Shown piece after piece: positions 1 to 62,514 of a stretch of 62,514 nucleotides of DNA. The notes beneath the pieces are model-generated. The model was not told the origin of the DNA. It made no database searches and saw only the letters and a program-made list of their open reading frames with translations. Positions within the stretch are counted from its first letter, which is position 1, and every line of letters begins with the position of its first letter. The DNA comes from Prevotella sp. (GTDB taxonomy: Bacteria; Bacteroidota; Bacteroidia; Bacteroidales; Bacteroidaceae), in the NCBI GenBank assembly GCA_017449025.1, contig JAFSKJ010000021.1, positions 1-62,514 on the forward strand, read 5' to 3'. The translations under genes and the position numbers were made by a program.

Positions 1-1
1 C

Positions 2-1621
2 CGTGCCAGGATCTATAGCAAGTCGCTTGTGGAGCAACGTCAGGACTCTGCCATCCTCATCTGCAAGGAACTGCTCGGTCACGACTCCGTGCGCAACGAC
101 GCTGCGGAACAGGAGAATATCCTTGACCTGCTCATTGCAACCAGCCGGGCCAAGCCCGACTACGAGCAATATATACATTGGGCCACTCAAAAGGCCGAAC
201 TCTGTCAGAAACAAGGCCAGGAGACAGAACGCTGGCGCAGCGAGGCCGACGTTGGCTTTGAGATGACGCGTCTGGGACAGGAGAACGAAGGTCTTGCCAA
301 ACTCGACGAAGCCATCAGCCATCTTGATGCTCCTGGCAGCATCGACCGCATGGATGCCTACATCGTTGCCGTGAAGCGTAAGATTAATGCGCTCAACGCC
401 CTGCGCCGCTACGAAGATGTCATTCCATTGGGGCAGCGCATCCTCGACCGGCTGGACCACTTCGAGAGCCATATCAAGGACTATGCCGAGGACAGCTACC
501 GTCTCTCGTGGAAAGATAACCCCAGCGAACGTGACCGCTATCTCGACTTCAGCCGAGCACAGGCATGGGGCTTTATGGCTATAGCGTATAGCCACACCCA
601 GAACCCTCCGAAGGGCGAGGAGAGCCGTTACCTAAGTCTGGCGAAGAAATACCTGGCGCTCTTTGATAACAGCAGCTACGGCAAGACCTTCTCCGCCCGC
701 CGCATGATTTCCCCCGCGCAGATGGCCTTGGGTATGTACGACGAGGCACTGGCCACCTACGATGAACTGGAGCACCGCATGGGTAGCGATACACTCAACG
801 AGAACTATGCCATCATACTGCGTTCCCGTGCCATCGCAGCCCGTGAGAAGAGAAATTTTGCCGAGGCTTTTGGCTACCAGACCCGCTACGCCGACCTCTC
901 GAAAGTACTCAGCGACAGCCTCATGAAGGGCAAGGCTCACGAGTATGCCGCCCGCTACCATGACCAGGAGCAGAAGTTGGAGATAGCACAGATCAATGCC
1001 GAGAACCAGCGCAAGACCATCATCATCTGGGCAGCGGTCATCATCATCATGCTTATTAGCATCTTTGCAACATGGCTCCTTCGCCAGTGGCGTGTCATCC
1101 GTCGCAAGAACCTCGTGTTGGTTGAGCAGATTGGCGAGGCCATTGAATACAAAGAGAAATACGAGGCCATCATGGATGATGGTAAAAAGTCGTCTGACAC
1201 TAAGCGTGGGAAAGCCGTACCTGTAACGCCCACGACACCCGCTATAGAATCCGACCTGCTTTCGCTTGACGACATTTCCGACGACGAGCTATTCCGCCGC
1301 CTACGCCACGCAATCAAACGCGAGCACCTTTACCTCGACCCCAGCCTGGACCGCCAGAAGATCATGGACATCTTCCAATTGTCGAAGCGTCGTGTGGGTG
1401 CAGCCTTCGCCCAAGGTTCAGAATTCAACAGCCTTGCCGATTTCATCCGCGACTGCCGTCTGGAGTATTCCTGTAACCTGCTCGTCACGCGTCCCGATCT
1501 CAGCATCAAGGAGGTTGCCGCCAAGTCTGGCTTCAACTATGCCAGCACCTACAGCGCCGACTTCAAGAACCGCTACACCATGACGCCCAGCAACTACCGC
1601 GAGCTGAAGGCGAAGAAGTAA
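2..1621 (+). CDS. TPR-type sensor with membrane helix and AraC-family DNA-binding domain (5' partial)
   Basis: Probable membrane-bound transcription regulator. The frame is open from base 2, so the start lies outside the window; the GTG at 29 is only the first possible start codon inside it. The visible part has about 325 residues of helical, TPR-like sequence (for example the 'MALGMYDEALATYDELE' stretch). A single transmembrane helix follows (IIIWAAVIIIMLISIFATWL, near residue 330 counted from base 29), then a charged linker, then a C-terminal AraC-type HTH of about 100 residues with the usual second-helix pattern 'SIKEVAAKSGFNYASTYSADFKN'. Membrane-tethered TPR-AraC proteins are common in Bacteroidetes. 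The ligand is unknown. The HTH is paralogous to that of the next gene (2108-2668), which suggests duplication. A gap of almost 500 nt with repeats follows, so the two are probably separate transcripts. Confidence 0.85.
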   Translation, partial: RARIYSKSLVEQRQDSAILICKELLGHDSVRNDAAEQENILDLLIATSRAKPDYEQYIHWATQKAELCQKQGQETERWRSEADVGFEMTRLGQENEGLAKLDEAISHLDAPGSIDRMDAYIVAVKRKINALNALRRYEDVIPLGQRILDRLDHFESHIKDYAEDSYRLSWKDNPSERDRYLDFSRAQAWGFMAIAYSHTQNPPKGEESRYLSLAKKYLALFDNSSYGKTFSARRMISPAQMALGMYDEALATYDELEHRMGSDTLNENYAIILRSRAIAAREKRNFAEAFGYQTRYADLSKVLSDSLMKGKAHEYAARYHDQEQKLEIAQINAENQRKTIIIWAAVIIIMLISIFATWLLRQWRVIRRKNLVLVEQIGEAIEYKEKYEAIMDDGKKSSDTKRGKAVPVTPTTPAIESDLLSLDDISDDELFRRLRHAIKREHLYLDPSLDRQKIMDIFQLSKRRVGAAFAQGSEFNSLADFIRDCRLEYSCNLLVTRPDLSIKEVAAKSGFNYASTYSADFKNRYTMTPSNYRELKAKK

Positions 1622-1700
1622 ATTGAATTATTTCCCGCAAGAAAGGCCGAAGAGGAAATTGATTCAATTTCCACAGATTTTTAGAATGCGCAAACACAAA

Positions 1701-1869
1701 GCCCTGAAAGGGCGTTCAGACCATAGGCAGGGGTAAAACCCCTGCTAAAGTAGCGTGTGGAATAAGCCCTGAAAGGGCGGCAGAATGCTCTGTCACCCCT
1801 CCGGGGTTAGATTTTGCTATTGCTGATAGCAGGGGTGATACCCCTGTGGTCTTACCAGCCCTTCGGGCT
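1701..1869. repeat. REP-like cluster of short palindromes
   Basis: GCCCTGAAAGGGC occurs twice (1701-1713 and 1766-1778). CAGGGG-TAAAA-CCCCTG lies at 1728-1744, CAGGGGT-GAT-ACCCCTG at 1830-1846 and AGCCC-TTC-GGGCT at 1857-1869, the last followed by a T-rich run that could terminate transcription from the upstream gene. Such palindrome clusters are typical intergenic repeats of Bacteroidales; no transposase is nearby. Confidence 0.7.
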
Positions 1870-1929
1870 TCTTTTTCCCTCATAATAGCCACGGCCCTTC
1901 GGTCATGGCTTTTGTTTGTATAAGTGCAA

Positions 1930-1995
1930 GTCTTTTGGATTTGTGTCGATTGTCTTTTGGGTTTGTGTCGGCAGTCTTTTGGATTTGTGTTTTCT
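1930..1995 (+). repeat. Three 22-bp direct repeats upstream of an AraC-family promoter
   Basis: GTCTTTTGG(A/G)TTTGTGT begins at 1930, 1952 and 1974, an exact 22-bp spacing (about two helical turns). The array ends roughly 45 bp upstream of the -33 element at 2039. Position and phasing suit a regulator binding array, possibly for the encoded AraC protein, but this is inference. Confidence 0.65.
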
Positions 1996-2038
1996 CTTAT
2001 GAAGTTGTGCAAAAAGGCTTGTGGAATTGTCACAGCTA

Positions 2039-2069
2039 TTGCGTGTACCTATTTTTATAGGTAACTTTG
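2039..2069 (+). promoter_or_regulatory. Bacteroidetes-type promoter for the AraC-like gene
   Basis: TTG at 2039-2041, a 20-nt spacer, and TAACTTTG at 2062-2069 match the Bacteroidetes primary sigma consensus. It lies downstream of the GTG at 2021, so translation must start later, at ATG 2108. Confidence 0.7.
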
Positions 2070-2107
2070 TAACGAAAGATTTAGCTACTCTAATCAAAAA
2101 AAGACAA

Positions 2108-2668
2108 ATGGAAGTTATACTTTGGATAGTTCTGTTAGGCTTTGCCATTTTGGTGACCGCACTTGTGGTCAGCCTTCACTATCATCGCAAGTATGCCCCC
2201 TTTTTACGCCAGTTGTCGAAGTTGTTGGCTGACAAAGATCTCGCTGGGACAGACAACACTTTAGACAATCCTATTGACAACGCCCAAAAAGAAACAGCAA
2301 AGGAGGATAAGACCGTTGAGGGTTCAGATGGTGAACTGTTCAAGCAGTTGACCGATGCCATCCGCAATGAACATTTGTACACTGTGCAGAAGTTCGGGCG
2401 CACGGAGCTGGTGGAGCGTTTCCACTTGTCGAGCAAGCGCGTCAGTACGGCGTTCTCGATGGCTGGCACATCGGTGCCTGAGTTCATCCGCGAGTGCCGG
2501 TTGGAGCATGCACGGCAGCTGATGGTCGAACGGCCTGACATGTCGCTGGTCGAGATTGCAACGGCCTCGGGCTTCATCCATGCCTCAACGTTCACCGTCG
2601 ATTTCAAGAACAAATATGGCGTCTCGCCCACGAAATACCGCGAGGATATGGCTAATGCAAACCAATAA
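2108..2668 (+). CDS. Membrane-anchored AraC-family regulator
   Basis: A 186-residue protein. Residues 4-27 form one transmembrane helix (VILWIVLLGFAILVTALVV), followed by a polar linker of about 45 residues and a C-terminal AraC-type HTH of about 100 residues with the second helix 'SLVEIATASGFIHASTFTVDFKN'. It has no N-terminal sensor domain, unlike the upstream TPR-AraC protein with which it shares the HTH. ATG 2108 was chosen because a good promoter lies at 2039-2069; the GTG at 2021 lies upstream of that promoter. It heads an apparent operon: its last 14 nt overlap the next small gene. It may need a partner, such as the small membrane protein or the lipoproteins downstream, to sense a signal. 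That role is inferred from context only. Confidence 0.8.
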   Translation: MEVILWIVLLGFAILVTALVVSLHYHRKYAPFLRQLSKLLADKDLAGTDNTLDNPIDNAQKETAKEDKTVEGSDGELFKQLTDAIRNEHLYTVQKFGRTELVERFHLSSKRVSTAFSMAGTSVPEFIRECRLEHARQLMVERPDMSLVEIATASGFIHASTFTVDFKNKYGVSPTKYREDMANANQ

Positions 2669-2936
2669 CGACATCCTGCTGATTCTTATTGTGGTCATCC
2701 TCGTGCTGACTATCATCATCGCCGTGCTGCTGTGGCAGGTTCAGCGGCGCCGCCAGTTGCTGGAACGGCGGCGCGAGGTCATCGAGCGCGAGAATCGCGA
2801 GGCCGAGGCACTAATCAGGGCGCGCGAACAAGGCATCGGCGACGACTTCCCGAAATTCAGCGACATCGAAAGCGAGACAGAACATCCCCAACTCACGATT
2901 CCGTTTGATATAACGAATAAAACTATTGAGATATGA
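2655..2936 (+). CDS. Small single-pass membrane protein with charged helix
   Basis: A 93-residue protein. The N-terminus is short and polar, then residues 7-26 form a strong transmembrane helix (ILLILIVVILVLTIIIAVLL), then a highly charged Arg/Glu helix (about residues 29-60) likely to be a coiled coil, and a short acidic tail. It starts 14 nt before the end of the AraC-like gene and ends with an ATGA overlap with the next gene, so translation is probably coupled. No family was recognised. The design (membrane helix plus charged cytoplasmic coil) suggests a regulatory or scaffold subunit. The next gene begins with a similar membrane-plus-coil segment. Confidence 0.65.
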   Translation: MQTNNDILLILIVVILVLTIIIAVLLWQVQRRRQLLERRREVIERENREAEALIRAREQGIGDDFPKFSDIESETEHPQLTIPFDITNKTIEI

Positions 2937-4189
2937 CAACCGATGTAATGACTTTTGCGATTCTGGCTGTGGCGATGCTGCTGTTCGCCATTGCCTGGAA
3001 TCTTTACGTCCAGTGGCGCACGCAGAGGCGCAGGCTGGATGAATTGGAGCGTGAGGTGGCCGACGCCATCAGCCGCCACATCGAACTGCTGTCTGCCGTT
3101 GCCACGGTGTTGGTGACGAATGGCAGCATTGCTCTCGCCGCCGTGATGATGCTCGCCGCCTGCACGAAGGAGGGCGACACCATCTATGAGTGGGACCCTG
3201 ACGAGCCGAAAGCCAGCACGGCGCCGCTCGTCACCGTGATTTACGGACAGGACGCATTAGGCGACCGCTCGTACAACGACCTCATCTACCAGGGCGTGGA
3301 GGAGGCGGCAGCCAAGTACGGCCTGCGCACCATGCAGCTCTCGCCGACGAGCTACGAGGAGGGCCGCGGCTACCTGCAGAGCATGTTCCAGACGGTGAGT
3401 CAAACTCTGAACGACTCCGTGCGCCGCCTGTTCATCGTCTGCGCGGCGGGCTACGACGACTACATCCGCCAGAACAGCCACCTCTTCGACAGCAATCCCA
3501 ACGCCGACCTGCTCTACTTAGAGACGCCCGAGCCCCTCGCTGCCGGCGGCTCCACGCTCTACCTGCCCTACTACGGGGCGATGTACGAGGCCGGCGCCAT
3601 CCTGCCGGTCATCAACGACCTTGCCACACTCATCGTCTCCAATCCCGAGGATCAGACCGTGGTCGGGGCCGCCAAGGGCTTTACCGACGGCTTCCAGACC
3701 GACTACTACCGCGTGGAGTACGAAGATATGTATATGACGTGGGAGAAGAACCTCAAGACCCTCTATCTGGCCGAGCATACCGGCCAGGGCTACAACATCG
3801 CCGACTCCACGGCCCTGAAAGTGCTCAACGAGTGCGAGGGCACCATCATCCCCATCTGCGGCGGTTCGGGCTACACCATGATGTACCTCTGCGATGTCAC
3901 CTTCAGCAACAGTTATGTGGGCATCGACGTCGAGAAGACTTCCTACTGGTGCCACATGTCGATTCTCAAGCACATCGATCGCGCCGTGGGGCTCTGCATC
4001 GGCCAGTGGCTCTCGCCCGAGGGCATGCCCAAGCATCAGGTCTTGGGACTGAAGGAGGGCTACACCGGCGTGACGCTCAATCTGCAAGACTTTTATTTGG
4101 AACAATATAATAAGTATATCCCCGAGACGCTGCGCCAGCAGATTCACGAGGATGCCGTAAGAAAGGAGGCAGCGTATGAGAAGAAGTAA
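2933..4189 (+). CDS. BMP/PnrA-like substrate-binding lipoprotein with an N-terminal membrane extension
   Basis: A 418-residue protein read from ATG 2933, which overlaps the previous stop (ATGA). Residues 6-25 form a membrane helix and residues 30-50 a charged coil, like the preceding small protein. A second hydrophobic stretch then ends in a lipobox (LAAC, Cys77), followed by acidic residues and a domain resembling basic-membrane-protein/PnrA binding proteins: 'GDRSYNDLIYQGVEEAA' near the start and 'VLGLKEGYTGVTLN' near the end. In that family the domain binds nucleosides or other small ligands outside the cytoplasmic membrane. A lipobox at residue 77 is abnormal. Either translation starts at an internal GTG (3107 or 3113), giving a short signal peptide without positive charges, or two genes have fused. 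No ABC permease or ATPase is nearby, so a sensing role is as likely as transport. Confidence 0.7.
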   Translation: MTTDVMTFAILAVAMLLFAIAWNLYVQWRTQRRRLDELEREVADAISRHIELLSAVATVLVTNGSIALAAVMMLAACTKEGDTIYEWDPDEPKASTAPLVTVIYGQDALGDRSYNDLIYQGVEEAAAKYGLRTMQLSPTSYEEGRGYLQSMFQTVSQTLNDSVRRLFIVCAAGYDDYIRQNSHLFDSNPNADLLYLETPEPLAAGGSTLYLPYYGAMYEAGAILPVINDLATLIVSNPEDQTVVGAAKGFTDGFQTDYYRVEYEDMYMTWEKNLKTLYLAEHTGQGYNIADSTALKVLNECEGTIIPICGGSGYTMMYLCDVTFSNSYVGIDVEKTSYWCHMSILKHIDRAVGLCIGQWLSPEGMPKHQVLGLKEGYTGVTLNLQDFYLEQYNKYIPETLRQQIHEDAVRKEAAYEKK

Positions 4190-6584
4190 GATGGATGATG
4201 GAAGATGGATGATGTGGCTGTTCGCAGCACTATTCACTATGAGTTGTTCACTTTTCACTTCCTGCAAGACGGAAGACGACAAGGTTGTGATCCAGACACA
4301 GCATCAGTGGGTGGAGAAGAAGGTGGCGGTGGTCTATCCGAACCGCAACGCCATGACCAAGGCGCAACTGGAGCGCACCGCCCAGTGGTTCCTCGACAAC
4401 TTCCAGGAGGCGCAGCTCTCCACCGGCGTCTGCGTGCGCCTGAAGCTGGAATGGTACGACGAGCTCACCGCCAACCTCGACGCGCTGAGCACGCAGCTGG
4501 CCAACGACCCTGACGTGGTGGCCATCGTCGGCCCCTTCAACAGCAACAGCCTCGAGGTCTTCGCCGAGGCCTGCCAGCAGACCGAGAAGCCGCTCATCGC
4601 GCCGACCGCCACCAGCGAGGAGATCATCCGCCGCTACGCCGTGCCCACGCAGAGCGGCACGCGCACCGTGCGCCCCTTCCTCTGGTCGCTCACCGAGAGC
4701 GACGTGGCCTTCGCCGAGGTTGTCATGTCGGCCTACGCCACCATGTCCCAGCGCCACAGCTTCATCACCCCCTCGGCCATCGTCTTCTCGCCCGACAACG
4801 TCTATGGCAAGACCTTCTTCGACTGGGCGCCGTTCCAGGCCGAGAACCTCGGTATCGACATTTCCGACAACCTGCAGTACCGCTCTACCGACGAGCTGCT
4901 GCAGCAAATCAAGGCCCATCTCTATACCGGCGAGGGTGACATCTTCACGGCCCTGTACTCCAACTTCTGCGTCATCGAGACCATCGACCAGCTCTGCCAG
5001 GTCACCGCGTGGCGCCGCAAGTGCTACATCGACTTCATGGAGGTCAACGACTGGTTAGGCCTGCCCGACACGACGCCCTACGACGACCCCGCTTACGACA
5101 ATATGGCCGCCGAGATCTCGGCCTATCGCCGCGTCTATTTCGCCCTGAGCGACTTCAGCCAGGAGGAAATCAACGCCCTCACCGAGCGGCAGCGCGCCAT
5201 GCTTCTTCAGTACGAGGGTTTTTCTCCTTACGCCGACCCCACCACGGGTTTCGAGATGAGCTACGAGCGTAAGTTCGGCGTCAAGCCCACCTTCGAGGAG
5301 TGCAAGTTCTACGACGGCCTCCTGCTCGCCGGCCTCGCCTGCCACAAACAGGCAGTGGCCGGAGATTCCGGAGTTTCCGGAGATTCCGAATCGTCCGCGA
5401 ACATCGCCTTCAATCAGGCCATCTACGACCTCACCTTCCCCAACGCCGACGCCAGCCTGAGCGCCACCGTCTGGGACGCCTCTCCCATGGCGCTCTACCT
5501 GCAGTCGCTCGACAAGGGTCAGGTGCCGCAGTTCCGCGGCGCTTCGGGCAATATCGCCTTCGATGCCGAGAGCTGCGCCGCCGCTGCCGGCACCACCTAC
5601 GTCCACTGGCAGATCTACGACGGCCAGGTGAAGTTCCTCCGCTACTTCAGCTCGAAGGGCAACCACCGCACCGGCGAGGCCACCGTGGCCTGGAAATATC
5701 TCTACGACGAGAACGTCGCCCAGCAGCACTTTGCCGAGCAGGCGCAGGACCAGGAGGCCGCCATCGACTACGCGCCGCTCACCGGCCAGTACGCCCTGCT
5801 CGTGCACGCCAGCACCGAGTTCAAGAACTACCGTCACCTCTCCGACGTGCTCAGCGTCTATCAGCAGCTGAAGCGCAGCGGGTTCGACGACGACCATATC
5901 ATCCTCATCGCCGACCGCTCCGTGGCCGACGACCTGAAGAACCCCGAGCCCGGCACCGTGCGCGCCACCATCGACGGCCCCGACCTCATGGCGGGCGCCC
6001 ATATCGACTACGACGCCTCGCAGCTCTCCGCCGTCGAGGTGCTTCGCATCCTCATGGGCCAGCGCAGCGACAAGCTGCCCGTGGTCATCCCGCCCGACGC
6101 CGGCCACAACGTGCTGCTCTACTGGAGCGGTCACGGCCGCAGCCTGAACCACGGCGGCGCCAACGAGTTCCAGTGGCGCGAGAAGCCCCACCACCAGGGT
6201 GTCACCGCCCAGCTGCTGCGCGAGGCCGTCACCACCATGCAGCGCAACCACGGCTTCCGCAAGCTGCTCATCGTGGCCGAGCCCTGCTACGGCGAGTGCG
6301 TGGTCACCGACCTCGACGGCATCCCCGGCGTGCTCGCCATGACGGGTGCCAACGCCCAGGAGCAGTCGTGGGCCGACAACTGGAACCCCTCCGGCTCGTT
6401 CTGGATGAGCGACCGCTTCACGCAGAACTTCGTGACGGCCCTCACCGAGAATCCCGCCATCACCTACCGCGACCTCTACCTCTACTGCGCCCAGCACACC
6501 CTCGGCTCCCACGCCCGCGTGGTCAACGCCGCCCACTTCGGCAACCTCTACCACACCGGCCCCGCAGAGTTCGTGAGGAAGTAG
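4176..6584 (+). CDS. Lipoprotein fusing a substrate-binding domain to a C13 (legumain/GPI8-like) cysteine peptidase domain
   Basis: An 802-residue protein overlapping the BMP-like gene by 14 nt. The signal peptide ends in lipobox LFTSC (Cys30) followed by an acidic stretch, so it is a lipoprotein, possibly surface exposed. About residues 45-520 resemble type-1 periplasmic binding proteins of the branched-chain amino-acid family ('VVAIVGPFNSNSLEVFAEA', 'KPLIAPTATSEE'). About residues 539-790 match peptidase C13: 'NYRHLSDVLSVYQQLKRSGF' with Asn551, then 'NPEPGTV', 'YWSGHG' with His653, and 'VAEPCYGE' with Cys704. These correspond in order and spacing to Asn58, His164 and Cys206 of human PIGK, the GPI transamidase catalytic subunit, so the triad appears intact. 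Ligand-gated proteolysis or transpeptidation is a reasonable hypothesis. Substrate and partner are unknown. Neighbours point to a signalling role. Confidence 0.8.
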   Translation: MRRSKMDDGRWMMWLFAALFTMSCSLFTSCKTEDDKVVIQTQHQWVEKKVAVVYPNRNAMTKAQLERTAQWFLDNFQEAQLSTGVCVRLKLEWYDELTANLDALSTQLANDPDVVAIVGPFNSNSLEVFAEACQQTEKPLIAPTATSEEIIRRYAVPTQSGTRTVRPFLWSLTESDVAFAEVVMSAYATMSQRHSFITPSAIVFSPDNVYGKTFFDWAPFQAENLGIDISDNLQYRSTDELLQQIKAHLYTGEGDIFTALYSNFCVIETIDQLCQVTAWRRKCYIDFMEVNDWLGLPDTTPYDDPAYDNMAAEISAYRRVYFALSDFSQEEINALTERQRAMLLQYEGFSPYADPTTGFEMSYERKFGVKPTFEECKFYDGLLLAGLACHKQAVAGDSGVSGDSESSANIAFNQAIYDLTFPNADASLSATVWDASPMALYLQSLDKGQVPQFRGASGNIAFDAESCAAAAGTTYVHWQIYDGQVKFLRYFSSKGNHRTGEATVAWKYLYDENVAQQHFAEQAQDQEAAIDYAPLTGQYALLVHASTEFKNYRHLSDVLSVYQQLKRSGFDDDHIILIADRSVADDLKNPEPGTVRATIDGPDLMAGAHIDYDASQLSAVEVLRILMGQRSDKLPVVIPPDAGHNVLLYWSGHGRSLNHGGANEFQWREKPHHQGVTAQLLREAVTTMQRNHGFRKLLIVAEPCYGECVVTDLDGIPGVLAMTGANAQEQSWADNWNPSGSFWMSDRFTQNFVTALTENPAITYRDLYLYCAQHTLGSHARVVNAAHFGNLYHTGPAEFVRK

Positions 6585-6686
6585 GAGGTAAAAACGCGCT
6601 CTTTGACATACTGAGACAAACGGATAAAATCTGTAGGATTTGAAATATTTCTCGCCGCGAGGCGACGAATCTCAGGAAAATTGTGT

Positions 6687-6694
6687 ATCTTTGC
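6687..6694 (+). promoter_or_regulatory. -7 promoter element of the AAA/nuclease gene
   Basis: TATCTTTG followed by GCACGCG is a good -7 element. No clear -33 element was seen. It lies about 100 nt before ATG 6797 and inside the longest upstream extension of the frame, arguing against a start before 6797. Confidence 0.55.
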
Positions 6695-6796
6695 ACGCGA
6701 AAGCGTGCGAGACTCGGCGGCGCCTCTGCAATTGGAACTTGTTCCATTGCTCTCGGCTTGCACGAGCCTTGCGGCGTGAAATCATTCTACAACGCG

Positions 6797-8389
6797 ATGG
6801 GTACATATATTAATATAGGTAATGCAGGGTTCCAGCGAGCCAGGAACAGTGAGTATGTGGATAAGTCGATGCTTATCTCTGTGGTGAACAAGACGCTCTT
6901 CACGGAGCGACAGTTCAGTTGCGTGTCGCGTTGCCGCCGTTTCGGCAAGTCAATGGCCGCCAAGATGCTCTACGCCTACTACGACCATTCGTGCGACTCG
7001 CGCCCGCTGTTCGCCGACCTGGCGATAGCTGGCGACCCGACGTTCGAGCAGCACTTGAACAAGTACGCTGCCATCTATCTCGACATGACGAACTTCGTTT
7101 CCCAATATAAGGACGACAGCATCGTGGAGAAGATGGATGCAACGCTGTTGGAAGACGTGAGCAAGGCCTATCCGGACGTGCCAGTGACCGAGAAGGATGG
7201 TCTGATGGACTACCTGCTTCGTGTCAACGAGGCTAAGGAGGAACATTTCGTCTTCATCATCGACGAATGGGATGCCATCTGCCGTGAGTTCAAGCCTGGC
7301 ACGAAAGGTATGGACGACTACCTCAACTGGTTGCGCCGCATGTTCAAGAGCCAGGACGGCATGAGGGTGTTCGCCGGTGTATATATGACGGGCATCCTGC
7401 CTGTCAAGAAGTATAAGACGCAGTCGGCTATGAACAACTTCCAGGAGTACTCGATGGTGTCGCCGCGCAGCATGGATCGCTACTTCGGCTTCACCAAGGA
7501 CGAAGTGCGGATACTGGCCGAAAAGTACGGCATGGACTTCGACGAACTGGAGAAATGGTACGACGGCTACCAGATTGGCGGTCAGTCCTCGATATTCAAT
7601 CCTAACTCGGTGATGCAAGCCCTCGACAGTTTCTGGTGTGATAATTACTGGAACCGCACCGGCGCCGTGGATGCCATAGCTGGCTATATCCGCATGAACT
7701 ACGAGGGGCTGAAGGACGACATTATCCTGATGCTGGCCGGTGGCCGCTGCAAGGTGAATCCTATCGGCTTCAGAAACGACCTGTCGGAAATCTACGACCG
7801 CGACGATGTGCTTACGGTGCTCATCCACCTGGGCTACCTCAGCTACGACCGCGTCAAGAAGGAGTGCTACATCCCCAACTTGGAAGTGAGCTACGAAATG
7901 GAGAGCGCGGTGAAGAGCAACAACTGGGCCGGCGTCGTGACTGCGCTCCAGGATTCGGAAAAGCTGCTGCAGGACACCCTCGACGGTGACGAGGAGGCCG
8001 TGGCCCGTGCCATCGACGCCGCCCACGACGAGAACACCAGCATCCTCTCCTACAACAACGAGAACTCTCTGGCCTGCGTGCTCTCGATAGCCTACTACTA
8101 TGCCCGCAACGACTACGTGATGCACCGTGAGCTGGCAAGCGGAAAAGGCTTCGCCGACATCGTGCTTATCCCGCGCAAGAACGTGGAGTCGCCCGCCATC
8201 GTCGTGGAGCTGAAGTTCCGGCAGGACGCCGATGCCGCCATCGACCAGATCAAGCGTCGGCAGTACCCCGCCAAGGTGGCGCAGTACACCGACAATCTGC
8301 TGCTCGTCGGCATCAACTACGACCGCGACACCAAACAGCACACCTGCCACATCGAGACGTACGACCGCAACGTGCTCACCGCTCAATAG
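6797..8389 (+). CDS. AAA-ATPase-like protein with C-terminal PD-(D/E)XK nuclease-like domain
   Basis: A 530-residue protein of the AAA-ATPase-like / PD-(D/E)XK type common in multiple copies in Bacteroidetes. The N-terminus has a Walker A-like loop 'CRRFGKSMAAK' (around residues 44-54) and a Walker B-like 'FVFIIDEWDA' (around 149-158). The C-terminus has 'GKGFADIVLIP' and 'AIVVELKF' (around 445-475), supplying the D and ExK residues of the nuclease fold. Biological function is not established; roles in defence or mobile-element biology have been suggested for the family. The start at ATG 6797 (MGTYINIGN) fits the family's usual N-terminus, and a promoter -7 element is at 6687. It is monocistronic, with a terminator at 8427. 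The Walker A has Cys at the start of the loop region where Pro is more usual. Confidence 0.85.
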   Translation: MGTYINIGNAGFQRARNSEYVDKSMLISVVNKTLFTERQFSCVSRCRRFGKSMAAKMLYAYYDHSCDSRPLFADLAIAGDPTFEQHLNKYAAIYLDMTNFVSQYKDDSIVEKMDATLLEDVSKAYPDVPVTEKDGLMDYLLRVNEAKEEHFVFIIDEWDAICREFKPGTKGMDDYLNWLRRMFKSQDGMRVFAGVYMTGILPVKKYKTQSAMNNFQEYSMVSPRSMDRYFGFTKDEVRILAEKYGMDFDELEKWYDGYQIGGQSSIFNPNSVMQALDSFWCDNYWNRTGAVDAIAGYIRMNYEGLKDDIILMLAGGRCKVNPIGFRNDLSEIYDRDDVLTVLIHLGYLSYDRVKKECYIPNLEVSYEMESAVKSNNWAGVVTALQDSEKLLQDTLDGDEEAVARAIDAAHDENTSILSYNNENSLACVLSIAYYYARNDYVMHRELASGKGFADIVLIPRKNVESPAIVVELKFRQDADAAIDQIKRRQYPAKVAQYTDNLLLVGINYDRDTKQHTCHIETYDRNVLTAQ

Positions 8390-8426
8390 CCGTGGGTAGT
8401 TAAGACACATCCCCCCTACAGATTTT

Positions 8427-8462
8427 CCGCCGAGATTCCCCGAAAGGAGTCCCGGCGGTTTT
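8427..8462 (+). terminator. Rho-independent terminator after the AAA/nuclease gene
   Basis: CCGCCG-A-GATTCC (8427-8439) pairs with GGAGTC-C-CGGCGG (8446-8458), allowing a G-T pair, and is followed by TTTT. Confidence 0.7.
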
Positions 8463-8618
8463 GCATTCCTGCGGCGTGGAGCCGCTGGAGGCGTGCCGTT
8501 TTGAGGCTTTGCCTCGAAGAACGTCACGCTCGGCAAAATGAGCAAGCTCTTTTGCCCTCGCTTAATCCGTTCTTTGTCTCAGCAATGAAACTGAAAGTAA
8601 TAACAACAGATATAATAA

Positions 8619-8684
8619 ATAATGTATAACAATTAAAACAACGTGATTATGCGAAAGATTTTTCAATGGGCGATGGCCGCAGCC
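8619..8684 (+). repeat. Duplicated leader plus signal-peptide start, copy 1
   Basis: These 66 nt cover the 5' leader (ATAATGTATAACAATTAAAA...) and the first 12 codons of the lipoprotein gene, and recur at 10302-10367 with one mismatch (T versus G within codon 4). A diverged third copy of the start is at about 26495-26540. Confidence 0.85.
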
Positions 8685-10292
8685 CTGATTTGCGGCGCAA
8701 GTGTGTTCACGGCATGTTCCAGCAACGACGACAACCCCGCTGAGGGCGGGGCCAAGGGCATCGCCATGATAGTGAAGAACGGCGACATCGACTATTTCCG
8801 TCAAATAGAGACGTCGTTCCGCAGTGTATGTAAGGAGAAGGGCCTCGAGGCCTACTATTACTCCACAACGTCAGAGACGGCCTACGAGGAGCAGCAGGCC
8901 GCCGTCAAGGAGTTGCGCAAGCTGGGCAGCAAGGCGCTGAAGGGCATCGTCTTCGCGCCCAGCTTCGGCCCCAACGGCGAGAGTGCCGAGGCCGAGGTGG
9001 CAGCATTAGCCAAGGAGCGCGGCATACCCGTGGTCATCATCGACTCGCCGGTCAAGGCCTCGAGTCCGCTGGCCTCGTGCCCCTACTTCGGCACGGACAA
9101 CACGGCTGCGGGTAAGGCGATGGCCGACGTGGTGACTGCCGATAAGGTGGCCGTCTTCGCCATGCTGGGTAGCCCGGGCATCGAGCGCGCCGAGGCTTTC
9201 CAGGCGCTCAAGCCCGCCGCCCAGGTCTATCGCGTGGCCGACAAGTGCAACGACGAGGTGCAGGCCGTGCTGGCTGACTTCGATGACTTCGTGTTCTTCA
9301 ATGGCAACGACCTCGTCGATGCCCTGCCCATGCTGAAGGCCGCCGGCAAGCGCGTCTATACCTTCGATGCCTACGGCGAGTTCCTCGACGAGCTCATTAC
9401 GGGCAGCGGGTCCATCAAGGGCATTATGGCGCAGAACACGTTCGGCATGGCCCGCAAGGCCGTGGAGGCCGTACTGGCCAATGCCAAGCAGGGCGAGATG
9501 GTGCCCACGTTCTACATCACCGAGGATAACCTGGACGATGCGAACGTGAAGCCCTTCCTCGAGTTCTACAACATTCCCGCCGCCATTGACAACCTCGGCG
9601 AGAAGATTCTCGGCAAATGGATTGAGACAGAGGTAGAAGGACGCCCAGCACTGACCAACGAAAAGGCGGTCACCACCTTCGTCTCGGCCACCAAGGCGCT
9701 CTTCAGTTCGTCTTTACCCGACTACACGGAGAAACAAGCCAAATGGAGTGACCGCCGTGAGTATGCTGTCAAGATTACCGGCAATAAGGTGAGCTTGACC
9801 GGCCATCCCGAGTCCGATCCGACAATTACGCTGATAGAGGATTTCTTCATCTCGTCGGTCACCGCCACCGAGATCGTTTGCAAGCACAGGCACACAACCA
9901 TCCGTGGCGGTCAGGGCGACGTAAGCTTCAACGAGCGGAACGTCCGACTGACGAAGGCCGACATCGACTACCGCCAGGACGTCATTGGCACCTGGGAGGG
10001 TAAGAACTCCGAAGGTTGGAATGAGCGCTGGGAAATCAAGGCCGACGGCACCTACGTTTACTCACGCAAGGTGGGCGATGGTGACTGGGAACTGATGGTT
10101 GATATATTTAATCAGTACGTCGTTGACGGCTACTTGTTCTACGCCCGCTGGAAGAACGACACCGAAGGCGAACAGCGCCAGTGGTGGGAGATTGAATCCA
10201 TCCAAAACGGCGTGATGAAGTGGAAGTCGCTGCGCCAGAACGCCGACGGCACCACATTCACCGCCACGGTAGAAATGGAAAAGATTCAGTGA
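8649..10292 (+). CDS. Lipoprotein: sugar-type substrate-binding domain fused to lipocalin-like C-terminus
   Basis: A 547-residue protein starting at ATG 8649. The signal peptide MRKIFQWAMAAALICG ends in lipobox FTAC (Cys23), followed by SSNDDN, which resembles the Bacteroidetes surface lipoprotein export signal. About residues 35-315 resemble ribose-type periplasmic binding proteins (PF13407-like): 'GIAMIVKNGDIDYFRQIE', 'GIVFAPSFG', 'IPVVIIDSPV', 'YFGTDNTAAGKAMADVV'. From about residue 320 the protein changes to two beta-rich segments beginning 'ILGKWIETE' and 'VIGTWEGKN', typical of lipocalin-like small-ligand domains. No transporter genes adjoin it. A surface receptor or scavenger role is inferred. 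The leader and signal peptide are almost identical to those of the next gene, showing local duplication. Confidence 0.75.
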   Translation: MRKIFQWAMAAALICGASVFTACSSNDDNPAEGGAKGIAMIVKNGDIDYFRQIETSFRSVCKEKGLEAYYYSTTSETAYEEQQAAVKELRKLGSKALKGIVFAPSFGPNGESAEAEVAALAKERGIPVVIIDSPVKASSPLASCPYFGTDNTAAGKAMADVVTADKVAVFAMLGSPGIERAEAFQALKPAAQVYRVADKCNDEVQAVLADFDDFVFFNGNDLVDALPMLKAAGKRVYTFDAYGEFLDELITGSGSIKGIMAQNTFGMARKAVEAVLANAKQGEMVPTFYITEDNLDDANVKPFLEFYNIPAAIDNLGEKILGKWIETEVEGRPALTNEKAVTTFVSATKALFSSSLPDYTEKQAKWSDRREYAVKITGNKVSLTGHPESDPTITLIEDFFISSVTATEIVCKHRHTTIRGGQGDVSFNERNVRLTKADIDYRQDVIGTWEGKNSEGWNERWEIKADGTYVYSRKVGDGDWELMVDIFNQYVVDGYLFYARWKNDTEGEQRQWWEIESIQNGVMKWKSLRQNADGTTFTATVEMEKIQ

Positions 10293-10301
10293 ACTAAAAA
10301 G

Positions 10302-10367
10302 ATAATGTATAACAATTAAAACAACGTGATTATGCGAAAGATGTTTCAATGGGCGATGGCCGCAGCC
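10302..10367 (+). repeat. Duplicated leader plus signal-peptide start, copy 2
   Basis: Sixty-six nt identical but for one base to 8619-8684, covering the leader and the first 12 codons of the gene at 10332. Confidence 0.85.
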
Positions 10368-10898
10368 ATCTTGTGCAGCACAGTGATGTTCTCTGCTTGC
10401 AGCAAGAGCGACGACGAGAACAAACTGCCCGAGACGCTGACGGCGGAACAGCTGGCGGGACTCTGGGTGACCGAGTACGCCGAGAGCGGAACCGACGGCC
10501 AGCTATCGTGGACGCGCGCCCTGGATGCCTACCGCTTCGAGGCCGACGGCACGGGCTACTACGAGTGCTACCTGATGGACGCGGGCAAGTTCGTAAAGGC
10601 CACCTCCGTGCGCGACTACGGCGCGCTGCACTTCACCATCAGCGGCAACACCGTGACCGTGAAGGGCGACCGTAGCAACAAGACGCAGACACTGACCTAC
10701 GCCGACGGCAAGCTGACAGCGCAGGGCAAGAACCTTCTGAAGGCGATTGCCGAGCAGCAGACGCTCATGGACCAGCTCTATGCCGACTGGCAGGGCGCGA
10801 ACTCCGGCGACGACGATGACAACAACAACGGCCTCAACGACTTGAACGGCAACGTGGACGTGAACAGCGGCGGCGGGGGAGTGAACGTGGTGAGATGA
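10332..10898 (+). CDS. Lipocalin-like surface lipoprotein, paralogue of 20404-20952
   Basis: A 188-residue lipoprotein. The signal peptide MRKMFQWAMAAAILC ends at lipobox FSAC (Cys23), followed by SKSDDEN, a likely surface-export signal. The mature part has a lipocalin-like beta domain ('LAGLWVTEYAES', 'YRFEADGTGYYECYLMD', 'FTISGNTVTVKGD', 'LTYADGKLT') and a low-complexity Asp/Asn/Gly tail. It shares these blocks in order with the lipoprotein at 20404-20952, so the two are duplicates bracketing the giant gene. Its leader and signal peptide instead match the gene at 8649, so it looks like a mosaic: signal region from one source, domain from another. Ligand unknown. Probably co-expressed with the giant gene 85 nt downstream. 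Confidence 0.75.
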   Translation: MRKMFQWAMAAAILCSTVMFSACSKSDDENKLPETLTAEQLAGLWVTEYAESGTDGQLSWTRALDAYRFEADGTGYYECYLMDAGKFVKATSVRDYGALHFTISGNTVTVKGDRSNKTQTLTYADGKLTAQGKNLLKAIAEQQTLMDQLYADWQGANSGDDDDNNNGLNDLNGNVDVNSGGGGVNVVR

Positions 10899-10983
10899 GG
10901 GCGATGAAGATTAACGATTAACGTTTAGCATTTAAGGGTTCAAAAGCAAACATATATATAAATAAGGTAATATTTAAAACAAA

Positions 10984-13900
10984 ATGCGTATGAAAAGAAT
11001 TCTGTTCTTGATGGTCTGCCTGCTGGCAATCGCGCAGGGGGCCTGGGCGCAGACCGAAGTGGATTCGGAAAGTGCGCTGAAGGACGCGCTTGGCGGCAGC
11101 AGCCCCATCAGCATCAAGCTGACGGCGGACATCGCGCTGACGGAGCGGGTGGCAATCCCGGAAGGAAAGACTGTGACGCTGGACCTGAACGGTCACACGC
11201 TGCAGCGCACCGAGGAGGGCTACCACTGGTACTACATGGTGATTCACCTGCTGGGGAACGCCACGCTGACCGTGAACGACGGCAGCGGCACGAACAGCGG
11301 CCGGATTACCGGCGGCCATGCCTACGGCGGTGGCGGCATCTACTGCGAGAAGGGCTCTAAGCTGACCTTCAACGGCGGCACCATCATCGGCAACTCGGTG
11401 AGGAACGATCCAGACGGCGGCGCTGGATGGGGCGGCGGCGTCCTTGTCAACGACGGTGCCGAGGCCACGTTCAACGGCGGCATGGTCCTGGGCAACGGCG
11501 CTCCCTTGGGCGGCGGCATCTACAACTTCGGCACGCTGACTATCGGCAACATCGTCATCTCCGGCAATACGGGCAACGACGGCGGCGCCATCTTCAATCG
11601 TGGCACGCTCAACATTACCGCCGGCAGCATCACCGACAACCTGGTCAACGTTCATGGCGGCGCCGGCATTACCAACTACGGCACCATCAACATGACGGGC
11701 GGCAGCATCACCAAGAACCGTTCGGCCAAGGCCGGCGGCGGCATCTGGCAAGGTGGCACGATGAACGTGCAGGGCAACCCCGTCATCAGCGACAACACCA
11801 GCAATGTCCACGGCAGCGAGGACGTCTATGTCAGCAACCCGATTACCGTGACGGGAGCCTTCACCAAGGGCGCCCACATCGGTGTCTATCCGTGCACGCT
11901 CAACTTCGTCATGACGTCGGGCTATGGCACGCACAACGCGGGTACGCCTATCGACCAGTATTTCTTCTCTAATATCTCGTACTATGCTATTACCGCGAAC
12001 AGCAGCGGCGAGGCCATACTGGCAGTGAACAGCGCCAGCAAGCAGCGCTACATCACCGACGTGATGGTGGTGGGTGCTGAAAAGGACGAGGAGGCCAAGG
12101 CCTTGTGCGAGGAATACGCCCAAGACGGCTGGACGCAGCTTCCCACCGACCTGAACGAGGGTTCGGGCGGGCAGTACGTCTATCTGCTCTACAAGACGGG
12201 CACCGACCCGGAGCGTGCCATCAAGGACCTGTACCTGCGCTGCGGCACGGGCTTCGGCAGCGACAACAGGCCGGAGACGCTGACGCACCAGGGGCTCACC
12301 TACACGCTGGCGGCCTACGACGGCTCCAGCCACATCAAAAGCAACAAGGGCGACCTGAACTCGGGCGTGAACGGCAGCGAAGATATCAACCTCTACTACA
12401 CGCGGGAGGGCTCGTCGGCTCCCCTCACGCGCCTCTGGTTCGACGGCGAGGAGGCGGGGTGCGTGGGCCGGAACGGCACCACCACGGCCTGCGACCTGAA
12501 CAAGGGCGCCGGTGGCGACTTCGTCTTCCTGCACATCTCACGCGAGCTGTCGCCCGAGGACTTTGGCGGCGGCACGGGCTCGGCTGACGACCCGTACATC
12601 ATTGGCACCACGGCCCACTGGAAAGAGTTAGCCGCAAAGGTGGGCCTGGGCGAGACCTACGTGGGACGCTACTTCTTTATGACGGGCTACGTCGATGCCG
12701 ACGGCATGCAGGTGGGCGGCAACTTCAAGGGAACGTTCGACGGCGCTGGCCGCACGCTGACCTTCAACGCGGGCAGCGAGGCCAACCCGAGGAACCAGGA
12801 GTGCGTGGCACCCTTCTACAGCCTGCAAGGGGCTATGATCAAGAACCTGCGCGTGGAGGGCGACATCTACACCAGCCGCCAGTATGCTGCGGGCGTGGCG
12901 GCGCAAGTCTCCGGCAGTGAGTCCACCATCCTGGACAATATTGTTTCGGCTGTCAAGATCCACTCCACCGTCGTTGGCGACGGCACGCACGGCGGACTTA
13001 TCGCCGTGAACTCGGCGCGACTGGAGATCAACAACAGCCGCTTCGAGGGCAGCCTCTTAGGTCCCCAGACGCGTTGCTGCGCCGGCATGGTGGGCTGGAC
13101 CACGGGGCAGGTACTCTTCTACAACTGCATCGTGGCACCGGCTGAGATTTCCCTCGACTTGTCATGGAGCACGTCCGAAATTATTAATGCCGTGCATTCA
13201 CAGGATGCCTATGGCAATTTCAGCCGTGCCTTTGCTCGAAATCCTGTCAATAGCACTAGCATATTTGCCACCAAATATCCTGAGCCCGTGTTCACTAAAT
13301 GCTACTTCACCCAACAGATTGGTGATCCAATATTAGTGCTGGGTCCTCAGGGCAAGCAGCTGTTCAGCGACGTGGCTGTGCCTACGGGCTGCTCTGTCTC
13401 CATCGTGGAGGAACCACTAATCACCGTCCACGGCAAGAACTGGTATCCGTCGGGTACGCATATCATCACCCAAGGAAACATGCCGATATTCGGTTACTGG
13501 AAGGAGACGAACGGCGCCTTTGTCAGCGACCCCAGCGCGCAAAACGGCTGGCACCTGATTCAGGACGTATCGAGCCCCATACTCGGCCTGTATAACGATC
13601 CTATCCGCCCCGAGCCCGAGGATGACTACAACATCTTTGGCACGAAGTACATCTGGCTGTCTCGCCACGACTACCACCTCTATGTCAGCAACGAGTGGCT
13701 GAACGAGAACTATCCCAGCTGGCACTTCGAGGACAATGACGCCGATGCCAACATCGTCCTTACGATAGACGGCGAAGATTGCAAGGCCACCATGGCCATC
13801 TGGCACTTCGAGAGCGACTACGTGAACGGCAACACCGCCTACATCATGAACGACCTGGTGGGCAACTGGTATGGCCACACGCACCTCATCGGCATCTCCC

Positions 13901-16900
13901 CTCGCGCCTTCGGTGCCAGCACGGCGCTGAAATACGTACGCTTTATTGACAGCGACGCCTACCTCTACAACCAGAACTCCAAGCTGAAGCTGTTCATCGA
14001 CAAGGAGGCCTTCTTGGACTGCCCGAACCTGGAGCAGCTGCAGATAGTGCAGTACACCACCGAGGGCACGAACCACTACGAGGCGATGACTCCCGACCAG
14101 ATAACGTATATCGGTCCCAATGCCTTCACCAACGTGTCGCCGAACTTCACCATCAGCGTACACCGCAGCCAGTACCAGAACTTCATGGCCAGCGAGACGT
14201 TCAAGCCCTGGCGCAGCAAGATCGTGGTTCACGAGTTCGACGGAGTGGACTTCACCGAGGAGGGCGTAAAGTACCACGTCTTCAAGGACGCTGAGGAGCG
14301 CGACAAGCTGCAGAGCGACGAGGAAGGCAAGGCGGAGATGATGGAGACGCTGAAGTGGTGGAACTCTGAGTACAAGAACTTCAACGCCGCCAACCTGCTG
14401 ACGACGAATGATGATAAAGACAACGTCTACTATTGCAGCATCGTGGGCGTGGACGACGAGGACATCGACGACGAGGGCGGCGTGATGCGCATCTATAACG
14501 ACCCGGGTGACACCTATACTTATAAGACCCTCCAGTTAGGACGCGACGCCATCCGCGGCAACTCGCACGTGAAGTACATCGAGTTCTGGCAGACCGCCGG
14601 CGACGCGGAGAACTCGTACTCCGACCTGAAGATGGTCATCCCCAACGGCGCGCTGGCGGGCATGTCGAACCTGAAGGAGTTGCGCCTGTTCTACTACGAG
14701 CAGGACGGCAAGGACCACTGGACGGCGCTGGGCCCGAAGGACATCATTCCGGGCAACAACATCTTCGGCGTGCCGAGCCCTGACGAAGCTGCCACAATGA
14801 CCGATGCGACCATGAGGAACATGAAGGCCGGTGCGCCTGAGGACTTCAAGATTATCGTGTCGAGCGACCGCTTCTCCGAGTTCCTGAACGACCCGAACTG
14901 GCAGCCCTACATCGGCATGATGGAGTGCCGCGATGACCCGAACGCACAGGGCAAGACGGCCTTCAGCGAGGGCGGCGTTACCTACGACTACGTGACCGCC
15001 CCGGGCGGCATCATCCAGACCACGCAGGTGGTGAGCCAAGACGTGTCGTGGTGGATGCTGCCAAAGCTCGTTGCCGAGGTGGCACTGATGACCACTGGCG
15101 TCGTCTATGCAGTAAAATCTGGTGGTGTGAAGAGTGCTGAAGCTGCCGCACAGGCTACAGCTGCCAAGATCGTAGCCGAAGGTGGAGCGCCCGTTGGCAG
15201 CAAGGTGATCTCCGGGACTACGGTTGATATAGCTACTAATGTTAATAGTTGGGTTAATATCAAACTTTCTCATACTTTATATTATTCCTCTTCAATCTGG
15301 ACAGCTACGGTGAAAGTTGTCGCAAAAATTGCGGAGGCTGGCGGCGCAGGCATCTATACCTACGCTACAGCTGCTGGGCATCAGCTGATAGGTGCGATAA
15401 TCGCCCTTTCCGGACTGACTATAGGTGAAGTCGGCCTTCAGATAGGAGAAAACGCCAAGAACCTGGAGCGCCTGAAGGAGCTGGGCGTCGTCAAGAACGG
15501 CAAGATTGACATCACGGAAGATGAGCTGAAGGCCATGAGCAACAAGGATTTCCTGCTGCTGGCCACGACCATGAGCAGTGCTTTCCAAATAACTTCTGAG
15601 GCCGTCCGCCGCTATCAGGACGAGCTGCTGAACACGCTGAACGAGCAGATGAGCCTGGTGACCGACGGCTGGAACGGCCCCGCCGTGAAGCAGGCCGGCA
15701 TGAACGCGCTGACCGCCGGACTCATTGCCAAGGAGGCGTGGGGCGGCACTGGCTCGTATAACGCCGAGAAGTTCAACAAGGGTATGCGCGAGCAGATTCG
15801 CGCCAACATCAACCAGGCCACCTCGAGGGCTGCGGGCTTCGTGATGGTTCACCCGCAGAAGAACATCGTTCACCACACCTACGTGAAGTCGTTTAACGGG
15901 GACTTTTTTGGCAACTGCGTCATCTACGTGGGTCACGACAACGACGGCGACGCCAACACGTCGAGCCGCGTGACCACGTTCGCCAAGAACGCCTTCACGA
16001 ACAGGACGGATCTGAAGAAAGTGGGGTTCCATGAGAACACGGGCGGCGCTACGAGCGAGTTCTCGTCGTCGTTCATCTGCGCCATCCCCGACTATGCCTT
16101 CAAGGGCTGCACGAACCTGACGGAGTTCAGCCTGATTCTCTCAACGGAGGAGAACGGCGAGTACGGCCTGGGCCCGGAGAACTTCATCCTGGCCGGTGAC
16201 AGCATCTTCTGCGACGTGGATACGCTGAACTTCCACATTATTATAGATGAGGCGCGCAAGGACGAATTCTTAGCCAGTGAGTCGTGGAAGCCGTATGAGA
16301 GGTTCTTCCAGTATCGCGAGGCGGTGCCCAAGAACGGCAGTACGCTCAACAACTACGGTGCCTGGTACGCCTACGCCTATGAGGGCAACTCCATCCTGAA
16401 GGAGAGCTCAAGCCAGGGCCACACGATCCAGCACGTATTGGTTAACAACCCCGACACGGACTTCCTAAAGGACCACAACGGCGCGCTGAAGATCACCGTG
16501 GATATCGGCACAGGCAACAACTACCAGACCGACTACGTGCGCACCGGCGCCTTCCGAGGCAATCAGATGCTGCAGTATGTGAACTTCACCGACCTGGACT
16601 ACGGTCACAACAACTATTCCGACTTCGACATCGAGCTGAAGGACTACTGCTTTGCCAGCTGCAGCAACCTGAAGTACCTCGACGCACTGTACTTGGTGAC
16701 CGACGCTGTGCCTAACATCATGAAGCCCATCACGCCGGCGATGCTGAAGATAGGCAAGGGCGTGTTCGACAATACGAACGCGAAGATTCGCATGATGCCA
16801 AAGCAGCTGAAGGCGTTCGAGGCCGACGCAAACTGGGCCGCCTACAAGGACCGCTTCATGACCTGCATCGTCAACCCGGGCGACGAATATGTGCGCAACC

Positions 16901-19900
16901 TCTTAGAGGATCTGCGCTACCATGACTATACGGCATGGGGTACCGACGCCAGGAACTGGGACAAGTACATCGACTTTAGCCGCATACTCGACAAGAGTCA
17001 GGGCTTCAACTGGTTCAGCGGCGTCTTCAAAGGCAACGACGACATCCGCTCGTTCGGCGACTTCAAGTACTGCGAGAGCATAGGACTCGACTACATCGGC
17101 GTATCGTGGTTCGAGGGCTGCGATAACTTAGGCAACATTGAGCTGCCGAACACCGCACGGCGCATCGAGGCCCGAGCCTTCGCCTCCTGCCCCAGCTTGA
17201 GAGCCATCACCCTGCCCACGCAGGTGGCCGAGATTCAGAACGACGTCTTCGCAGGCTGCTCGAACCTGAATACCATCATCGTGCCTTCGGGCAAGCCCGC
17301 CACGCTGAAGGGCACCAACCAGTTCGAGAAGAACAGCGGACTGAAGATTTACGTGCCCGACTCGGTGGTCAACCTCTACAAGCAGCAGTGGGCTGAATAC
17401 AAGGACTACATCGTCGGCATAAGCAAATACCCATTCAGCAAGGTGGTCACCGTGACCGCTCCCGGCCAGCTGGCCGACAAACTGGGCTTGAGCATTGTCG
17501 AGGGCAAGTCTGGTGGATGGTCGGCAACGCAGGTGCGCTGGATTAACGGTCCCTACAGCCTGTACGACTCGCTGACGGTCAGCGGCCCGCTGAACGGTCG
17601 AGACCTGTCAGTCATCCGCTACATGGCCGGCGCCGACGCGTGGAACAGCGACCCGACCGACGGCAAGCTGCGCTACCTGAATCTGTGGAACGCTCAGCTG
17701 AAGAAGGACACCCGCTGGTCGTACAACTGCGATGGCGAGGACGAATACACCGATGCCGACAACAAGGTAGGCGACTACCTGTTCGACTGCTGCACGGCTC
17801 TGGAGACCGTCATCCTGCCGAAGTCGGTGACCTACATCGGCGAGAACGTGTTTGACACGGCCACCGGCCTGAAGCGCGTCGCCGTCGGCCGCAACACCAC
17901 GGAGGTGGAGTGCGACATTCTGCAAGACCTGGATGACTACGGCGGCATCGATGAGCTGGTGTTCCTGACCAATCAGCACGTCACCAGCGACTACAGCGAC
18001 CCGTGGGAGGCACCCATCCAGAAAGTGTATGTGCCGAGGAGCCAGATGGGCGAATACATGAGCGACGACAAGCTGAGCTCGCGCGCACAGAGCATCACCT
18101 CGCTGTTCGACGACGACCACATCCTGTTCCGCACGGCTGACTACGGCGGACTGTTCTTCCCGACGGAAATCCGCGAGGCAGAGAACGTGGAAGGCATCTT
18201 CAACGGCGACCTCGAGCTGAAGGACTTCTCGGAGTTCCAGAAATTCCAAGGCGTGAAGTGGCTGGGCGACAAAGCCTTCAGCGGCTGCTCGAACCTGAAG
18301 ACCATCACGCTGCCCGGCTCTGTGGAGTACATCGGCAAGGGCGCCTTCAACGGCTGCTCGACACTGGACAGCCTGCTCGTCGACTGCGACAGCATCTTCA
18401 CGCTGGAGCGCGACGTCTTCGAGTCGCTGCCCTCGGACTTCCGCATCTACGTGCCGAAGTCGATGATTGCCAAGTACCAGGAGCGCTGGAGCCAGTATAA
18501 GGACCACATCTTCGTGGACGAGCGCGAGTATTCGAACGCCGACATCATCACCGTGACGCTGGACAAGCCGAACACGCTGCACGAGAAGTTAGGCCTGGAG
18601 GTAGAGCTGTCAGACTTCTACCACTGGCTGGAGGCCGTGAAGGGCGACTACAGCCACGTCAAGAAGCTGAAGGTGATAGGCCCCATCTCGGGAACCGACT
18701 TCGAGCTGATGCGCTACCTGGCCGGCTACACGCTGTGGACGAAGGAGACGAACTACTTCGGACAGTTAGAGTACCTCGACCTGTACGACGCACAGATTGT
18801 GGAGACCGACAACGACGGCTCGGAAGAGACCGACGGCGGCGTGATCCGTCAGAATGCCAGCATGACCGACAACGTGATGCACAAGCACGCCCTGAAGAAG
18901 GCCATGAAGCTGAAGACGCTCATCCTGCCGAGGACGTGTAAGGAGATTGAGAAGCGCGCCTTCCTGCAGTGCGACAACCTGGAGACGGTGGTCTTCGGCG
19001 ATGACATGGAGGAAATCGACTGGACGTGCTTCGACGACTGCAGCCAGATGCGCTATACCTACTTCCTGTGTACCAAGAAGCCGAAGATTACCATCGACTC
19101 GCGCTACTGGTTCGACAACGACTACAGCCCGACGTGCGACGCCATGTATGTGCGCCCGAGTCTCTACCGTGACTATCTGGACGATACGGACTACACCACC
19201 GAGCACCGCACCGTGAAGTACACGAACCTGATATCGAAGGGTGCATTCAACGACGACGAGGCCTTCTGCGCCTTCGCACAGCATGCTGTCTCGTCGCTCA
19301 ACGACCTCGTGATGGTGAGGTCGGTGGACGGCTGGTTCGACAACCACCACGCCATCAAGGATCTGACCACGCTGCGCTACACCAAGGTGGGACGCCTGAA
19401 GAAGAACGACTTCGGGAAGCTGACACAGCTGGAGCGACTGGCCGTGTCGCTGAACACCGACAGCATCGAGGCCGGAGCCTTCCAGAACTCGCAGAACCTG
19501 CGCTTCGTGGACTTCCTGGCCGTGGAGTCGTCGATGGCTGAGAAGCTGAAGGACGGCGGACTGGCCGACCTCGGCATCGACCTGCAGAAGACGCTGGCAT
19601 ACGTGCCGCTGACCTACGGAACGACCGAGGAGACGAACGTCGTCACCGGCAGCGCTGACAACGGACTGATAGCCCACAACTACCGCCTATACGACGGATG
19701 GGACTACACCGTGCCTTACGCCTTCCAGACCAAGACGGTGGAGAACTCGCGCACACTGCCTAAGAGCGACGCACCGTACACCGTCTGCGTGCCATACACG
19801 ATGGAAGTACCTTACGGCTGCAAGGCTTACACGCTGAGCGACCGCGATGGCAACCAGTTGGTGTTCAAGGAGATTGAGGGTCAGATGGAGGCCATGCAGC

Positions 19901-20310
19901 CCTATCTGGTGAAAGTGTTCACGGAAGGACTTGACGCCGACAACCCGGCCGCCAAGCTGAACTCGGACATCGCCCAGGAGATACCGTCGAGCGGCGGCAG
20001 CACCTTCGGACGACAGGTGGACGGCTGGGGCTACTCGCTGCGCGGCACCTTCGACATGATCGACAACCAGACGGCGCACGAACTCTACGCCTACGTGCTG
20101 AAGAGCGACGGCAAGTGGTACCTCGTCGGTAACGACACCGAGGCCCACCGCAAGGCATACATCCCCGCCTACCGTGCCTACCTGCTGCTGAGCGGCGGCT
20201 ACGGCACCCGCGCGGCAACCCTCGACATGGAGCTGGAGGACAACCCAACCGCCATCGAGGAGCCTGAGATCGAGACCGTCAAGACCGTCGACCGCGACGG
20301 CACCGAGTAG
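10984..20310 (+). CDS. Giant BspA-like secreted protein (3108 residues), C-terminal tail cut by an amber codon
   Basis: Signal peptide MRMKRILFLMVCLLAIAQGAWA, then: about 30-330 a Gly/Asn-rich parallel beta-helix ('GGAIFNRGTLNITAGSITDN'); about 355-535 beta-prism (MABP-like) repeats with DLN(E/K)G(S/A)GG motifs; about 535-800 further beta-solenoid sequence; about 870-1340 and 1640-2800 BspA-type leucine-rich repeats ('IGKGAFNGCSTLDSLLVD'); and a C-terminal beta region. Residues about 1356-1615 differ: Ala-rich, hydrophobic and helical, with locally lower GC. BspA-like proteins act in adhesion or coaggregation. The frame ends at TAG 20308-20310, but the same frame continues to TGA 20395-20397, encoding the tail (IFDLSGRK ... 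GIYILNGRK) seen intact on neighbouring secreted proteins. Start could be ATG 10984 or 10990. Confidence 0.85.
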   Translation: MRMKRILFLMVCLLAIAQGAWAQTEVDSESALKDALGGSSPISIKLTADIALTERVAIPEGKTVTLDLNGHTLQRTEEGYHWYYMVIHLLGNATLTVNDGSGTNSGRITGGHAYGGGGIYCEKGSKLTFNGGTIIGNSVRNDPDGGAGWGGGVLVNDGAEATFNGGMVLGNGAPLGGGIYNFGTLTIGNIVISGNTGNDGGAIFNRGTLNITAGSITDNLVNVHGGAGITNYGTINMTGGSITKNRSAKAGGGIWQGGTMNVQGNPVISDNTSNVHGSEDVYVSNPITVTGAFTKGAHIGVYPCTLNFVMTSGYGTHNAGTPIDQYFFSNISYYAITANSSGEAILAVNSASKQRYITDVMVVGAEKDEEAKALCEEYAQDGWTQLPTDLNEGSGGQYVYLLYKTGTDPERAIKDLYLRCGTGFGSDNRPETLTHQGLTYTLAAYDGSSHIKSNKGDLNSGVNGSEDINLYYTREGSSAPLTRLWFDGEEAGCVGRNGTTTACDLNKGAGGDFVFLHISRELSPEDFGGGTGSADDPYIIGTTAHWKELAAKVGLGETYVGRYFFMTGYVDADGMQVGGNFKGTFDGAGRTLTFNAGSEANPRNQECVAPFYSLQGAMIKNLRVEGDIYTSRQYAAGVAAQVSGSESTILDNIVSAVKIHSTVVGDGTHGGLIAVNSARLEINNSRFEGSLLGPQTRCCAGMVGWTTGQVLFYNCIVAPAEISLDLSWSTSEIINAVHSQDAYGNFSRAFARNPVNSTSIFATKYPEPVFTKCYFTQQIGDPILVLGPQGKQLFSDVAVPTGCSVSIVEEPLITVHGKNWYPSGTHIITQGNMPIFGYWKETNGAFVSDPSAQNGWHLIQDVSSPILGLYNDPIRPEPEDDYNIFGTKYIWLSRHDYHLYVSNEWLNENYPSWHFEDNDADANIVLTIDGEDCKATMAIWHFESDYVNGNTAYIMNDLVGNWYGHTHLIGISPRAFGASTALKYVRFIDSDAYLYNQNSKLKLFIDKEAFLDCPNLEQLQIVQYTTEGTNHYEAMTPDQITYIGPNAFTNVSPNFTISVHRSQYQNFMASETFKPWRSKIVVHEFDGVDFTEEGVKYHVFKDAEERDKLQSDEEGKAEMMETLKWWNSEYKNFNAANLLTTNDDKDNVYYCSIVGVDDEDIDDEGGVMRIYNDPGDTYTYKTLQLGRDAIRGNSHVKYIEFWQTAGDAENSYSDLKMVIPNGALAGMSNLKELRLFYYEQDGKDHWTALGPKDIIPGNNIFGVPSPDEAATMTDATMRNMKAGAPEDFKIIVSSDRFSEFLNDPNWQPYIGMMECRDDPNAQGKTAFSEGGVTYDYVTAPGGIIQTTQVVSQDVSWWMLPKLVAEVALMTTGVVYAVKSGGVKSAEAAAQATAAKIVAEGGAPVGSKVISGTTVDIATNVNSWVNIKLSHTLYYSSSIWTATVKVVAKIAEAGGAGIYTYATAAGHQLIGAIIALSGLTIGEVGLQIGENAKNLERLKELGVVKNGKIDITEDELKAMSNKDFLLLATTMSSAFQITSEAVRRYQDELLNTLNEQMSLVTDGWNGPAVKQAGMNALTAGLIAKEAWGGTGSYNAEKFNKGMREQIRANINQATSRAAGFVMVHPQKNIVHHTYVKSFNGDFFGNCVIYVGHDNDGDANTSSRVTTFAKNAFTNRTDLKKVGFHENTGGATSEFSSSFICAIPDYAFKGCTNLTEFSLILSTEENGEYGLGPENFILAGDSIFCDVDTLNFHIIIDEARKDEFLASESWKPYERFFQYREAVPKNGSTLNNYGAWYAYAYEGNSILKESSSQGHTIQHVLVNNPDTDFLKDHNGALKITVDIGTGNNYQTDYVRTGAFRGNQMLQYVNFTDLDYGHNNYSDFDIELKDYCFASCSNLKYLDALYLVTDAVPNIMKPITPAMLKIGKGVFDNTNAKIRMMPKQLKAFEADANWAAYKDRFMTCIVNPGDEYVRNLLEDLRYHDYTAWGTDARNWDKYIDFSRILDKSQGFNWFSGVFKGNDDIRSFGDFKYCESIGLDYIGVSWFEGCDNLGNIELPNTARRIEARAFASCPSLRAITLPTQVAEIQNDVFAGCSNLNTIIVPSGKPATLKGTNQFEKNSGLKIYVPDSVVNLYKQQWAEYKDYIVGISKYPFSKVVTVTAPGQLADKLGLSIVEGKSGGWSATQVRWINGPYSLYDSLTVSGPLNGRDLSVIRYMAGADAWNSDPTDGKLRYLNLWNAQLKKDTRWSYNCDGEDEYTDADNKVGDYLFDCCTALETVILPKSVTYIGENVFDTATGLKRVAVGRNTTEVECDILQDLDDYGGIDELVFLTNQHVTSDYSDPWEAPIQKVYVPRSQMGEYMSDDKLSSRAQSITSLFDDDHILFRTADYGGLFFPTEIREAENVEGIFNGDLELKDFSEFQKFQGVKWLGDKAFSGCSNLKTITLPGSVEYIGKGAFNGCSTLDSLLVDCDSIFTLERDVFESLPSDFRIYVPKSMIAKYQERWSQYKDHIFVDEREYSNADIITVTLDKPNTLHEKLGLEVELSDFYHWLEAVKGDYSHVKKLKVIGPISGTDFELMRYLAGYTLWTKETNYFGQLEYLDLYDAQIVETDNDGSEETDGGVIRQNASMTDNVMHKHALKKAMKLKTLILPRTCKEIEKRAFLQCDNLETVVFGDDMEEIDWTCFDDCSQMRYTYFLCTKKPKITIDSRYWFDNDYSPTCDAMYVRPSLYRDYLDDTDYTTEHRTVKYTNLISKGAFNDDEAFCAFAQHAVSSLNDLVMVRSVDGWFDNHHAIKDLTTLRYTKVGRLKKNDFGKLTQLERLAVSLNTDSIEAGAFQNSQNLRFVDFLAVESSMAEKLKDGGLADLGIDLQKTLAYVPLTYGTTEETNVVTGSADNGLIAHNYRLYDGWDYTVPYAFQTKTVENSRTLPKSDAPYTVCVPYTMEVPYGCKAYTLSDRDGNQLVFKEIEGQMEAMQPYLVKVFTEGLDADNPAAKLNSDIAQEIPSSGGSTFGRQVDGWGYSLRGTFDMIDNQTAHELYAYVLKSDGKWYLVGNDTEAHRKAYIPAYRAYLLLSGGYGTRAATLDMELEDNPTAIEEPEIETVKTVDRDGTE

Positions 20311-20397
20311 ATCTTCGACCTCAGCGGCCGCAAGCTGGTCCGTATCCCCGACACCGGCATCTACATCTTGAACGGACGTAAGTATATTAAAAAATGA
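20308..20397 (+). other. In-frame C-terminal tail downstream of the amber stop
   Basis: After TAG at 20308-20310 the same frame reads IFDLSGRKLVRIP then GIYILNGRKYIKK and ends at TGA 20395-20397. This is the tail carried by the proteins at 21104 and 22597. TAC to TAG is a plausible single-base change (GTE-Y-IFDLSGR). TAG is a normal stop elsewhere in the window (genes ending 6584, 8389, 42837, 60265), so global recoding is unlikely. Confidence 0.8.
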
Positions 20398-20403
20398 TCG
20401 CTT

Positions 20404-20952
20404 ATGAAAAAGTATATTTGGATAATGCTCGCTCTGCTCGCCTTCACGGCGTGCAGCAGCGACGACGACGACAACAAGGTCGAGAACCTGACCGTGCAGC
20501 AGCTCGCCGGCCTCTGGGCTGCCGACTACGCCGAGAACAAGACCGAGGGCGAACTGCACTGGACCCGCGTCGTGGCGGACTACCTGTTCCGCGCCGACGG
20601 CACCGGCTACTACGAGTGCTTCCTGATGGACGGCGACAACTACGTCGGCGCTGAGTCCGCACGCGGCGAAGACGGCGAAGGCCACTTCCACTACACCATC
20701 AGCGGAAACACCGTCACCGTCACCATCGACAAGACCGGCGAGACATGGACGCTGACCTATGCCGACGGCAAGCTCTCCGACCCGGAGCGCATCGCCTTCC
20801 AGAAGGCCACCACCGCCCAGCAGACACTCGTCGAGCAGCTCTACGGCGAATGGCAGAAGGCCAACTCCGGCACCAAGGACGACGGCACGACCGTCAAGAC
20901 CGACGTCACCGACAGCTACACCGACGAGCCTGCCCGCGTCCGCCAGCGCTAA
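20404..20952 (+). CDS. Lipocalin-like surface lipoprotein, paralogue of 10332-10898
   Basis: A 182-residue lipoprotein. The signal peptide MKKYIWIMLALLAF ends in lipobox FTAC (Cys17), followed by SSDDDDN, a strong surface-export-like signal. The mature domain matches the protein at 10332 block by block ('LAGLWAADYAEN', 'YLFRADGTGYYECFLMD', 'YTISGNTVTVTID', 'LTYADGKLS', 'LYGEWQKANSG'). It begins 6 nt after the TGA closing the read-through tail of the giant gene, so all three genes are likely one transcript. Function and ligand unknown; a partner or anchor for the giant protein is possible because copies sit on both sides of it. Confidence 0.75.
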   Translation: MKKYIWIMLALLAFTACSSDDDDNKVENLTVQQLAGLWAADYAENKTEGELHWTRVVADYLFRADGTGYYECFLMDGDNYVGAESARGEDGEGHFHYTISGNTVTVTIDKTGETWTLTYADGKLSDPERIAFQKATTAQQTLVEQLYGEWQKANSGTKDDGTTVKTDVTDSYTDEPARVRQR

Positions 20953-21103
20953 CCGCGCCCCCTCTCGCTTTACCTTATTCTATATAAGGGAAGCCCTCTC
21001 CCTGCCGTCGAGAGTTCGACTCCCTCGGCGGCAACAAAGACGAAACAAAATCCCCGGTGGGAAAAAGAGAAGACAATAAATAACAATAAAAACAAACATC
21101 ACT

Positions 21104-22561
21104 ATGCGAACGAATGTATTATGTATCGTGGCTGCTCTGCTGCTGATGGTGCAGGGAGCCTGGGCGCAGGACGCCACATTGATTGACGGCGTCTATTATG
21201 TGTTGAACAACGAGGAGAAGACGGCGGAGGTCGTCAGACCCAGTGGCTTCAGGTATCAGGGCGACATCGTGGTGCCCGATACCGTGAAGCAGGACGGCAC
21301 CAGCTATGCTGTGACCTCACTCGGCGAAGGGGCCTTCATGCAATCAAAGCTGACGTCGGTGCAGTTGCCGAAGCAGACGCTGCGCGTCATCGGACCGTAT
21401 GCCTTTCTCGAGTGCAGCGGGCTGACCGAGATCGACGTTCCGGAGACCGTGACCACCATCGGCGAAAGCGCCTTTGAAGCCTATCACCTGAAGCGCATCA
21501 GCATCCCCGCCAGCGTCACGGAGATGGGCGATAATGCCGTCGGCGCGTGTCCGGAACTGGAGAGCGTCACCCTGGTCGAGGGCAACACGCACTTCGGCAT
21601 CTTCGACGGCGTGCTGATGGACAAGGCCCAGACGCGGCTGATCTGCTATCCCGCCAAACTGGCCGGCAAGGCGTACACCGTGCCTACGACGGTGACCAGC
21701 ATCGACAAGGAGGCCTTCCGATACGTTGCAAACCTGACGTCGGTCACGATTCCGGCCTCCGTGACGAAACTGGTGTATGGTATGTTCTATAAGGCCTCGT
21801 CGCTGACTGAAATCAACATCGACCCCGCCAATACCACCTACTGCTCGGCGGACGGCGTGGTCTATAGCGCCGACAAGGATACGCTGTTGATCTATCCCGC
21901 CGGCAAGACTACTAAGTTCTATACCCCGGATTTCCCAGTGACAACCATTGGCTCAAGCGCATTCTCCTACGCATCCCATCTGCTGACGATTGCCATCCCC
22001 GAGGGTGTCGCCACCATCCGACAGTCCGCCTTCTACAGTTGCACCTCGCTGCGGGAAGTCAGTTTCCCGGAGTCCATCACAACTATCGAGTTAGCTGCAT
22101 TCGGCCAATGCGAGTCGCTGGAGTCCATCGTCCTGCCCCCGAACATCACCGAGGTTACGACGACCCTGTTCTTCCAATGCAAGTCTCTCCGCAGCGTGAC
22201 CATCCCTGCCTCCGTCACCAACATCGGCTTGACTCCCTTTGTGAAATGCCCCAGTCTGACGGAAATCACCTGCCTGGCCACTACGCCCCCGACGCTGCAC
22301 ATGATGGCTTTCTTGCAGTTGGCGCAGGCGGACATCACCCTCTACGTGCCCGAGGAGGCCGTCGAGACGTACAAGGCCACGCCCGTGTGGAAGGACTTCA
22401 ACGTGCAGGCGATTGCTGGGGCAGGAGTTAAAGAAGTTAGAGAAGTTACAGAAGTTAAAGACAATAGCAGGTACACGCTCGACGGTCGCCGCCTCGACGG
22501 CAAGCCCGCCCAGCGCGGAGTCTATATCCACGGAGGCCGCAAGGTCGTGATTAATAACTAA
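21104..22561 (+). CDS. BspA-like leucine-rich repeat secreted protein
   Basis: A 485-residue protein. The signal peptide is MRTNVLCIVAALLLMVQGAWA, and its end closely resembles those of the proteins at 10984 and 22597. The body is a run of LRR_5/BspA repeats of about 23 residues, such as 'IGESAFEAYHLKRISIPASV', 'IDKEAFRYVANLTSVTIPASV' and 'IGSSAFSYASHLLTIAIPEGV'. A short linker leads to the tail 'YTLDGRRLDGKPAQRGVYI-HGGRK'. BspA-family proteins are secreted or surface-exposed and bind host or bacterial ligands. The tail probably serves secretion or attachment. It lies 151 nt after the lipocalin-like gene and 35 nt before the next secreted protein, so it probably belongs to the same transcription group. 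Confidence 0.85.
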   Translation: MRTNVLCIVAALLLMVQGAWAQDATLIDGVYYVLNNEEKTAEVVRPSGFRYQGDIVVPDTVKQDGTSYAVTSLGEGAFMQSKLTSVQLPKQTLRVIGPYAFLECSGLTEIDVPETVTTIGESAFEAYHLKRISIPASVTEMGDNAVGACPELESVTLVEGNTHFGIFDGVLMDKAQTRLICYPAKLAGKAYTVPTTVTSIDKEAFRYVANLTSVTIPASVTKLVYGMFYKASSLTEINIDPANTTYCSADGVVYSADKDTLLIYPAGKTTKFYTPDFPVTTIGSSAFSYASHLLTIAIPEGVATIRQSAFYSCTSLREVSFPESITTIELAAFGQCESLESIVLPPNITEVTTTLFFQCKSLRSVTIPASVTNIGLTPFVKCPSLTEITCLATTPPTLHMMAFLQLAQADITLYVPEEAVETYKATPVWKDFNVQAIAGAGVKEVREVTEVKDNSRYTLDGRRLDGKPAQRGVYIHGGRKVVINN

Positions 22562-22596
22562 ATTTTCTTCACAGACAATAGTATAACGAAACGAAT

Positions 22597-25500
22597 ATGA
22601 AAACAAAGCTATTTCTATTGATAATTGCCGCGCTGCTGATGACCGCGCAGCGGGCGTGGGCCGATTACGTCACCGACATCGTGGTGATCGGGCATGATAG
22701 TGAACGTCAGTTAGGGTATCTGTACGATAACTACAAGGGCGCGGGCTGGATAGGCCTCGACAAGGACCTGAACGACGGCGCGGGCGGACACTACATCCAC
22801 CTGGTCTATAAGACGAACAATAGTCCGCAGAACAGCGGCACGCCCATCACCGACCTCTACCTCTGGTCGGCTCCTTACGCAGGCCCCAACAGCCTGGTAC
22901 ACAACGGCCGCACCTATTACAGGGTGGGCGCCGACGGCGACGACACATTCAAAAGCCACGCCGGCGACATGAACTGCGAGGCCGGCGGCAACTGGATACA
23001 GCTCTACTACACCAAGGACCAGTTCAAGCCCCAGCGCCGCCTCACCGGCATCTCCGTCGACGAGAACGCGTCGGGCTGCGTGGGCGAGAACGGCGGCTCC
23101 ACGCCCAGCGACCTGAACCGAGGCGCCGGCGGCGACGACATTTTCCTGCACTTCAAGACGGAGTACGTCTCCTGGGGTGAACACTGTGCCGGTTCGTTCA
23201 GCCACGTGGACGGCAACACCATCTACATCGAGAGCGAGGGTGAACTCGCCAAGCTGGCGCGCGACGTGAACGGCGGCAACAATTATCTCGGCAAGACGAT
23301 CGTCCTGAACCGCGACCTCGACTTGTCGGAATACGCCTGGGACCCCATCGGCGACAGATACTGGGTCGATGATCATTTAGGCTACATCGACAATTCGAGA
23401 TGGGTCGTCAAGCCTTTCAAGGGCAACTTCGACGGCAGGGGGCATACCATCCGCGGACTCTTTGTGGACAGGAATGATGATTGTGTCGGCCTGTTCGGCT
23501 GTATTGCGGGTTGGGGCAGCATTAAGGGTGACAGGAGCGGGACGGGCTGCGAATGGATCAAGAACCTGAACATCACCGGTGCCTACGTCCATGGTAACAA
23601 CCACGTGGCCGCCCTGGCGGGGTATTCCTTTGGCGGGCGGTTCTACATCGAAAACGTGGTGGTTCAGGGCCGCATTTCCGGAAGCAACTATGTGGGCGGC
23701 ATCGTCGGCTACGGCGATAATGAGGTTTGGCTTTCCGGCTCGTATATTGTCTCCATCAGGAACTGTGCGAATCTCGGATACCATGTTTCCGGTAACTATT
23801 CAGGAGCCATCTACGGCTATCTCGAAGATAAAGGCCCTACAGCCAACCAGGCAAACTACTACGCCAATTTCATCTCGCCCGGCAACAGCAATGTGTACCG
23901 CCTCAGTGCCGTGCGCCACAACACGCTTCCGGAGGGCATCAAACTCAACGTCAGTTCCGATGCCTGCTACTGGCTCGACGACGTGCCTTATTGCAAGAAC
24001 GGGGCGACGGTGAGTTACGAAGCGAGCAACAGCTCGTTCTACTACGACCTCACCGGCACGTCGATGGATGGCGAGCAGAAGGGGCTCAAACACAGTTTCA
24101 CGACCGCTGAAGACACCGACTACACCATCGACGTGGTCTACGACGCGACGGGCATTACCGGCAGCGGCACCGAGGCCGACCCCTATCTGCTGACCGCCGA
24201 CAGGCAGTGGACACAGCTCCTCAACATGTACAGCCAGGGCCGGAGGTTTAACGGCACGGGCTTCAAGCTCGGCGCCGACATCAGCGTGTCGGCACTGATG
24301 CCGGAATTCGGCGGCACCTTCGACGGCGACGGCCACACGATGAACGTCAGCCTGACCGCCACCAACAGCTACTGCGCGCCCTTCCGCTTTGCCCGTAACG
24401 CCACCATCAAGAACCTGCACACGGCGGGCACCATCACTACCGACAAGACGGGCAGCGCGGGTCTCGTGGGCAGGGCCTACGGCACCACCAGCATCACCAA
24501 CTGCCGCAGCAGCGTCAGCATCCTCAGCAGCACGCCGGGCAACGGCAACCACGGCGGCCTGGTGGGCACCGTCAGCGGTGAAGATGTCAGCGTCAGCATC
24601 GACGGCTGCCTCTTCGACGGCAAGATACTGACCGTGGGCGACGCCGCCACCACCGGCTGCGGCGGCATCGTGGGCGAGAAGGGTAACCGCTCCAAGCTGT
24701 CCATCACCAACAGCCTCTACGCCCCGGCCCCACTGGCCGACGGCGAGCACGAGACGGCTGACTACAGCGCCACGCTGGTACGCTACACCGACGGCGTAGT
24801 CCCCAGCATCAGCAACTGCGGCTACAGCCGTCCGCTGGGCACGGCCCAGGGTGCAAGCGGCACCGACACCCAACCTACAGGCATCGGCAACGCCGTGGCG
24901 ACCTACAGCGTCAGCGGCATCACCAGCTACGACGAAGGCATAGAGTGCGACGGCTGGTGGTACATGAAATCGGACAACGTAGAGCTGGCCGACAACGCCC
25001 CGAACAGCAGCCTGATCAGCGAGACGGCCGGCGCGAACGGCGATCAGCCGGTAGATGTAACCCTTCAGGGCCGCACGTTCTACGCCGACAACTGCTGGAA
25101 CACCCTCTGCCTGCCCTTCGACGTGACGCTGGCAAGCTCGCCACTCGCCGGAGCCGAGGCACGCACACTGAGCGAAGCCACGCTCAGCGGCGGCACGCTG
25201 ACGCTGAACTTCAGCGAGCCCGTCACGACGCTCATCGCCGGCACGCCATATATCATCAGGTGGGATCCGACGGCGGTACACGACGATTACGTCATCCGGA
25301 CTGCCCAAGACTGGAACGACTTTGCCGCAGCAGTGAACAGCGGCAGTGACTACAGCCTGAGGACCGTGCATCTGGTGGCCGACATCACCGTCTCGACCAC
25401 AGTAGGTACCAAGGAGCATCCCTTCAGAGGCTCTTTCGACGGCAACGGCCACACGCTGACCTTCAACACGACTGCCGACGAAGATTACTGTGCACCGTTC

Positions 25501-26496
25501 CGTTACGTCAAAGATGCCACCATCAAGAATCTGCACACAGCAGGCACCATCATCTTCTCCAGCATCGGTTTCGGCTCAGGTCTTGTGGGAATCAACAGTG
25601 GACCGCTCACTATCGACAACTGCCGCGTCAGCGTCGACTTCGTGGATAAGAATGGAGGCAGCTTCTGCGGCGGCTTCGTAGATTATATAGGTCCTGAAAA
25701 AGGCCAAAACATCACGAATAGCATCTTCGATGGCACTTTCATCAACGAAAGTAACACGAAATCGACGTTCGCTGGTTTCAAGATGGCCGTGCTCGTAGAC
25801 TATATGCATTACACCAACTGCCTGTCTAAGCCCAAGAACATCGCGGGGGATGTTGCTTATACCCCGTTCAGTCAAGCTTTGTCGATGCAAGCGACGTTCA
25901 CGAACTGTTACTATTCTGAGGAATTCCCAATGACAAAGACTCAAGGCACGCCCGTCGGCTCGATGACCAGCGAAGAGCTGACCGCTGCCCTCGGCGACGG
26001 CTGGCAGGTGACGGACGGCGAGGTGCTGCCCATCATGCAGGTGAACAACCCCGGTAGCAGCATCCTGAATCCCATCTTCTACGGCGCCGCCATCACCGCC
26101 ACCCAGCCACTCGGCATCACGCCGGGACTCGCGCCCGGCACTGAGGGCGACGGCTGCGTCACCTTCCTTGGCACCTACGACCCCGTGACGATCGGCCCCG
26201 AGGGCGACAACACCAAGCTCTACTTCAGCGACAATAATACGCTCTACTGGCCCAACGGCGCCATGACCATCAACCCCTTCCGCGCCTACCTGCAGCTGAA
26301 CGGCGCCACCGCACAGACCCGCAGCATCGTGCTGAACATCGGCGACGAGACGACGGCGATAAGCCTCACCCCCGGCCCCTCTCCCGTGGGCGAGGGAAGT
26401 GATGCCTGGTACTCGCTCGACGGTCGTAAACTGCAAGGCAAGCCCACCGCTAAGGGCATCTATATCTATAATGGACGTAAATATATTATTAAATAA
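22597..26496 (+). CDS. Large secreted beta-solenoid protein with MABP-like and GLUG-like repeats
   Basis: A 1299-residue protein. The signal peptide is MKTKLFLLIIAALLMTAQRAWA. About residues 24-200 hold MABP-like beta-prism repeats ('VTDIVVIGHDS', 'DLNDGAGGHYIHLVYK', 'DLNRGAGGDDIFLHFK'), matching residues 355-535 of the giant protein at 10984. About 205-800 and 880-1100 are beta-solenoid/GLUG-like repeats ('FKGNFDGRGHTIRGLFVD', 'GTFDGDGHTMNVSL', 'NATIKNLHTAGTI'). Two 'WNTLCLPFDV'-type domains follow that are also found in the fragment at 41959. Just before the tail 'YSLDGRKLQGK ... GIYIYNGRKYIIK' is 'SLTPGPSPVGEGS' (nt 26362-26399), the translation of a palindromic repeat inserted in frame. 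Probable surface adhesin or polysaccharide-contacting protein. Confidence 0.8.
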   Translation: MKTKLFLLIIAALLMTAQRAWADYVTDIVVIGHDSERQLGYLYDNYKGAGWIGLDKDLNDGAGGHYIHLVYKTNNSPQNSGTPITDLYLWSAPYAGPNSLVHNGRTYYRVGADGDDTFKSHAGDMNCEAGGNWIQLYYTKDQFKPQRRLTGISVDENASGCVGENGGSTPSDLNRGAGGDDIFLHFKTEYVSWGEHCAGSFSHVDGNTIYIESEGELAKLARDVNGGNNYLGKTIVLNRDLDLSEYAWDPIGDRYWVDDHLGYIDNSRWVVKPFKGNFDGRGHTIRGLFVDRNDDCVGLFGCIAGWGSIKGDRSGTGCEWIKNLNITGAYVHGNNHVAALAGYSFGGRFYIENVVVQGRISGSNYVGGIVGYGDNEVWLSGSYIVSIRNCANLGYHVSGNYSGAIYGYLEDKGPTANQANYYANFISPGNSNVYRLSAVRHNTLPEGIKLNVSSDACYWLDDVPYCKNGATVSYEASNSSFYYDLTGTSMDGEQKGLKHSFTTAEDTDYTIDVVYDATGITGSGTEADPYLLTADRQWTQLLNMYSQGRRFNGTGFKLGADISVSALMPEFGGTFDGDGHTMNVSLTATNSYCAPFRFARNATIKNLHTAGTITTDKTGSAGLVGRAYGTTSITNCRSSVSILSSTPGNGNHGGLVGTVSGEDVSVSIDGCLFDGKILTVGDAATTGCGGIVGEKGNRSKLSITNSLYAPAPLADGEHETADYSATLVRYTDGVVPSISNCGYSRPLGTAQGASGTDTQPTGIGNAVATYSVSGITSYDEGIECDGWWYMKSDNVELADNAPNSSLISETAGANGDQPVDVTLQGRTFYADNCWNTLCLPFDVTLASSPLAGAEARTLSEATLSGGTLTLNFSEPVTTLIAGTPYIIRWDPTAVHDDYVIRTAQDWNDFAAAVNSGSDYSLRTVHLVADITVSTTVGTKEHPFRGSFDGNGHTLTFNTTADEDYCAPFRYVKDATIKNLHTAGTIIFSSIGFGSGLVGINSGPLTIDNCRVSVDFVDKNGGSFCGGFVDYIGPEKGQNITNSIFDGTFINESNTKSTFAGFKMAVLVDYMHYTNCLSKPKNIAGDVAYTPFSQALSMQATFTNCYYSEEFPMTKTQGTPVGSMTSEELTAALGDGWQVTDGEVLPIMQVNNPGSSILNPIFYGAAITATQPLGITPGLAPGTEGDGCVTFLGTYDPVTIGPEGDNTKLYFSDNNTLYWPNGAMTINPFRAYLQLNGATAQTRSIVLNIGDETTAISLTPGPSPVGEGSDAWYSLDGRKLQGKPTAKGIYIYNGRKYIIK
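26362..26399. repeat. REP-like palindrome inside a coding frame
   Basis: CCCCTCTCCC-GTGG-GCGAGGG forms an imperfect hairpin and translates as TPGPSPVGEG, a familiar product of Bacteroidetes REP elements read in frame. It sits just before the C-terminal tail of the 1299-residue protein. Confidence 0.55.
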
Positions 26497-26504
26497 TGTG
26501 TAAC

Positions 26505-26600
26505 ATGAAGAAGTTTTTCCAATGGATGATGGCCGCCTCGGCGGCCGCTCGGCCGAAGGACGCTTGCAAGGCAAGAACAAAGAAACAACAAGATTATTAA
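26505..26600 (+). pseudogene. Relic of a lipoprotein gene start
   Basis: A 31-codon frame beginning MKKFFQWMMAAS closely resembles the signal peptides MRKIFQWAMAAA (8649) and MRKMFQWAMAAA (10332), and its leader AATAATGTGTAACA resembles theirs. After codon 12 the frame loses hydrophobicity, has no lipobox context, and stops at TAA 26598-26600. It looks like the remains of a third member of this lipoprotein family, deleted downstream. It is 8 nt after the preceding gene, so it is probably transcribed. Confidence 0.6.
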
Positions 26601-26649
26601 TTTATAAGTAAGTGAACACAATTAGTTTGTATTATCCAGAATGCAAGAT

Positions 26650-26677
26650 GGGGTGGCAGAAAGTCTGTCACCCCTTT
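26650..26677. terminator. Terminator hairpin of the BspA-like group
   Basis: GGGGTGGCAG (26650-26659) pairs with CTGTCACCCC (26665-26674) with one G-T pair and is followed by a T-rich stretch. The T-rich side serves the + strand transcript. Confidence 0.7.
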
Positions 26678-26714
26678 ATGTATGTCCGATTCTATGCGCT
26701 TTTGAGGACATACA

Positions 26715-26752
26715 TAAAGTAAGTCCCTACGATTGATAGGGACTTACTTTAT
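26715..26752. terminator. Perfect 16-bp hairpin between convergent genes
   Basis: ATAAAGTAAGTCCCTA and TAGGGACTTACTTTAT pair perfectly around a 7-nt loop. It lies 20 nt past the aldolase stop and probably ends that minus-strand transcript. Its left side overlaps another possible 14-bp stem (26674-26687 with 26706-26719), so alternative pairings compete. Confidence 0.65.
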
Positions 26753-26771
26753 GCAAATATGGACTTTTGGG

Positions 26772-27782
26772 TTAGTCTATTTGCGCTAATTTGTTGTCAG
26801 AGCCAAGCACGTCGATGATCTTGTGCTTGTACATCTTCTCCATCTCGTCGCGAGCGGGGCCGCAGAACTTGCGTGGGTCGAACTCACCGGGCTTGTCGTG
26901 CAGAACGCGGCGTACGGCAGCGGTGAAGGCCAGACGCGAGTCGGAGTCGATGTTAATCTTGCAGACGGCGCTCTTCGAGGCCTTGCGCAGCTGCTCCTCG
27001 GGAATGCCGATGGCATCGGGCAGCTTGCCGCCGAGAGAGTTGATCTCGTCGACATACTCCTGGGGAACGGAGCTGGAGCCGTGGAGAACGATGGGGAATC
27101 CGGGCAGCTTCTCCATCACTGCGTCGAGCACGTCGAAGGCCAGGGGAGGCGGAACGAGCTTGCCCGTCTTCGGGTCGCGTGTGCACTGCTCGGGGGTGAA
27201 CTTGTATGCACCGTGGCTGGTGCCGATAGAGATGGCCAGGGAGTCGCAGCCTGAACGCTGTGAGAACTCGATCACCTCCTCGGGCTTGGTGTAGTGGCTC
27301 TCGGCGCTCGACACCTCGTCCTCAACGCCTGCGAGCACGCCCAGCTCTGCCTCGACGGTCACGTCAAACTGGTGTGCATAGTCCACCACCTTTTTCGTCA
27401 GTGCGATATTCTCCTCGAAGGGCAGGTGGCTGGCGTCGATCATCACGCTCGAGAAACCGTAGTCGATGCAGCTCTTGCAGGTCTCGAAGCTGTCGCCGTG
27501 GTCAAGGTGAAGCACAACCTCAGGATGCTTGCATCCCAGCTCCTTGGCGTATTCCACAGCCCCCTGTGCCATGTAGCGCAGCAGGGTGGCGTTGGCATAG
27601 TTGCGGGCACCCTTTGATACCTGCAGGATGACGGGACTCTTCAAGTCGCTCGAGGCCTTGATGATGGCCTGGAGCTGCTCCATGTTGTTGAAGTTGAATG
27701 CGGGGATGGCATAACCGCCGTTGATGGCACGCTTGAACATCTCTTTGGTGTTCACGAGGCCTAAACTCTTGTAATCTACCAT
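26772..27782 (-). CDS. fba: Class II fructose-1,6-bisphosphate aldolase
   Basis: A 336-residue zinc-dependent aldolase of glycolysis and gluconeogenesis. It interconverts fructose-1,6-bisphosphate with dihydroxyacetone phosphate plus glyceraldehyde-3-phosphate in the cytoplasm. The start MVDYKSLGLVNTKEMF was chosen over upstream codons because it matches the family N-terminus. Diagnostic motifs are 'VLHLDHGDSFE' (Asp94 catalytic, His95 zinc ligand), 'EAELGVLAG', 'SIGTSHGAYKF' and 'IVLHGSSSVP'. Length is normal for the family. It is a single gene in this context: a -7 element lies at 27840-27847 on the minus strand and a strong hairpin after the stop. Nothing in it is unusual. Confidence 0.95.
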   Translation of the reverse strand: MVDYKSLGLVNTKEMFKRAINGGYAIPAFNFNNMEQLQAIIKASSDLKSPVILQVSKGARNYANATLLRYMAQGAVEYAKELGCKHPEVVLHLDHGDSFETCKSCIDYGFSSVMIDASHLPFEENIALTKKVVDYAHQFDVTVEAELGVLAGVEDEVSSAESHYTKPEEVIEFSQRSGCDSLAISIGTSHGAYKFTPEQCTRDPKTGKLVPPPLAFDVLDAVMEKLPGFPIVLHGSSSVPQEYVDEINSLGGKLPDAIGIPEEQLRKASKSAVCKINIDSDSRLAFTAAVRRVLHDKPGEFDPRKFCGPARDEMEKMYKHKIIDVLGSDNKLAQID

Positions 27783-27839
27783 GATGATTTTTTTTGATTT
27801 TAATAATTGCCTATTGTTGTTGTTCTCGTTTTGTGAGGG

Positions 27840-27847
27840 CAAAGATA
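27840..27847 (-). promoter_or_regulatory. -7 element of the aldolase promoter
   Basis: On the minus strand this reads TATCTTTG, about 58 nt upstream of the aldolase ATG. No clear -33 element was seen. Confidence 0.55.
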
Positions 27848-27980
27848 GCAAATTCTTTCGTAACACGGAAGGAATTGTGATTCAGAATGTGCAGTTTTCA
27901 CGGATTTTAAGTTTTCCGGCTGTCTCTTTGCCTGTGGAGTGGTGGAAAATGCAACATATAGTTGGCAAATGCGGTGGCCT

Positions 27981-29111
27981 TTACTTCCGTAGATACCTTA
28001 CATACTCGCAGGCGGCAAGCAGGAAGGCTCCCACGCCGAAGTTGGCCTGGCTGTTGGCATCGACCTTCTGTCCGGGGATGGCCCGTTCGCCTATGGGCTG
28101 GACGTAGCCCACACGACCGTCGGCCTGGAGGGCTGTCTTGGTAAGGTATCGCCATGCTCGGTCAATGACGGGCTTGTACTCGCTCTTTCTCAGGTAGCCG
28201 TTGTTGACGCCCCAGAGCAGGCCGTAGCAGAAGAAGGCGGTGCCCGACGTCTCAGGGCCTGGCGCCTGCTTGGCGTCCATCATCGAGCGTGTCCAGTAGC
28301 CCTCGGGCTGTTGCAGGCTTGCCACTGTCTGCGCCATGCGGGTGAACTTGTGTACGAACCACGGCTTCCTGACGTAGTCCTCGGGCATGTCCTGGAGCAC
28401 CTTGGCCAGTCCGGCCAGCACCCATCCGTCGCCTCGCGCCCAGAAGTCTTTCTTCCCCGATGCCGTCTTGTGCTTGGGATAGACGTACTTGCCGTCGCGG
28501 AAGTAGATGCCTGTCTCCTCGTCGTACATTATGCTGTCGGAATACAGCAGGTTGGAGTAGAGCTTGTCCAAGAACTTGGCGTCGCCGGTAAGCAGGTACA
28601 TCTTGGTCATCACCGGCATGACCATGTACAGTGCGTCGGCCCACCACCAGTAGTCGTTGTCGCGCGAGTCGGCCTCATAGCCCATCACCTCGCGTGCCCG
28701 AGCCACGCGCCGTTCGTCACGCTCTATATTATATAGGTCGATGTAGGTCTGGAAGCATATCTGCCAGTCGCCGAAGAGCACATAGTCCTGCCCTTCGCCG
28801 TACTGTTTGTACTTCCACTTCTTGGGGTCGGCCTCTGTGGCTCCCATCCACTTGTTGTGTTCTGCCCATCGTATGCTGTAGTCGAGCATGCGCTGATTGC
28901 CGGTCAGCTTGTAGGCCTCGACGTTGCCGGTGTGGTAGGCGGCATTGTCCCAGAAGGCTCTCACCTCGGCCTTGTTGTTCTGTTGCCAGTAGTTGTTCAC
29001 CTTTTCAATCATGCTGATAACGCCGGAGGCAGCGTCGCCCCTGGCTTTGGCTTTCGCCCCCGCCCATGCTAATGTGCAGAGCAGCAGTGCAAGTAGTTGT
29101 CTCTTGGTCAT
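27981..29111 (-). CDS. GH105-type unsaturated glucuronyl/galacturonyl hydrolase
   Basis: A 376-residue protein with signal peptide MTKRQLLALLLCTLAWAGAKA, so it is exported. The fold is the alpha/alpha barrel of GH88/GH105. Recognisable parts are 'DYSIRWAEHNKW', 'GDWQICFQTYIDLY', 'WWWADALYMVMPVM' (Asp159 aligns with the catalytic Asp143 of YteR), 'DFWARGDGWVLAGLAKVL' and 'ETSGTAFFCYGLLWGVNNG'. Family members remove the unsaturated uronic acid left at the non-reducing end by pectate or rhamnogalacturonan lyases. This gene therefore points to use of pectin-derived oligosaccharides. It lies 34 nt downstream of the alpha/beta hydrolase gene and is probably in its operon. No SusCD pair is in the window. 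Confidence 0.88.
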   Translation of the reverse strand: MTKRQLLALLLCTLAWAGAKAKARGDAASGVISMIEKVNNYWQQNNKAEVRAFWDNAAYHTGNVEAYKLTGNQRMLDYSIRWAEHNKWMGATEADPKKWKYKQYGEGQDYVLFGDWQICFQTYIDLYNIERDERRVARAREVMGYEADSRDNDYWWWADALYMVMPVMTKMYLLTGDAKFLDKLYSNLLYSDSIMYDEETGIYFRDGKYVYPKHKTASGKKDFWARGDGWVLAGLAKVLQDMPEDYVRKPWFVHKFTRMAQTVASLQQPEGYWTRSMMDAKQAPGPETSGTAFFCYGLLWGVNNGYLRKSEYKPVIDRAWRYLTKTALQADGRVGYVQPIGERAIPGQKVDANSQANFGVGAFLLAACEYVRYLRK

Positions 29112-29145
29112 TGTCTTGGATTGTTGGTTTTTTATGTGTTGTCTG

Positions 29146-30165
29146 TCATTGTCCTCCTAAGCGTCCGAAGTATTCTATCACGCTGTCCCACGTCTTGAAC
29201 TCGTCGCTGCCCAGCTCTATGGGTGTGGCCATAGGCTCCGGCTCCTTGCCCGGCCACCTTGCTCCGCACGTGGCCTGTATCAGGTAGTCGCCGTAGAGCA
29301 GGTGGCGCTGGTCGGCAATGATTGTGTGCCCCCATGCCGGCACGCCGATGTGCCCTGTCAACCTTTCCTTGAGCTGCATGATGCCCTTGCCCGTCATGTC
29401 GAACGACACGAAGAACACCTGATAGTGCTCGATGAGCATTCTCACGGCCTTCTGGGCCGACGGGCGCACCTGTCCGTCTGCCTGCCACAGCGTCTCGGTG
29501 CCTATATATACTATGGGGCGCTCGCGGTGCTCCTGGCGGTCGTCAATCCATCTGATTACTGGCACCACCGACTGCATGAACGAGTGGTCGTTCATGCGGT
29601 GTTCCCCATGGAAGGAGATGGATTGCCGATAGGGGAAAATGCCCTTGGTGTCCACCAAGTCGTCGTTGTCGCCGAAAAGGCCGTAGACGCGGTGCTGCTC
29701 ATCCGGCTCGCCTGCGTGGGCGAAGTTCTGCTCGCTTACTGCCCGGTATTCCTTCACCAGCGCCTTGTCTACGTAGAACTCCTGCACACCGTCCTGCCGC
29801 GGGCTGAAAAACTGCTGTTTGCCCGTCAGCCCGTGCTCCTGCATGGTGTCGGCTATTCTGAAGGCCGGATTTATCAGTATGCGGTCGTAGCCGTAGAGCT
29901 GCTCGGCATACATGCCGCCCATCGATGTGCCTATTATCAGGTCGGGCTGCTCTCTCTGGCATAGAGACAGCAGCAGGTCGATGGCATCCCCCGGGTGTAT
30001 GGGCAGGTCGGGAGCCACCACCGTGGCTCCCGGCAGCACCGTCCGTATGCGTGTCACCGTGCCCGACTGTCCGCTGCTGCCAAAGCCGTGCACATACATT
30101 ATCTTCTTTCCGTCGAACAGCTCTGGAAACTGCTTGATATATGGGTTGTTAGTCATTGTTGCCAT
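29146..30165 (-). CDS. YqiA-like alpha/beta hydrolase with extra C-terminal domain
   Basis: A 339-residue cytoplasmic protein; start MATMTNNPYIKQF (30165), alternative MTNN at 30156. The N-terminal 200 residues look like a small esterase: 'KIMYVHGFGSSGQSGTV' (oxyanion region), 'DLIIGTSMGGMYAEQL' (nucleophile Ser81), then a late 'GEHRMNDHSFMQSV' with candidate His. The remaining 110 residues ('PIVYIGTETLW', 'VFFVSFDMTGKG') resemble a small HAD-like or nucleotidase-like domain but lack the paired aspartates of HAD motif I, so it may be inactive or a different fold. A minus-strand promoter lies at 30213-30242. The GH105 gene follows after 34 nt. Substrate unknown. Confidence 0.7.
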   Translation of the reverse strand: MATMTNNPYIKQFPELFDGKKIMYVHGFGSSGQSGTVTRIRTVLPGATVVAPDLPIHPGDAIDLLLSLCQREQPDLIIGTSMGGMYAEQLYGYDRILINPAFRIADTMQEHGLTGKQQFFSPRQDGVQEFYVDKALVKEYRAVSEQNFAHAGEPDEQHRVYGLFGDNDDLVDTKGIFPYRQSISFHGEHRMNDHSFMQSVVPVIRWIDDRQEHRERPIVYIGTETLWQADGQVRPSAQKAVRMLIEHYQVFFVSFDMTGKGIMQLKERLTGHIGVPAWGHTIIADQRHLLYGDYLIQATCGARWPGKEPEPMATPIELGSDEFKTWDSVIEYFGRLGGQ

Positions 30166-30212
30166 TGCAGATTGTTTCCTCCTGTTTTTTGTAATCGGTC
30201 GCAATTCTGTTG

Positions 30213-30242
30213 CAAAGATAACTCTTTTTCCTCAAACGGCAA
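30213..30242 (-). promoter_or_regulatory. Promoter of the hydrolase-GH105 operon
   Basis: On the minus strand, TTG (30242-30240), a 19-nt spacer and TATCTTTG (30220-30213), about 48 nt upstream of the hydrolase start. Confidence 0.6.
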
Positions 30243-30533
30243 TGGATTACGCCGAAAAAACTACAACCTGAGTGGTTGTAAGACGCAGAAGGCGTCGTTG
30301 AATAAAAACGACAACCAAGACAACTAATACAACATATCTTAACTCCGAGGACAGCGGTTGCTTTCTCATTCTGTTGTCCAAGTTGTCCGAGTTGTCGTTG
30401 AATAATTATAAACCGCAGCTCGTTATTTCCTCGCGCGCGTATTATATAATAAGGTATATCTCTGCCGCCGCCCCCTTTTTATGCTACTTTTGGAGAAGTT
30501 TTTAACCAAAAATGATATTTTTTTCAAAAAATG

Positions 30534-30565
30534 TTTGGTAGTTTAAGAAACTATTGTTACATTTG
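30534..30565 (+). promoter_or_regulatory. Strong Bacteroidetes promoter upstream of a long leader
   Basis: TTTG (30534-30537), a 20-nt spacer and TACATTTG (30558-30565) match the consensus closely. The start of transcription would be near 30572, leaving about 467 nt before ATG 31039. Confidence 0.75.
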
Positions 30566-30571
30566 CAGGCG

Positions 30572-31038
30572 ATTGGTGCACTGTATACCTACGTCACTGG
30601 TCACTTTTATTGGAAAATGAGAAGCGTTATGCTTCATCTTGTGTCTTGAAACCTAGGAAATTTCAAACGCAAACAAGATGACATGATGGCTACTCACGTG
30701 TATAGCGTGGGATTGTGTCATTACATCTTTTTGCAGTGGTTATCCTAGGACCTCAAGACAGAGATTGAAGATTTCAGTCTCACGCTTCCGTGGTCGATAA
30801 CCAAAAAGAAAAAGGTTATGTGCATGAGGGACTGCATGTGCAGAGAGAAGTAAAGCATGCATAAGAGCAGCAATACTATTTTTAACAACCAGGCTACCAC
30901 CCATGTGTCATTCATGGAGCGATGTCGCATGTTATGCGGCCACATGCCATTTAGATAGTCTTGGGAAATCTGCTGCCCATACAGTTTAACAACGACAATA
31001 TATAGGTAACATTAATATTAACAAAATCAAGTAAAGTT
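30572..31038 (+). ncRNA. Putative structured 5' leader or independent RNA
   Basis: The region from the promoter to ATG 31039 has many paired segments. TCTTGA/CCTAGG (30644-30657) pairs with CCTAGG/TCAAGA (30744-30758). Inside this, AAGATG (30675-30680) pairs with CATCTT (30724-30729) and CACG pairs with CGTG (30695-30709). GAGATTGAA (30761-30769) pairs with TTCAGTCTC (30773-30781). GGTTATC (30738-30744) pairs with GATAACC (30796-30802); this helix crosses the first, giving a pseudoknot or a switch between alternatives. Further hairpins lie at about 30815-30845 and 30910-30955. It matches no RNA class I know (not tmRNA, RNase P, cobalamin or TPP). It may control the 2140-residue secreted protein or act independently. 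Confidence 0.5.
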
Positions 31039-34000
31039 ATGAAAAAGAATGTTGTTTACTCATTAGCAGCTCTGTCTGCAATTCCCGTAGCAACAAGTGC
31101 AGCTCCTGCCGACGTCAGTACCATTGACCTCATCCAGAGCAAGTGGCAAGGAACAGGCTTGAACTACGACAACAATGGCACAGTAGTAATCAGTCCGTCG
31201 GGCGACCCCATCGAGCAGGCAGTAGGCAAGCTTCAGCAGGGTTCCTACGTGTTCAAGTACAATTTCATCGAGACCGACGGTAGCGATATCATCATCGAGG
31301 TGGGTGGCGTAACCACAACCATCGAAGCCGCCAATACAGGTGTGGCTGAGATTGAGTTCACCCTCAGTGCCGAGGAGATGGTAACCGTCAAGGTAAGCTC
31401 CGCCGACAACAAGGCTTTCTCGATTGGCGACATGAGCGTTGAGTTGCGCTTCGACTTCGACCAGGCTATTGCAGACCTGAAGAAGATGGCCGATGACGAA
31501 CTCTACCGCATACAGCTGTACAAGCAGGGAAAGACTGAGGACGACCAGAACAAGGTTAACTTCTACGACCTGACACAGGGCGGCTCCGTTGACCAGATGA
31601 TTCAGGAAATCGTAGACAATCCCAACTACGAGACTTATCAGAAGTATCAGCTCTACGACCTCAAGGACGACGAGAATCCCATCAACAAGAAAATTATTGA
31701 AAGCGCCAAGAAGGCTGCTGCCGATGAGGACGAGTATGAAGCCAAGCTTGCCGACGAGATGCTGAAGGAAATTGAGGATGCCAATACGGAAATCAGCAAT
31801 CTCTCGCAGTATTCGCAAAAAGCGCTGAACACAACTTCTGCCGCAATCAAGAAAGACATCGAGGCTTATAAGAAGGCTGCCCAGGATGCTGCTGCAAAAG
31901 GCAAGTATCCTGCCTACGACCTGAATGCCACAACCAATGCCGACTATCTGAAGAAGCAAAAAGCCCTGCAGAAGCGCATTGACAACCTCAACAAAGCCAT
32001 CGAGACAGCCAAGAACGCCAACAGCGACAACGACGCTGCCTACAATGCGCTCAAGACCCAGCTCGACGATGCTCAGGCCGGATATACAGGCAATCGCAAC
32101 CAGCTTGAGGAGGCTCTTTCCGACGAAGCTTACGATCGTGAGTTTGGCGACACAGAGGAGGCTGGCAAGTACAACCGCTACAAGCAGATTCTTGAGGATG
32201 CCATCACCGAGCTTGACGCACAGGCCAACATCATCCGCCAGCTCAACAAGGAGAATGAGAAAGACCACACTGACGGTACAAGCGTGGCTAACCAGCAGTC
32301 CATCAGCGACAGAATAGCTGCTGCCGACGCAGAGATTGATAACATACTGCAGAAGTACCTGAACCGCCAAGGGAAACTTGACTACGCATTGCAGGCCAAG
32401 ATTGATGAGCAGAAGAAGCTGGACGATCAGCTGGCTCTGTACAGTGATGTCGTGAAGAATCTGGGCAAGAATCCTTACGGAACCCCATGTAACCCTGAAA
32501 ATATCAAGAAGGTACAGGATGCCATCAATACCCTGATTCAGAAGATTGACAAGGCCAACAATGAGGCTGATCCTGACAATACAAAGCTCGAGGATCTTGA
32601 CATTACCAGCAACACGAGCGACATTGATGCCAAGTTCAACGCAATGAAGCAGATTGCCGACGTTGACCAGCAGAACTATGAGGCTTGGGAAGCACAAGTA
32701 GAACTGTATAACGGTCTGCTCAAGAACTTCAACGATGGCAAGGCAGAAGCCAAGGCTCTGACCTACGATCCTTACTTCGGTGCGCGCTCGCCATACGATA
32801 AGTATCAGTCGAAGTATGAGGGTACATCGTCGACGAATGCTGTGCCCAACCCGCTCCAGATGCAGCTTAACAACATCAAGAGCACCATACAGGCTCAATA
32901 CAACAACTACTTCACTTCTACTGTTAATAACCCATACCGCACCAGCGGCCCAGTGAAGAACGACGCTTCCATCAAGAATAGCATTACTACTTCTCAGGGC
33001 GACCTCGATGCCACTAACACCAACATTAAGGAGTCTACGGAATACTACAACCATCTGGCAGAAAAGGTGGCTGGATATGATTCCGACCTTAAGGCTGTGA
33101 CCGACAAGGTGAAGGATCTCGACATCTACACTAAGGTGGTTACGCGCAATAATGAAACTGTGCCCGATGCAAATCAGCCTGTCAAGGGTAATACCTATCA
33201 GGAGAAGATCAAGACCGTGCAGGATCAGATCGACGCCATCAGGAACAAGGTGAACAGCTATTGGAACGACAATCAGCCTGGCAAGAACTACAAGTGGTTC
33301 GAGGTGCCTTACGGAAACGGCATCAAGGGTATTGCCGACGACGCAGCCACCTCTATCGACGACCAGACAAAGTCGCTTGATGACAACTATGAGCAGGATC
33401 AGACACGTTTCGACCAGATTCAGGCCTCTATCGTGCTCGAGGAGCTTATGGCAAGCGTTGACCAGCAGATTAAGGATGCCACCGACCGTCTGACGGAAAT
33501 TGAGAACGCCCAGGACACCGACCCGTTCACACAGGGCATTCAGGACGATCGCGCTAAGCTCCAGGAGAAGCTTGCTGAAATCAAGGAAGCGGTGGACAAC
33601 TCAGGAGCTGACGCTGCACTGGCTTCCGACACGGATATTGAAGACGACATCGCTGCCATTGACATCCTCTCAAAGGCCAGCGCCGAACTTGAACTGCTCA
33701 AGGACAATCCTGACGAGGACGAACTTGACATCACCAAGCTCGAGAAGCGCGTTGATGACGCACAGAAGAACTTCGCAGCCAACAAGGCCATGACCGACCT
33801 CTGGAAGAAGGTTAAGAAAGCACTCGACAAGGCCAAGACCGACGCTCAGACCGAAGACCCCGATGCCGGCACAAAGCACTGGCAAGATCCTGTGCTCAAG
33901 GGATACGAAGACCAGCTCAACACCATCAAGGAGAATATCGAGAAGTACAATGCCGACGGCGATGCCGTCAAGTATAAGGATGCTGTGACCCAGCAGCTCA

Positions 34001-37000
34001 AGGACCTCCGCAAGGACATCAATGCCGTGAAGCAGCAGGTAATCAACAACCTTGACTGCTATGAGGGAGATGCCGACAAGGAAATCAAGGGACTTCTGGC
34101 TTACGAGCAGGATGTACAGAATGCATTCGACGAGGTTTCGTTCAAGATTGCTTCCATGGACATCTCGTCTACTCGCGACGACTACCAGGCAGAGCTGACA
34201 GAGAAGAAGAACGAACTCATCAGAAGAACCACCAGCATCAGGGAACGCTACGATAACGGCGAGTACGAGAAGGGAACTACCGACCCGCAGTATATAGAGG
34301 ATGTGGCTGCACTCTTACAGTTGGAGGCCGACATCTACGAGATCTACAAGAAGCAGCAGGATGGATACAACGCCCAGATTGCCGCCGACAATGCTGCTGT
34401 GCTCGAAAACATCAAGAAGGCACTGCAAGAGGCCCAGAACGCATTCAATACAGCCAACAACACGCTCAAGACCTACGACGACCTTGAGACAGAGAACCTG
34501 CAGACCGCTGTGGCACAGGCTATGCAAGAGTGCGAAAACCTCAACCAGCTGCTTAAGGTATATCCTACCAACCTGGATAACTTTGGCAAAACCATCTTCG
34601 ATGCTTACCAGAAGCTGGTTCAGGAGAATGCAAAGGCTGATATTGACGAGCAGAAGCTCTTCGATCCCGAGGAGAACTACAAGGCTACAATCAAGAAGGA
34701 CTATACTGACAAGATCAACAAACTGTTCAGCGACTTCAAGACCAAGGTCACTCAGTATCTCCAGGCTGCCATCAAGGCCGACGTGGACTATGCCAAGCAG
34801 CAGTATGCAGCTGCCGAGAACAGCATCAAGACTCCTAACAATTACGAGACCGACTTCGGCCAGAAAGACGCATTCAAGAACTGGTTCAACCAGAAAGACA
34901 AGAACGGCGATGCTGGCATCAAGGATCTCTACACCAAGGCCGACGACCTGGCCAAGCATCCTGAGGATGCCCAGAACATCAAGGATCTTGACGTTGTCAT
35001 GTCGAAGCTGTCGAAGGAGAATGTTGACCGTCGCATCAAGACCATGAAGAACGAGGCTGCCGACAAGGTGGAGAGCAATTGGCTCAGCATCATGCAGAAG
35101 GAGGCCAAGGACGGAAAGGCTTGGATTGCAAGCAACATTTCTGATGAGAACGAGAACAAGCAGGCTTGGATTGAGCAGTTCAATAAAGAGGTGGAAGACT
35201 ATGTTGACCCGGCCCAGAAGCTCTACGATGATAACAAGGAGCCTGAGGAGCTGCCCGCAGTCTATGCCCAGATTAAGAACTTCTACAACAAGTTCCACAA
35301 CAAGAACATCTACTATCAGCTCAAGAAGGGACTGGAGCAGTATAATGCCTACGTCAATGCCCTTGACCAGGCTCAGACTGCCCTTAACAACGCTATCAAG
35401 GAGGTTGAGAAGTATGAGGTGTCTGGACAGATGAAGGAGAGCTATCTCAACGGATACCAGAAGGATATTGACAAGAAGCGTGCCGACGCCGCCCAGTATC
35501 TGGCCGACGGTGAGGCATTCGACAAGCTGAAGTCTACCTCCGATGTGACAACGCTCAAGAACAACATCAACAATGTATTGCAGTCGCCACTTTACGAGGC
35601 AGAGAACACTCAGCTGCTTGCCGACATCAAGGACCTTGAGCAGGAGTTCAACCGCTTCGCCAACGACGTGGTGGTCACCAATCCCGACGCTTACGAGCAG
35701 TTGGTACAGAACTACAAGAAGAGTATCGACAAGATCAAGAGCGACCTGGCTTCTACGTACGCTAACAACAAGCCGACAAAGCTCTCTTATTACAATCCGT
35801 CGGCACTGCTGCCCTACGAGAAGCGCATTGCAGAGCTGCTCGCAGAAATCAACAAGGCCAACGATGCCGCACAGGCTGCACGCGTGGTCAAGCTGCTCAA
35901 CGAGAAGATTGCTCAGCTCGAACAGAAAGCCAAGACCCTTGAAGGCGAGGAGTTCGACCAGGAGGTACGCGACACCTATCAGACCGACATCGACCGTGCC
36001 AACACCGAGATTGGTAAGGTGAAGAAGGTTGTCACCGACAATGCACAGCAGATAATGTTCTACCGCGACAAGGCCGAGAGTGAAATTGCTGCCATCGACA
36101 AGTGGCTCGACGAAGTCATTGCCAAGGCCGATGCCGACCAGAAGGCTCTTGTGGCTAAGAGAGCTGCCAACGACGCGGCATTCAACACTCTTAACACCAA
36201 GCTCGACGATTTGCGCAAGAAGGTTGCCGACTCACAGGCTAAGGTTGACGAGTACAAGTACACCAAGAGCACTGACTACAGCAACCAGTATGGTATGGTG
36301 AGCTCGCAGATTGAGCAGGAGGCTACCAGCGTCAGCGACAAGCACGATGCTGTGGAACTCGACGCAACGTCTGAGATACCAGCAGATCTCACCAAGTATG
36401 TCGACGACAAGATCCTCGACATTGAGAACACTGCCGCCAACCGAGAGATGACGGCCACCGTCAACGACCTGAAAGACCAGGCCTCGAAGCTCAACTACAA
36501 CGAGAACGAGTACACCATCGGTACATGGCAGGAGATTAAGACAGAGATTGCCGACATCAAGGACGCCATCACTGCTCTTGAGACCGCTGTCAAGAACTCG
36601 AAGGCAACGCTCACAGCCGACGCCGACCTGGAAGGCCAGAAGAAGGAAGCCGATGACCTGCAGGCTCGCATCGATGCCATCAAGAAGAAGGCCGACGACG
36701 AGGTTATCAACAAGAGCGATGAGGTGCCCGGCGACGCCAACGGCGACGGTGTTACCGACGTGGCTGACTACCGCCTGATTCTGAGCTACATTCTCAACGA
36801 CGAGATTCCTGAGAAGGGAACGAAGGAGTTTGAGGCTGCAGACGTGAACAAGGACGGTAAGGTGGACGTAGGTGACCAGACGGCTGTGGTGAACCTGATT
36901 CTCTACGGAAACATCACTGGACAGCAGGCCAACGCCGTGAGGGCAATGGCTCAGGAGTCTGTAAGCATTGAGGCTGTGGGAGAAAACATCTTCGCACTCA

Positions 37001-37461
37001 ACCTCAACAATGCTAACAGTTATACCAACTGCCAGATGGACCTCAGCCTGCCGGAGGGAATGACCCTTAGGGGCATCACACTGGCTGAGCGTGCCGAGAG
37101 CCATGAGCTTAACCACGCCACACTGGCCAACGGCGCCGAGCGTATTGTCGTTAGCTCGTCGAAGAACGATGTTCTTGCTGGAAACAGCGGCACTGTGCTC
37201 TACATCGAGGTGGTTACCGACGCAAGCTATCGCAGCGGAATACTGTCGGCAGACAACATCTTCGCTTCAAACACCAACGCAGTGGTTAGCCAGTTCGCAG
37301 GCGTCAATGTCACACCTACGGGTATCGACGGCGTGAATGTCGACATGGCCGACAACTCAGAGGTCTACAGCCTCAGCGGACGCATGATGAACGCTGTGAA
37401 GAAGGGTGTGAACATCATCCGCGACGCTGCTGGAAAGATGAAGAAGGTTGTGGTGAAGTAA
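31039..37461 (+). CDS. Giant helical secreted protein with dockerin-like module (2140 residues)
   Basis: Signal peptide MKKNVVYSLAALSAIPVATS, then about 110 residues of beta-rich sequence, then about 1750 residues of charged helical sequence rich in Lys, Asp, Ala and Gln, resembling long coiled-coil bundles. About residues 1897-1957 form a dockerin type I-like module with two calcium-loop repeats: 'GDANGDGVTDVADYRLIL' and 'ADVNKDGKVDVGDQTAVV'. A beta-sandwich of about 130 residues follows ('CQMDLSLPEGMTLRGITLAE'), then the tail 'YSLSGRMMNAVKKGVNIIR'. The dockerin suggests binding to a cohesin-like partner; the next gene encodes two such modules. The promoter lies at 30534 and the leader is unusually long. 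It is probably a surface filament or scaffold. The helical part matches no family I recognise. Confidence 0.8.
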   Translation: MKKNVVYSLAALSAIPVATSAAPADVSTIDLIQSKWQGTGLNYDNNGTVVISPSGDPIEQAVGKLQQGSYVFKYNFIETDGSDIIIEVGGVTTTIEAANTGVAEIEFTLSAEEMVTVKVSSADNKAFSIGDMSVELRFDFDQAIADLKKMADDELYRIQLYKQGKTEDDQNKVNFYDLTQGGSVDQMIQEIVDNPNYETYQKYQLYDLKDDENPINKKIIESAKKAAADEDEYEAKLADEMLKEIEDANTEISNLSQYSQKALNTTSAAIKKDIEAYKKAAQDAAAKGKYPAYDLNATTNADYLKKQKALQKRIDNLNKAIETAKNANSDNDAAYNALKTQLDDAQAGYTGNRNQLEEALSDEAYDREFGDTEEAGKYNRYKQILEDAITELDAQANIIRQLNKENEKDHTDGTSVANQQSISDRIAAADAEIDNILQKYLNRQGKLDYALQAKIDEQKKLDDQLALYSDVVKNLGKNPYGTPCNPENIKKVQDAINTLIQKIDKANNEADPDNTKLEDLDITSNTSDIDAKFNAMKQIADVDQQNYEAWEAQVELYNGLLKNFNDGKAEAKALTYDPYFGARSPYDKYQSKYEGTSSTNAVPNPLQMQLNNIKSTIQAQYNNYFTSTVNNPYRTSGPVKNDASIKNSITTSQGDLDATNTNIKESTEYYNHLAEKVAGYDSDLKAVTDKVKDLDIYTKVVTRNNETVPDANQPVKGNTYQEKIKTVQDQIDAIRNKVNSYWNDNQPGKNYKWFEVPYGNGIKGIADDAATSIDDQTKSLDDNYEQDQTRFDQIQASIVLEELMASVDQQIKDATDRLTEIENAQDTDPFTQGIQDDRAKLQEKLAEIKEAVDNSGADAALASDTDIEDDIAAIDILSKASAELELLKDNPDEDELDITKLEKRVDDAQKNFAANKAMTDLWKKVKKALDKAKTDAQTEDPDAGTKHWQDPVLKGYEDQLNTIKENIEKYNADGDAVKYKDAVTQQLKDLRKDINAVKQQVINNLDCYEGDADKEIKGLLAYEQDVQNAFDEVSFKIASMDISSTRDDYQAELTEKKNELIRRTTSIRERYDNGEYEKGTTDPQYIEDVAALLQLEADIYEIYKKQQDGYNAQIAADNAAVLENIKKALQEAQNAFNTANNTLKTYDDLETENLQTAVAQAMQECENLNQLLKVYPTNLDNFGKTIFDAYQKLVQENAKADIDEQKLFDPEENYKATIKKDYTDKINKLFSDFKTKVTQYLQAAIKADVDYAKQQYAAAENSIKTPNNYETDFGQKDAFKNWFNQKDKNGDAGIKDLYTKADDLAKHPEDAQNIKDLDVVMSKLSKENVDRRIKTMKNEAADKVESNWLSIMQKEAKDGKAWIASNISDENENKQAWIEQFNKEVEDYVDPAQKLYDDNKEPEELPAVYAQIKNFYNKFHNKNIYYQLKKGLEQYNAYVNALDQAQTALNNAIKEVEKYEVSGQMKESYLNGYQKDIDKKRADAAQYLADGEAFDKLKSTSDVTTLKNNINNVLQSPLYEAENTQLLADIKDLEQEFNRFANDVVVTNPDAYEQLVQNYKKSIDKIKSDLASTYANNKPTKLSYYNPSALLPYEKRIAELLAEINKANDAAQAARVVKLLNEKIAQLEQKAKTLEGEEFDQEVRDTYQTDIDRANTEIGKVKKVVTDNAQQIMFYRDKAESEIAAIDKWLDEVIAKADADQKALVAKRAANDAAFNTLNTKLDDLRKKVADSQAKVDEYKYTKSTDYSNQYGMVSSQIEQEATSVSDKHDAVELDATSEIPADLTKYVDDKILDIENTAANREMTATVNDLKDQASKLNYNENEYTIGTWQEIKTEIADIKDAITALETAVKNSKATLTADADLEGQKKEADDLQARIDAIKKKADDEVINKSDEVPGDANGDGVTDVADYRLILSYILNDEIPEKGTKEFEAADVNKDGKVDVGDQTAVVNLILYGNITGQQANAVRAMAQESVSIEAVGENIFALNLNNANSYTNCQMDLSLPEGMTLRGITLAERAESHELNHATLANGAERIVVSSSKNDVLAGNSGTVLYIEVVTDASYRSGILSADNIFASNTNAVVSQFAGVNVTPTGIDGVNVDMADNSEVYSLSGRMMNAVKKGVNIIRDAAGKMKKVVVK

Positions 37462-37514
37462 CCCACTTAACAAAGATATCGATTTTTAGCTTTTTTAGTT
37501 CACTCCTCGTGAGT

Positions 37515-37556
37515 GGTGTGCGAGGCGGCCCTCGCGGCTGCCCCCGCACACCTTTT
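37515..37556 (+). terminator. Hairpin between the two giant secreted protein genes
   Basis: GGTGTGCG (37515-37522) pairs with CGCACACC (37545-37552), with further G/C-rich pairing inside, followed by TTTT. It may terminate or attenuate transcription into the next gene. Confidence 0.6.
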
Positions 37557-37606
37557 GAAAAGCAAATCTGTTCGTCAAATTGAAAACGATAAACAAAACA
37601 ATTATT

Positions 37607-40600
37607 ATGAATAAGCATTTACTGAAATCAATGTTTTTACTCATAGTGGCAGCACTGTGGGGAACAGGAGCTTGGGCACAGACCACGTGGACCTTTGTGG
37701 ACAACACTGCCGTGTGGGGTGCAGAAAGTATCACCTTGAATGGTGGTACGCAATATAGCGAAGATGCTGTTGAGGTAAGAAGCGGCGGTGTTACGTTCAC
37801 CGGAACAAAAGGTTTCGCATCGACAGCGAAGGGAATCGGCTTCAATGCCATTGGCTCTACAGCAGACGAGAACATCAGCATCGTTGTTCCTGCTGGCTAT
37901 AAAGCTGCAGTTTCAATCATGACTTCTGGTAATAGAACTGTTGTGGCTTCTTTTGGAGAAACAACCCAGACATTCAATGCCAACTGGGCTACTACAACAA
38001 AGGAGTTCAACAATGCAGAGGGCAAAGAAGATGTCACTCTGTATCTATATTGTAACCAGAACCCTGGCGGATCAGACGTATCAAAGGCTCCTTTCTTGGA
38101 GAAAATCGTCCTGACGGACATGTCTACCGTAAGTTCTTATCCTTGGTCTGCCAATGCCGTGGCCACAATAGATGGTTCCAAGACGACTATCAAGACTTAC
38201 AACTCTGCAGCTGACGTAGACGAAGGCTCTCAATATACGGTTGTTGTAGACAAGGCCATAAAATATGGAGATGACTACTATGTTCTTAATGACAACCAGT
38301 TTGGCGCAAATGTCTACGGTGCAAGCTTCACTATGGGAAGTGCTGCCGGATCTCATGAGTTCACCTATGAGAAGATGGACAAGGTTGTATTCTATGGCGA
38401 GGCAGAGGACATATACTCCGAGGGCTTGAAAGCGAACAAGGCATCAGATGTATCTGTCCTGTCGAATGGCGGCGGCTATTCTGCACAGGCTACAGAAGGT
38501 CATGTTACTCTCAAATTCAACGTTCCAGAGAAAGCCAAATACAAGCTTTCTTTAGGAATGAACAACACCAACGATAGAGACCGCGGCTTCAACTATGCCA
38601 TAGACGATGCCGATGTTTCTGAAACCATCACAGTAGGAAAGAATTCTGCTTTCGTTCAGGAGATAAGCGACCAGGAGCTTACAGAAGGTGAGCATACCAT
38701 TACGCTTAACATCACCTATAGTCTTACCCCCGTGTTCGACTATCTGCTCATTGAGAAGACCGGCGACGTGGAAGCAGAATCACAAGATGCCAACTATGTT
38801 GACCTGACAGCTGATATGTTCAAGACATGGACAGGCGTACAGGCTGATGCCACAGAAGTAACGACAGAAGCAACTTGGCCTCTTGAGATTAATAAAGAGG
38901 TCGGTCCCGGCACTGCTGTTTATGGCGATGGCAATGTGCACCATAACAACTATGCTGTTCTTTCAGAATACGAGTCAATCAAATTCACTGGCACTCCCGG
39001 CATGGCAATTCGATTGATCTTAAACCGCCTTCCTGCCAATGTTTCTGCATCCGCACCTTGGGGAGGAAACATCAGTGACAATGGAAAGGGATTGCTCATC
39101 GAAGTAAATCAGACAATTCCTGAAAGTGGTGAACTTGAGATTTCTATTGTAAACTACCAGCCCGTACGTCTGAATACCATTAAACTGGGCTGGGGCAGTC
39201 AGAGTGGCACAATCACTGCTATTCAGCTGAAGAAGGCGGAGAGTGAGCCTCAGATTTCACTTCCCGAAGCTCCTGTGTTTGCTCCTGTTGCAGGTGAGAT
39301 TGCAAAGGACGAGACCATTGCTTTGACCAGTGCTACCGATGGTGCTCACATCTACTACACCACCGACAATCAGACTTGGACAAAGTATGCTGAGCCTATC
39401 GCTATAAGCGAAGCTGCCACTTTCAGCGCTTTCGCCATTCTCAATGGTTTGGTGAGCAATGGTGCTCAGGCTGAATACACCATCAAGGCGGAAGTAGAGC
39501 CTGTTAACGATGGTACACTTTACTCTTGGGAATCACCAGAGGGAACCGTTGTTGAGACGGGTGGAACCATAGCATACGTTAATGGCGAAGGTGACCGTCT
39601 GAACTACGCGAATTCTGATTACTATACCATCTGCCTTAACGGTAAGAAGGCTAACATGAACGATGCTGCGTCTGCCAATGCAGGAAAGATGGTAATCACC
39701 CTTGACGAGGCTCTTGCCGAGGGAGATAAGATTAAGATGACCGCCTTCATTAATAAGGACCAAAGTAAGGAGGCAAGTGCATATATCCTGTTTGAGAATG
39801 GCACGGAAACAGAAAGTGATGCCTTTGGCGATGATGCCAATATCGGACTTTCTGGAGCACCTCAGACTGTAACAATAGATGTGCCCGCTGCCGCTGCCGG
39901 AAGCAAGACCATCACCATGACCCGCGCTAAGACAGGCACTAACCTCTTCATCACCAAGCTTGAGATAACCCGTGGAGAGTCTGGCAACGAGCCGGAGCCT
40001 GCCATAGTGAAAGACCTGGTTGTCAAGAGCATTGATGCTCCCGAGTCTTATACGCTGACTGGCGAAAACGACAAGATTGAGATTACTACTACTGTTAAGA
40101 ATGAGGGCGACGAGACTGCCGAAGGTTTCGACGTGGCTCTCTATGTCAACGGTGAAAAAGCCACCTCTGTAACAGCACGTGAGAACTCTGTTCTTAAGCT
40201 CGAGAAGGGTAAAGAGCAGACTTACACCTTGGTGTATGAAAACCCCGCAGAAGGTGAGGTAGAGGTTTACGCAATGGTTGAGTTCGAGGACGACGATGTA
40301 ACCAACAATAAAAGCGAGGTCAAGACCATCAAGATTGAGAAGAAAGCTGATGACAATCCTGACAATCCTGACAATCCCGACAATCCCGACAATCCCGACC
40401 AGCCTGACCAGCCCGACCAGCCTGTCACAAGCGATGCTGCAATACTGACCATCGACAAGGCCGAACTTGCTAACGGCGAGGAAGCTGTGGTGACAGTTGC
40501 TGTTAACAACGTGAATCCTGTCACTGGTGTGCAGTTCAGTGTTCAGACTCCTGAGGGATTCGAGGTTGTCAAGGGGTCGGAGGCTCTCATCGCCGACCGT

Positions 40601-41449
40601 ATTCCTACCAACAGCCGCCACGCCCTGCTCTACAATGTACAGGGGGCTTACCAGGACGACGGTTCTTACACCGTGCTGATTGTGCCTAACACTATGGATC
40701 CCATCAAGGGCAATTCTGGCGACCTGCTCACCTTCAGGGTGAAGGCTAATTCTGCTGCTGCTTCTGTGGGCGACATCCTGCTGAACAACATCAAGTTGAG
40801 CACTGAAGATAACACGAGCTTCTTCGTTGACAACCAGTCTATCCGCATCAGCGGAAACGGTGGAGAGCCTGTCATCCTTGGCAACGTGACATTCTCGGCT
40901 AAGGAAAACCCGATTATTGCCAAGCCTGGTGAGAGCTACACCGTGGAGATCCAGATGGACAACGATATTGACATCCGTGCCATACAGGCTAAGATCACTC
41001 TGCCTGAGGGACTGACCATTACTCCTAATGGTGGCGACGACTTCGGTTATACTGATCGTATTCCCATGAGCCTGAACATCCAGAGCAAGGCTTTTGAAGA
41101 CAATAGCTACAACTTCAACCTCTCCGGAACCACCGCCGATGTCATCGTTGGTAACAGCGGTACGCTCTTCACGTTCACTGTCTATGCCGACGAGAACTTG
41201 AGCGATGCTCCGAGCTTTATTACTGTAGACAACATCGTGGTGTCTAACACAAAGGCAGAGAGCTTCACCGTAGAGGGCGTTGAGATTAAGGTGATCAAGC
41301 AGACATCAACCGGCATCAGCGCCATTGAGGCCGCTGAGGCTGAAGGTGGAGAAATATACACTGTTGGCGGTCGTCGAGTGCAGCAGGCCAAGGGCCTGGT
41401 AATCGTTCGCGCAGCCGACGGTAAAGTGAAGAAGATTGCAGTAAGGTAA
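37607..41449 (+). CDS. Multidomain secreted protein with two cohesin-like modules
   Basis: A 1280-residue protein from ATG 37607, signal peptide MNKHLLKSMFLLIVAALWGTGAWA. It opens with beta-rich domains of carbohydrate-binding appearance (residues about 25-540). Next is a chitobiase C-terminal-like domain ('DGAHIYYTTDNQTWTKY', about 555-625), another beta domain, and a CARDB-like domain ('VKNEGDETAEGFDVALYVNG', about 800-910). A linker of DNP/DQP repeats (40352-40423) leads to two cohesin-like modules: about 942-1085 ('VTGVQFSVQTPEGFEVV') and 1089-1231 ('IRAIQAKITLPEGLTITP'). The tail is 'IYTVGGRRVQQAKGLVIVR'. With the dockerin-bearing neighbour this suggests a cohesin-dockerin-type assembly, which is inference. 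A strong terminator follows. Confidence 0.75.
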   Translation: MNKHLLKSMFLLIVAALWGTGAWAQTTWTFVDNTAVWGAESITLNGGTQYSEDAVEVRSGGVTFTGTKGFASTAKGIGFNAIGSTADENISIVVPAGYKAAVSIMTSGNRTVVASFGETTQTFNANWATTTKEFNNAEGKEDVTLYLYCNQNPGGSDVSKAPFLEKIVLTDMSTVSSYPWSANAVATIDGSKTTIKTYNSAADVDEGSQYTVVVDKAIKYGDDYYVLNDNQFGANVYGASFTMGSAAGSHEFTYEKMDKVVFYGEAEDIYSEGLKANKASDVSVLSNGGGYSAQATEGHVTLKFNVPEKAKYKLSLGMNNTNDRDRGFNYAIDDADVSETITVGKNSAFVQEISDQELTEGEHTITLNITYSLTPVFDYLLIEKTGDVEAESQDANYVDLTADMFKTWTGVQADATEVTTEATWPLEINKEVGPGTAVYGDGNVHHNNYAVLSEYESIKFTGTPGMAIRLILNRLPANVSASAPWGGNISDNGKGLLIEVNQTIPESGELEISIVNYQPVRLNTIKLGWGSQSGTITAIQLKKAESEPQISLPEAPVFAPVAGEIAKDETIALTSATDGAHIYYTTDNQTWTKYAEPIAISEAATFSAFAILNGLVSNGAQAEYTIKAEVEPVNDGTLYSWESPEGTVVETGGTIAYVNGEGDRLNYANSDYYTICLNGKKANMNDAASANAGKMVITLDEALAEGDKIKMTAFINKDQSKEASAYILFENGTETESDAFGDDANIGLSGAPQTVTIDVPAAAAGSKTITMTRAKTGTNLFITKLEITRGESGNEPEPAIVKDLVVKSIDAPESYTLTGENDKIEITTTVKNEGDETAEGFDVALYVNGEKATSVTARENSVLKLEKGKEQTYTLVYENPAEGEVEVYAMVEFEDDDVTNNKSEVKTIKIEKKADDNPDNPDNPDNPDNPDQPDQPDQPVTSDAAILTIDKAELANGEEAVVTVAVNNVNPVTGVQFSVQTPEGFEVVKGSEALIADRIPTNSRHALLYNVQGAYQDDGSYTVLIVPNTMDPIKGNSGDLLTFRVKANSAAASVGDILLNNIKLSTEDNTSFFVDNQSIRISGNGGEPVILGNVTFSAKENPIIAKPGESYTVEIQMDNDIDIRAIQAKITLPEGLTITPNGGDDFGYTDRIPMSLNIQSKAFEDNSYNFNLSGTTADVIVGNSGTLFTFTVYADENLSDAPSFITVDNIVVSNTKAESFTVEGVEIKVIKQTSTGISAIEAAEAEGGEIYTVGGRRVQQAKGLVIVRAADGKVKKIAVR
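40352..40423 (+). repeat. 9-bp tandem repeat encoding a DNP/DQP linker
   Basis: Eight units of GACAATCC(T/C) or GACCAGCC(T/C) encode five Asp-Asn-Pro and three Asp-Gln-Pro triplets, a flexible linker before the cohesin-like modules. Copy number may vary by slippage. Confidence 0.9.
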
Positions 41450-41467
41450 ATTGTGTTATTTTTTGGG

Positions 41468-41509
41468 TTACTGGCCGCATCTGTTTAGTGGCGGCCAGTA
41501 ATTTTTTTT
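41468..41509 (+). terminator. Rho-independent terminator after the cohesin-like gene
   Basis: TTACTGGCCGC (41468-41478) pairs perfectly with GCGGCCAGTAA (41491-41501), followed by eight T residues. Confidence 0.9.
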
Positions 41510-41574
41510 CATTCGATTAATCAGGAGTCTGTGAAGATGACTGATGTAAGAAGTAAAAAGATAGTAATTAACTA

Positions 41575-41608
41575 AGGGCGGTAGTCTGTGAAGATTGTAC
41601 CGCCCTTT
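41575..41608 (+). terminator. Second terminator-like hairpin
   Basis: AGGGCGGTA (41575-41583) pairs with TACCGCCCT (41598-41606), followed by a short T run. There is no gene between it and the first terminator, so it may be left from a deleted gene. Confidence 0.65.
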
Positions 41609-41714
41609 TCACGCGCTCGCCTACGAGATAAGCAAAAACCACAGACACCTTCTGACACGAAATTTTTGACCAATAAAAAATGGCGTGAAACAAATGGCGT
41701 GAATCATGCCTGAC

Positions 41715-41817
41715 GTAGAGTGGCACTTTACGACCGTAAAGTGCCACTTTAGCTCCGTAAAGTGCCACTTTAGCTCCGTAAAGTGCCACTTTAGCTCCGT
41801 AGAGTGCCACTCTGCGG
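41715..41817. repeat. 21-bp tandem palindromic repeat, five units
   Basis: The core unit contains GTAAAGTGCCACTTTA followed by GCTCC. Units start at 41715, 41736, 41757, 41778 and 41799. The middle three are identical; the outer two have base changes that partly preserve the AAAGTG/CACTTT dyad. A short frame across it (about 41706-41888) just translates the repeat. Confidence 0.9.
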
Positions 41818-41958
41818 ATGACCCCCAATGTTTCACGGTCGAAATGTGTAAGAAAAATCAGAAAAATATCGACCTGACGATGCCATAGGCATCAGATAGG
41901 GGTAGCCAGCCATACAGACGTCTCGTTCACGGCTCACTTCCTTCCGCTCACCATCAAG

Positions 41959-42636
41959 TTGGCTGACAACAGCGACAACCACAGCATCATCTTCCAGAAC
42001 AAGGGTAAGACGGCCACCAGCGTCACCCTCACGGGGCGCACGCTCTACAAGGACGGCAAGTGGAACACGCTTTGCCTGCCCTTCGCGGTCAGCACCACCA
42101 GCGGTCCGCTCAGCGGCGACAACGTGCAGGCCATGACACTCAACACGACGACGAGCAGCTTCAGCGAAGGCACGCTGACGCTGAACTTCGCAGCTGCTTC
42201 CGGCCCCATTCCCGCCGGCACGCCCTTCATCATCAAGTGGGATGAGAGCGGCAGCGACCTCACCGCAAGCGACCTCGTGTTCAACGACGTGACCATCAGC
42301 AGCACCACGAACAATGCCATCGTTGACGACGTGGTATCCTTTGTGGGCACATACAGCCCGATGACTTTCGTGGAAACCGTAAAGAGCATCCTCTTCCTCG
42401 GTGGCGACAACACGCTCTACTATCCGCAGCCCGACACTACCACCGACCCTGGCAACCCTGTCTATCCCGTCATCGGTGCCCAGCGCGCCTACTTCCAGCT
42501 CAACGGCATCACGGCAGGGGAGGCCTCCAACGACATTCGCGCCTTTGTGCTGAACTTCGACGGTCGCCGGATGAGCGCGAAGCCCACGGCCAAGGGCCTG
42601 TATATATATAAAGGTAGAAAGACAATCATAAAATAA
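41959..42636 (+). pseudogene. 5'-truncated secreted protein gene (C-terminal fragment)
   Basis: The frame is open from 41878 but contains no ATG; the first possible start is TTG 41959. The encoded 225 residues begin within a domain ('VTLTGRTLYKDGKWNTLCLPF', read in parts) homologous to the C-terminal part of the 1299-residue protein at 22597 ('WNTLCLPFDV', 'GTLTLNFSEPV', 'AGTPYIIRWD'), and end in the same tail 'LNFDGRRMSAKPTAKGLYIY'. There is no signal peptide. It is most likely the remainder of a large secreted protein whose 5' part was deleted, with the repeat array at the junction. If translated, it would stay in the cytoplasm. Confidence 0.7.
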
Positions 42637-42654
42637 CCAATAAACCAAATAGCA

Positions 42655-42837
42655 ATGGAAAAGAAAGATTATCAGAAACCCACCATGGCGGAGGTGGTGT
42701 TACTTCAGCACAAATTCATCTGCGCCAGTAGGATTACGAGTGTCAGCAGCGGCAATGCCGGCATCGGCTACCGCGGTGGCAGCAATGAGTCGGCTCGCGC
42801 ACGCCTTAACAGAGATGAAGAATGGGACGACGAATAG
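42655..42837 (+). CDS. Small peptide of unknown function
   Basis: A 60-residue peptide, MEKKDYQKPTMAEVVLLQ at the N-terminus, a Gly/Ser/Asn-rich centre ('SSGNAGIGYRGGSN') and an acidic C-terminus 'RARLNRDEEWDDE'. Short peptides with a K-P-T near the start, a Gly-rich middle and an Arg/Asp/Trp-rich acidic end are frequent in Prevotella, often just after large surface-protein genes. Their role is unknown to me. It starts 18 nt after the truncated gene. There is no signal peptide and only one Cys. Confidence 0.6.
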   Translation: MEKKDYQKPTMAEVVLLQHKFICASRITSVSSGNAGIGYRGGSNESARARLNRDEEWDDE

Positions 42838-42848
42838 CAACCAATTAA

Positions 42849-44279
42849 CTAAATGGGAATGACGAGAGTGGTTATGGACTGAGCCGGAAGGGTGAGCGTG
42901 AGAATCTTGTCGTCGGTCTTGACGCTTGCTATGGCGTCTGCCAGGTTTTCTGTGGCTGACGTGCGGTAGGCGCGTATGTTGCCGAGGTGGGGTAGGGTGG
43001 TAAAGGGCGAGAGGTCTATTTGGTGTACAGTCTTCCTGCGTTGATTGACCACTACGAGGACCAGGGTGTCGCGCTGAGCACTGACGGCGGCGAGGGTTTG
43101 GGGGCAGTCGGTGGTGACGATGCCGTAGCCGCCCTTGATGAAGCGCGAGCACTGCTGACGCACGTAGTAGTTCTTTACCTTGGCGTAGCTCTGGTTCTTG
43201 AAGTTGCCGCGTACGGTGCACCACTGGTCGTTGTCTTCCTCCATGTATTGCCAGTCTATCCATGCTTGGGGCTGTAGGTGGCGCATGTCGTTGATAAGCC
43301 GCTGTGCCAGCTTGAGGTTGCCCCTGATGCCGAAGCCTCCGTCGCCGGTCTCGCTCATCCACAGTGGAATACCGGCCTCATGGGTCAGCTGTGCGAGGCG
43401 GGTGCGGTCGGCATTGGTGGCAGAATAGGTGTGTGTGTTCCACTGCCCTATCATGGGCAGTATGCCTGCGTCCTTATACAGCCTGAACCCTTCTGTGGAA
43501 TGGGCTACGCTGGTCTCGTCGGAGGCGGAGATGACGGTGCTGAGTCCGGACTGGCGGAGTATGGGTGCGAGCACACGTATGAAGGCTATCTGTGAGTTGT
43601 AGTCGAAGTGGCAGCCTTCCTGCGTGCCGTTGGCATACCAGTAGTCGGTGTTTGGCTCGTTGAAAGGCTCCAGGGTTTTGAACTCTATATCGTAGACATC
43701 CTTGTAGTGTTTGCAGACGTTAACGAGATAGTGTGCGAACTCGTCGTAGTATTCGGGGCGCAGGTTGTCGGCGGTGGCGACGGCGTTTCCGCTGACGCAT
43801 CCGCTGTAGGTCATGTAGTATGGGCATGAGTTGCTGAAGGCTTCGAAGACGGCGTCGGGGCGTTTTTCCTTTATCTTGAGCATGATTTTGCGTTGTGCGG
43901 CATCGCGTTCCCAGTGGTATTCGTCGCTGGTGAAGTCCTTGAAGCCTTCCATCTCGGCGCGCAGCCCCTTGCCTCGCCTCATGTGGTGCTGGTGGCAGTG
44001 GCGGTTCTGAGGGTCGTCGCCGCCGCCAATGTTGTAGCGGAAGTGGCTGTAGTTTAGTCCTGTGGGGCTGACGAGCCATGTGATGATTTCGTCGATCTTG
44101 TCATCCGACCATTTGCCGCACTGCGCTGCCCACCAGCAGAGCGAGACTCCCCAGCCTTGGAAGTGCTGTTGCACGTGCTGCGGGTTGACTGTGTATCTGA
44201 GAGTGTCGCCTGAGTGCTGTGCATAGCCTTTGGTGGTGGCTGCGGCCAGTGCTATGGCAATGATTATGGCTTTCTTCAT
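42849..44279 (-). CDS. GH30-family glycoside hydrolase, exported
   Basis: A 476-residue protein with signal peptide MKKAIIIAIALAAATTKGYA. The body is a clan A (beta/alpha)8 barrel followed by a small beta domain. 'QGWGVSLCWWAAQCG' near the start, 'LNYSHFRYNIGGGDDP', 'FKTLEPFNEPNTDYW' (acid/base Glu208) and 'IPLWMSETGDGGFG' (nucleophile Glu310) match GH30. Within that family the sequence is closest in feel to endo-beta-1,6-galactanases (subfamily 5), which act on arabinogalactan side chains; the subfamily is uncertain. It lies 105 nt downstream of the metallopeptidase gene across a terminator-like hairpin. With the GH105 enzyme it suggests use of pectic or arabinogalactan glycans. Confidence 0.85.
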   Translation of the reverse strand: MKKAIIIAIALAAATTKGYAQHSGDTLRYTVNPQHVQQHFQGWGVSLCWWAAQCGKWSDDKIDEIITWLVSPTGLNYSHFRYNIGGGDDPQNRHCHQHHMRRGKGLRAEMEGFKDFTSDEYHWERDAAQRKIMLKIKEKRPDAVFEAFSNSCPYYMTYSGCVSGNAVATADNLRPEYYDEFAHYLVNVCKHYKDVYDIEFKTLEPFNEPNTDYWYANGTQEGCHFDYNSQIAFIRVLAPILRQSGLSTVISASDETSVAHSTEGFRLYKDAGILPMIGQWNTHTYSATNADRTRLAQLTHEAGIPLWMSETGDGGFGIRGNLKLAQRLINDMRHLQPQAWIDWQYMEEDNDQWCTVRGNFKNQSYAKVKNYYVRQQCSRFIKGGYGIVTTDCPQTLAAVSAQRDTLVLVVVNQRRKTVHQIDLSPFTTLPHLGNIRAYRTSATENLADAIASVKTDDKILTLTLPAQSITTLVIPI

Positions 44280-44353
44280 GGTCTGGGGGGGGTAGGTTTG
44301 GTAGGTCTTACATCAATTCTGGAACGAACAAGAAAAAGCACGGAAGAAAACGA

Positions 44354-44388
44354 CTAAAAGCCTCCTTTAGGGTGGGTTTGGCTTTTAG
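44354..44388 (-). terminator. Hairpin at the end of the metallopeptidase gene
   Basis: CTAAAAGCC (44354-44362) and GGCTTTTAG (44380-44388) form a 9-bp stem overlapping the stop codon, followed on the minus strand by a T-rich stretch. Confidence 0.5.
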
Positions 44389-46535
44389 TTCCCTTTCTGT
44401 TGGCCTATGGTTTTTTTCCCGTTCTTTATGTATATGCCTTTGCTCTTTGTTGTGCGGCGTCCGCCGATGTCGTAGACGGCGTGGTGGTAGGGTTGGTAGG
44501 TGGGTGTGGTGACTGAAGCGGGGATGTATTCGGTATGCTTCAGCTCTGCCTTGGGGGTCTGCTGGTCGTCGATGCGGATGTTGAAGACGAAGAGGACTTT
44601 TGCCTCTGTATCTGCCCCTGCGTTGTAGCGCAGTGCTTGGGCTATGGTATAGGTGTTGCTGTGTTTGCACAGGCCAGGCATCTGACCGAGGGTGAATGTC
44701 AGGGATGCTGGATTAAACTCTGAGTAGACAACGCCATTGGGATAGTTGATGACAGTGCCGTCGTCGGCGAACCAGTGGCCGTAGCCATTTGCTGTGGAGG
44801 CCCTGTCGATGAGCTTGCCGACGGCATTGGCGGCATAGAACATGATACGGCCGGTACTGGGACCGGCCGTGCTGTAGTTCTGCATTTTCGAGGCTATGGA
44901 CGATGGCGACAGCTGGAATGCGGTGCCGAGGGTCTGGGCGGCCTGGCCGCCTACGGCTATGTCGATGGCCGGGAACTGGGTGGCAGAGCTTGGGAAGGTG
45001 ACATCGTAGGTGATGGTGGCATCTGCCACGGGGCGCCCGTCGATTACGGGCTGTGAGTAGACGGTGGCATCGGTGCTGATGTCGGTGCCCTCAAGTTCGA
45101 AGCGGTAGGGCCACTGGTCGTCGGTGGAGGTGGTCTCATCCCATCGGTGCTGGTAGTAGACTGATGGTGCGGGTACTACAATGAGCCACAGCCGAGAGGT
45201 GGCTTCGGGCACGCTGATGCTGAACTCGCATGGGGTGAGCACCTGGCCTGCGCTGTAGACGGAGTCGGCGTGGTGGTAGATGCGGGTGCCGTTGGAGAGC
45301 AGTGCCACGTAGCCTAAGCGAAAGCCTGTGTGGCGGCGGTTGGCCACAGTGGTGTAGGCTTTCATGCCTGAGGCAGAGAGCTGTGACTCGCCGTTGAGCA
45401 CTTGGGCGGGGTCGCCGTCGGCAAGGGCGGTGCCTGAGGGCAGTGCAGTGAAGCGTGTGGTTACGGTGGTTCCTGCTGCTGGCACTTGCAGGGGGATGAT
45501 GTTGAAGCCAGTGGACTGTGGACAGCTGGCCAGTGCCACCTGGTACTGCTTAGGGGCAGTGCTTACGCAGCGGTAGGCGAAGTTTCCCACTTGACTGTTG
45601 CGATAGGGTGTGCAGGCATCGAGGTCCCATGTGGATAGGCGGCTGGCATAGTCGTAATAGAGACGGAAGAGGTCGGCGGTGGAGAGCTGCTTGCAGTCCA
45701 TGAGCACCTCGTTGAAGTCCTTGGTGCGGTTGTTGTTGGCCTTTTTGCTCTCGGGAGTGTTCCACACGTTGGCCACGGTGGTGATGTCGCCGTAGTGCTG
45801 GCACAGATAGTATAGGAACCAGTAGCTCTGGTAGCGGTGCCACTCGTGGGTGAAGGCGTAGTTGTGGGAGTTGCGGAACACCCCCATGCTCTCCTGGAAC
45901 ATGAGTTCCGGGAACGACTGGCATGCCTGCCACTGGGCGGTCTGCTCCCATGTTACGCTGCCGTTGCCCACGGCCTCATGGAATCCTGTCTGCACGTCGG
46001 CGTCGGCTCCGTGGCGTGATGCCTCGGAGTAGCACATATAGTGGAATGAGTGTCCTATCTCATGTGCTACGGCGTGCCCCACAGGGTGGCACGTGCTGGG
46101 GCTGAGCCAGAGGGCAGGCACCTGGAAGTCGTAGCCTGCACCATAGCATATCCACTCTGTGGAGTGGTTGAGCAGAATCATCACCTTGTACTTGGAGAGG
46201 TTAGATGTCTGCGGGTTTACGAATCCGAGGGTGTTCAGTTCAAGGTCGTAGAACTGTTCGGCCTGTCGCAGCAGGTCGTCGATGTCGACGCGGTAGGCGG
46301 CGGGAGCCTGCGAGGGGCTGGTGTTGCCATAGTACTTGTCCCAAAGGACTATGCAGTTGTCAGTCTCCTTGCTCCTCGACTTCGACCATGTGTAGCGGTT
46401 GTCGGGGTCGCTTTCGGCCCAGAGCAATGTGTCGGTGCGTGCAGTGCGCCACTCCAGTGGTATGTACAAAGACTTCTGTGCTGCTGCCCACAGCGTGGAC
46501 AGCAGCACAGTTATGAATAGTGTAAGACGTCTCAT
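44385..46535 (-). CDS. Secreted HEXXH metallopeptidase-like protein (DUF6055/DUF4859-like)
   Basis: A 716-residue protein with signal peptide MRRLTLFITVLLSTLWAAAQ. The zinc motif is in 'HAVAHEIGHSFHYM' (His158, Glu159, His162). A downstream Glu in 'GFHEAVGNGS' is a candidate third ligand. About residues 25-350 look like the DUF6055 peptidase-like region, and about 490-640 a DUF4859-like beta domain. The tail 'VYDIGGRRTTKSKGIYIKNGKK' is the tail shared by the secreted proteins in this window, but here it is followed by six extra residues. It starts only 4 nt after the thrS stop, so it is almost certainly co-transcribed with it, an odd partner for a housekeeping gene. Substrate unknown. Confidence 0.75.
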   Translation of the reverse strand: MRRLTLFITVLLSTLWAAAQKSLYIPLEWRTARTDTLLWAESDPDNRYTWSKSRSKETDNCIVLWDKYYGNTSPSQAPAAYRVDIDDLLRQAEQFYDLELNTLGFVNPQTSNLSKYKVMILLNHSTEWICYGAGYDFQVPALWLSPSTCHPVGHAVAHEIGHSFHYMCYSEASRHGADADVQTGFHEAVGNGSVTWEQTAQWQACQSFPELMFQESMGVFRNSHNYAFTHEWHRYQSYWFLYYLCQHYGDITTVANVWNTPESKKANNNRTKDFNEVLMDCKQLSTADLFRLYYDYASRLSTWDLDACTPYRNSQVGNFAYRCVSTAPKQYQVALASCPQSTGFNIIPLQVPAAGTTVTTRFTALPSGTALADGDPAQVLNGESQLSASGMKAYTTVANRRHTGFRLGYVALLSNGTRIYHHADSVYSAGQVLTPCEFSISVPEATSRLWLIVVPAPSVYYQHRWDETTSTDDQWPYRFELEGTDISTDATVYSQPVIDGRPVADATITYDVTFPSSATQFPAIDIAVGGQAAQTLGTAFQLSPSSIASKMQNYSTAGPSTGRIMFYAANAVGKLIDRASTANGYGHWFADDGTVINYPNGVVYSEFNPASLTFTLGQMPGLCKHSNTYTIAQALRYNAGADTEAKVLFVFNIRIDDQQTPKAELKHTEYIPASVTTPTYQPYHHAVYDIGGRRTTKSKGIYIKNGKKTIGQQKGN

Positions 46536-46539
46536 GGGT

Positions 46540-48483
46540 TTAGAAATCCTTGGTCATTTCAGCCACGCGACTGTTCACCTCGTCGATGAATTCCTGTATG
46601 GTCTTGACGCTCTGCTCTCCGCCTCCCTGCGGGCGCACGGCAACGGTGCCGTCCTGCTGTTCTTTCTCGCCTACGATGACCATGTATGGTATGCGTTTCA
46701 GCTCGTTGTCGCGAATCTTGCGTCCGAGCTTCTCGTTACGCAGGTCGATGGTGGCGCGTACGCCGCCGAGGTCGAACTTGGTAGCCACCTCTTGTGCATA
46801 GTCGTTGTATTTTTCCGACAGCGGCAGTATTGCCACCTGGTCGGGAGTGAGCCATAGTGGGAAGTGTCCGCTGGTGTGCTCGATGAGCACGGCGCAGAAG
46901 CGCTCCATGGAACCGAAGGGAGCACGGTGGATCATGACGGGTGTCTTCTTCTGGTTGTCTTCGTCGGTGTATTCCAGCTGGAAGCGCTTGGGCAGGTTGT
47001 AGTCCACCTGAATGGTGCCTAACTGCCAGCGGCGCCCGATGGCATCCTTGATCATGAAGTCGAGCTTGGGACCGTAGAAGGCGGCCTCGCCATATTCCAC
47101 CTTGGCGGGGAGGCCTTTCTCCTGGCAGGCCTCGACGATGGCGCGCTCGGCCAGTGCCCAGTCCTCGTCGGTTCCCACGTACTTGTCGTGGTCGTTGGGG
47201 TCGCGGAGGCTTATCTGTGCTTCGAACTCAAAGCCGAACGCCTTGAGCACAATGTTGATGATGTCCATCACGTTAAGGAATTCCTGCTTCACCTGGTCTG
47301 GGCGACAGAAGAGATGGGCGTCGTCCTGGGTGAATGAGCGCACACGTGTGAGGCCGTGCAGCTCGCCCGACTGCTCGTAGCGGTAGACAGTGCCGAACTC
47401 GGCTATGCGAAGTGGCAGGTCGCGGTAGCTGCGTGGCTTCCATGCGAAGATTTCGCAGTGGTGTGGACAGTTCATTGGCTTGAGCATATACTCCTCGTCC
47501 TCCTCAGGGGTGTGGATGGGCTGGAAGGAGTCCTTGCCGTAGTGGGCATAGTGGCCGGAAGTGACATACAGGTTCTTGGAGCCTATATGTGGTGTGATGA
47601 CCTCCTGATAGCCGAAGCGCTTCTGCACCTTGCGCAGGTGGTCCTGCAGGCGCAGGCGCAGCTCTGTTCCCTTGGGGAGCCAGATGGGAAGGCCCTTGCC
47701 AACCTTGTCGGAGAACATGAATAGTTCCATCTCCTTGCCTATCTTGCGGTGGTCGCGCTTCTTGGCTTCCTCGAGCATGACGAGGTATTCGTCGAGCATC
47801 TTCTTCTTGGGGAACGAGATGCCATAGAGGCGCTGCATCTGCTCGCGGGTGGCATCGCCACGCCAGAAGGCACCTGCTACATTGGTGAGCTTGATGGCCT
47901 TGATCTCGCCTGTGTCTGTGAGGTGGGGACCGCGGCAGAGGTCGGTGAAGGCACCCTGTGTGTAAGTGGTGATTGTGCCGTCCTCAAGATCCTGGTCTAT
48001 ATGCTCGCACTTATAAGTCTGTCCGGCTGCGGCAAACTCTTTCAAGGCGTCGGCCTTGGCTACCTCGCGGCGCACAACGGGTTCTTTCTTTGAGGCCAGC
48101 TCCTTCATCTTCTGCTCAATCTTCGGGAAGTCGCTCTCCTTGATCATCTGGCCTTCGGGCAGCAGCACGTCGTAGAAGAATCCGTTCTCGATGGCAGGAC
48201 CGAAGCCAAACTGTATGCCAGGATAGAGTTCCTGCAGTGCCTCGGCCAGAAGGTGGGCGCTGGTGTGCCAGAAGGTGTGCTTGCCCTCTTCGTCGTCCCA
48301 CTTGTAGAGCGCTATGGTAGCGTCGTTGTCAATGGGGCGGTTCAGTTCTACTGTCTCGCCATTCACACCGCATGCTATGACGCTGCGTGCCAGAGCTGGC
48401 GATATGCTCTCGGCAATCTGAAGTCCGGTAACGCCCTGCTCATACGAGCGAACAGAGCCGTCAGGGAAGGTAATGTTAATCAT
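46540..48483 (-). CDS. thrS: Threonyl-tRNA synthetase
   Basis: A 647-residue cytoplasmic class II synthetase that charges tRNA-Thr and edits mischarged Ser. [17 protein letters not shown] (48483) was chosen as the start because it is the usual N-terminus of the TGS domain. Order: TGS (1-60); editing domain with '[15 protein letters not shown]' and its HxxxH; catalytic core with '[24 protein letters not shown]' (read in parts, motif 2) and '[15 protein letters not shown]' (motif 3); anticodon-binding domain at the end ('[19 protein letters not shown]'). Length is standard. A -7 element at 48514-48521 lies 31 nt upstream. In many bacteria infC, rpmI and rplT follow thrS; here a secreted metallopeptidase follows after 4 nt. 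Confidence 0.95.
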
Positions 48484-48513
48484 TTCTTTGTTAGGGTTTT
48501 TGAAAATTGCCTG

Positions 48514-48521
48514 CAAAGTTA
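48514..48521 (-). promoter_or_regulatory. -7 element of the thrS promoter
   Basis: Reads TAACTTTG on the minus strand, about 31 nt upstream of the thrS start. The -33 element is weak. Confidence 0.5.
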
Positions 48522-48587
48522 TTGAATTAATCAGAAATAAGCGTGGTTTGAAGAGTTAAATTATGTTGTTTGCACACTAAGTCCTAC

Positions 48588-49205
48588 TTATTCGGGCATG
48601 AGCACCACTGTTACCGACCTTGCTGCCTGTGCTCCCATGACAAGCACCTGTGCAATGTCGGCAGTCTTCGACGGGCCGCTGATGAAGGTTCCATAGCCAT
48701 ACTGGTCGAAGAGGTCGAGTCCTGACTTCGGGTCGCGCTGCGCCAGTCGCGCGTAGGCCTCGTGCATGTTGTTGACAATCTGAGACTTCGGTAAGAGTAT
48801 TACCAGATTCTCGGATATGAAACAGACCGCTTTCTCTTTCATCTGCTGCGGAATCCACACGCATGCGTTTTCGGCTACGCCAAACATGCCACGGATGACA
48901 CCAACGTCGGTGCCGTTGAGGTCGCGTGCACGGCCCACCTCGTCGGGATTGCGCGTGGCGATGGTAATCTCGGGCAGGTTCGACGCAATCTCCTTGGCGT
49001 CGGGGTACAACTCGCGGATGAGTTCGTTGATGTCGCGACCTGGCTCCAATTCTACTGTATTGCCGCCAACACTCTTGGTCATGTTCATGAACTGCAGAAG
49101 CGGGTTGGTGTAGGTGATAGCCTTGATGTCGCTCAGGTCGGGCATGTCGTACCGTTCGCGCACATTTGCGCGATACTTCTTTAATATGTCTTCTTTACTT
49201 GCCAT
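48588..49205 (-). CDS. lutC: LutC-like LUD-domain protein of L-lactate oxidation
   Basis: A 205-residue cytoplasmic protein with one LUD domain: 'ELYPDAKEIASNLPEITI', 'DVGVIRGMFGVAENACVWIP', 'GTFISGPSKTADIAQVLVMG', the last being a family signature. With LutA and LutB it forms the iron-sulphur L-lactate oxidation complex that makes pyruvate. It is the last gene of the lctP-lutA-lutB-lutC group, separated from lutB by 77 nt that contain six copies of an 8-bp repeat. thrS follows from its own promoter. Confidence 0.88.
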   Translation of the reverse strand: MASKEDILKKYRANVRERYDMPDLSDIKAITYTNPLLQFMNMTKSVGGNTVELEPGRDINELIRELYPDAKEIASNLPEITIATRNPDEVGRARDLNGTDVGVIRGMFGVAENACVWIPQQMKEKAVCFISENLVILLPKSQIVNNMHEAYARLAQRDPKSGLDLFDQYGYGTFISGPSKTADIAQVLVMGAQAARSVTVVLMPE

Positions 49206-49232
49206 AGTCTTTTTTCTTTATAACGTTATCGT

Positions 49233-49280
49233 TATTTCGATATTTCGGTATTTCGATATTTCGATATTTCGGTATTTCGA
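49233..49280. repeat. 8-bp tandem repeat between lutB and lutC
   Basis: Six copies of TATTTCG(A/G) in a row, just after the lutB stop and about 28 nt upstream of the lutC start. The same unit occurs between lutA and lutB (50664-50687). Copy number could vary by slippage. Confidence 0.9.
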
Positions 49281-49282
49281 AA

Positions 49283-50647
49283 TTACAGTTCCTTGATGAC
49301 TTCGTGGAACGGTTTCTTCGGGAACGTCATCATCTTGTGACCCTCGGCCCAGGGGTTCAGGCCGCAGTTCATGATGGGCGAGGGGATGAGGTTGGCCCAG
49401 TGGGCAAGGCCAGTGCCGAGGTTGTAGAGGCCGGGCGAGCCGTAGACCATCGACATGCCCTTGCAAATGAGTTTCTTTTCAGGGTTGGCAGTACCGAACT
49501 CGTCGAGCTGCTGTCGCCACAGGTATATCTGGTCGCCGAGGTTCACCTTGACAGGACAGACGGTCTGGCACGAGAGGCAGAGCGTGCAGGCGGAGACGTT
49601 GCCGCTATGCTTGCGTGCGTCGCGAAGCATGCCGAGGTTTATTCCTATGGGGCCGGGAATGAAGTAGCTGTAGGAATAGCCCCCGGAGCGGCGGTAAACG
49701 GGGCAAGTGTTCATGCACGAGCCGCAGCGGATGCACTTCAGGCTCTCCCAGTGCTCGGGGTTGGCAATCCACTCTGAGCGACCATTGTCAACGAGAACGA
49801 TGTGCATGTGGTGGGCTGTGGGGCGAGCCTTGCGGAAGTGGGAGGTATAGGTGGTGGTGGGCTGCCCGGTGCCTGCTCGGCAGAGCATGCGCTGGAATAC
49901 GGCCAGGCACTCGTAGTTGGGGATGATTTTCTCCAGTCCGATGGCGGCTATGTGGAGCTTGGGGCAAGATGTGGACATGTCGGCATTGCCCTCGTTGGTG
50001 CAGACTATGATGTCGCCAGTTTCGGCAATGCCGAAGTTGGCACCGGTCATGCCGGCATCGGCGGTGAGGAACTCATTGCGCAGCGAGAGGCGTGCGCGGT
50101 AGGTGAGAAATGTGGGGTCGTGGTTGCCCTTCTCGTTCGAGATGCCTTTCTCCTCGAACAGTTCGCCTACGTCGTCGTGGTTGAGGTGTATGGCGGGCAT
50201 TACGATGTGGCTTGGAGCCTGACCCTTTAGCTGTATGATGCGCTCGCCAAGGTCGGTCTCTACAATCTCAATGCCTTTCGACTCAAGGTATGGGTTCATG
50301 CCGCATTCCTCGGTAAGCATGGACTTCGACTTCACCATCTTTTTCACGTTGTGGTTCTTCAGGATGCCGAAGACAATCTCGTTGAACTCTTCTGCATCCT
50401 TAGCCCAGTGTACTTCCACTCCATTCTTCTCTGCGTTGGTGGCAAACAAGTCGAGGTATTCGTCAAGATGGGTGATGGTGTGGCGCTTTATCTGCGATGC
50501 CTTTTCGCGCAACTGCTCCCACTCGTCCAGCCCGTAGGCCATGTTGTCGCGCTTGGTGCGCACGGCCCAGAATGTGGCGTCGTGCCAGTGGGCATACGAC
50601 TGGTTCTTCAAGAACTGCTTGGCGGCTTTGCTATGTGATGTACTCAT
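49283..50647 (-). CDS. lutB: LutB-like iron-sulphur protein of L-lactate oxidation
   Basis: A 454-residue protein. The N-terminal LUD domain (about 60-290) includes 'IVMPAIHLNHDDVGELFEE' and 'GANFGIAETGDIIVCTNEGN'. The C-terminal ferredoxin-like domain has two 4Fe-4S motifs: 'CIRCGSCMNTCPVYRRSGG' and 'CTLCLSCQTVCPVKVN'. It passes electrons from lactate to the respiratory chain in the LutABC complex. It is 42 nt downstream of lutA, and that gap holds three 8-bp repeats. Length is typical. Confidence 0.92.
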   Translation of the reverse strand: MSTSHSKAAKQFLKNQSYAHWHDATFWAVRTKRDNMAYGLDEWEQLREKASQIKRHTITHLDEYLDLFATNAEKNGVEVHWAKDAEEFNEIVFGILKNHNVKKMVKSKSMLTEECGMNPYLESKGIEIVETDLGERIIQLKGQAPSHIVMPAIHLNHDDVGELFEEKGISNEKGNHDPTFLTYRARLSLRNEFLTADAGMTGANFGIAETGDIIVCTNEGNADMSTSCPKLHIAAIGLEKIIPNYECLAVFQRMLCRAGTGQPTTTYTSHFRKARPTAHHMHIVLVDNGRSEWIANPEHWESLKCIRCGSCMNTCPVYRRSGGYSYSYFIPGPIGINLGMLRDARKHSGNVSACTLCLSCQTVCPVKVNLGDQIYLWRQQLDEFGTANPEKKLICKGMSMVYGSPGLYNLGTGLAHWANLIPSPIMNCGLNPWAEGHKMMTFPKKPFHEVIKEL

Positions 50648-50663
50648 AATCTTTCTTTTTCGT

Positions 50664-50687
50664 TATTTCGATGTATCGATATTTCGA
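50664..50687. repeat. 8-bp repeat between lutA and lutB
   Basis: Three units, TATTTCGA, TGTATCGA and TATTTCGA, of the same repeat as at 49233-49280. They fill most of the 42-nt gap between the lutA stop and the lutB start. Confidence 0.8.
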
Positions 50688-50689
50688 AA

Positions 50690-51421
50690 TTATAGCCCTG
50701 CGGCCAGAATCTCAACGACGTGTTTGAACTTGATATCGAAGCCCTGCTTCTTGGCCACGCCCGCCATGTGCATCAGGCACGAGCAGTCGGGGCCGGTGAT
50801 GTATTCGGCGCCCGTCTGCATGTGGCGCTCCACCTTGTCCTTACCCATCTGGGCGCAAACGGCGGTCTCCTCGATGGAGAACATGCCGCCGAAACCGCAG
50901 CACTCGTCAGGCCGCTCCGGCTCTACGACATCGACGCCGTCGACCAGTTGCAACAGGTCCTTGATCTTGTTGAACTTGTTGACATTCTCCTCAGTGGGAC
51001 TTGACAGTCCCAACTCGCGTACGCCGTGACATGAGTTGTGGAGGCTCACCTTGTGGGGGAATGTGCCAAGGCGGCGTTCTACCTTCACCACGTCGTGAAG
51101 GAACTCCACGACGTCCATACATTTCTTGGCTGTCTCGCACTCGTGGGCAGTCAGTCGCGGATAGTTGAACTTGATAAACGCCGTACAGCTGACGCTCGGC
51201 GCCACTACATAGTCGAAGCCCTTGAACTTCTCCTCAAACTTCTCGGCCAGGGGAATGGCCTGCTTCTCGAAACCCGCGTTGGCCATCGGCTGACCGCAGC
51301 AGGTCTGCTTCTCGGGATACGTCACGTCGATGCCCAGGTGCTTCAGCAACTTCCACGTCGCCATGCCCACCTCCGGATAGACGGCATCCACGTAACAGGG
51401 AATAAATAGTCCTACCTTCAT
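50690..51421 (-). CDS. lutA: LutA-like CCG-domain protein of L-lactate oxidation
   Basis: A 243-residue protein of the cysteine-rich CCG (heterodisulphide-reductase-like) type, two CCG modules: 'TCCGQPMANAGFEKQ' in the first and 'DECCGFGGMFSIEE' in the second, with 'LHNSCHGVRELG' between them. The start MKVGLFIPCYVDAVYPEVG is the family's usual N-terminus. It is a subunit of the L-lactate oxidising complex with LutB and LutC. lctP lies 153 nt upstream, with a MITE-like inverted repeat between the genes. Confidence 0.92.
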   Translation of the reverse strand: MKVGLFIPCYVDAVYPEVGMATWKLLKHLGIDVTYPEKQTCCGQPMANAGFEKQAIPLAEKFEEKFKGFDYVVAPSVSCTAFIKFNYPRLTAHECETAKKCMDVVEFLHDVVKVERRLGTFPHKVSLHNSCHGVRELGLSSPTEENVNKFNKIKDLLQLVDGVDVVEPERPDECCGFGGMFSIEETAVCAQMGKDKVERHMQTGAEYITGPDCSCLMHMAGVAKKQGFDIKFKHVVEILAAGL

Positions 51422-51426
51422 AATTT

Positions 51427-51571
51427 AGCCCACCCAAGCCCTCCCCAAGGGAGGGATGTTTAGTTACATATTGGGTGCTCCTTTTTTTAGTTGTTATATT
51501 TTTTGTTATTTCTTATTTCTTATTATCTATTCTATCCATACATCCCTCCCATTGGGAGGGCTTGGGTAGGC
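51427..51571. mobile_element. MITE-like inverted-repeat element between lctP and lutA
   Basis: Two 33-bp arms, 51427-51459 and 51539-51571, are inverted copies of each other with about four mismatches. Each arm contains its own small dyad (CCCTCCC...GGGAGGG). The 79-bp interior is AT-rich and without a gene. The element ends 2 nt from the lctP stop codon and its other arm ends 5 nt from the lutA start. It would form a long hairpin in the lctP-lut transcript. Confidence 0.65.
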
Positions 51572-51573
51572 TC

Positions 51574-53178
51574 TTAAATCACGTGCAACCCCAGGAACAC
51601 CATCAGGCCGTTCATCAGAATCCAGAAGATGGCGAACGGCATGGTTTTGCGCATGATGTCGCCGTCCTGACCCTCCATGTCGCACGCCGCGGTGGCGATA
51701 GCTATCGATTGCGGCGACAGCAGCTTACCACCCTCCGAGCCGGCACAGTTGGCAGCAGCCAGCCAGTTCGTCTCGTTACCCGTCACGCCGAAGAACGTGC
51801 CTTGGTTCACCAGTCCGAGGTCGCTGGCAGCAGTAGCCTGCAGCTTGCCGAACAGAATGTTGGCATTCGTGGCCGAGCCCGTGACGAACGTTCCGATAGA
51901 ACCGATGAGCGGCGCGAAGAACGGGAACGCGGCGCCAGTCAGCAGCACGAGGCCCTTGGCGATGTCGTTGGTCATGCCCGTGTTGTTCATCAGCATGGCC
52001 ATCGCCACCAGACAGCAGATAGTCACCACCGTCTTCTGCAGGTTCAGCGTGGTCTTAGCCAACAGCTTCATCAGCTTGCCGAAGCTCATGCCCTGAATCA
52101 GTCCGCCGATGACGGCGCCGAGGAAAATCATGAGGCCCGCGTTCGACAGCCAACCGAACTTGAACGTGTTGCCGATGACGGGCAGGTCGAACTTCGTCAC
52201 CAGCGTGCCGTTCAGCAGTTCGTTGACGGGCGGCACAATCTTGCTCGAAATCAGGATGAAGAAGATGATCAGGCCGTAGACGCTCCACGCCTTCAGGGTC
52301 TTCGTCAGGCCGAACTTCTTCTTTTCGACTATGACCTCGTCGGCGGGATTCTCGTCCTTGATAAACAGCTTGTTGTAAATCAGCATGGCGATGATGGCGG
52401 CGACGCTGCCGAGGATGGCCGGCGTCTCAGGGCCGATGAAGTGGGCGCAGCAGAACTGCACGACGATGCTGAACGTGCCCACGAACAGCGCGATGGTCAG
52501 GTTCTTCAGAATCTTCGTCTTGTCCGTCATCATCAGGATGAGGAACGGCGTGATGAAGAACATCAGCGACAGCTGCAATATAATAAAGGTGGCGACCTCG
52601 CAAAGCTCCTCGGGCGTCGCCACACCACTGGCGGCCACCTGGTTGGCCAGCGTCGTGGCGGGCAGTCCGACGGCACCGAAGCCCACGGCCACCGTGTTCG
52701 CCACCAGACAGATGACGGCCGAGAACATCGGCTTGAAGCCCAGTCCGATGAGGATGGCGGCAGGGATGGCCACAGCCGTTCCGAAGCCCGCCATACCTTC
52801 CAGCACACCGCCCAGGCCCCACGTCAGCAGCAACACCAGCAGACCCTTGTCCGAGGTCATCTGGATGAACTGCGTCTTGATGGTCTCAATCTCCTTCGTC
52901 TCGCACAGGATGTTGTAGCTGAAGATGGCGCAGATGATAATCAGGATAATCGGGAAGCACGCTTTCAGAAAGCCCTCGACCACCGACCACAGCGTGATGC
53001 TGTAGATGGAGACGTCGGCAAACTTCTCGGGCACGATGCCCATGGCCGGCACGGCGAACAGGGCCAACAGGATGGTAACGATGAGCGTCACGATGGCGCT
53101 CTTGTAGCCAGACACTTTGAACCCCATCATCAGCACGATGAGCAACAGAATAGGAATGACAGAGACTAATGCAGTCAT
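51574..53178 (-). CDS. lctP: L-lactate permease
   Basis: A 534-residue cytoplasmic-membrane protein of the LctP family with about 12-13 transmembrane helices, which imports lactate with protons. Recognisable parts are 'GILVLLLTWGLGGVLEGMAGFGTAVAIP' (read in parts; family signature), 'LVANTVAVGFGAVGLP', 'PLIGSIGTFVTGSATNANILFG' (read in parts) and 'GSEGGKLLSPQSIAIATAA'. It heads the lut operon: its promoter is at 53220-53227, and lutA follows after a 153-nt inverted-repeat element. A long low-complexity open frame on the opposite strand is a shadow. Confidence 0.93.
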   Translation of the reverse strand: MTALVSVIPILLLIVLMMGFKVSGYKSAIVTLIVTILLALFAVPAMGIVPEKFADVSIYSITLWSVVEGFLKACFPIILIIICAIFSYNILCETKEIETIKTQFIQMTSDKGLLVLLLTWGLGGVLEGMAGFGTAVAIPAAILIGLGFKPMFSAVICLVANTVAVGFGAVGLPATTLANQVAASGVATPEELCEVATFIILQLSLMFFITPFLILMMTDKTKILKNLTIALFVGTFSIVVQFCCAHFIGPETPAILGSVAAIIAMLIYNKLFIKDENPADEVIVEKKKFGLTKTLKAWSVYGLIIFFILISSKIVPPVNELLNGTLVTKFDLPVIGNTFKFGWLSNAGLMIFLGAVIGGLIQGMSFGKLMKLLAKTTLNLQKTVVTICCLVAMAMLMNNTGMTNDIAKGLVLLTGAAFPFFAPLIGSIGTFVTGSATNANILFGKLQATAASDLGLVNQGTFFGVTGNETNWLAAANCAGSEGGKLLSPQSIAIATAACDMEGQDGDIMRKTMPFAIFWILMNGLMVFLGLHVI

Positions 53179-53219
53179 AGATTTTTAGTTTAATGTAATT
53201 ATTATATAAGTTGTGGCGA

Positions 53220-53227
53220 CAAATGTA
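53220..53227 (-). promoter_or_regulatory. -7 element of the lctP-lut operon
   Basis: Reads TACATTTG on the minus strand, about 42 nt upstream of the lctP start. The -33 element is weak, which might mean activator dependence. Confidence 0.55.
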
Positions 53228-53269
53228 CGAAAAAAATCGAAGTAATGCATTAATAATTTAGTGAAAAAA

Positions 53270-54187
53270 TCAAAAAAGATTGTTTAATGTCGGCACACAG
53301 CGGCGTATCTCTATGGGGATGGTCTCTGTCTCCAAACTGTCGGGGCTTATTGTCAGGCGCACCATGCAGGCTCGGCTGTTCAGTGGCTTGTGCTGGTCGA
53401 AAATGAAGTTGCCTATGCTGTAGTATATTTTCTTGCCGCGGTAATCCTCTATGGTTTGCAATGTGTGGGTATGGTGGCACACCAGCACGTCGGCCCCTGC
53501 ACTGATTAGTTGGTGGGCATCCCAACGCTGTCGGATGACAGGTTGCAGCGTATGTTCCCCGCCCCAGTGCAGCGACACAATGATCACTGCTGTCGAGTCG
53601 GCCTTGCGCAACTGGTGTACACGGTTCAGCAGCGAGTCCATGGGTTCCTGGCTGACACAGGGCATGTCGGGAAGATAGGCGTAGTTTTCGAGTGCCAGTC
53701 TCAGCGATGCCACCATCCACACTTTTCTTGGCCTTGACGCCAGCAATACGGGCGCTGAGGCTTCAGACATGTTTGCGCCGGCACCTATGGGTGTCATGCC
53801 AGCAGCTTCAATATTTCGGCGGGTGTCCATCAAACCCTCGCGACCTTGGTCTATGGAGTGGTTGTTGGCCAGATTTAGGTGGGTGATGCCGTGTGCCTTC
53901 AAGGTGTTGAGCCATTCGGGTTCGCTACGGAAGATGTATTGCTTCTGAACAGGCGACTCTATCTTGGTGGCAGGGCATTCCAGGTTGCCCACCACTACTT
54001 GGGCGGAACGGAATATGGAGTCGATGCCATCTGAGAACAGATGGTCGGCTCCATGTTGGTTTATCACGCGACGCACCCCGCGGTCGAGCAGTATGTCGCC
54101 GGTGAAAACAATGTCCAGCGTGTCGGCACAGTATGCTGGCAAACCGAATGACAGGCTAACAGCCAGAACTGTAAAACACCTCTTCAT
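53270..54187 (-). CDS. CapA/PgsA-like metallophosphoesterase-fold protein
   Basis: A 305-residue protein with signal peptide MKRCFTVLAVSLSFGLPAYC, so exported. It has the CapA (poly-gamma-glutamate capsule) domain: 'VFTGDILLDRGV', 'VVGNLECPAT', 'HLNLANNHSIDQGREGL', 'VSLHWGGEHTLQP', 'VLVCHHTHTLQTIEDYRGK' and 'YYSIGNFIFDQ'. The Asp, Asn and His residues of these motifs are the usual metal ligands of the calcineurin-like fold. There are no capB or capC partners here, so capsule synthesis is not implied. Its start overlaps the end of the DUF3160 gene by 32 nt, the last of a three-gene operon. Confidence 0.85.
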   Translation of the reverse strand: MKRCFTVLAVSLSFGLPAYCADTLDIVFTGDILLDRGVRRVINQHGADHLFSDGIDSIFRSAQVVVGNLECPATKIESPVQKQYIFRSEPEWLNTLKAHGITHLNLANNHSIDQGREGLMDTRRNIEAAGMTPIGAGANMSEASAPVLLASRPRKVWMVASLRLALENYAYLPDMPCVSQEPMDSLLNRVHQLRKADSTAVIIVSLHWGGEHTLQPVIRQRWDAHQLISAGADVLVCHHTHTLQTIEDYRGKKIYYSIGNFIFDQHKPLNSRACMVRLTISPDSLETETIPIEIRRCVPTLNNLF

Positions 54188-56588
54188 TAGGTTCTGGCAT
54201 CTTGTTCAATGGCACGATGATGCTCTTCATCCATTCGGGCATGCCCTTCCGTGGGTTCGTCTCCAACTGCTGCTGCCACTCCTCGTCGGTCGGCCGTGGT
54301 TGGTCAATGGGTTGTATGAACTCACGATAGCTCAATACGGCCCCACGAGTGAGATACAGATAGCCTCCCATCTCTACCACAACGTAAATCTCGTCGGCAC
54401 AGGCTACAGCTTCAATCAGGATTGACTTGTTGGGGTTGTTGTCTGCATTGGCGGTATATACATCTGCCACCAATGCCACCTTGCGGTCGGCACCCTCCAC
54501 GTCTGTCCAGCCCATCAGTTCCTGGTTGGGCATACGTATCAGGTCGATGGAAATATTCTCGAAGGTTGAGCCGATATATGAAATCTGGTCGTACTCTTCA
54601 TCGCTCAGCAACTCTCCTGCCTGTTCTTTCTCACTCATTCTTAACAGGAATGTCACCTCTTCCGTTATGCGTTCTGTTACATCTTTAATCTTTGGTGTCA
54701 TCATATTCTGTTCCTTCAACAGCTCGGCGGTGTTGTTGAGCAATTCAACGGCTTTCTTCCAGAAAGGAATGTTTGGTTCCACATAGCCTTTTACCAATGG
54801 CTCCGGCACACCTCCGCCGCCACACTCGGCCCCCATGGGCTGTTTGGCATAGAGAATGGCGTCGTGTTTCAGTTCGGCCCATGAAGCCAGGGCGGCATTA
54901 AGGTCTTTCTTGCTCCATTCGGGAGTGACCATGAAATAGGGTGCCTTTTCGCCTTTGTCCTCATTGTTCAGCACCTTGAGTGTCTGCATCCACTGGGTGG
55001 CTATGGTTTCTTTCCAGTCTGTCTCGCTCATGCGCTTCTTCATCTTTTCGAGGGTAGGGGCGTATCCCTTCCATTCGGTCTTCTCGTCCATCAGTATCTG
55101 TTCTGCTGCACTTACCCCCATGGCAGCCATGAAGTCCAGGCCTTTTGGCGTGGCGCGCTGGGTGGGCTTACCTTCGTAGTCCACCATTTCCTGCAACACT
55201 TCTGCATCGGGCTGGTAGCGCTGCGGCATCACGCAGATTTTGCAGTGGCTGGTCTTCTCGAACTTCGGCCGTATGCGCGTCTGGTTGTTGCCAATCTCAT
55301 TTATCCTGGCAGTCAGCCGTGAGAGTGCCTTGTTGTCGCTAATCAGTTCCTTTTGTGTCTTTCCGCTCCTCTCTACCTCAGCAATGACCTGTGGCAGACT
55401 AACATTGTCTGGCTTACCCATCAGCAGGGTTATCAGGTTGTTGATCTTGTCGTACTTCTGACGGGCTTGGGACGACTGTTTCAGGGCGAAGGCCATCATC
55501 ACTGCCTGCTTCACCTCGGTGTCGTGGTCCGTTCCTAACGATGCGGTTTGTAACCACATCATGCCACGGAAGTATCGCTTCAAGGCATCGTTGCGGGTGT
55601 AGTGGCCACGCACTCGGAACAGGCTGTATGGGAACAGCATGTCGCCCTGATAGTCCATCAGCATGCCGCTGGTGGTGTTCGCTGCATTCAGGCATTTGTC
55701 TATTTCCTCCTGTTCTGTGCGGTAGTCGTTGGCATTCTCCATGGGCTTGCCTGTAAACAGGTGCAGTGCCACGTCGAAGAACTGGCGGTTGCGGTTGGCA
55801 ATATAACCTTCGTCGCTGCCGTCGGGTGCCTCATCGTGGAAAGCCCTCATGATGTTGCGCATCTCACGGGAGAAGTCCGTCATCAGCCCCAGCAACTGGT
55901 ACTCCTCCAACTCACGTAGCATGCAGTCTATGTAGAGGTGGTAGAGTTGCAGATATAGGTCGGTGGTTACAAAGCTGGGAAATTCGCTGTAGTCGTTCTG
56001 CTCGTAGACATGAAACAGCTGTGAGTGGTTAGCCGGCACGATGGCAAACCCCACTTCGCCAAGTCGCTGGCAGAGGGTTGAGTCAAAGTCTTTCAGCTGC
56101 TGGGGGTTCAACAGGTTGGACATGTTGACGCGGAGGCCTTCTTCCACTTCGAAGTTCTGCTTCAGCAGGTTGACTTCTTGCTCTTCTATGCGTTTCATGA
56201 ATGCCAGTTCCTGGTCGGAATAATCCAGCAGCTTTTGCTCGTCAATGGCCCGATAGTAGGCGTCGCGCCAGCTCTCACCCTCACGGCTCTCGACAGATTG
56301 TATTTTCTCATCGAACTCCAGCATCAGCGAGTCGTACCATGTGGTGCTCTCGTAGATGCCTCGCAGATAGGAATCCTTGAAGGGCAGGCCTCTTTGGGCT
56401 GCTGGGGCGTTGCGCAATATTCGCAGGTCGCTGAGGTTTAGTCGCGATACATCCATGTCGTAGTCGATGCTGTCTTTCAGCAACTCGGCATTGATTACCG
56501 ATACCGGCACCTGTACAATACTCTGTTTCTGGCTGCATGCTGCTATCAAGGCCGCCATGCATGCCGTCAAGATCACTTTTGTCTTCAT
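54156..56588 (-). CDS. DUF3160-family lipoprotein
   Basis: An 810-residue protein with signal peptide MKTKVILTACMAALIAAC (Cys18 lipobox, then SQKQS), so a lipoprotein. The body matches what I know of DUF3160: 'FAIVPANHSQLFHVYEQNDY', 'PSFVTTDLYLQLYHLYIDC', a long helical middle, and 'YLYLTRGAVLSYREFIQP' near the end. The function of this family is not known. It overlaps the upstream FG-GAP-like gene by 4 nt (ATGA) and the downstream CapA-like gene by 32 nt, so the three are translated from one message and may work together at the cell envelope. Confidence 0.8.
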   Translation of the reverse strand: MKTKVILTACMAALIAACSQKQSIVQVPVSVINAELLKDSIDYDMDVSRLNLSDLRILRNAPAAQRGLPFKDSYLRGIYESTTWYDSLMLEFDEKIQSVESREGESWRDAYYRAIDEQKLLDYSDQELAFMKRIEEQEVNLLKQNFEVEEGLRVNMSNLLNPQQLKDFDSTLCQRLGEVGFAIVPANHSQLFHVYEQNDYSEFPSFVTTDLYLQLYHLYIDCMLRELEEYQLLGLMTDFSREMRNIMRAFHDEAPDGSDEGYIANRNRQFFDVALHLFTGKPMENANDYRTEQEEIDKCLNAANTTSGMLMDYQGDMLFPYSLFRVRGHYTRNDALKRYFRGMMWLQTASLGTDHDTEVKQAVMMAFALKQSSQARQKYDKINNLITLLMGKPDNVSLPQVIAEVERSGKTQKELISDNKALSRLTARINEIGNNQTRIRPKFEKTSHCKICVMPQRYQPDAEVLQEMVDYEGKPTQRATPKGLDFMAAMGVSAAEQILMDEKTEWKGYAPTLEKMKKRMSETDWKETIATQWMQTLKVLNNEDKGEKAPYFMVTPEWSKKDLNAALASWAELKHDAILYAKQPMGAECGGGGVPEPLVKGYVEPNIPFWKKAVELLNNTAELLKEQNMMTPKIKDVTERITEEVTFLLRMSEKEQAGELLSDEEYDQISYIGSTFENISIDLIRMPNQELMGWTDVEGADRKVALVADVYTANADNNPNKSILIEAVACADEIYVVVEMGGYLYLTRGAVLSYREFIQPIDQPRPTDEEWQQQLETNPRKGMPEWMKSIIVPLNKMPEPNEEVFYSSGC

Positions 56589-57052
56589 TTGCTAAATGTT
56601 TTTATTGCTGTCTCTTTGTTTACACCTTTTATTATATAGTGGTCGAAGACCATGCCAAACCCGCTCCATTGATAGTCGGAAACAGTATAGTGGCCGTTGG
56701 TTGTCGACTCAAGGGCACGTATCTTGCCGTCCACATAACGGAAGTCCTCGAGTATGCCGCCCAGTCTCGACCCCAACCACAGTGGGCGTGCCTTGCCGTT
56801 CACATTCTTGAAGATGAAAATCCTTTTTGCTTTCTCGGGATAGAATCGGGTGCTTTTTTCCACACCAACGATGGCATCGGGATGTCCGTCGCCGTCAACG
56901 TCGCCAGTCTGGAACTGATAGACGGGGTAGGGCAGTCGCCAGCCGTTCAACCAGTACAGACTGTCGTTTTCCGTCTTCAGCTCAAAGCTTTGCGCTGTGC
57001 AAGTGCACGCGCAAAACCACATGGCAAAGATGGGTAGTAAGCGATGATTCAT
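56585..57052 (-). CDS. Exported FG-GAP-like small protein
   Basis: A 155-residue protein with signal peptide MNHRLLPIFAMWFCACTCTA. One FG-GAP/integrin-type calcium loop is visible, 'QTGDVDGDGHPDAIVGVE' (about residues 47-64), followed by beta-rich sequence. It is the first gene of the operon with DUF3160 and CapA-like genes, overlapping the former by 4 nt (ATGA). The minus-strand -7 element at 57075-57082 lies 23 nt upstream. Probably a periplasmic or surface partner of the DUF3160 protein. Confidence 0.7.
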   Translation of the reverse strand: MNHRLLPIFAMWFCACTCTAQSFELKTENDSLYWLNGWRLPYPVYQFQTGDVDGDGHPDAIVGVEKSTRFYPEKAKRIFIFKNVNGKARPLWLGSRLGGILEDFRYVDGKIRALESTTNGHYTVSDYQWSGFGMVFDHYIIKGVNKETAIKTFSK

Positions 57053-57074
57053 AACAAAGTAGGTTTTTAGATTG

Positions 57075-57082
57075 CAAAGTTA
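57075..57082 (-). promoter_or_regulatory. -7 element of the FG-GAP/DUF3160/CapA operon
   Basis: Reads TAACTTTG on the minus strand, directly upstream of ATG 57052. It is back to back with the promoter of the dehydrogenase gene. Confidence 0.55.
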
Positions 57083-57123
57083 CAAAAAAATCTTAAAAAG
57101 TTCGTTGTTAACAAAAAAAATCG

Positions 57124-57131
57124 TATATTTG
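57124..57131 (+). promoter_or_regulatory. -7 element of the D-lactate/glycolate dehydrogenase-like gene
   Basis: TATATTTG in AT-rich DNA, 38 nt before ATG 57170. A weak TTCG -33-like element is at 57101-57104, 19 nt away. Confidence 0.55.
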
Positions 57132-57169
57132 CTGACAAAATAGAAGTATTACAGAATATAAGAAGTCCT

Positions 57170-60100
57170 ATGCTAAACCAATTCTTGTCCGAACTGAAAC
57201 AGTTTATGCCGTCCGAGCGTATTTATACAGACGAGCTTCGCACCCTTGGATGGGGAACGGACGCAAGTTTCTACCGTCAGATTCCTAAAGTTGTAATCCG
57301 TAGTGACGGCGAAGAGGAAATCTCAAAGATAGTAAAGGCTTGTCAAAAGTTTAAGATGCCATTTACATTCCGTGCTGCTGGTACTTCTCTCTCAGGGCAG
57401 AGTTGTACGGACTCTGTATTGATAGTTGCCGGAAAACATTGGGAAGGATATGAGATAGGCAAGGATCAAGATACTATTAAGTTACAGCCTGGTGTAGTGG
57501 GGGCAAAGGTCAACGAGATTCTGAAACCTTATGGTCGCGTGTTCCCGCCTGATCCCGCTTCCATCGGCTCTGCCATGGTGGGGGGCATCGTCATCAACAA
57601 TGCGTCGGGCATGAACTGCGGCGTGCATGCCAATAGCGACCGTATGCTCCTCTCCGCCCGCATCATCCTGACTGATGGCACTCTGCTTGATACGGGTGAT
57701 GCAAAGAGCAGGAAGGATTTCCGCAAGAGCCATCCGGAGTTTCTTAAGAAGATTGAGGCGCTACGCGACAAAGTTCGTGCAGACGAGCAATTGGCCGCGC
57801 GCATACGTAATAAATATAGTATAAAGAACGTGACAGGTTTGAACCTGCGTCCGCTCATTGCCTACGACGACCCGTTCGACATCATCGCGCATTCGATGGT
57901 GGGTTCAGAAGGTACGCTGGCATTCCTCTCGGAGGTGACGATGAAGACGCTGAAGGATTATCCCTTCAAGGCCTCGGCAATGGTTTACTTCATGACGATG
58001 AAGGAGAGCTGTGAGGCCGTCGTGGCCATGAAGAAGATGAAGGCCGGCGAGGAAGATTTGGAATACAGTGCCGAGAATCTGGTGGTAAAAAGTGCCGAGA
58101 TGCTCGACTACAAGTCACTCAGTTCTGTTGACGATCCCGTATTCTTGCAATACAAGAAGGAAGTCGATGCCGGCAAGATTGAGGGCGTGCAGCCAGGCGA
58201 CTACCACAACCTGACGGCCATCCTCACCGAGACGAAAGGCATCACGCACGAACAACTGCTGGAAAAGATTGCTCGTATCAAGGATTGTCTGGGGCAGTTC
58301 CGGCTCTATATCCCTGCAGAGTTCACGGAAGATCCCGCCGTCTATGGCAAGTACTGGGCCATCCGCTCAGGCATCTTCCCGTCGGTCGGCGGTACGCGTC
58401 CTGTCGGCACATCGTGTCTCATCGAGGATGTGGCATTCCCAATTGAGTCGCTGCCTGAAGCTACGGTTAAACTACAGAAACTGATAGCCGACCATGGCTA
58501 TGACGATGCCTGTATCTATGGGCATGCCTTTGAGGGTAACTATCACTTCATTCTCAACCAGAGCTTTGCCGACGAGCATGAGGTGGCTCGCTATGCCGAG
58601 ATGATGCGGGCTGTGGCCAAACTGGTGGTCGAAGGTTACGACGGCTCGCTGAAGGCTGAGCATGGCACAGGTCGTAATATGGCACCCTTCGTGAAGTACG
58701 AGTGGGGCGACAAAGCCTACGAGGCGATGAAGGAGCTGAAGGCCATCTTCGACCCCGACGGCTTGCTGAACCAAGGCGTCATCTTCAACGACGACCCGGA
58801 CTGCTTTATCAAGTGTCTGAAACCACTGCCCGTTCTGGACTTCGACTTCGACAAGGTACCTGACGGGGGTCATTATCTGATGGATCCCACCCTGTCGACG
58901 GCCAAGGAGACCGTAGAACAGGTGAAACGTGCCAATAAGTGCATCGAGTGCGGATTCTGCGAGGTCAACTGTATGTCGTGCGGTCTTACGTTGTCATCGA
59001 GAATGCGTATCGCCGTGCAGCGCGAAATCCGCGCTTTGGCGGCAACCGTCCGTGTGTCAGGCGGTTCTGCCACCGGAACAGCAGCAGCTGAACGACTGGC
59101 CACGTTGAAAAAGCAGTATAAATACTATGGTGACCAGACCTGTGCCACCGATGGACTCTGCTCGACATCGTGTCCGATGAAGATTAATACGGGTGAGTTG
59201 ACGCACCTCATCCGTCAGATGGACATGAACGACAGTCCTATGGGCTATAAGATTGGTGAGTTTGCTGCCAACCACATGGCTGGTATCAAGTCGGGGCTGC
59301 GCTTTGTCCTCGATGTGGCTCACCTCGGTCATGTCACTCTTGGTCCGACCATGATGACGGGCATTGCTCGTGGCATGAACAAGATGGGACTGCCCTTGTG
59401 GACGACCGCTATGCCCAAGAAGCATCGCCAACCGAAGAAGTCGGATCTCACGCAGTTTATCATCGAAAGAAGTCTCCCCTCATCCCCCTCCAAAGAGAGG
59501 GGGCAATGGAGTGCATCTAAGTCCCCCCTCCCCTTGGAGGGGTCGGGGGAGGCTCCTAAGGTTGTCTACTTCCCCAGTTGTATTAATCAGACTATGGGGC
59601 AGTCGAAGCATGGCGGAAAGATTCACGATCTCGTCGATGAGGTCATTCAACTCATGGCCAAGGCTGGCTACGAGGTCATTTTCCCAGAGGGTATGGAGCG
59701 CATGTGCTGCGGACAGATATGGGAGAGCAAGGGTATGCTCGACATCGCCGACCGCAAGAGCGCTGAGTTGGAACATACACTATGGAAAGCCTCGGAGCAG
59801 GGCAAGTATCCTGTGCTGTGTGCCCAGAGTCCGTGTCTGCACCGCATGAAAAAAGTGATGCATAAGATGCACCTCTACGAGCCTGCCGAATTCATAATGA
59901 ATTATCTGGTGCCGCATCTCGACTTCCATCCCATTGATAGGCACATAGCACTTCATCTGACTTGCTCAACGCGACTAATGGGTGTTGACAAGGATATGAT
60001 AGCCTTGGCCAGGATGTGCTCTAACAACGTATTCCTTCCCGAGGGGGTGGGGTGCTGCGGCTTTGCCGGCGACCGTGGCTTTACCTTCCCCGAACTGAAC

Positions 60101-60265
60101 AAGCATGGACTGCGCAAGCTGCGTCCGCAGATTGAAGGCAACCACATCGAAGTGGGTTACTCCAATAGCCGGACATGCGAAATAGGTCTTGAGGCAAACA
60201 CAGGAATACCCTATATGAGCATCGTATACTTGGTGAATGAGTGTACCACACCGAAAAAGGTGTAG
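57170..60265 (+). CDS. FAD-linked oxidase / Fe-S / CCG fusion, D-lactate or 2-hydroxyacid dehydrogenase-like
   Basis: A 1031-residue multidomain protein: FAD-binding domain of the GlcD/Dld type (about 35-260; 'FRAAGTSLSGQSCTDSVLIV', 'GSAMVGGIVINNASGMNCG'), FAD-oxidase C-terminal domain (about 270-540, ending 'FDPDGLLNQGVIFNDDPDC'), ferredoxin-like region with 'CIECGFCEVNCMSCG' and 'CATDGLCSTSCPMKINTG', then two CCG modules ('RMCCGQIWESKG', 'GVGCCGFAGDRGF'). Such fusions (YdiJ/Dld-II type) oxidise D-lactate or related 2-hydroxyacids. Between the Fe-S and CCG parts, residues about 767-797 are a Pro/Ser/Gly-rich insertion encoded by palindromic repeat DNA (59471-59554). With LctP and LutABC nearby, D-lactate is the likely substrate. 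It starts at 57170. Confidence 0.85.
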   Translation: MLNQFLSELKQFMPSERIYTDELRTLGWGTDASFYRQIPKVVIRSDGEEEISKIVKACQKFKMPFTFRAAGTSLSGQSCTDSVLIVAGKHWEGYEIGKDQDTIKLQPGVVGAKVNEILKPYGRVFPPDPASIGSAMVGGIVINNASGMNCGVHANSDRMLLSARIILTDGTLLDTGDAKSRKDFRKSHPEFLKKIEALRDKVRADEQLAARIRNKYSIKNVTGLNLRPLIAYDDPFDIIAHSMVGSEGTLAFLSEVTMKTLKDYPFKASAMVYFMTMKESCEAVVAMKKMKAGEEDLEYSAENLVVKSAEMLDYKSLSSVDDPVFLQYKKEVDAGKIEGVQPGDYHNLTAILTETKGITHEQLLEKIARIKDCLGQFRLYIPAEFTEDPAVYGKYWAIRSGIFPSVGGTRPVGTSCLIEDVAFPIESLPEATVKLQKLIADHGYDDACIYGHAFEGNYHFILNQSFADEHEVARYAEMMRAVAKLVVEGYDGSLKAEHGTGRNMAPFVKYEWGDKAYEAMKELKAIFDPDGLLNQGVIFNDDPDCFIKCLKPLPVLDFDFDKVPDGGHYLMDPTLSTAKETVEQVKRANKCIECGFCEVNCMSCGLTLSSRMRIAVQREIRALAATVRVSGGSATGTAAAERLATLKKQYKYYGDQTCATDGLCSTSCPMKINTGELTHLIRQMDMNDSPMGYKIGEFAANHMAGIKSGLRFVLDVAHLGHVTLGPTMMTGIARGMNKMGLPLWTTAMPKKHRQPKKSDLTQFIIERSLPSSPSKERGQWSASKSPLPLEGSGEAPKVVYFPSCINQTMGQSKHGGKIHDLVDEVIQLMAKAGYEVIFPEGMERMCCGQIWESKGMLDIADRKSAELEHTLWKASEQGKYPVLCAQSPCLHRMKKVMHKMHLYEPAEFIMNYLVPHLDFHPIDRHIALHLTCSTRLMGVDKDMIALARMCSNNVFLPEGVGCCGFAGDRGFTFPELNKHGLRKLRPQIEGNHIEVGYSNSRTCEIGLEANTGIPYMSIVYLVNECTTPKKV
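59471..59554. repeat. REP-like palindromes inserted in frame in the dehydrogenase gene
   Basis: Two palindromic units lie in tandem: CCCCCTC-CAAAGA-GAGGGGG in the first and CCCCCTCCCC-TT-GGAGGGGTCGGGGG (read in parts) in the second, 59522-59554. They encode a low-complexity stretch (SPSKERG, PLPLEGSGE) not expected in this family and resemble the repeats between lctP and lutA. Confidence 0.7.
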
Positions 60266-60308
60266 AAACAATATGTATTTTCTAATTTAACGAATAAATA
60301 ACATCATT

Positions 60309-61337
60309 ATGAAGAAACTATTGACAGCATGCTTGGCAGTACTGGTTTTGGCTGCCAATGCTCAGGAAAAGGCCACCAAGTGGTACGACAACATTAAGCT
60401 CAGCGGATATGGTATGTTGCAGTATCAGGCAGAGGACAAAGATGGAGAACATCATAACGAGTTTAACCTGCGTCTGGCTCGATTCATCATTGACGGCAAA
60501 ATCGGCGAGTTTGACTATCGTGCCCAGATTCAAGGAACCAATGCTAAGGGTCCCGGAGAGCCTACCGTTCAACTCGTAGACCTCTATGCTGAGTGGGTTA
60601 AGTACAAGGCATTCCGAGTGAGGGCAGGGCAGTTTAAGAGAGCCTTCACCTTTGAGAATCCTACTCATCCTATCACACAGGGCTGGTATTCCTATGCCAA
60701 CGTTATCAACGCCCTCTCAGGCTTTGGCGACCGTACTGGTGAGAAGTCAAGTGGTGGCCGTGATATCGGACTGCAGGTACAGGGTGACTTGCTAAAGACG
60801 GCAGCCGGACGTAATCTGCTGCACTATCAGGTGGGTGTTTATAACGGTGAGGGCATAAACACCAAGGATAAGGACAATCGTAAGGATATCATCGGTGGAC
60901 TGTGGGTCATGCCCTTCGATGGAGTACGGATCGGTGCATTTGGATGGACTGGAAGCCGTGCCGGAATAGGCGGGAAAAACCGTTACGCCCTCTCTGCTGA
61001 GTACGACAAGAACGAATTCACCTTCCGAACAGAGTATCTTCACAGTCAGGGAAAGGGAGCCGACGCATCGTTAGGTGACAAGGCCGACGGTTGGTACGTC
61101 TTCGGCATTGTACCTGTCGTGAAGAGCAAGTTGCACGCTAAGGCACGCTACCAATGTTACCGTAAGGCCAAGGAGTGGGACTCGTCGAAGACCATGTACG
61201 AGGTTGGCGCCAACTACTTCTTCACCCCGAAGTTGCAGCTCAACTTAGAGTACGCCCGTGTCAACGACCGCTCGATAGCCGATTCCGACAAGCACAACTA
61301 TAACTTTGTGGACGTAGAACTGGACTTCCGATTCTAA
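60309..61337 (+). CDS. Outer-membrane porin, phosphate-selective O/P type
   Basis: A 342-residue protein with signal peptide MKKLLTACLAVLVLAANA. The mature part alternates hydrophobic and polar residues as in a beta-barrel and ends in the aromatic residue Phe ('VDVELDFRF'), the usual outer-membrane assembly signal. Family-like parts are 'LSGYGMLQYQAEDKDG', 'NLRLARFIIDGKIGEFDYRAQ', 'VRAGQFKRAFTFENP' and 'NYFFTPKLQLNLEYARVND'. Such porins let anions such as phosphate or small acids across the outer membrane. It lies 43 nt after the dehydrogenase gene and may be co-transcribed, so uptake of lactate-type anions is possible. Confidence 0.8.
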   Translation: MKKLLTACLAVLVLAANAQEKATKWYDNIKLSGYGMLQYQAEDKDGEHHNEFNLRLARFIIDGKIGEFDYRAQIQGTNAKGPGEPTVQLVDLYAEWVKYKAFRVRAGQFKRAFTFENPTHPITQGWYSYANVINALSGFGDRTGEKSSGGRDIGLQVQGDLLKTAAGRNLLHYQVGVYNGEGINTKDKDNRKDIIGGLWVMPFDGVRIGAFGWTGSRAGIGGKNRYALSAEYDKNEFTFRTEYLHSQGKGADASLGDKADGWYVFGIVPVVKSKLHAKARYQCYRKAKEWDSSKTMYEVGANYFFTPKLQLNLEYARVNDRSIADSDKHNYNFVDVELDFRF

Positions 61338-61362
61338 AAAAAACTTATAAGTGAGTGCAAAG

Positions 61363-61394
61363 TTGCGTGATTTCGTTTTTATTACGTAACTTTG
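61363..61394 (+). promoter_or_regulatory. Promoter of the Bax-inhibitor-1 family gene
   Basis: TTG (61363-61365), a 21-nt spacer and TAACTTTG (61387-61394), 28 nt before ATG 61423. Confidence 0.75.
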
Positions 61395-61422
61395 CACGCG
61401 ATTTTTTAAAACTCAGTTTGTT

Positions 61423-62142
61423 ATGGATTACGAAGAAATTACTAATGTTGTTACACGGGAACAAGAGCTTGAGATGTCGGCCGCTTTCCCTGTGTTGATG
61501 CGAAAAGTCTATCTATGGATGACGCTCGCACTTGTTATTACAGGCTTTACTGCCTATTATGTGGCACACAACGAGACACTGTTAACTGCTCTCGTCACCA
61601 ATCAGATACTGTTATGGGGATTAGTCATTGGCGAGTTGGTACTGGTCTTCGTACTCAGTGCTGCCATCAATAAGCTATCGCTGACAATGGCAACGCTGAT
61701 GTTTGTGTTGTATTCATTACTCAACGGCGCCACCATGTCGTTCATCTTTCTGATATACACTTATTCCAGCATTACCAACGTGTTCTTTATCACAGCGGCA
61801 ACATTCGCCGCTATGGCTGCTTTCGGATATTTCACCAAGACCGACCTCACTTCAATGGGAAAGATACTGATGATGGCACTCATCGGTATTATCATTGCCA
61901 CTATTGTAAATATCTTCACCAAGAGCGAAGGACTCGCAATGATTCTCAATTACCTTGGAGTTCTTGTCTTTGTAGGACTAACAGCATACGACTCGCAGAA
62001 GATTAAGCAGATGATGCTTACTGCCACTGATGCAGGAGAGGGGGCACAGAAAATGGCACTTCTCGGCGCACTCTCCCTGTATCTCGACTTCATCAACCTC
62101 TTTCTCTATCTTTTACGTCTTTTTGGGTCAAGAAGAGACTGA
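61423..62142 (+). CDS. Bax inhibitor-1 / YccA family membrane protein
   Basis: A 239-residue integral membrane protein with about seven transmembrane helices. The N-terminus is short and acidic (MDYEEITNVVTREQELEMS), followed by 'FPVLMRKVYLWMTLALVITG', 'LYSLLNGATMSFIFLIY' and 'YLGVLVFVGLTAYDSQKIKQ', the last being the family signature with the conserved Asp near the sixth helix. BI-1 proteins in bacteria include YccA, a modulator of the FtsH protease, and YetJ, a pH-gated calcium leak channel; which applies here is unknown. It has its own promoter and a terminator after the stop. Confidence 0.92.
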   Translation: MDYEEITNVVTREQELEMSAAFPVLMRKVYLWMTLALVITGFTAYYVAHNETLLTALVTNQILLWGLVIGELVLVFVLSAAINKLSLTMATLMFVLYSLLNGATMSFIFLIYTYSSITNVFFITAATFAAMAAFGYFTKTDLTSMGKILMMALIGIIIATIVNIFTKSEGLAMILNYLGVLVFVGLTAYDSQKIKQMMLTATDAGEGAQKMALLGALSLYLDFINLFLYLLRLFGSRRD

Positions 62143-62167
62143 TATTCTTGAGTCGATGAATACAATT

Positions 62168-62209
62168 GCCTACGCCTTCTATATATAATAAGGTGTAGGC
62201 ATTTCTTTT
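62168..62209 (+). terminator. Terminator of the Bax-inhibitor-1 family gene
   Basis: GCCTACGCCTT (62168-62178) pairs with AAGGTGTAGGC (62190-62200) with one G-T pair, followed by ATTTCTTTT. Confidence 0.8.
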
Positions 62210-62260
62210 GTCATAAATTCCGAAAACTTTTGCATTTCGCTGAAAATAATTGCCGAAAAA

Positions 62261-62292
62261 TTTGGTGGGAATCCTAAAAGTGTGTACCTTTG
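62261..62292 (+). promoter_or_regulatory. Strong stable-RNA-type promoter
   Basis: TTTG (62261-62264), a 20-nt spacer and TACCTTTG (62285-62292) followed by CACCCGC. The A-rich stretch upstream resembles an UP element and the G/C-rich discriminator is typical of rRNA promoters. Confidence 0.7.
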
Positions 62293-62298
62293 CACCCG

Positions 62299-62514
62299 CT
62301 TTCGCCCAAAAAGAGTCGGCGGAGGCATTGAGAAGGAGTTCTTTGAAAGAATTACATAGACAGATGAAGGTAGTACAAGAAGCAGGGCGCGCCCCATGGG
62401 CGTGCCTTGGGTAACAGAAGAGAACCGTCGATTCGGGCCGCCGCCTCATGGCGCCGGCCGTTGAATTATGAAGAAGGGTGCTTCAGCTTGATACCGGATG
62501 GTCGTCCTGGGACA
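62299..62514 (+). ncRNA. Probable rRNA operon leader (partial)
   Basis: After the strong promoter comes GAGTTCTTTGAAAGAATT, which resembles the boxA antitermination element at the head of Bacteroidetes rRNA operons, then structured G/C-rich sequence with no open frame. The 16S sequence itself is not in the window, so this is a prediction; another abundant structured RNA is possible. Confidence 0.4.

Follow-up and report, generated by a model that had tools for sequence, protein, structure and literature searches.

The family C13 peptidases studied so far are, to our knowledge, eukaryotic. A review table includes bacteria among those with the family. On the surface of Bacteroides and Phocaeicola the family C11 lipoproteases fragipain and doripain activate CDCL pore-former pairs and BcpT, according to the available portions of two reports (PMC11169675, PMC9308784). 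Bacteroidales MACPF loci (BSAPs; BT_3433-BT_3442) hold paired MACPF lipoproteins within a lipoprotein-rich putative operon, as described in the accessible text of PMC2954219. Searches of the open-licence PMC literature listed no report of C13 fused to a PBP domain in bacteria, nor of a link between C13 and MACPF. Here we describe a protein family, PBP-C13, that joins a ligand-binding domain to a C13 domain in one lipoprotein and is in part encoded near MACPF genes.

Architecture of the PBP-C13 lipoprotein

The window analysed is a stretch of 62,514 nucleotides from Prevotella sp. (contig JAFSKJ010000021.1 of assembly GCA_017449025.1). Its PBP-C13 gene (4176..6584, + strand) encodes 802 aa, with a signal peptide at about residues 1-29 and the lipid-bearing Cys30; the lipobox and the KTEDD that follows it were read from the sequence and fit a pattern seen in the family. 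A LivJ/LivK-type ligand-binding domain (residues about 47-490; 4314..5645, +) precedes the Peptidase C13 domain (residues about 535-802; 5778..6581, +). The original prediction was of a bacterial lipoprotein uniting a branched-chain-amino-acid-type binding fold with a C13 domain, and indeed both folds are present with the catalytic residues intact. NCBIfam has no name for the protein. Known anti-phage defence was considered and rejected, with 0 PADLOC matches for 6 proteins.

A legumain-type C13 domain

The predicted C13 assignment was upheld by a clan CD match: PF01650 hits PBP-C13 at 121.9 bits (cut-off 22.8), covering positions 1-241 of the 258 in the profile, and no Pfam match to C11 was found up to an E-value of 1. 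Structure comparisons, made with VIA-align 2, identified a caspase-type (CHF) fold, and the model superposes on legumain at 1.6 Å over 255 residues, which argues against a fold in which Asn551, His653 and Cys704 fail to converge. Asn551 of the NYRH motif (5826..5828, +), placed by both the family and the legumain alignments, is followed by Arg553-His554; the catalytic His653 (WSGHG; 6132..6134, +) and Cys704 (EPC; 6285..6287, +) are each found in 79/79 aligned members.

The S1 residues of legumain are R44, H45, S216 and D231, as given in the available part of PMC4357240, and by alignment R553 and H554 match Arg44-His45. The Asn-pocket residues R553, H554 and S731 each occur in 56/56 aligned members, and D746 in 52/56. 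The C13 half is most likely a legumain-type asparaginyl endopeptidase, with both catalysis and Asn specificity predicted. A C-terminal activation peptide and LSAM prodomain of the legumain type were not found: PBP-C13 stops with the catalytic domain, and the last residue of its model, 762, aligns at legumain 286. A C13 match was also found in a Caulobacter control genome.

A special GPI8-like relationship had been proposed, but profile, bit scores and tree all fail to place PBP-C13 nearer to GPI8. With the family profile, legumain scores best (E-value 1.3e-41), ahead of GPI8 (8.4e-38) and PIGK (6.6e-36). Over 145 bacterial domains the median score against PIGK is 68 and that against mouse legumain 86, and the best bacterial rows reach 106 with PIGK, 111 with the GPI8 of 9ub7 and 128 with mouse legumain. 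The unrooted tree sets the bacterial C13 sequences apart from GPI8 plus legumain. Placement within a GPI8 subgroup was rejected, in that human PIGK scores 103 bits with mouse legumain but 69.7 bits with PBP-C13. The family C-terminus reads T.GSHV, as in legumain.

The binding domain and its upstream partner

Structure comparison assigns the N-terminal half of PBP-C13 to the type I PBP fold, LivJ/LivK type. Its scores to PF13458 and PF01094 lie below the cut-off, which for PF01094 is passed by an own-genome paralog of the L122 member. The domain carries the motif APTATS, with T146 present in 55/56 aligned members, and this motif presumably resembles the amino-acid site of LivJ. The domain most likely senses an amino-acid-like ligand.

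Immediately upstream lies c1 (2933..4189, +), a lipoprotein of the PnrA/Bmp fold by structure comparison; the last 14 nt of its gene overlap the beginning of PBP-C13. Its N-terminus is extended, with a probable membrane helix ahead of the lipobox at Cys77; with PF02608 it scores 12.6 bits and its L034 relative 13.6, both below the cut-off of 24.1. Two locus sets, which partly overlap and one of which keeps 80/93 relatives, place c1 immediately 5' of the C13 gene in 62/68 and 50/60 of the cases having room, and the two genes overlap by 4-14 nt in 43/64 pairs. The c1 and PBP-C13 genes form a two-gene module. Homology between the two proteins was rejected by profile comparison (probability 2%).

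Further upstream are a 93-aa small likely membrane protein (2655..2936, +; start chosen by eye), an AraC-type regulator (2021..2668, +; HTH_18 4.6e-20) and a second AraC-type regulator with a TPR-like N-terminus (29..1621, +; HTH_18 3.8e-13, TPR below cut-off). Judged by eye, each of the two regulators probably has a membrane helix. One might propose from these genes a signalling module, in which the binding lipoproteins sense a ligand, C13 cuts a surface or periplasmic protein, and membrane-anchored TPR/AraC regulators activate the operon. An AraC-type regulator does lie ≤6 kb upstream in 19/75 and 9/65 C13 genes, and locus L123, with a similar 124-aa ORF at the position of the small membrane protein, keeps the order regulator, small membrane protein, c1, C13. 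Most C13 genes, however, have no detected regulator in the 6 kb upstream, and the export-type signals suggest an extracellular location for C13, apart from periplasmic domains; we consider signalling improbable.

Surface-export-type signals and MACPF neighbours

An acidic surface-export signal of lipoproteins has been described (PMC5080379, available part). We found an acidic motif of this type in 123/129 lipobox-bearing C13 proteins, 89/114 c1 proteins and 28/31 MACPF proteins. The Prevotella-like bacterium of ruminant stomachs that encodes PBP-C13 most likely displays it as a lipoprotein on the outer surface.

In genomes with a strong C13 match, 44/68 MACPF matches lie ≤12 kb from such a match, and all 44 share its strand. 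The expected number is about 1.2, assuming 3.3 Mb genomes and independent matches; as MACPF genes come in groups, the P value computed on this assumption is too small. A close pair is found in 19 of the 25 genomes holding both families. This count takes the 92 strongest of 143 C13 matches (E 1.1e-15 or better), leaves outside 51 weaker rows, mostly of other frame lengths, and includes G653, a genome that nearly duplicates the window's own. The association holds in part of the PBP-C13 family: 66/92 strong C13 matches have no MACPF within 12 kb, 22 sample genomes have MACPF without a strong C13, and the window's own operon lacks a MACPF gene. The iterated MACPF search drifted, such that Pfam MACPF hits 42 of the 51 flagged proteins at E 0.01 and misses nine; the c1 and regulator neighbourhood counts accept as MACPF only flagged proteins with a YGTH-like motif. 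Two neighbours, c9 and c5, were tried as hidden MACPF proteins and rejected, as profile comparison gave only a shared signal peptide for c9 and a BACON-like N-terminal part for c5; sequence searches of the PDB at E 0.1 gave no relative for either.

The clustering of MACPF near C13, far beyond chance, speaks against a general surface peptidase of nutrition or housekeeping, which would trim dietary or own-surface proteins after Asn while the binding domains hold the amino acids or nucleosides set free. On that view, effector genes would lie nearby only through the clustering of lipoprotein genes. Such a role would suit the nutrient-receptor folds of LivJ/LivK and PnrA, the great diversity of C13 neighbours, the window's downstream genes (an AAA-ATPase-like gene, a Peripla_BP_4 lipoprotein and a carrier) and locus L053 of Xylanibacter ruminicola D31d, where a SusC/SusD-like pair, recognized by eye, precedes c1 by about 3-7 kb. 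We judge it rather unlikely.

Linker asparagines in candidate substrates

The window offers two candidate substrates of one carrier type: a Lipocalin_4-like lipoprotein (10326..10898, +; Lipocalin_4 at 18.4 bits, below the cut-off of 22.4) with linker Asn159 (QGAN followed by S) and a short D/N/G-rich tail, and a second carrier (20404..20952, +; no Pfam match at 0.01) with linker Asn154 (QKAN followed by S). The junction [GAS]N[GASDN], a pattern picked post hoc, occurs in 18/23 carriers near C13, meaning on the same contig or locus, versus 1/9 elsewhere (P 9e-4), and G-x-N, also post hoc, separates less (13/23 versus 1/9, P 0.024). Near-identical and truncated rows were removed from this set; three of the nine carriers elsewhere come from genomes without C13, and six lie in a C13 genome but on a different contig. 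The carrier domain itself is weakly enriched, in 9/60 genomes with C13 versus 4/60 without, or in 7/58 C13 genomes when the window's genome and G653 are removed.

A linker Asn is present in 9/9 of the long MACPF type and is invariant across 10 sequences of A5. In the alignment of the short type, no Asn ahead of the MACPF domain is conserved, and the Asn share of conserved MACPF-type columns (3/100 and 3/69) shows no excess over a background of about 5%. The conserved Asn of neighbour clusters 1, 4 and 11 may have a structural role, and a hypervariable tail past the Asn of cluster 2 was not borne out (identity 0.31 after versus 0.35 before). Of four patterns counted, [WF][GP].N is overrepresented in neighbours alone; G.N[GASDN] is overrepresented in c1 also (97 versus 34.8 in shuffles). 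For BSAP-1, substitution of the putative C11 sites had no effect, according to the available part of the source.

The short tails, such as WPEEGN followed by GFLKDILDGIKK, could alternatively be discarded sorting signals, with PBP-C13 a transpeptidase that links co-encoded lipoproteins through their Asn end to a surface amine, as GPI8 and plant asparaginyl ligases do. Against this stand the lack of special GPI8 kinship and the hundreds of residues that follow the Asn in other neighbour families, and we regard transpeptidation as very unlikely. No shared C-terminal sorting signal was seen by eye among the ends of the downstream genes.

Discussion

The PnrA-like partner, the effector lipoproteins of the operon (MACPF and others) and the linker Asn together suggest that surface effectors are matured or released. 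We propose, tentatively and with a probability of roughly 0.45, that PBP-C13 cuts after Asn in the linkers of neighbouring surface lipoproteins, thereby freeing or activating effectors, where both the substrates and the catalysis are predicted. PBP-C13 and c1 would be made together as a two-gene module; the binding domain would sense an amino-acid-like ligand and, we infer, gate the peptidase; such ligand-controlled proteolysis is plausible. The cut would fall at the Asn in the linker between a lipid-anchored N-terminal domain and an effector domain. Depending on the operon, what is freed or activated would be a MACPF pore-former, or else a phospholipase C, esterase, phosphoesterase or other domain.

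A bolder and somewhat unlikely extension is that Bacteroidales of ruminant stomachs possess a complement-like surface weapon system, in which the ligand-gated PBP-C13 and its PnrA-fold partner release effectors at Asn linkers. The two proteins might then sense amino acids or nucleosides leaking from cells, and the interchangeable effectors on lipid-anchored carriers might include paired MACPFs, PI-PLC, esterases and short amphipathic or Cys-containing peptides. If true, bacteria would have their own equivalent of the complement cascade and also of legumain-type peptide maturation in plants.

Ruminant-stomach bacteria carry PBP-C13, often encoded beside pore-forming or other surface proteins that it may cut loose. 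A large bacterial C13 family with a built-in binding domain and a partner lipoprotein, in part accompanied by pore-formers, would add a new mode of control to clan CD, and PBP-C13 would offer a testable link from sensing to weapon activation on the bacterial surface. If it does cut at linker Asn residues, the family would also supply new asparaginyl endopeptidases or ligases.

Of the known systems, fragipain and doripain of Bacteroides and Phocaeicola are, like PBP-C13, clan CD cysteine proteases and surface lipoproteins, but of family C11 with Arg/Lys specificity rather than C13; by analogy, we think it most likely that PBP-C13 would do the job that the C11 lipoproteases do on Bacteroides antibacterial toxins. 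The available portions of PMC11169675 and PMC9308784 describe neither a fused ligand-binding domain nor toxin-operon linkage for these enzymes, and that of PMC2954219 mentions neither a C13 gene nor a PnrA-like lipoprotein at MACPF loci of the BT_3433-BT_3442 type. The C13 domain is 23% identical to legumain, on a separate bacterial branch, and GPI8/PIGK, the catalytic subunit of GPI transamidase, is no nearer. Where legumain has its C-terminal LSAM prodomain, PBP-C13 instead has an N-terminal PBP domain and a lipid anchor. The PBP-C13 N-terminal domain shares its fold with the LivJ/LivK receptors, and c1 with the PnrA/BmpD nucleoside receptors; unlike these, PBP-C13 and c1 are lipoproteins with surface-export-type signals, and PBP-C13 is fused to a peptidase.

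Active site, kinship and distribution

The original prediction joined a ligand-binding domain to a C13 peptidase in one lipoprotein, PBP-C13 (4176..6584, +; residue numbers refer to it), and its relatives bear this out. A fusion scan of 37 loci (L085-L121) and three regions of the window's own genome found 18 proteins with both parts; the remaining four C13 profile matches, without the binding part, were all weak (≤21.8 bits), and thus the binding part accompanies every strong C13 domain examined. The predicted catalytic residues were checked in an alignment of 79 members of at least 700 aa (window protein, copies and own-genome paralogs included): His653 and Cys704 are invariant (79/79), as are R553 and E702 (79/79 each), with H554 in 78/79. 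Asn551, also proposed, stands in 77 of these members and is Asp in the other two.

The Asn pocket of legumain is given in a section of a review (PMC4357240) as Arg44, His45, Ser216 and Asp231. With positions paired by reading of the profile alignment, the equivalents in the PBP-C13 family are R553, H554 and S731 (56/56 each) and D746 (Asp in 52/56, Asn in 4/56); because these residues match those of legumain, specificity for Asn is expected from sequence. In the alignments T.GSHV forms the C-terminal end of the family, as in legumain; stopping there, PBP-C13 therefore ends with its catalytic domain and lacks the C-terminal prodomain that legumain has.

A special kinship of the domain to GPI8, on the other hand, is not supported. 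Human PIGK scores higher against mouse legumain (103 bits) than against PBP-C13 (69.7 bits), and the median over 145 bacterial C13 domains is lower to PIGK (68) than to mouse legumain (86). The highest-scoring bacterial domains come to 106 with PIGK and 128 with mouse legumain; some members thus lie as close to PIGK as legumain does. In an unrooted maximum-likelihood tree (31 bacterial plus 4 eukaryotic domains, displayed from its midpoint), the bacterial domains separate from GPI8 plus legumain with support 99/98, across long joining branches that drew a program warning. Within this tree one of the four C13 genes of the window's genome, that of the window, lies in a bacterial clade of 10 (99/96), and the other three copies lie in a separate bacterial group of 13 (89/87).

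Matches to PF01650 (E 1e-6, weak ones included) occurred in 10/395 genomes sampled phylum-wide, 19/295 sampled order-wide and 95/299 of the genus sample. Where stated (many records give codes only), relatives came from fore-stomachs of goat, sheep, cattle, water buffalo, yak and deer; one of the strains is Xylanibacter ruminicola D31d. Four loci (L043, L126, L132, L145) have a tandem duplication of the C13 gene together with c1, the PnrA/Bmp-fold lipoprotein gene upstream (2933..4189, +, in the window).

Predicted surface location

We counted an export-type signal where a protein with a detected lipobox had at least two acidic residues at +2 to +6 after the lipid Cys. This signal was present in 123/129 lipobox-bearing C13 proteins (138 in all), 89/114 c1 proteins (115 in all) and 28/31 MACPF proteins (32 in all); a part of PMC5080379 describes how signals of this kind were demonstrated to direct lipoproteins to the cell surface in Bacteroidetes. 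In the window's c1, residues 1-76 extend the N-terminus and probably include a membrane helix ahead of the lipobox; similar extensions occur in L065, L066, L074 and L078.

Genes linked to C13

MACPF lipoproteins are encoded at the own-genome C13 paralog loci, and all five MACPF matches of the window's genome fall on three contigs, each with C13 genes; the window's own operon has no MACPF gene. The genus sample has 92 strong C13 matches in 60 genomes and 122 MACPF matches in 47, with 25 genomes having both (odds ratio 7, Fisher P 2e-8). Of the 68 MACPF matches in strong-C13 genomes, 44 are no farther than 12 kb from a strong C13 gene, where about 1.2 are expected, and all 44 share its strand; 26/92 strong C13 genes have a MACPF gene inside that distance. 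By eye, MACPF proteins are often paired (~800 plus ~600 aa) and adjoin c1-C13. Pfam at E 0.01 found MACPF in 42 and BACON in 19 of 51 flagged proteins. Three genomes without strong C13 have 4-5 clustered MACPF matches (G643:C24, G651:C15, G687:C29).

MACPF was rarely near C13 in the similarity-based set, built around the window (4/75, versus 19/65 of the family-based set). Neighbours in the similarity-based set are non-MACPF lipoproteins, including metallophosphoesterases and ones of no assigned type, an esterase-like protein (profile match to 3h2g, 5e-20), a PI-PLC-like protein (6e-8), and LRR and beta-helix proteins.

In the window, an AAA-ATPase_like plus PDDEXK_9 gene (6683-8389, +) lies between the C13 gene and the following lipoproteins; across 85 sources, its cluster has no members beyond the window's gene and those of two copies of this locus (L004, L005). 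The 3108-aa protein at 10984-20310 (+) belongs to a cluster of giant genes (median ~2,200 aa) found near C13 in 12/85 sources, sometimes directly 3' of it (L008, L060). Farther along are a 2140-aa protein with a type I dockerin domain (31039-37461, +; 6.2e-8) and a lactate-use cluster of LUD_dom, LutB-like, CCG and L-lactate permease genes (48588-53178, -).

Candidate Asn cut sites

All Asn patterns given here were picked post hoc, after inspection of the sequences. One comparison concerns carriers: 26 proteins share a Lipocalin_4-like carrier domain and have unrelated C-terminal parts. Most have GAN, GGN, GSN or similar at the junction by eye, at N159 and N154 in the window's two carriers (10326-10898 and 20404-20952). 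When fixed as [GAS]N[GASDN], the pattern matches in 18/23 carriers near C13 versus 1/9 elsewhere (P 9e-4), and G-x-N in 13/23 versus 1/9 (P 0.024). Carrier-effector pairs outside C13 loci that by eye seem kin to those inside, one PI-PLC-like (L186) and two like neighbour family A5 (L197, L201), lack the motif. In A5 itself G-x-N (G133, N135) is invariant in 10 sequences at a similar junction; an alternative alignment pairs a different Asn in some members.

The long MACPF type keeps an Asn between its BACON-like and MACPF parts in 9/9 sequences, but Asn is no commoner than expected among its conserved columns (3/100; background 5%). Nine sequences of the short type have no conserved Asn ahead of the MACPF domain. 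Neighbours contain [WF][GP].N 74 times, against 34.7 in shuffles; C13, c1 and other lipoproteins show no such excess, and a looser Asn motif is enriched in c1 too. Two small neighbour families end 12-50 aa past a conserved Asn; a search for tail variability after Asn gave no support. In clusters 1, 4 and 11 of the neighbour proteins the conserved Asn may be kept for structure; like the post hoc patterns and the tail result, this speaks against a role as cut site.

Cluster 6 (9 members, e.g. L034:6802-7338) comprises small lipoproteins with a 12-residue amphipathic-looking tail directly after the conserved Asn (WPEEGN followed by GFLKDILDGIKK), adjoining by eye a zinc-ribbon-like membrane protein of ~285 aa. 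Cluster 2 (19 members; L046:6532-7158, L050:6164-6805, L029) comprises lipoproteins of ~200 aa with a conserved [WF]G[GD]N and then tails of 20-50 aa, several containing Cys; these tails are possibly released peptides.

Proposed mechanism and comparison with known systems

The computation establishes the fold, residues, export-type signals and gene linkage of PBP-C13. Our best explanation is that it cuts after Asn in linkers of co-encoded surface lipoproteins, MACPF pore-formers among them, to which we give a probability of about 0.45, a little under even; cleavage, substrates and gating we infer. The main weak points are the window operon without MACPF, the diversity of the cargo and the post hoc choice of the Asn pattern.

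Searches of the open-licence PMC literature turned up no description of a bacterial C13-PBP fusion, or of C13 beside MACPF. A MACPF pair within a lipoprotein-rich operon of B. thetaiotaomicron appears in a 2010 structure paper (PMC2954219), the relevant portion of which mentions no C13. By analogy, the nearest experimental precedent is the surface C11 lipoproteases of Bacteroides and Phocaeicola, which, in excerpts of PMC11169675 and PMC9308784, activate two-component CDCL pore-formers and BcpT. PBP-C13 would do the activating job that these proteases do on surface toxins, but would act through Asn, be genetically linked to its cargo and carry a sensor.
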